Origin: Methanotrichaceae archaeon
GTDB taxonomy: Archaea; Halobacteriota; Methanosarcinia; Methanotrichales; Methanotrichaceae
Assembly (NCBI GenBank): GCA_013329455.1
Contig: DUKF01000248.1
Coordinates: 3,783 to 26,362 of the forward strand
Length of the DNA stretch: 22,580 nucleotides
Direction: 5' to 3'
Positions 1 to 22,580 of this stretch are shown here, piece by piece; positions within the stretch are counted from its first letter, which is position 1, and every line of letters starts with the position of its first letter. A program made the translations under genes and the position numbers. The notes below the pieces were generated by a model. The model ran no database searches and was not told the origin of the DNA. It saw only the letters and a program-made list of their open reading frames with translations.

Positions 1-2
1 AA

Positions 3-542
3 AGACCCGAGGTTGTCGCCGCCCTAGGCGCCCACATGACAGGCCTCGTCAAGACTGAGCCGATCGAGGAGATTCAGACGGGCCTCTGCGAGAAAGGATG
101 CATCCTCCTCGACGATCGGTGCACCATCGATCAGGTCGAGGGGTACAGGAGGGCTCTTGACGCCGGATTCGAGAGGATCGTCGTTACAATCACGGGGAGA
201 AGGGCCTTCGAATCCGAAGAGATTCGAAAGATGGCTTCAACTTCGGCTGGCAAGGGGCCAGTCATATTCGCGGTCCATAATCTCGGCGTCGCCGAGAATC
301 AGGCCGGCGTCTTGGCCGAAAATTGCGACGTGGTCTGGGCCTGCGCCTCGCGGCAGGTTCGAGAGGTCGTGGGCAGGCAAGCAAAGCTCCAGATCGGGAT
401 CTCGATACCTGTCTACGCTCTGACCGATCGAGGGAAGCGGCTGGTTCTTAATAGAGCGCTTCACTTCGAGTCGGCCCTCGTCATGCACAGGGCGACGCTT
501 CCCTACGGCCCCGAGGAGAAGCTGCCAGAACCTCTGGACTGA
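3..542 (+). CDS. Methanogenesis marker protein 8 (DUF2099), C-terminal part
   Basis: The reading frame is already open at the first base of the window, so this is the 3' part of a longer gene; an internal ATG at 36 is not the true start. The visible protein runs from an RPEVVAALGAH stretch through GLVKTEPIEEI, IFAVHNLGV-like (FAVHNLGVAE), WACASRQVREVVG and IPVYALTDRGKRLVL. This succession matches my memory of the DUF2099 family, called methanogenesis marker 8, which is nearly restricted to methanogens and has no firmly established biochemical role. Family members are roughly 270-290 residues, so about a third of the N-terminus lies upstream. Cysteines at CEKGC and in WACAS are visible and could bind metal, which is inference. 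The family assignment rests on recall of the pattern, not a search. Confidence 0.75.
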   Translation, partial: RPEVVAALGAHMTGLVKTEPIEEIQTGLCEKGCILLDDRCTIDQVEGYRRALDAGFERIVVTITGRRAFESEEIRKMASTSAGKGPVIFAVHNLGVAENQAGVLAENCDVVWACASRQVREVVGRQAKLQIGISIPVYALTDRGKRLVLNRALHFESALVMHRATLPYGPEEKLPEPLD

Positions 543-552
543 ATGGCCCCTG

Positions 553-562
553 AAAATATATC
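553..562 (+). promoter_or_regulatory. Putative TATA box for the secreted-protein gene
   Basis: The AT-rich AAAATATATC lies about 55-60 nt before the likely start codon. An archaeal start site about 25 nt downstream would leave a leader of roughly 30 nt containing the AGGTGA ribosome site at 605-610. Confidence 0.35.
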
Positions 563-615
563 GTGATCTTTTCGATGAAATAAAAATTTTGGCAGGATAA
601 AATCAGGTGATGGAA

Positions 616-1185
616 ATGATGAACAAGATAATAATATCTTCAGCTTGTGCGGTATTCCTCCTCTTTTTCGCGGTCGTTGGAGCCTTTGCTTTGCCCGAAA
701 TTCCCTTTTCTGCAGTGCTGGATTGCTCAGATGCGAACTCGGGCGCTGAAATATCCTTCCTCTTCGTCCAGGAGGGGGAGAACGGAACCTTTGTCGACGA
801 AGGGGATGGGAATTACACCCTCACCATCAAGGCGAAGCCTTACACCGTCTACTTCTCGGACCGGCCTTACACCATCGCGGGCTCGATCTCCACTGGAGAG
901 TTCGTGGACGGGTTCGACTGGACAGTTCCACCGAACGCGGCTGTCGTCGTCATCGGTGGGACTGAGGAGGAGAACGTGGTAATCGTCCAGCTTAGAAATC
1001 CCAGGTACTCTGAGGATGAGGGAACGCTTCGTTATTCGGCGACGATCATCGGCGATTACGGGGCCGAGGGGCTCAGCTACTATGAGCTGCTGAGAGACGA
1101 TTCGATCCCCCAGGAGTTCGGCGCGGTCTCGATCTACATTGACACCGAGATAGTGAACCCCCAGATTACCGACGCCGTAACCTAG
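616..1185 (+). CDS. Small secreted protein of unknown function
   Basis: The protein has a typical signal peptide: a Lys followed by a hydrophobic stretch (IIISSACAVFLLFFAVVGAFA), with likely cleavage after AFA. The mature part is acidic and beta-rich. Motifs such as YTVYFSDRPYTIAGSIST, WTVPPNAAVVV and VIVQLRNPRYSEDEGTLRYS resemble a conserved secreted family I have seen in bacteria and archaea without an assigned function (TVYFSDRP...G...F...PPNA...L.NPR...L.Y). The start is ambiguous among GTG 607, ATG 610, ATG 616 and ATG 619. AGGTGA at 605-610 is a good Shine-Dalgarno for 616 or 619 and too close for the first two, so 616 is chosen. The protein is about 189 residues. It probably acts outside the membrane. 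It is convergent with the GHMP kinase gene. Confidence 0.7.
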   Translation: MMNKIIISSACAVFLLFFAVVGAFALPEIPFSAVLDCSDANSGAEISFLFVQEGENGTFVDEGDGNYTLTIKAKPYTVYFSDRPYTIAGSISTGEFVDGFDWTVPPNAAVVVIGGTEEENVVIVQLRNPRYSEDEGTLRYSATIIGDYGAEGLSYYELLRDDSIPQEFGAVSIYIDTEIVNPQITDAVT

Positions 1186-1276
1186 ACCAACGTGAAGTGA
1201 GAGCTTAGAGCTTCAAAATGGGATCGGGCCGACGACCGCAATATTCCAACCTAAAAGGCCTGCGAGATCGGATCGT

Positions 1277-2353
1277 CTACCCGATCCGTTCGATCTTCAG
1301 CCCGACGTTATCGACCTTTGTAGATATCGCGACCTTCAGGCCCATCGGCGCGAGGAGTTTTGTCATCTCCTCCTCGGTCCGCTCGGTGACGACGGCGATC
1401 GACGGTCCGACAGAGCTCATCCCGACGAACTCAAGGCCCGCCTCCCGAAGGCTGTTCATATGCTGGTATATCTCAAAGCCGTGGTGCTCCACCTCGGCCC
1501 GCTTCGATCCCCGAAACTCGATCTCCCAGATGACGTCTCCAATCTTACGAAGGTCTTCCCGCTCAAGGGCCGGGATCAGGTCCATCAAAAGAAAATAGGC
1601 CTTAAGCTCTCTGTCTTGGTAGTCGAGGTTTCGGGCCCTGTTCATCAGAAGGTCGAACTCCTCTCTGCCAGAGGATGAGACGGAGCTCTCGGGGATGATT
1701 ACAAAGACGTTCTTTCCTTCCGCGAACTCGTGGTGGTAGGCGAGCGCCAGCTCGTCGCCCATCACCGCCATCCCGCCGTAGGTCACGGCGGCAGGTCCAA
1801 CACCGGTCTCAAAGCCGAGGGTGACCCTGCCGTCCTCGGTCTCCTCGACGTAGTTGTTTCCGATCAAAAGGCGGATCTCTTCTCTCGTCAGGGGTGAGCC
1901 GACCGCCTCGTTCATGGCGTGGCCCAGGGCCACGAGGACTGAGCCCGTGGACCCAAGGCCCACGTGCTTTTGCTCGTGGTCCCTGACCTTGATCTTGAAG
2001 CCGCCATCGTAGCCGACCGTCTTTTTGAATACTTCGACGAAATGGCGGATGATCGGCTCTCTGGAATAGTCGACGACTGTCTTGTCGGGGGTGCACTCCA
2101 CCTCGGCAAAGCAGCGGATCTGGAGGGCAAAGCCCACACCGCCGCCGCCGGGCCTGTTCGGAGCAAAGCGGTTCATGTCAAGGACGGTGAGATGGATCCT
2201 CCCCGGGGTTGTCGCCCTGACCATTCCCTCGATCGGTGTAAGGTAGCGGGACTTTTCGATCTCCAGGGTGTTGACGTTCTCGCCCGGGGAGAAGGGGTTG
2301 AACTCGTACTCCACTAGGTCCAGGTCCCCACCGCGGATCTTCATCGTGGGCAT
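1277..2353 (-). CDS. GHMP-family kinase, beta-RFAP synthase-like
   Basis: The protein shows GHMP-superfamily features: a PGRIHLTVLDM beta-strand region near residue 50, a Gly-rich PGGGGVGFAL segment, and the phosphate-binding loop HVGLGSTGSVLVALGHA near residue 130. A later GMSSVGPSIAVV strand near the C-terminus fits the fold. The combination RIHLT.(I/L)DM and the helix YFLLMDLIPALEREDL resembles archaeal beta-ribofuranosylaminobenzene 5'-phosphate synthase (COG1907). That enzyme condenses p-hydroxybenzoate or p-aminobenzoate with PRPP for methanopterin synthesis. It lacks the usual compact N-terminus: about 45 residues precede the first GHMP strand, so it may be a paralogue with another substrate. 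AGGAGG at 2365-2370 lies only 2 nt from ATG 2362 but 11 nt from ATG 2353, so 2353 is preferred; 2362 remains possible. Confidence 0.7.
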   Translation of the reverse strand: MPTMKIRGGDLDLVEYEFNPFSPGENVNTLEIEKSRYLTPIEGMVRATTPGRIHLTVLDMNRFAPNRPGGGGVGFALQIRCFAEVECTPDKTVVDYSREPIIRHFVEVFKKTVGYDGGFKIKVRDHEQKHVGLGSTGSVLVALGHAMNEAVGSPLTREEIRLLIGNNYVEETEDGRVTLGFETGVGPAAVTYGGMAVMGDELALAYHHEFAEGKNVFVIIPESSVSSSGREEFDLLMNRARNLDYQDRELKAYFLLMDLIPALEREDLRKIGDVIWEIEFRGSKRAEVEHHGFEIYQHMNSLREAGLEFVGMSSVGPSIAVVTERTEEEMTKLLAPMGLKVAISTKVDNVGLKIERIG

Positions 2354-2599
2354 ATCTTGCATTTCCTCCTATCTTTTCGTCCCTCCGAACGAGGGCTCAT
2401 TTTTCTTGCCACACTTTCCTGACCCTCGCCCGTAGCCGTCTTCAGAGATAAGGTCGCCTCCTCGAGCCATGGATGCCACCCCTGCGCCGAGAGCGCTACG
2501 GACTCCGACGCATCGCCCTTCCAGAACATTGGTATCACATTTGACTCCTCGCCGTTTTGCAGATTGAATAAATATCAAACTCAGTGGGCAAAATTGTAT

Positions 2600-3619
2600 T
2601 CAACACTGCTGTGTATCTCTGAGAATTTCATAAGCTTTCAGAGCCTCGTTGTTGGCACTACTTGCCTTTTTCAGGTTTTCTTCTTTATCCCTCAATTTGG
2701 ATAGATCGTAGTATGCAACCCCGAGTTTGTTCTGAGTCGCAGCGTAATCGTACGGGTACTTATCGAAGGTGAAGACTTTCAGAGCCTCGTTGTAAGCCTC
2801 AATCGCCCTGTTCAAGTTTTCTTCTCCGTTCCTGACCTCGGCGAGGTCATAGTATGCAACTGCGAGGTTGTGTTGGGTTGCAGCGTAATCGTATGGGTAC
2901 TTATCGAAAGTGCGGACTTTCAGAGCCTCGTTGTAAGCCTCAATCGCCCTGTCCAGATTTGCTTCTCTGTCCCCGACTTCAGCGAGGTCATAGTGTGCAA
3001 CCCCAAGGTCGTTCTGGGTCGCAGCGTATTCATATGGGTACTTATCGAAAGTGCGGACTTTCAGAGCCTCATTGTAAGCCTCAGTCGCCCTGTCCAGATT
3101 TGCTTCTCTGTCCCTGACCTCGGCGAGGCGCCTGCAGGCAATCCCTAAGCTGTTCTGGGTTGCAGCGTAATCGTATGGGTGCCCATCGATGGTAAAGATT
3201 TTCAGAGCCTCATTGTAAGACTCGATTGTCATATTCAGGTTTTCTTCCTCTTCCCTGATCTCGGCGAGGTACCTATAGGCAATACCAAGATTGTTCTGGG
3301 TCGCAGCGTAATTGTATGAGTTCTCATCGATGGTAAAGATTTTCAGAGCTTCGTTGTAGGCCTCAATCGCCCTGTCCAGGTTTGTTTCTCTGTCCTTTAC
3401 CTTGGATAGCTCGTAATAAGCTACACCCAGATCAAATTTAGCGTTTGCGTATTCGCCGGGCGAACGGGTTAGCGACAGATTTGCCAACTGGAATTCGTAC
3501 TCGGCAATATCTTCTTCGTAATCTAAATACTCTTCAGCACCTACAATCCCCGAGAAAGTTGATATAAGTACTAAAAATATTAATATTCCATAGAAGCTTT
3601 TCGCACGCAAAAATGCCAT
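2600..3619 (-). CDS. Exported protein of tandem 47-residue TPR-like repeats
   Basis: An N-terminal signal sequence (positively charged MAFLRAK, then hydrophobic FYGILIFLVLISTFSGIVGA) is followed by about six tandem repeats of 47 residues. Each has the pattern (N)xLGxAYYxLAEVRDxExNLxRAIEAYNEALK followed by a linker such as VRTFDKYPYDYAATQ. The AY..LAE and AIEAYNEALK helices are characteristic of tetratricopeptide repeats, here with an extended linker. TPRs usually mediate protein binding, so this is probably an extracytoplasmic scaffold; the partner is unknown. The last repeat diverges (KKASSANNEALKAYEIL). The start at 3619 is supported by AGAGG 7 nt upstream. The repeat units are nearly identical at DNA level, which implies recent expansion. 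No neighbour on the same strand is close enough to form an obvious operon. Confidence 0.8.
   Translation of the reverse strand: MAFLRAKSFYGILIFLVLISTFSGIVGAEEYLDYEEDIAEYEFQLANLSLTRSPGEYANAKFDLGVAYYELSKVKDRETNLDRAIEAYNEALKIFTIDENSYNYAATQNNLGIAYRYLAEIREEEENLNMTIESYNEALKIFTIDGHPYDYAATQNSLGIACRRLAEVRDREANLDRATEAYNEALKVRTFDKYPYEYAATQNDLGVAHYDLAEVGDREANLDRAIEAYNEALKVRTFDKYPYDYAATQHNLAVAYYDLAEVRNGEENLNRAIEAYNEALKVFTFDKYPYDYAATQNKLGVAYYDLSKLRDKEENLKKASSANNEALKAYEILRDTQQC
2734..3440 (-). repeat. 141-bp tandem repeat array inside the TPR gene
   Basis: The segment containing GCAGCGTAaTCgTAtGGGTACTTATCGAa recurs with a constant period of 141 bp, with copies near 2738, 2879, 3020, 3161 and 3302. Each unit encodes one 47-residue repeat. 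The copies near 2879 and 3020 are the most alike. Confidence 0.75.
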
Positions 3620-4009
3620 CTTACAACCTCTTAGTGCAGCTGTTCCTCTACACTACTGGCTAAATGTAGACTAGTGCTTAATATATTTTATCCTCTACAG
3701 ACTTTTCGAAACCTTATTCGAGGCGGTATGCAGAATGTGATGTAAAAATATGATTTTCCAGACCCACTGAAAAATGATCTATAAGTTTAAGGATGGCTAC
3801 CCAAGCCTTCTTTGGATCCCATGAGATGGCAGCTGTAGCAATAACAGCATATAATCTCATTCTACTGGGAAACCAGGTTGACTGAACGTCTGTTAATATT
3901 AAAATTATGTCCCGGCCGTGAACTGGCAAATCATCGTTTGTTACAGCTTCGTTTGTTACAGCCCGGCCACGGTTGATCGCGAAACACCTGGTAAGTCTCA
4001 CTTACTCTT
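3620..4009. other. Gene-poor interval
   Basis: I see no convincing gene. A minus-strand open frame at 3714-4001 has no recognisable domain, no Shine-Dalgarno and poor composition. The interval contains AT-rich DNA upstream of the TPR gene (3660-3700), a probable promoter region for that gene. It also holds a perfect two-copy 14-bp tandem direct repeat (TCGTTTGTTACAGC at 3934 and 3949). Confidence 0.5.
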
Positions 4010-4510
4010 TCACGTCCAAACCGAAAATATCTCGAGTTCTCCCGAATCCGTGGGAGTCGTCAGGAAGCTCACCGCAAGATACGCCACCGTTCCGAGGATG
4101 AGGCCGACGGCAACCAGGTGTATCGTGGGATTGCCGTAGAAGTTCCTGGCCACAATGGCGACGAAGGAGTAGGGGAGGCGTCGGCTCCGGGAGGGGGTGG
4201 GCAGATGTCGTTCAGTATTCTGGATGCGGCAAGTCTCGATGGGAACGGCCTCAGAAGGAATAAAGGATGAAGATCGCCTTCGTGTTTGGCCTTTTTCCCC
4301 TGCTCGTGGAGTTGAGCGCGAGAAGGGAGGGGCTCATGGTCAGGAGGAATATTATCGAGGTGACCAGGATCATCGATCTTCCGTTCCCCGTCCAAAGGAT
4401 TCATCTGTTGAAGTGTGGGCAGAGAAGGCTAAAAAGGGTTAGATGTGGTCACCACAAACCGAGTCGATTGCGGCAGGATCTTGGAGATTCCATCGAGGCA
4501 GCGTTGTTGT
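4010..4510 (-). pseudogene. Decayed sodium:solute symporter (C-terminal remnant)
   Basis: On the minus strand, 4010-4177 encodes SFVAIVARNFYGNPTIH then LVAVGLILGTVAYLAVSFLT and stops at 4010-4012. This aligns without gaps to the C-terminal helix region of the intact symporter at 6274-7704 (ASIVLWHFYANSMIHPVMIG, LVVGTVAYVGVSMFTQP). Upstream homology continues weakly in other frames: GRSMILVTSIIFLLTMSPSL near 4315-4385 resembles DDRVLILTRVVGVLIIAISA, and FVVTTS near 4440-4458 resembles VLVTTT. The spacing between these islands roughly matches the intact gene (about 238 versus 228 nt). Stops and frame changes interrupt it, so it cannot make a transporter. The 4010-4177 part is secure; the rest is tentative. 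Confidence 0.65.
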
Positions 4511-4544
4511 GCAGGCCTTATCGGGACGAGTTAAAGGGATCGAT

Positions 4545-4964
4545 TCAGATATTTTTGATCCCCGTCGCCTTTCTCCTCACCAAATCCATCAAACCATCGA
4601 GGGTGCGACATTCGTTGATCTCCTCGGCGGTGATGAAAAGGTCGAGGTCAGAGCCTCTCTTGACGAAGGCTGCCGGATATTTCGCATTTATCTGAGGATA
4701 TAGCTTCAAAAATTCGTCTTTGTGCAGGAACTCCACAGGCGTGTCCAGGCCTGAGATGAGGCCCTTCCACTCCCTTTTCATCCCCATGTTGCCGTAAGTG
4801 AGCCCACACAGATTACACTCGTAGGTCTCTGGCGCAACGATTTTTTGGACGTAATCCTTGGCCGTGCTCAGAATGCCGCTGTCTGCATTGTAGACGAAGA
4901 TGATCGACGCATCTTTCGCTACATACTTTTTCTCTTCCGGACCGTCTCCTCGATCAGGGGGCAT
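4545..4964 (-). CDS. Small conserved CxxC protein, function unknown
   Basis: The encoded protein is about 139 residues with SIIFVYNADSGILSTAKDY, then YECNLCGLTYGNMGMKREWK and a PVEFLHKDEFLKLYP segment. I recognise this as a family of short conserved hypothetical proteins in bacteria and archaea, often with VFVYNADSG...KI.(S/A)P.TY.C.LC.LTYG...M..EWK, but no function is established to my knowledge. The C-N-L-C pair could bind metal or be redox active (inference). The protein is soluble with no signal peptide. The start is not well fixed: ATG 4964 has no visible Shine-Dalgarno. Immediately upstream lies the octamer cluster at 5011-5057. The symporter remnant lies directly downstream. Confidence 0.7.
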   Translation of the reverse strand: MPPDRGDGPEEKKYVAKDASIIFVYNADSGILSTAKDYVQKIVAPETYECNLCGLTYGNMGMKREWKGLISGLDTPVEFLHKDEFLKLYPQINAKYPAAFVKRGSDLDLFITAEEINECRTLDGLMDLVRRKATGIKNI

Positions 4965-5010
4965 TGTATGAAATAATCTTGTATGATACTAGTCGTTTAT
5001 CCCCGATTGT

Positions 5011-5057
5011 GGCCAATTGGTCAAGTGGCGTGGTCAATTGGTCAATTTGTCAATTGG
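5011..5057. repeat. Cluster of five GGTCAATT-like octamers
   Basis: Reading the plus strand, the units are GGCCAATT, GGTCAAGT, a 5-nt gap (GGCGT), then GGTCAATT, GGTCAATT, TGTCAATT and a final GG. The units sit on an 8-bp period within each block. The cluster lies 47-93 bp upstream of the CxxC gene start and just past the 3' end of the prenyltransferase gene, so an operator for the former is possible. Confidence 0.6.
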
Positions 5058-5073
5058 ACTCGAATGGGCACCC

Positions 5074-5961
5074 TCATAAGAGCACGCCCAAAAGGTAAGC
5101 GACGCAGCCCCACTGCATCGTCAGGAATGTCCACTTCTTCAACCTGAATATCCTCTCTCTCGACTGATCCTTCATCAGCCCCTTCGAGATGAGGGCGTAG
5201 GAGGCCACGGGCACGAGGATCATTAGGAGAAACAGGCGGTCTCCATAAAGCCTGGGGTCGATCATCGCGAAGAAGGGGAGGGGGTCGAGCACCATTATCA
5301 GGCCGTAGAGAAGAACCGACGCCTCTGCAGCTCTTCTCACGCCGAACCTGGTGGGGAAGGTATCGATCCCCAGGGCTCGGTCACCCTCAACGTCGCCGAT
5401 GTCCAGCATGATCTCGAATGCCACGACGACGATGAAGCCCATCATGGCGAAGTAAAGGATCAGGGGTTCGAGCACGGCATCGGAGATGAGCGAACCGAGA
5501 AAGACCGTGGCCACATACGAATAGGCGATCAGGACGTTCTTGAGCAGGATCAACCTCTTCAGGCCCAGGCTGTAGAGGACGAAAAGGGGGGTGCTCACCA
5601 GAACCAGGAATTGGGCAATCGGATTCAGAAACGACGATAGGAGAAGGGCAAAAGTGTAGGAGACCAGCGCCGTCAAGAGGGCGGCCCTTCTGGGAAGCGA
5701 CCCCGTGACCAGGGGCCGGTCGAGCCTGGAGTTTTTCATGTCAACTTCGAAGTCACGATAATCGTTGAAGGCGAAGGATCCGGTCGCAACCAGGAAGACG
5801 ATCACGGAGGCGACCAGGTATTCCGGCCCAAAGCCGTCGAGGTCGTTTGAGAGGACCCCGGAGAGTGGAACTCCCAGGGCTATGAAGAAGGAATAGTCCA
5901 GCCTGATCATCCCAGAAAAAGATTTGACGATATTTGCCGTCATCATCTTGCCAGCACCCAT
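5074..5961 (-). CDS. UbiA-family prenyltransferase
   Basis: This is an integral membrane enzyme with about nine hydrophobic helices. The two Asp-rich motifs of the UbiA superfamily are present: FNDYRDFEVDMKNSRLDRP near residues 65-83 and LDIGDVEGDRALGIDTFPTR near residues 188-208. These bind the Mg-diphosphate of a prenyl donor. The second motif followed by FGVRRA resembles archaeal digeranylgeranylglyceryl phosphate synthases of ether-lipid synthesis. A role in methanophenazine or another isoprenoid is equally possible; the acceptor cannot be read from sequence. Candidate starts are GTG 5967, ATG 5961 and ATG 5946/5943. A TTTAA-containing TATA-like element near 5983-5992 would put the transcript start close to 5961, suggesting a leaderless message, so 5961 is used. 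The length of about 295 residues is normal for the family. Confidence 0.85.
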   Translation of the reverse strand: MGAGKMMTANIVKSFSGMIRLDYSFFIALGVPLSGVLSNDLDGFGPEYLVASVIVFLVATGSFAFNDYRDFEVDMKNSRLDRPLVTGSLPRRAALLTALVSYTFALLLSSFLNPIAQFLVLVSTPLFVLYSLGLKRLILLKNVLIAYSYVATVFLGSLISDAVLEPLILYFAMMGFIVVVAFEIMLDIGDVEGDRALGIDTFPTRFGVRRAAEASVLLYGLIMVLDPLPFFAMIDPRLYGDRLFLLMILVPVASYALISKGLMKDQSRERIFRLKKWTFLTMQWGCVAYLLGVLL

Positions 5962-5967
5962 GATCAC

Positions 5968-6273
5968 AGATCGGGATGGATCGGTTAAACTTTTTTCCGA
6001 GTTTGGAGCTTAATCTCGGTTTCGAAGTACCGTCCCATTATAGACGTCGTCTTCCCGGCCGAACTGCTCGAACTGCTCAAAGGGAGATCCTCAGTAGCAT
6101 GGAAGCTCGTGGATCGTGCATGCCGCCACATCTCCCCGATAAACCAGATGGTGGCATCTTTGGCCGCTCGGCTTGAGGATCATAGAATCGGGGTCGATCC
6201 CCGGTCTTGTAACTTGTGACCGGGGTTTGAGAGTTGGAGGGCGACATCCTCGATTCGCCCCCCCTCTTTCCCT
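5968..6273. other. Intergenic region between prenyltransferase and symporter
   Basis: No gene is supported. A plus-strand frame without any ATG, GTG or TTG near its beginning is open from about 5986 to 6215, but I recognise no family. The interval contains the prenyltransferase promoter region (AT-rich 5983-5992) and the hairpins at 6189-6225 downstream of the symporter. Confidence 0.5.
6189..6225 (-). terminator. GC-rich hairpin(s) after the symporter gene
   Basis: CCCCGGTC at 6199-6206 and GACCGGGG at 6218-6225 form a perfect 8-bp stem with an 11-nt loop. CGGGG at 6189-6193 can instead pair with CCCCG at 6199-6203. The two pairings share CCCCG and are mutually exclusive. The location, about 50 nt past the symporter stop, fits a transcript 3' end or stability element; there is no long T tract. 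Confidence 0.4.
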
Positions 6274-7704
6274 TTACTTCTGTCTCCCCTCAGGTTGGGG
6301 CGACTGAAGAAGGGTTGAAGGCTGGGTAAACATGCTGACGCCCACGTAGGCGACCGTCCCGACGACGAGTCCGATCATCACCGGGTGTATCATGGAGTTT
6401 GCGTAGAAGTGCCAGAGGACTATCGAGGCGAAGGTGGCGACGAGTCCCGAGACAAATCCCTTCGAGGTCCCACGATCCCAGTAGAGGCCGAATATCAGAG
6501 GAATGAAGACGCAGCATGCGATCACCCCCATGCTCAGGGAGACGAGCGGCACTATCAGCTCCGGGACGTTTCGGGCCATCAGCGCAGAGATTGCGATGAT
6601 CAGAACCCCCACGACCCTCGTCAGAATGAGGACCCGGTCGTCGGGTATCTCCGGACGCAGGAACCGGAGGGTGTCTGCGGTGAGGGCGGTGGTCGTCACC
6701 AAAACTATGGCGCTGATCGTTGACATCGCCGCAGATATCGCCGCCAGAAGGATGATCGCATCAAAGCCCGGCGGAAGGAGCGATGTGGCAACGAAAGGTA
6801 TGAGGGTGTCGGGGCTCTTGATGAAAGGCGCAAGCTCCTCTGGGCTGAAGACACCGTAAGCGAGAATCCCGATCGAGAAGATACAAAATGCATATATCGA
6901 GATCGCAAGCGGACCGTAGATTCCGGCGAACCGGACCACCCGTTTGTCTTTCGCAGAGAAGATCATGATGAGGAGGTCTGGAAGCGCAAGAAGACCGAGG
7001 CTTATCGAGAAGGCCGTTCCCACCGTCTTCTGCCAGGGAACGAGGTCTCCGCTCATGCTGGTGACGGCCGCGGGGATGTTCGCCCAGATCTCGGTTCCGC
7101 CGCCGTTGTAGAGGAGGGTCGCGTAGAGGAGGATCGCTCCACCGACCATTATGATCCCCTGGATGAAGCTGATCCAGAGGATGGCGGGTAGACCCCCTAT
7201 GGCGTAGTAGATCGTTACGATTACGACAGCGATCAGGAGGCCCTGGACGTAGGGGATCCCGAGCAGTCCCTCGAAGAGGTGGGCGCACCCCTTGAAGATC
7301 GCGATCAGGTAGACGGTGTACATCACAAGCATTATCATCGCCAGGAGGATCCTGCCACTCGGCGATCCGTACCTTCGCTCCAGAAGCTGGGGCACGGTCT
7401 TGGCGTCGTAGGATTTCGCCATCGCCCAGATCCGGGGCGCGATCAGCCAGGCGATGCAGGCGAAGGCGACGTGCATGAAGGTCGCCCAGATTACCCAGGG
7501 AAAGCCGGCGATGAGGCCGTACCCGCCACCGCCGAGGAACGAGGCCGCGCTGAAGTAGGCGGCGGTGAAGGCGATCCCGATCACGGCAGGGTACATGATG
7601 TTGCGGTCAGAGATGACGAATCCCGAAAAGGTTCCCTGCCGGAGCTTTATCGATAGGATCACGATGACGGCAACGTAAGCCACGAGGAGGATCTGGTTAA
7701 GCAT
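6274..7704 (-). CDS. Sodium:solute symporter (SSS family)
   Basis: This 476-residue protein has about 13 transmembrane helices and the look of the SSF/SSS family (Na+-coupled uptake). Features include SDRNIMYPAVIGIAFTAAYF followed by SAASFLGGGGYGLIAGFPWV near residues 30-70, YYAIGGLPAILWISFIQGII near 165-185, and AAISAAMSTISAIVLVTTTA near 320-340. The substrate cannot be deduced; acetate or another organic anion is conceivable in an aceticlastic methanogen, but that is inference. GAGGAG lies 5 nt before ATG 7704. Its first 8 nt overlap the end of the 32-residue accessory gene, so the two are translationally coupled. A decayed paralogue fragment lies about 1.8 kb away (4010-4510). The C-terminus ends in a short polar tail. 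Confidence 0.9.
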   Translation of the reverse strand: MLNQILLVAYVAVIVILSIKLRQGTFSGFVISDRNIMYPAVIGIAFTAAYFSAASFLGGGGYGLIAGFPWVIWATFMHVAFACIAWLIAPRIWAMAKSYDAKTVPQLLERRYGSPSGRILLAMIMLVMYTVYLIAIFKGCAHLFEGLLGIPYVQGLLIAVVIVTIYYAIGGLPAILWISFIQGIIMVGGAILLYATLLYNGGGTEIWANIPAAVTSMSGDLVPWQKTVGTAFSISLGLLALPDLLIMIFSAKDKRVVRFAGIYGPLAISIYAFCIFSIGILAYGVFSPEELAPFIKSPDTLIPFVATSLLPPGFDAIILLAAISAAMSTISAIVLVTTTALTADTLRFLRPEIPDDRVLILTRVVGVLIIAISALMARNVPELIVPLVSLSMGVIACCVFIPLIFGLYWDRGTSKGFVSGLVATFASIVLWHFYANSMIHPVMIGLVVGTVAYVGVSMFTQPSTLLQSPQPEGRQK

Positions 7705-7795
7705 CGGATCTCCTCAAAATTATAAAGAAGGTTACGGCAAGCATAATTATTATCGAGGCTATCAGGGCCAGGTATGGCGTCGGCGCAAGAAACAT
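7697..7795 (-). CDS. Symporter small accessory protein (32 aa, one helix)
   Basis: A 32-residue protein, MFLAPTPYLALIASI plus IIMLAVTFFIILRRSDA, is one hydrophobic helix with a basic end. A longer in-frame reading from 7900 exists, but GGAGG at 7804-7808 lies 8 nt before ATG 7795, which makes the short form the better choice. The stop codon overlaps the symporter start by 8 nt (ATGCTTAA). I recall small proteins of this kind annotated as symporter small accessory proteins, encoded directly before SSS transporters in methanogens. It probably sits in the membrane with the transporter; its precise role is unknown. Confidence 0.7.
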   Translation of the reverse strand: MFLAPTPYLALIASIIIMLAVTFFIILRRSDA

Positions 7796-7888
7796 CAGCT
7801 CGGCCTCCGCGTCGGCGTCTTGTGATCGTGCAGTTGCATTGGCGTGTAGTCTGCTGTGTTCAAGGTGATCGTTCCTCCAATCGTGTAC

Positions 7889-7897
7889 TATAATATA
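7889..7897 (-). promoter_or_regulatory. Putative TATA box for the symporter operon
   Basis: Read on the minus strand this is TATATTATA. A transcript start about 25 nt downstream (near 7865) would give a leader of roughly 70 nt before the small accessory gene. Confidence 0.35.
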
Positions 7898-8119
7898 CAA
7901 TGATGCTCGACGGAGGGCGATTTGGGTTGAAAAGGGTTTCGCTGACTTGAAACAGAGTGCGGTTAATAAAATAGGATGCCTTCATTTTTATCACGCTATC
8001 GCGAACTCTGTTGAAGTTATGCCAGCAGCAGTTTGATTTGAAGTCGAATCCCACACAAAAATTTCATAGAAACATTGATAATGCTGACAATCAGATGGCT
8101 CGCTGAATGGTGGTCAAAA

Positions 8120-11100
8120 ATGAGATGTCTTCTGTCCGATCTCGTAGATGATTTATCGGCCTACAATCCTGAAGATATGCTTTTGGCTGTTGCGGGCCTG
8201 CAGCTAATGCCTGAAAATGCGGATAGGACCCTTAGATTAGAAGCCGTTGCTCATGCAGCTGCATCCCTTCCAGAAGACAACAAAAAACCAAACGTTAGTC
8301 TCAGCAAAATTAAAAATATATTGAATACAAAGATACCTCCTTTCCTCACACATGCGGAGGATCCGTTTGAGAATCCGTTTACTGAAGAATTATCATTCAT
8401 TGGAGGATCTTACGTGGTTTTTCCTGGCGCGGCAGTTGAGTCGACTTTTGTCATGCGTCATCTTTTAAAAGCGGTATTTTTCTCACAAGAGTTCTCTAAT
8501 CCGAATTTTATAACTAAAGTCAGAGATCTCATCTCAGCCGTCTTAATATTGAGTGATGAGATTGCTCGTAGGACCGGACTTGAACGGGGAAGCAAACCTC
8601 ATGAAACTAAAGGCCAGAAAGTAATTGTCCCTAAATCCAATGATCTTGCTCACTTGAAGGAAACAGTTTTATTTAAGCAGTGCGATTTGGATCTGCTACT
8701 GAACAAACAAGAAATTCTAATGTTGGGTAGATTGACCCTCCCATTAGGATACGTTAATATTACAAATTATAATGTAGAGAATGGAGATTTGATAATTCAC
8801 CCTATTGTGAAGATAGGCGATAAGTTCATCGTTGCGATTCCAGGAATGCTTCTTTCTGCAGCTAGGAATGAGTTGGTTCGTTTAGCTATAGAGAACGAAG
8901 TTGTAGATGAATTAGCCGAACGATATTGTTTAGCCGTATCAAACACGGCTGCAAAATCACTCGAATATCTAAAAAATAAGTTTTATCCAATAGCACTCCC
9001 TGATCTGCCTGATATCCCCTGTTTCAAAGACGGTTTCTTTACGCTTGATACAGACAAGATTATCTACACGATGATAATCACAGATCCACTAAATAACTAT
9101 GATTTTGAAGATGTTAATGGTGAGTGGCCAAATCATGATCTAGCATCTAAGATCCAGAACAGATTAATATTAATTGAGAACTATATATTTGGTATGGACA
9201 CCGCTCCAAATGAGATTATATTCTTAGTATTGGTTCAAGGTGTGGGTAGGATGATTATATTAGGATTCGGCAGTCCATCCGAGCCATTACTTCCCCATTT
9301 TCTAGAAATGTCTGTGGCAGATTTAGAGACGATTGCTGTATTGGAGGCTGGAGAAAGACTCACTCTTTGGAAGTATGCATGTGCCGCATCGAATGTTAGG
9401 GAAGATACACGAATTATGAATTGTTTCGGGGAATTAAACGAATTCCATCTGTATCGAGAATCTGGGTATAGTTATTATATTAACGACGGACAACGCCCGA
9501 CTGCACTAATGATTTCTCCTGGCAGTGGTGCAGGTGTATTACGTCAAGAGGTAATAAATCGTCTCGATTGCCATGCTGTGCCGTATTATGAGGCAGGTTA
9601 CTACACGGAAGTCGTTGCCTTACATGGGAGTAAAGATATCCCCATTTATATTCAAAAGCATCATTTGGGCGGTTCAGCTCCACAAGTTGCCATTGCTATC
9701 GAAGGGTTACCTTTGATCTTTTGGATTATAGGGCCTAAGTATGGAGATGATGATCAGAGAAGGTTACATGGATTATATGTCCAATTTGCTGATGCCATTG
9801 GTTATTGGTTATGGCAGTTTACGCCTAGCATTCGATCAATGTTGCAGCCACTCCAATCATGCTATACTCGCCTACTTATTAGACTAAATTTGCCATTAGA
9901 TGAAGCTTGGTTTAGGAACAAATTGCGTGATGAAAAATTGGGGGATACGCCGTTTGAGATTAGTTCTGACTCTCCAAATGGGATTATAGATATGAAACTC
10001 CAGCCATCTATAACTTTTTTATTGGGAAATGAAAATAATGGAGGTGAACGACAATTGATGCGGCAAATCTTAATAGCTCTAATGGGATTTCTACCAGATA
10101 ATCTAAGTGTAAATATACCAATTGAAATAATTGATGCTGTAATTGATAAGCACATGCCCTTGGGTATTAAAAAGAAGTTGCTTTTTATTAACAGTGGTGT
10201 CGCACCTGATCTCGATACAAGAGGACTTCCAACTTTTCGTAAATTACAAAAAGCTGATATTAATGAACTCCTTGATGAACTCGGTAATTATCTTTTGTCC
10301 GAGGGACTTAATGTCGGAAAAATCGCTGATGAACAGCGAAAAAATATACTTAATTTTAAGGTTGTCAAATTCTATTACAGAGAATTAGAGCGGCTAATCG
10401 CTTCTCTACAGCAGGAAGGGCTAATAGAATGGTTGATTGCACACCATGAAGCAATTATAAGCAATTTGTCAGTTCATAAATTGACCACTCCTACTCGAAT
10501 AGCATGCCTAGAATCCGAATCAAATATTGTACCGCTTATTCGAAATGAATTTGAAGAAAATACTTCTGCGGCAGTAGCAAGTCGATTCATCATAGAATAT
10601 GTTGTAGCTCGAAACCCTGCTGGTCTGCGGCCAATGAGTTATAGTGTTTATGACCGGCTACAAGCAATCGCCCATCATATAATAAATTTCGGATTCATGT
10701 CCGACCTGATCTATTATGAATTGGCAGACATAAAATTGAATCTACTCCCATCTGGGCGGTTAGGCACTGAAAGAGATCAGTTCGAAAAAGCGCGCGAATC
10801 CTATTTACCTACTTTTTTAGCGGGCGAAGTTGTTCGTCGTACTCGTTTATTTGGGCATTATTGGGGAACTGACAACAGCGTACCCGAAAAAACAGAATTA
10901 GCAAATAGAATTGATGAAGCCGCAAAAATCGAGTTTGGTATATCTATCACAGATCTACTTGATTTGATGACTGAAGCGAGGACGATCGGCCAAGAGATTA
11001 ATCCCGTTGTTGTTTGCTTACCACTGAATGATTTAATTGATTATTTAGAGAAGCAACTTGGATGGCAAAGAAAACGGGTTTCTGACGCTATCGATTTGCT

Positions 11101-11845
11101 GTCTCTTCGTCCGCGTTCTGATTTCTTTGATCCACCCACCCCATACAAAAAAACAGACATATTCCCCTGGCGATTTAATCGATCGCTATCTTACATCCGT
11201 CTGCCTTTCTTGATTCGTAATCATGACGGCACGACGGAAGTTCTATGGGGAAATCGCCATCTTTACGATGCACAACTTAATCTTATTGGGCTATGTACGA
11301 GTGGCCGCCTAAAAGCAAAAAGCACCGAAATGAAACGTGTCTTAAGTGAAATCAACAACGATCGCGGGAGGAAATTTAATGATACTATTATAAATGCATT
11401 TAAAAAGAATTCGGGGTTTATTGTGAAAGCAAATATCAAAAAGATAGGTGCAAAACGTCTACAAGACTCAAATGGGGGCGATTTAGGCGATATCGATATT
11501 CTCGTTGTCAATACGAAAAAAAGACGCTTGAAAATAGTAGAATGTAAAGATTTAGCGCTTGCACGTACACCACACGAAATGAGTATCGAAATTAAGAATC
11601 TCTTCGAGGGAAGTCGTAGTAAAAGGCCGATCGTTGAGCGTCATCAAAGACGTGTAGATTGGATAAGAAAAAATCTAAAAGATGTTTTGGCAAGGTTAGA
11701 TTTAGAATTAGATCATGTTGGCAAATGGAAAATTGAGCTGCTGATAATAGTGAATATAGAGCTAATGACACCCCATATTCGAAAATCACCGATTCGAGTA
11801 TTATCGTTAGCGGAACTGGAAAGGGAGCTGGTGAAACAAAAATAA
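8120..11845 (+). CDS. Giant protein with C-terminal PD-(D/E)XK nuclease-like domain
   Basis: The protein is about 1,241 residues, with no signal peptide, clear membrane helices, or Walker A motif. I do not recognise the first ~1,080 residues; they look globular and mixed alpha/beta, with segments such as FIGGSYVVFPGAAVESTF and LIIHPIVKIGDKFIVAIPG. Near the C-terminus, RGRKFNDTIINAFKK is followed by GGDLGDIDILVVN and RRLKIVECKDL. This gives the D...ExK arrangement of the PD-(D/E)XK nuclease fold, with candidate catalytic Asp1126, Glu1141 and Lys1143. Conserved-looking RTPHEMSIEIKNLFEGSR and RRVDWIRKNL follow. DNA or RNA cleavage in defence or mobile-element conflict is the likely role (inference). 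GGTGG at 8109-8113 lies 6 nt before ATG 8120, so this start is chosen; ATG 8081 or TTG 8075 would add 13-15 residues. The gene is much more AT-rich than both flanks and has no partner gene, which suggests transfer. Confidence 0.8.
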   Translation: MRCLLSDLVDDLSAYNPEDMLLAVAGLQLMPENADRTLRLEAVAHAAASLPEDNKKPNVSLSKIKNILNTKIPPFLTHAEDPFENPFTEELSFIGGSYVVFPGAAVESTFVMRHLLKAVFFSQEFSNPNFITKVRDLISAVLILSDEIARRTGLERGSKPHETKGQKVIVPKSNDLAHLKETVLFKQCDLDLLLNKQEILMLGRLTLPLGYVNITNYNVENGDLIIHPIVKIGDKFIVAIPGMLLSAARNELVRLAIENEVVDELAERYCLAVSNTAAKSLEYLKNKFYPIALPDLPDIPCFKDGFFTLDTDKIIYTMIITDPLNNYDFEDVNGEWPNHDLASKIQNRLILIENYIFGMDTAPNEIIFLVLVQGVGRMIILGFGSPSEPLLPHFLEMSVADLETIAVLEAGERLTLWKYACAASNVREDTRIMNCFGELNEFHLYRESGYSYYINDGQRPTALMISPGSGAGVLRQEVINRLDCHAVPYYEAGYYTEVVALHGSKDIPIYIQKHHLGGSAPQVAIAIEGLPLIFWIIGPKYGDDDQRRLHGLYVQFADAIGYWLWQFTPSIRSMLQPLQSCYTRLLIRLNLPLDEAWFRNKLRDEKLGDTPFEISSDSPNGIIDMKLQPSITFLLGNENNGGERQLMRQILIALMGFLPDNLSVNIPIEIIDAVIDKHMPLGIKKKLLFINSGVAPDLDTRGLPTFRKLQKADINELLDELGNYLLSEGLNVGKIADEQRKNILNFKVVKFYYRELERLIASLQQEGLIEWLIAHHEAIISNLSVHKLTTPTRIACLESESNIVPLIRNEFEENTSAAVASRFIIEYVVARNPAGLRPMSYSVYDRLQAIAHHIINFGFMSDLIYYELADIKLNLLPSGRLGTERDQFEKARESYLPTFLAGEVVRRTRLFGHYWGTDNSVPEKTELANRIDEAAKIEFGISITDLLDLMTEARTIGQEINPVVVCLPLNDLIDYLEKQLGWQRKRVSDAIDLLSLRPRSDFFDPPTPYKKTDIFPWRFNRSLSYIRLPFLIRNHDGTTEVLWGNRHLYDAQLNLIGLCTSGRLKAKSTEMKRVLSEINNDRGRKFNDTIINAFKKNSGFIVKANIKKIGAKRLQDSNGGDLGDIDILVVNTKKRRLKIVECKDLALARTPHEMSIEIKNLFEGSRSKRPIVERHQRRVDWIRKNLKDVLARLDLELDHVGKWKIELLIIVNIELMTPHIRKSPIRVLSLAELERELVKQK
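11200..11845 (+). other. PD-(D/E)XK-like domain region of the giant gene
   Basis: This sub-region encodes the nuclease-like core. The candidate catalytic Asp codon is at 11495, Glu at 11540 and Lys at 11546. A preceding helix (RGRKFNDTI) lacks the Glu often found in Mrr-type enzymes, so the fold assignment needs structural confirmation. Confidence 0.6.
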
Positions 11846-12076
11846 TATTGAAGGTTACATCTGGTCATAAAAACAGAAAACGAATGAAAGACATCCACTT
11901 ACCTTAAATTTAGCCTCGGACTCTCAGAATGCTTCACCGGCATAGGCAGCTGCTTCTATGGCTTCGGATTCCTGCGTGATACACTTGGATGAAAATCTCA
12001 GCTACGACTGAAGTGTTATGATCTGGGCTGATGACCTGAAAACGCCACCTTGAATCATAAATCCCGCCCGAGGATC

Positions 12077-12628
<552 letters not shown>

Positions 12629-13450
12629 TCAATCGCAGATCCTGCACCTTTCGGGATCCGCCTCTGTCCCCTCGTCTCCCAAGTAGAGGACCTGGTCCCG
12701 ACACCCGTACCGGTAGACTGTGGTACCCTTGCACCCGAGCTCGTGGGAAAGTGTGAAGACGCCGAGAACGTCCTCGACCGTCGCCCCGTTGGGCAGGTTC
12801 ACGGTCTTTGAGACGGCGTTGTCGGTGAACTTTTGGAAGGCCGCCTGGATCTTGACGTGCTGGGCGGGCGCGACCTCCATCGCAGTGACGAACAGGTCCC
12901 GCAGATCGTCGGGGATGCCTTCGACGCCCTCCAGGGTCCCTTTCCTCGCGACCTCTCTCATCAGAGACTCGCTGCGGACGCCCCTCTCCTTTGCCATCCT
13001 CTCGAATAGAGGGCTCATCTCGACCATCTTCTCGCCGAGGAGGTCGCGGGCAAAGCAGAGGGCGAAGAGCGGCTCGATCCCGGGGCTAGTCCCGGCGATG
13101 ATGCTGATCGTGCCCGTCGGCGAGATGGTGGTGACCGTGGCGTTCCTCATGGAGTCGTACCCGAGGCTGCTCTCGTCGAGGAGGGGAAAGGACCCCCGCT
13201 CCTGGCCGAGGTGGCCCGACTCATCCCGCGCTGTACTGGTGACGAAGCTCATCACCTGCTCGGCGAGTCGGATCGCCTCCCCGGAGTTGTAAGAGACTCC
13301 CATCTCGATCAGCATCTCGGCAAACCCCATCACTCCGAGGCCGATCTTCCGGCTCTTGAGGGTCGCCTCCCTGATCTTTCGGAGAGGAAAGCGGTTCACC
13401 TGAACGACGTCGTCCAGGAACCTGACCGCAAGGCGCACGGCCTCCTCCAG
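12629..13450 (-). pseudogene. nrdJ: Class II ribonucleotide reductase NrdJ, C-terminal frame
   Basis: This is the second half of an adenosylcobalamin-dependent ribonucleotide reductase, in a different frame from the first half. It begins with PLEEAVRLAVRFLDDVVQVN. It continues with LGVMGFAEMLIEMG, then the catalytic-barrel loop TISPTGTISIIAGTSPGIEP, and the QAAFQKFTDNAVSKTVNLPN stretch typical of NrdJ. It ends with CRDQ...CRICD; the terminal C-x-x-C matches the redox pair that re-reduces the active site in this class. The open frame extends back to 13513, but the first ~20 residues of that extension are out-of-frame sequence, and there is no credible start or Shine-Dalgarno. It is read here as one gene with the fragment upstream. 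If the frameshift is a sequence error, the enzyme is intact at about 609 residues. Confidence 0.85.
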
Positions 13451-14457
13451 CGGTCCCACTCGACCTCGCCCCGCTCGACGAACCGAGAGAGGTTCAACGA
13501 GCCGAGGTTGCAAGACTCGAAAGGAAGGAGCGGCTGCTCACCGCAGGGGTTCGTCGCCTCGATGATCCCTGGCAGGGGGTGGCCCTCGTTTATCCTGTCC
13601 AGGAAGAGGACGCCGGGGTCGCCCCGACTCCAGGCGTTGGCGGCGATCTCCATCAAAAGATCGCGGGCCTCGACGGTTTTCCTGACCTCGCCGCTCCTCG
13701 GGTTGACGAGATCAAACTCCTCTCTCAAGCGAGCTTTTCTCATCAGATCATCACCGATCCCCACCGAGAGGTTGAAGTTCTGAAGCCTGCCCGGCTTCTC
13801 TTTGGCGCGGACGAACTCTCGGATGTCGGGATGGTCGGCCCGCAGTACCGCCATGTTGGCCCCCCGTCTCCTGCCGCCCTGCTTTATCACCTCGGTTGCG
13901 GCGTCGAATACCTCCATGAAGGAGACAGGGCCGCTGGCTACGCCCCCCGTCGCCCTGACAGGATCTCCCTTCGGCCGAAGCCTCGAAAAAGAAAAGCCCG
14001 TCCCTCCGCCACTCTGGTGGATCTTGGCCATGTCCTTGAGGGCCCCGAAGATCCCATCCATCGAGTCCTCGACCGGCAGGACGAAACATGCTGAGAGCTG
14101 CCCCAGGGAAAGGCCGGCGTTCATGAGGGTCGGCGAGTTGGGGAGGAAAAGGCCCTGACTCATGGCCTCCTTGAACTTCGAGGCGGTGGCTTCACGGTCG
14201 CCGCCGAACCTCGCCTCGGCGCTGGCAACGTGCCTTGCCACCCTGTTGAACATATGGTCGGGATTCTCGGCCACCCTTCCGAGCTCGTCCCGTCTCAGGT
14301 ACCTCTTTCTGAGAAGCTCCGGGGCGTGAGAGCCGAGGCTGGGACTTTCCTGGGGCCGGGGCGCTGATGGCGTACCACCTCCATCATCTCCATCTCCAAC
14401 ATTGCCCCTCCTCTTCTTCGTCTCGTGATTCTCCACTCTCACCACCTTCTCCCCCAT
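13447..14457 (-). pseudogene. nrdJ: Class II ribonucleotide reductase NrdJ, N-terminal frame
   Basis: This is the first half of the B12-dependent enzyme that reduces ribonucleotides to deoxyribonucleotides. Visible motifs in order are LLRKRYLRRDELGRVAENPD, LPNSPTLMNAG, LSACFVLPVEDSMDGIFGAL (with the active-site Cys of the family), HQSGGGTGFSFSRLRPKG, EVIKQGGRRRGANMAVL, and the catalytic NPCGEQPLL near residues 303-311. About the first 45 residues are a charged, Gly-rich extension of low conservation. After FVERGEVEWDR the frame runs into unrelated residues and stops at 13396, while the correct continuation (LEEAVRLAVRF) is one frame away. One lost base near 13448-13452 explains this. A TATA-like TTTATATC at 14493-14501 on this strand gives a short leader. 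Confidence 0.85.
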
Positions 14458-14492
14458 CTTTGATCCGCCTACTCGTCAAGGTCTCCAGAAGC

Positions 14493-14522
14493 GATATAAA
14501 CTGTGATCTTCCCATATATATC
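14493..14522. promoter_or_regulatory. Divergent TATA elements for nrdJ and cooC
   Basis: GATATAAAC at 14493-14501 reads as GTTTATATC on the minus strand, about 36-44 nt before the nrdJ ATG. CATATATATC at 14513-14522 lies 35-44 nt before the cooC start on the plus strand. Both fit archaeal promoter spacing with short leaders. Confidence 0.4.
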
Positions 14523-14544
14523 TGAAGACTGAAGACAACGTCCT

Positions 14545-14550
14545 GGAGGT
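14545..14550 (+). promoter_or_regulatory. Shine-Dalgarno fixing an AUC start for cooC
   Basis: GGAGGT is followed by TTTACA and then ATC AAG ATA GCT ATC. The 6-nt spacing is ideal and points to codon ATC at 14557, the position where homologues have Met in MKIAISGKGGVGKTT. Confidence 0.7.
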
Positions 14551-14556
14551 TTTACA

Positions 14557-15354
14557 ATCAAGATAGCTATCTCTGGAAAAGGAGGCGTCGGCAAGACCAC
14601 CCTCGCCGGAACCCTCGCCCGCCTCTTCGCCCGTGACGGATACAACGTGATAGCGATAGACGCAGACCCGGACATGAATCTCGCCTCGGCCCTGGGCGTC
14701 GCCGAGAACCCAAGGCCGATCACCGACTACAAGGAGATGGTCCAGGAGAGGGCGAGCGCTGAGTTTGGGATGTTCAAGCTCAATCCGAAAGTCGACGACG
14801 TCATCGAGAAGTGCGGCTGCGTCGGGCCCGACGGCGTGAAGCTCGCCGTGATGGGGACGATCGACACCGGCGGAAGCGGCTGCATGTGCCCTGAGACCGC
14901 CTTCCTGAGGGCGCTGCTCAGGCACGTCATCCTGCGGGAGAAGGACCTCGTCATCCTGGACATGGAGGCGGGGATCGAGCACCTCGGCCGTGGGACGACG
15001 AGGGGCGTCGACGTCATGATCGCCGTCGTCGAGCCGGGCCTTCGGTCAGTCGAGACCCTGGAGAGGATCAAGAAGCTCGCCAGCGACCTCGGGATCGAGA
15101 GGGTGATGGCCGTGATCAGCAAGGCTCCCGAAGAGCAGACGATCATCAAGGAGAAGCTGGCGGAGATGAACGTTCCCGTCCTCGGGACGATACCCTACGA
15201 CAGGAACCTGATGGATGCAGACTTGACGGGCAAGTCGCCCCTGGACGTGGGCGGGCCGGGCGTCGAGGGGATAAAGGAGATCAAGGTGAAGCTCGAGGAG
15301 CTCTTCGGGGCCATGGCGAAAGAGGCGGCGGAGAAAGGCGAGAAGGCCTCTTAG
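14557..15354 (+). CDS. cooC: CooC-type CO dehydrogenase maturation ATPase
   Basis: This is a MinD/ParA-like P-loop ATPase that helps insert nickel into CO dehydrogenase, central to acetate and CO metabolism in methanogens. The deviant Walker A KGGVGKTT lies near residues 8-15, IAIDADPDMNLASALG near 31-46, and IDTGGSGCMCPETAFLRALL near 105-124. The C-x-C is the nickel-binding, dimer-interface motif of CooC. VILDMEAGIEHLGRGT near 131-146 is the Walker B region. The 265-residue length is normal. No ATG, GTG or TTG lies between the upstream in-frame stop (14530-14532) and the P-loop; the first ATG is 14647, inside the fold. The Shine-Dalgarno at 14545 selects ATC 14557 as the start. No CODH gene is in the window. 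A sequencing error (ATG to ATC) is possible. Confidence 0.85.
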   Translation: MKIAISGKGGVGKTTLAGTLARLFARDGYNVIAIDADPDMNLASALGVAENPRPITDYKEMVQERASAEFGMFKLNPKVDDVIEKCGCVGPDGVKLAVMGTIDTGGSGCMCPETAFLRALLRHVILREKDLVILDMEAGIEHLGRGTTRGVDVMIAVVEPGLRSVETLERIKKLASDLGIERVMAVISKAPEEQTIIKEKLAEMNVPVLGTIPYDRNLMDADLTGKSPLDVGGPGVEGIKEIKVKLEELFGAMAKEAAEKGEKAS

Positions 15355-15406
15355 GCCGCCTTGGGCCTCTTCGTCTACTCTTTTATGTCTGGGCCACAGG
15401 CTTTGA

Positions 15407-15590
15407 TCAGGTCTGGCTCCTGGCGGCTCCAGCCCTCTTTGAGGCGTTGAGGAAGGTCATCCCCACCACCTCACCTTTCTCGCGCCTGATTATGACGTTG
15501 TCTTTGGCGAGTTCGGAGTCGTCGGCGTGGCTCGGCTACTATCGACCTGGCGTTGGCCTCGGCATGATCTGATAATATCCCCTCGACACA
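15407..15590 (-). pseudogene. Broken DUF2283-family gene
   Basis: On the minus strand, HADDSELAKDNVIIRREKGE followed by VVGMTFLNASKR and a short tail ends at the stop 15407-15409. This matches the second half of DUF2283 proteins (ADDSEL...I.R...GEVVG.T.LNASKR). The expected first half, EGILSDHAEANARSIVAEP, lies immediately upstream in another frame and parallels the family pattern ILYDREADVLYISFGEP. Two in-frame TAG codons (15536-15541) block the second frame, so a frameshift near 15530 broke the gene. DUF2283 proteins are small (~70 residues) and often serve as antitoxins beside DUF4258 toxins; no toxin is seen here. Confidence 0.6.
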
Positions 15591-15593
15591 ATC

Positions 15594-15601
15594 TTTAATA
15601 A
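15594..15601 (+). promoter_or_regulatory. TATA box for the DUF7557-like gene
   Basis: TTTAATAA lies about 27-30 nt before the ATA that begins the conserved protein sequence. This is the normal TATA-to-start-site distance in archaea, so the transcript would begin at or next to that codon (leaderless). Confidence 0.4.
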
Positions 15602-15625
15602 TCTTCGACCCAACTTTGTACTTCT

Positions 15626-15820
15626 ATAAGTACCGCCATTCAGGTCGATGACGCTGTTAAAAACAGGCTCCAGCTCTTCGGCCACGAGGGCGAATCTTAC
15701 GACGACATCCTCAATCGGTTGATTGATTCCCTTGAGGATCTGGATGTCGAAGAGATCATCGAAGCCAGATGGTTGAAGCTCCAGAAGGAGAAGAAGGACT
15801 ACATCTCTCTAGAAGATTGA
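15626..15820 (+). CDS. DUF7557-like antitoxin-type protein, non-AUG start
   Basis: The frame encodes 64 residues: (M)STAIQVDDAVKNRLQLFGHEG, then ESYDDILNRLIDSLEDLD, then EIIEARWLKLQKEKKDYISLED. The N-terminal strand STAIQVDDAVKNRL, the GHEGESYDDILNRLID helix pair, and the charged helical tail match small archaeal VapB/RelB-like ribbon-helix-helix proteins now called DUF7557. These usually act as antitoxins that bind DNA as dimers. The only codon at the expected Met position is ATA (15626-15628). The upstream in-frame stop is TAA at 15599, and there is no ATG, GTG or TTG in between. It may start at AUA on a leaderless message, be a recently killed gene, or carry a sequence error. No toxin gene follows. 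Confidence 0.6.
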   Translation: MSTAIQVDDAVKNRLQLFGHEGESYDDILNRLIDSLEDLDVEEIIEARWLKLQKEKKDYISLED

Positions 15821-15851
15821 CGAGAGCGGAGATAAAGGGGTTTTCAGGAAA

Positions 15852-15909
15852 GGTTTGAGGTGGCTCGGGGACGAATCCCTACTCTCCTGAGGGATCAGAC
15901 CCTCAAACC
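15852..15909. terminator. Long hairpin between convergent genes
   Basis: GGTTTGAGG at 15852-15860 is perfectly complementary to CCTCAAACC at 15901-15909, enclosing about 40 nt that can form further small stems (GGGA..TCCC). It lies between the ends of the DUF7557-like gene and purM, consistent with a bidirectional transcript end. Confidence 0.4.
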
Positions 15910-15932
15910 CCAGCACTCCCCTGGCGTCGCCC

Positions 15933-16925
15933 TTATTTCAGCTCCATATCCCCGAGCCTAAGGCCCGAATCCGTGATCTCGCCCACGAGCTTGCCGTCGG
16001 TCATCTTGAGGACCTTGTCCACGTCGTCCTCCGGCAGGACGAAGACCCATCCCATCCCCATGTTGAAGGTCCTGTACATCTCATCCTCGTCGACCCCGCC
16101 CTCCTCCTGAAGGAAGCGGAATATCGGCTGGGGCTCGATCGGATCGTCGATCTCAAAGCCGAATCCGGAGATCCGATGAAGCTTCAATAGGCCGCTTCCG
16201 GTGATGTGAGCCATCCCGTGAACGTCGCACTCGTTTATTACTTCGAGCGCCTCCATGTAGATCCTCGTCGGCTCGAGAAGCTCCTCGCCGATCGTCTTCT
16301 TCGAGTAGGGCATTTGGTCGAAGTAAGTGTACTCCGACTCCTCAACGATCTTTCTTGCGAGTGAGAAGCCGTTGCTGTGCAGGCCACTACTTGGAAGCCC
16401 CACGATCACGTCGCCCTTCTTTATCTTCTCGCCGGTGATGACGTCCTTTTTCTTGATCATCCCGATGCAGGTTCCCGCGAGATCAAAGCCCTTTATGATC
16501 TCGGGCAAAGAGGCCGTCTCGCCTCCGACGATGCTGATGTTCGAGATCTCAGCCCCTCTCTCAAGGCCCACGGCGATCTGGGCGGTCATCTCCGGATCGA
16601 CCTTCTCAAGGGCGAGGTAGTCGACGAAAGCGAGGGGTTCAGCGCCGATGGCGAGCAGGTCGTTGACGTTCATCGCCATGCAGTCGATCCCGACCGTATC
16701 CCACTTCCTCATGGCGTTTGCGATCAGGACTTTGCTTCCGACGCCGTCTGTGGCCATGGCGATGGCAAACTCGCCCATGTCGATGAGGCCTGCGTAATGG
16801 CCGATGTCGGTAATCGGAGCGCCGATCCCTTTCCTCTTGCCGGTCATCACGCTCTTCATGGCAGAGATCGCCTTCTCCTCCGCCCGTATATCGACGCCCG
16901 ACTGGGCGTAAGTGAGCTTCTTCAT
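15933..16925 (-). CDS. purM: AIR synthase (phosphoribosylformylglycinamidine cyclo-ligase)
   Basis: This is the fifth step of purine synthesis: ATP-dependent ring closure of FGAM to aminoimidazole ribotide in the cytosol. The 330-residue protein begins [19 protein letters not shown]. It has [18 protein letters not shown] near residues 55-73, [21 protein letters not shown] near 80-100, [14 protein letters not shown] near 132-145, and [18 protein letters not shown] near 176-193. These are the hallmark ATP- and FGAM-binding motifs of PurM, and the length is normal. Its ATG overlaps the aspartate kinase stop in ATGA (16922-16925). GGAGAGGTGAAG within the kinase end serves as the ribosome site, so translation is coupled. 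Confidence 0.93.
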
Positions 16926-18322
16926 CTCTTCACCTCTCCTTCAAGTCCGAACTCTCGATGCAGCTCCTGGATCGTCCTCTCAGCCTCCGTCATGCTCACG
17001 ACGAAGGAGATGTTGTGCTCGCTGGACCCCTGGCTGATCATGACGACGTTGATCCTCGATTTGCCCATCGCTCCAAATACCCTTCCGGCAACTCCGGGAG
17101 TTCCCGCCATCCCGGATCCGATGACGGCGATCACGGAGACGTCCCTGTTGTGGGAGATTTCCCTCACGATCGTCGTTGGAAACTCGGCCCCGAGGGCGAT
17201 CTCGGCGGCTTCGAGCTGGGGCTCGTCGACGACGATCGATATGTTCGCCTCGCTGGACCCCTGGCTGATCATGGTTATGTTCACTCCGGCGTTGGCCAGA
17301 GCCGAAAAGGCCCTTGCGGCGATTCCTGGAGTTCCTATCATCCCAGCACCCGATATCGTCAGTAGGGCGACGTTCTTTGAGAGGGTGACCGCCTTTATGA
17401 TCCCCTCTTTGGTCACGTCCTCCTTCACTATCAAGGTGCCGGGGTCCTGGGGGTCGAAGGTGCACTTCACCCGGACGGGAATTCCTTTCCTGATGGCAGG
17501 CTCGATCGCTCTTGGATGGAGGACCTTCGCCCCGAAGTAGGACATCTCCATCGCCTCTCTATAAGAGATGACGGGAATGTTCTTCGCCTCGGAGACGATC
17601 CTCGGGTCGGTGGTGAGAACCCCTGTCGTATCCTTCCAGAACCAGATCTCGTCTGCTCCGATGGCAGCTCCGATGATCGAGGCCGAGAAGTCAGAACCGC
17701 CCCTTCCGAGGGTGGTGATGTTCCCCCTCTCGTCCTCGGCTATGAACCCGGTCACCACCGGGACGCCCTCGATGGGGGTCAGCCTCTCGGCGAGAAGGTC
17801 GTCGGTCTTCTCGAGGGGCTTTCCGTTCCCGTAATCGCTGGTGGTGATGATCCCTGCCTCGCCACCTGTGTAGTATCTGGACTTAAGGCCGAGGTCCCTC
17901 AGGACTCCGGAGAGGAGCGGGGCTGCCAGCCTCTCGCCGTAGCTGGATATCCTATCGATCGACCTTGGGGAAAGCTCACCCAAATAGCAGATGCCGATGT
18001 AGGCCTTCTCCAGCTCGCTGACCCTCTTGATGATGGTCCCTTTCAGCTCTTTTACGATCGCAGGGTCCTTGACCGCTTCCATCAGGGCCTGGATATGCTT
18101 CTTGCTCAGCCTGTCCACGAAGGTCACTATCTCCTCGACCTTGCCGCCGTTGGCCGAGTTCCTGGCGCACTGGAGAAGGTCGTCGGTGACCCCTCCCAGG
18201 GCAGAGGTCACAACGACGATCTCGTTCTCCTCGCTCAGACCGTTCACAAGCTCTCCAACGTTTCGAAGCTTCGCCCCGTCGGCCACCGAGGATCCGCCAA
18301 ACTTCATTACCAAGCGTGCCAT
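16922..18322 (-). CDS. lysC: Aspartate kinase with two ACT domains
   Basis: This enzyme phosphorylates aspartate, the first step to lysine, threonine and methionine, and in methanogens also feeds the aspartate-semialdehyde route to aromatic precursors. The 466-residue protein starts with the [10 protein letters not shown] motif (residues 7-16). It has [20 protein letters not shown] near 200-220 and a [11 protein letters not shown] substrate region near 235-245. Two C-terminal ACT domains follow: [20 protein letters not shown] and [20 protein letters not shown], each followed by [20 protein letters not shown] or [20 protein letters not shown] sequence. ACT domains suggest feedback by an amino acid, probably lysine or threonine. 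No strong Shine-Dalgarno precedes ATG 18322. TTATATC near 18354-18361 (read on this strand) would give a very short leader. Confidence 0.93.
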
Positions 18323-18735
18323 CTTGAAAACCCAGTGAACGTCCCATCTCTTCGATATAAGCTTTACTCAAAGTTTTATAATTGCATTTATATATCACGA
18401 AGATTTCGGCTGAACTGCAAGGTATTCTCCCAAGGTCACGCTCCTCCATCTTATCTCCAGCACCTCACAAAGGTGCCCGGCGTCTTGACCTTCATCGAGA
18501 ACTTCCGATCCCGGCTGCCATCCGATCCGAGAGAGACCATTCTTTGGTCTGATCCTCTATATCTTCTATGCCGGCCTTTGAAGATATCTTCCCAAACTAG
18601 ATCTGGCGGCGAAAAAAACGATTCTGGCGACCGCTCGGAAGGCATCATCGAGGGCCGAAGGCTTATATAGGTGTACGAAAATGGAACCGAGACTTCAAGA
18701 TTCAGAGCTTTATCTTAAATTTCGCGAGGCTTGAT
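18323..18735. other. Divergent intergenic region, lysC-purM and fusA
   Basis: This 413-bp stretch has no supported gene. It holds AT-rich promoter DNA for lysC on the minus strand (18354-18397, several TATA-like runs) and the fusA promoter near 18663. In between are only small inverted repeats (AGACCA/TGGTCT at 18534-18550). Confidence 0.5.
18663..18669 (+). promoter_or_regulatory. Promoter TATA box of fusA
   Basis: TTATATA is preceded by the purine-rich CGAAGGC, as in an archaeal BRE-TATA pair. A transcript start near 18693 gives a leader of about 43 nt containing GAGG at 18726-18729, 6 nt before the fusA ATG. Confidence 0.5.
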
Positions 18736-20931
18736 ATGGGCAAGAGGAAGAAGATGGCTGAGCGCGTAACCGCGCTGATGGACAAGCCAGAGAAGATCAG
18801 AAATATCGGTATTGTTGCGCATATTGATCACGGCAAGACCACATTATCTGACAATCTGCTTGCGGGTGCCGGCATGATATCCATGGAGCTGGCGGGCAGG
18901 CAGCTATTTATGGACTTCGACGAGCTGGAGCAGGAGCGTGGGATCACGATCGATTCCGCTAACGTCTCGATGGTCCACGAGTACAAGGGTGAGGAGTTCC
19001 TCATCAACATGATCGACACCCCAGGTCACGTCGACTTCGGTGGCGACGTTACGAGAGCGATGCGTGCCGTCGACGGTGCCGTTGTCGTGGTGGACGCTGT
19101 GGAGGGTGCAATGCCCCAGACCGAGACGGTTCTGAGGCAGGCCCTGAAAGAGAATGTTCATCCTGTTCTTTTCGTCAACAAGGTCGATCGGCTCCTCAAC
19201 GAGCTGAAGGTGGACAAGCAGGAGATGCAGCTCCGCCTCGGAAAACTGATCGACAACATAAACAAGCTCATCAGGGGCATGAACGAGGAGAAGTACAAGG
19301 CAGGCTGGAAAGTAGACGCCGCCGACGGGAGCGTCGCCTTCGGTTCCGCCCTTTACAACTGGGCGATCAGCGTTCCCCAGATGAAGGGCACGGGGATCGG
19401 CTTCGACGAAGTCTACGACTACTGTCAGGTCGGAGACATGAAGACCCTCGCCGAGAAGTGTCCTCTCTACCTTGCAGTCAACGACATGGTCATCCGCTTC
19501 CTCCCAAGCCCCCTCAAGGCTCAGAAGGCGCGTGTAGGGGTCATATGGCACGGCGACAAGAGCAGCGAGCTCTACAAGTCGATGGAGACCTGTAACCCCA
19601 AGGGCCCCGTTGCTTTCATGGTGACCGATATCTCAGTCGACCCCCACGCAGGCGAGGTTGCGACCGGCAGGCTCTTTTCAGGAACCCTGGAGAGGGGCAT
19701 GGAGCTATCCGTCTCCGGCGTTGCAAAGCCGAACAGGGTCCAGCAGACGGGAATATTCATGGGCGCTGACAGGGTTGAGGTCGAGAAGATCCCCGCAGGG
19801 AACATCGCGGCCGTGACGGGTCTGAGAGACGCTTTCGTCGGGTCCACAGTATCCTCGGACAGGGATGCAACCGCCTTCGAGGACATAAAGCACGTCAGCG
19901 AGCCCGTGGTCACCGTGGCCGTCGAGGCGAAGAACACTCGCGACCTTCCAAAGCTCGTCGAGGTTCTCAGGCAGGTCGCGAAAGAAGACCCGACCCTCAA
20001 CATCACGATTAACGAGGAGACCGGCGAGCACCTGATGGCCGGTATGGGCGAGCTCCACCTCGAGATCGTCGCCTACAGGATCGAGAGGGACAAGGGTGTC
20101 GAGATCACCACCTCGCCTCCGATCGTCGTCTACAGAGAGTCGATCTCAGGAGCGACTCCTGGTGCCGTTGAGGGCAAGTCCCCCAACCACCACAACCGCT
20201 TCTACATCGAGATCGAGCCTCTCGAGCTCGAGGTTGTGGATGCGATCAAGTCCGGCGAGGTATCCATGAAGATGGATGCTCTGGAGCGGAGAAACATCCT
20301 GATGGAAAAGGGGTTGAGCAAGGATGAGGCCAAGAACATGTCCAACATCTTCGAGTCCAACGTCTTCATCAACATGACCAAGGGCGTCCAGTACCTCAGA
20401 GAGACGATGGAGCTGATGATGGAGGGCTTCGTCGAGGCGACGAAGAACGGTCCCATATGCAGAGAGCCTGTCCAGGGCGTAAAGGCAAAGCTGATGGATA
20501 TCAAACTCCACGAGGATGCCATCCACCGAGGCCCTGCCCAGGTCATCCCTGCGGTCAGGCAGGCGGTCCAGGCTGGCATACTCATGGCAAACCCAACCCT
20601 CCTCGAGCCCTTCCAGAACGTCTTTATACAGGTTCCACAGGAGCAGATGGGCGGCGCCATGTCCGAGATCCAGGGCCGAAGAGGCATGATCCTGAGCATG
20701 GAAACCGAGGGCGACATGATTATCATCAAGGCGAAGGCACCGGTCTCTGAGCTCTTTGGGTTTGCAGGAGCGATTCGGGGAGCTACCGAGGGCAGATCCC
20801 TCTGGAGCACGGAGTTTGCCGGCTTTGAGCCGATTCCACCCGCGGCTATGCAGGAGACGGTACGCCAGATCAGGAGCCGCAAGGGTTTAAAGGCCGAAAT
20901 GCCTATGCCCAGCGATTACCTGAAGGCTTGA
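18736..20931 (+). CDS. fusA: Translation elongation factor EF-2
   Basis: This is the GTPase that translocates tRNA and mRNA on the ribosome. The 731-residue length is normal for archaeal EF-2. G motifs are visible: AHIDHGKT at residues 28-35 (G1), ERGITID near 67-73 (G2), DTPGHVDF at 94-101 (G3), and NKVDR near 148-152 (G4). The [14 protein letters not shown] loop near residue 597 carries the His (codon at 20524) that becomes diphthamide in archaea and eukaryotes. The start [15 protein letters not shown] matches methanogen EF-2 proteins and has a GAGG ribosome site. tuf and rpsJ follow on the same strand, the archaeal str cluster order; the preceding rps12/rps7 genes are absent, since lysC lies upstream instead. 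Confidence 0.96.
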
Positions 20932-20946
20932 GTCCTTCTCTGAAAA

Positions 20947-20955
20947 GATTTAAAC
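20947..20955 (+). promoter_or_regulatory. Possible internal promoter of tuf
   Basis: GATTTAAAC in the 71-nt gap after fusA is TATA-like and lies about 50 nt before the tuf ATG. The ribosome site GGAGGAG follows at 20990-20996. Confidence 0.35.
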
Positions 20956-21002
20956 GGAAGAGACGCAAATACGCAGTTAAGAGTTAACCGGAGGAGATAA
21001 AG

Positions 21003-22271
21003 ATGGCATCAAAAAAGCCACACATGAACCTGGCGTTCATTGGACACGTTGACCACGGGAAGTCCACTCTCGTGGGACGGCTGATGTTCGAGACCGGCGC
21101 GGTTTCTCCACATATCATCGAGGGGTTCAGGAAAGAGGCCGAGTCTAAGGGGAAGGGCAGCTTCGAGTTCGCCTGGGTCATGGACAGCTTGAAAGAGGAG
21201 CGAGAGAGGGGCGTAACCATAGACATCGCCCACCAGAGGTTCGACACTGACAAGTTCTACTTCACGATCGTCGACTGTCCCGGACACAGAGACTTCATCA
21301 AGAACATGATCACTGGTGCGAGCCAGGCGGACGCCGCAGTTCTGGTAGTTGCAGCCCCTGATGGGGTCATGGCCCAGACGAGAGAGCACGTATTCCTCGC
21401 AAGGACCCTTGGGATCAACCAGCTCATCATCGCAGTGAACAAGATGGACGCTTCCAAGTACAGCGAAGAGAGGTTCAACGAGGTCAAGGAAGAGGTCGGA
21501 AAGCTGCTTCAGATGGTCGGATACAAGATCGCAGATATACCCTTCGTACCTCTTTCCGCCTTCGTGGGCGACAACATCATCGCTCGCGGAGACAACCTCT
21601 CCTGGTACAGCGGACCCACCTTCCTTGATACACTGAACAACCTTAATGTGCCCGAAAAGCCCACCAAACTGCCTATGAGACTGCCCGTCCAGGACGTCTA
21701 CACCATCTCCGGTGTTGGGACCGTCCCCGTGGGCCGAGTCGAGACTGGGATCATCAGGAAGGGCGACAAGATCATCTTCGAGCCCGCAAACGTCACCGGC
21801 GAGGTCAAGACGATCGAGATGCACCACGAAGAGGCCGACGAGGCTCTGCCAGGCGACAACATCGGCTGGAACGTGAGGGGCGTTGGAAGGAATGACATAA
21901 GGAGAGGCGACGTCTGCGGACATGTCGACTCACCGCCCACCGTGGCCAAGGAGTTCACCGCTCAGATCGTGGTTTTGCAGCACCCGAGCGCCATCTCCGT
22001 GGGTTACACCCCTGTCTTCCACTGCCACACCTCCCAGATCGCTTGTACCTTGTCAGAGATCAAGGCCAAGCTCGATCCCAAGACCGGTGCGGTAAAGGAG
22101 CAGAACCCAGCCTTCATCAAGGCTGGCGATGCCGCCATAGTCACCGTGACGCCCACAAAGCCGATGGTGATCGAGAATGTCAAGGAGATCCCACAGCTCG
22201 GGCGGTTCGCCATCAGGGATATGGGTCAGACAGTTGCAGCGGGCATGTGCATGAATGTCACACCCCGCTAA
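21003..22271 (+). CDS. tuf: Translation elongation factor EF-1 alpha
   Basis: This GTPase delivers aminoacyl-tRNA to the ribosome. The 422-residue length is normal for an archaeal EF-1A. Motifs include GHVDHGKST at residues 14-22, [15 protein letters not shown] near 65-79, [20 protein letters not shown] near 91-110, and NKMDASKY near 147-154. Domains II and III follow, with [15 protein letters not shown] and [19 protein letters not shown] at 20990-20996, 6 nt before ATG 21003, fixes the start. It lies 71 nt after fusA. A run of six T at 22277-22282 just past the stop might cause partial termination before rpsJ. Confidence 0.96.
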
Positions 22272-22296
22272 CTCAGTTTTTTCTGGTGTTTGAGTT

Positions 22297-22580
22297 ATGC
22301 AGAAGGCAAGAATACGGCTATCTGGAACCGACCCCCGCTCCCTGGACGACATATGCAGCCAGGTTAGAGGGATCGCTCAGAGAACGGGCGTGCACATGGC
22401 AGGACCGATCCCGCTCCCGACCAAAAGGATGGTAGTTCCCACGAGAAAGAGCCCCGATGGGGAGGGGACCGCCACCTGGGACCATTGGGAGATGCGGGTG
22501 CACAAGCGTATGATCGACCTGGACGCCGACGAGCGGGCCCTTCGTCAGCTCATGCGGATACAGGTTCCAAAGAACGTCAA
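22297..22580 (+). CDS. rpsJ: 30S ribosomal protein S10 (5' part)
   Basis: The gene runs off the window after 94 codons; the full protein is about 102 residues. It begins [20 protein letters not shown]. It continues with [20 protein letters not shown], then [18 protein letters not shown] and [10 protein letters not shown], an unmistakable archaeal S10. It is part of the small ribosomal subunit head. GGTG at 22285-22288 lies 8 nt before the ATG. Position after fusA and tuf is the conserved archaeal arrangement. Confidence 0.95.

Follow-up and report, generated by a model that had tools for sequence, protein, structure and literature searches.

The closest described counterpart of the locus reported here is Upx, a single-protein anti-phage system reportedly first demonstrated by Gao and coworkers in 2020. 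Upx is represented by an NCBIfam equivalog model (NF042954), a PADLOC model and a solved structure (PDB 9wuf). It is listed among nuclease systems in a table of "experimentally validated or predicted mechanism" (PMC10855318), and another paper describes it as almost confined to one hotspot of PAGI-1 islands (PMC12629846). Our literature search, which covered few subscription papers and preprints, found neither a description of an archaeal Upx nor a publication about 9wuf. Here we analyze a 22,580-nucleotide stretch of DNA from a Methanotrichaceae archaeon (the window) and conclude that one of its genes very probably encodes a divergent full-length Upx-family (PF28173) one-protein antivirus system, acquired horizontally into an accessory slot beside ribC of this methanogenic archaeon. 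This reading is carried by a whole-length family relation, the Upx fold, an invariant PD-(D/E)XK site, a sporadic distribution, and one known and one candidate defense system occupying the same slot in two relatives.

Searches with the window protein returned Upx in PADLOC (E 1.6e-33) and Upx_antiphage in NCBIfam (NF042954, E 3.3e-46); a second NCBIfam match (NF040499, E 0.023) was set aside as chance, and there was no match in PHROGs or in the copy of Pfam searched, from which the PF28173 model was absent; none of the papers searched mentions the PF28173 label. At 157.1 bits against a curated cut-off of 1,900, the protein falls far short of the equivalog; it belongs to the Upx family in the wide sense, being colinear with canonical Upx over its full length and having a model with the tertiary structure of solved Upx. 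Alignment of the window clade (34 rows) to canonical Upx and its near kin (22 rows) with hhalign gave a probability of 100 across 1,145 columns, a profile of our 115-row alignment A3, canonical rows included, matched 9wuf with 1,126.7 bits, and the window protein as a single sequence matched the same structure at 2.4e-19. The window protein is 16-18% identical to the 12 rows on the canonical side of A3. The preliminary description of this DNA, which proposed single-gene defense with a C-terminal nuclease, is supported by the family match to Upx, although the N-terminal ~1,080 residues that it left unrecognized match solved Upx along their length. The archaeal gene is thus a divergent relative of an already described system, alike in length, overall fold, C-terminal GDxD...ExK site and single-protein organization, and unlike it in score against the equivalog, archaeal host and separate deep clade.

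A protein search at E <= 1e-3 found 128 proteins. Among the matches listed, the 119 proteins besides the window's own share 31-55% identity with it and all carry the precomputed label PF28173.1, which is also borne by the window protein itself, by canonical Upx and by proteins annotated at source as anti-phage protein Upx, among them those of Providencia, Pseudomonas and Paraperlucidibaca. Against the Upx model, a Salmonella fragment reaches 1,469 bits across 829 residues, and an Okeania relative matches the entire model in a single stretch. PF28173 proteins with bacterial hosts, such as those from Nostoc, Okeania, Pyrinomonadaceae and Deinococcus plasmids, lie, where placed, on the same side of the tree as the window protein and align locally with it at 30-55% identity, mostly over their full length.

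The C-terminal domain (positions 11351..11806, forward strand; residues ~1078-1229, the model end) has, as judged from fold matches of the structural model, a PD-(D/E)XK nuclease fold and is predicted to cleave in a metal-dependent manner. The core fold of the superfamily is present, with the Asp and the (D/E)xK on adjacent strands: D1126 on model strand 1096-1102, and E1141 and K1143 on model strand 1107-1114 (offset 29). We followed the site through A3 (89 window-side, 14 Upx-like and 12 canonical-side rows) and through an overlapping set of 103 rows, which has many proteins in common with A3 and adds named genomes. G1123, the catalytic-motif Asp1126 (11495..11497) and the Glu1141 (11540..11542) and Lys1143 (11546..11548) of the ExK, all codons being on the forward strand, are kept in 115/115 and 103/103 rows, and Asp1124 (11489..11491) in 115/115 and 101/103. 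Because these five residues are invariant in A3 and invariant or nearly so in the second set, the motif is not a chance occurrence. The D/E/K triad proposed earlier sits at the residues given for it and is retained among homologues, and the C terminus resembles PD-(D/E)XK enzymes rather than a non-nuclease fold. Resemblance to Shedu SduA, McrBC, Can2/Card1/Cdn1, Hjc and NucS/EndoMS is limited to the nuclease domain, and the sensor modules of these proteins differ.

A second restriction-endonuclease-like fold lies near the N terminus (8438..9466, forward strand; residues ~107-449). Structural alignments relate it to Nt.BspD6I, FokI, HindIII and EcoT38I at 7-13% identity, but, in contrast to these enzymes, no conserved ExK was seen in columns 300-326, 336-345 and 362-382 across three clades, the third strand being judged by secondary structure; the N-terminal fold is for this reason probably noncatalytic. 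Fold matches also point to a winged-helix-like region before the nuclease (10904..11317, forward strand; residues ~929-1066), which could possibly touch DNA. Beyond a sensor body joined to a PD-(D/E)XK nuclease, we infer a course in which the ~1,050-residue body, comprising the motif-less fold and the winged-helix-like region, would recognize invading DNA or an infection cue, and recognition would license the metal-dependent nuclease at the C terminus to cleave the invader's DNA or, as an abortive response, the cell's own DNA as well. Since the equivalog cut-off is missed by far and a long branch intervenes, the trigger or target of the window protein may differ from that of canonical Upx. The same architecture might instead describe a stand-alone restriction-like endonuclease, site or modification dependent, in which the N-terminal fold would serve to read DNA and the C-terminal nuclease to cut it, with no infection-specific trigger. 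Such an enzyme would be compatible with Upx membership, and Upx itself may work in this way; we nevertheless consider it rather unlikely here, as the slot holds no second gene able to be a methyltransferase and no conserved ExK was seen in the inspected columns of the N-terminal fold.

The gene itself (8120..11845, forward strand, TAA stop included) is an uninterrupted frame of 1,241 codons. Its ATG at 8120 is in register with the starts of the close relatives P0003 and P0004, while P0002 starts four codons upstream of that register; an alternative TTG at 8075 would lengthen the frame to 1,256 codons. As first described, this is a single large gene without a partner, with a base composition unlike both flanks: its GC content is 0.393, against 0.542 for positions 1-7947 and 0.585 from 12077 to the end, and its GC3 is 0.33, against 0.76-0.86 across eight flanking genes. 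The slot has no other open reading frame (ORF) of at least 80 codons apart from three nested within the gene in other frames. We regard it as a real, intact, divergent Upx-family gene that was apparently acquired horizontally.

The flanks are those of an archaeal, methanogen chromosome: aEF-2, EF-1 alpha, uS10, purM, aspartate kinase and archaeal riboflavin synthase exceed their cut-offs, and a methanogenesis marker 8 protein that runs off the window edge reaches 118.7/232.7 bits. By blastn against same-genus stretches, conserved DNA ends at 7944-7947 (G001, G002, G003, G006) and resumes at 12075-12085 (G001, G002, G006, G007, G008), delimiting a variable AT-rich slot at 7948..12076. The conserved left stretch of G007 is short, ending at 7933, G008 has no left-side match to the window, and the right contig of G003 terminates within ribC. 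To the left lies a sodium/solute symporter (6274..7704, reverse strand), with orthologues of 86-91% identity in three of eight other same-genus genomes; to the right, the slot begins at the 3' end of the archaeal riboflavin synthase gene ribC (12077..12538, reverse strand).

In two relatives the slot holds one known and one candidate defense system: Gabija in G001 (L121; GajA, 728.6 bits; GajB, 808 bits) and PDC-M11A/B in G002 (L113; 544.9 and 163.5 bits). The slot ORFs of G007 (L114) start like those of G002, as judged by eye. Next to the slot edges of G006 and G008, none of the genes scanned is a known defense gene; the edges of G006 are on separate contigs, where the adjacent ORFs encode a lectin-like protein and a short Hint/homing-endonuclease-like protein (PADLOC HEase, 1.6e-6) and a further one has no match, and G008 has a 269-codon ORF without a match and a 1,470-codon ORF. 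The left edge of G003 continues into high-GC genes with no island.

Several further features of this chromosomal region were observed. Partial extra copies of ribC surround the slot in G002 (L113:9469-9815 and L113:15750-16078) and G007 (L114:275-630), as if the end of ribC had been duplicated repeatedly when elements joined there. A 20-base imperfect repeat (7716-7735 and 11839-11858) was rejected as an insertion duplication, its left copy lying outside the slot edge at 7944-7947; the presence of 19 direct-repeat families akin to it in the same 5.2 kb also counts against this interpretation. At 12629-14457 (reverse strand), a B12-dependent ribonucleotide reductase is split into overlapping frames (13396-14457 and 12629-13513), which is a frameshift or assembly error, and a lower-GC stretch at 2600-3619 (reverse strand) encodes a protein of near-identical repeats, tetratricopeptide-like by eye, whose sole NCBIfam match is weak.

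The distribution of the family is sporadic. The eight other same-genus genomes gave no match; matches occur in 4 of the 99 genomes searched, the window's own included, and in 11 of 392 genomes of the phylum, four of which (the window's own, G113, G308 and G506) have one open full-length frame. Genome records contain 72 distinct loci, and relatives occur on 4 of 72,556 plasmid records and on one viral contig; no match was found in 50,697 phage records. The low GC, the rarity of full-length frames in the phylum, the plasmid and viral relatives and the accessory location would all suit a mobile-element or conflict gene, such as the maintenance nuclease of a selfish element, with defense neighbors being incidental. 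This seems quite improbable, given that the slot's lack of other ORFs of at least 80 codons leaves no room for an integrase, transposase or replication gene, that canonical members bear the name anti-phage protein Upx, and that phage records yielded nothing.

In a midpoint-rooted tree, a long branch of 1.63 changes per column sets 8 canonical and Upx-like rows apart from the remaining 52. The window protein clusters with P0002-P0004 (SH-aLRT 100), and these four are nested in a broader group that includes cyanobacterial and acidobacterial proteins. The three further full-length proteins from archaea (L108:10005-13931, L125:1465-5298 and L126:1474-5340) join one Chloroflexi protein in a different clade, with an SH-aLRT of 100 for these four, and have an extra N-terminal CPCGSGxKxxxCC motif, which we take to be SEC-C and which the window protein lacks. 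As the archaeal full-length proteins fall in different clades with bacterial kin, archaea most likely acquired Upx-family genes through bacterial transfers on more than one occasion, to judge from this phylogeny.

Variant arrangements were also seen. In a Pyrinomonadaceae genome (L008:10067-13723 and 13729-17445), two upx-family genes from different clades stand in tandem 5 bases apart, and the recurrence of this two-clade pattern in P0034/P0041 and P0061/P0068, whose longest contigs are of equal length, makes a maintained two-gene version likely. In G478 (L128, L135), parts corresponding to residues 9-771 and 770-1236 are on two contigs, away from contig ends; in G095 (L127, L134), the gene is split over two neighboring frames with stops inside; and in G416, G334 and G105 (L129, L130, L132), the match covers the C-terminal third or the nuclease part alone, in frames of 695-754 codons. 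Broken or split archaeal relatives such as those of G095 and G478 might suggest that the window gene is likewise decaying or inactive, but its frame stays open across 1,241 codons, every catalytic residue is present and the fold is confidently modeled, and we regard decay as very improbable.

Rather than a consistent core-gene context, relatives occupy varied places, several of them beside defense genes. The G113 relative lies 1.6 kb from an anti-phage operon, with two small ORFs intervening, in which DUF3780, DUF1156 and phospholipase-D-like proteins exceed their cut-offs and a DUF499 protein truncated where the stretch ends reaches 1,009/1,200 bits. On one Deinococcus plasmid the upstream neighbor is Avs2-like; on that of Deinococcus aetherius the neighbors concern metal resistance, not defense. 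We surveyed near neighbors (107 proteins, 63 loci; on either side the closest ORF up to 3 kb away) and far ones (at least 6.5 kb away; 77 proteins, 55 loci), excluding the 10 of 73 loci with partial matches, ORFs of <150 codons and any side on which the closest ORF was at least 900 codons long. At 1e-15, near neighbors matched 165 PADLOC models (including mad2, BrxL, GajA, AbiEi, SEFIR, type I/II restriction and PDC) and far neighbors 41 (including mad3, AbiP2 and other DRT, PDC-S02, WYL and PD_DExK), the 25 listed for each being matched by 1-2 members apiece. Defense families thus occur in both without separation, and, since the model tables do not count the members having any match, we claim no enrichment. 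This lack of separation, the metal-resistance neighbors in Deinococcus aetherius and the slot edges of G003, G006 and G008 weigh against the antiviral reading.

These results extend Upx, on which the literature searched touches in passing, to a methanogenic archaeon. They also show that the family reaches far beyond the equivalog model from which it takes its name: listed relatives of the window protein with a name at source are called "hypothetical protein." We tentatively raise the possibility, itself somewhat doubtful, that PF28173 proteins beyond the canonical clade form a separate Upx branch with different cues, in which the N-terminal fold would be a DNA-reading pseudo-nuclease restraining the C-terminal nuclease and which, in archaea, would answer archaeal viruses; if so, the tandem-pair, split and short C-terminal versions would reflect modular evolution of the PF28173 sensor. 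In this archaeal genus, Upx, Gabija and a PADLOC candidate interchange in the slot on the ribC side, making it a place to seek more archaeal defense genes.
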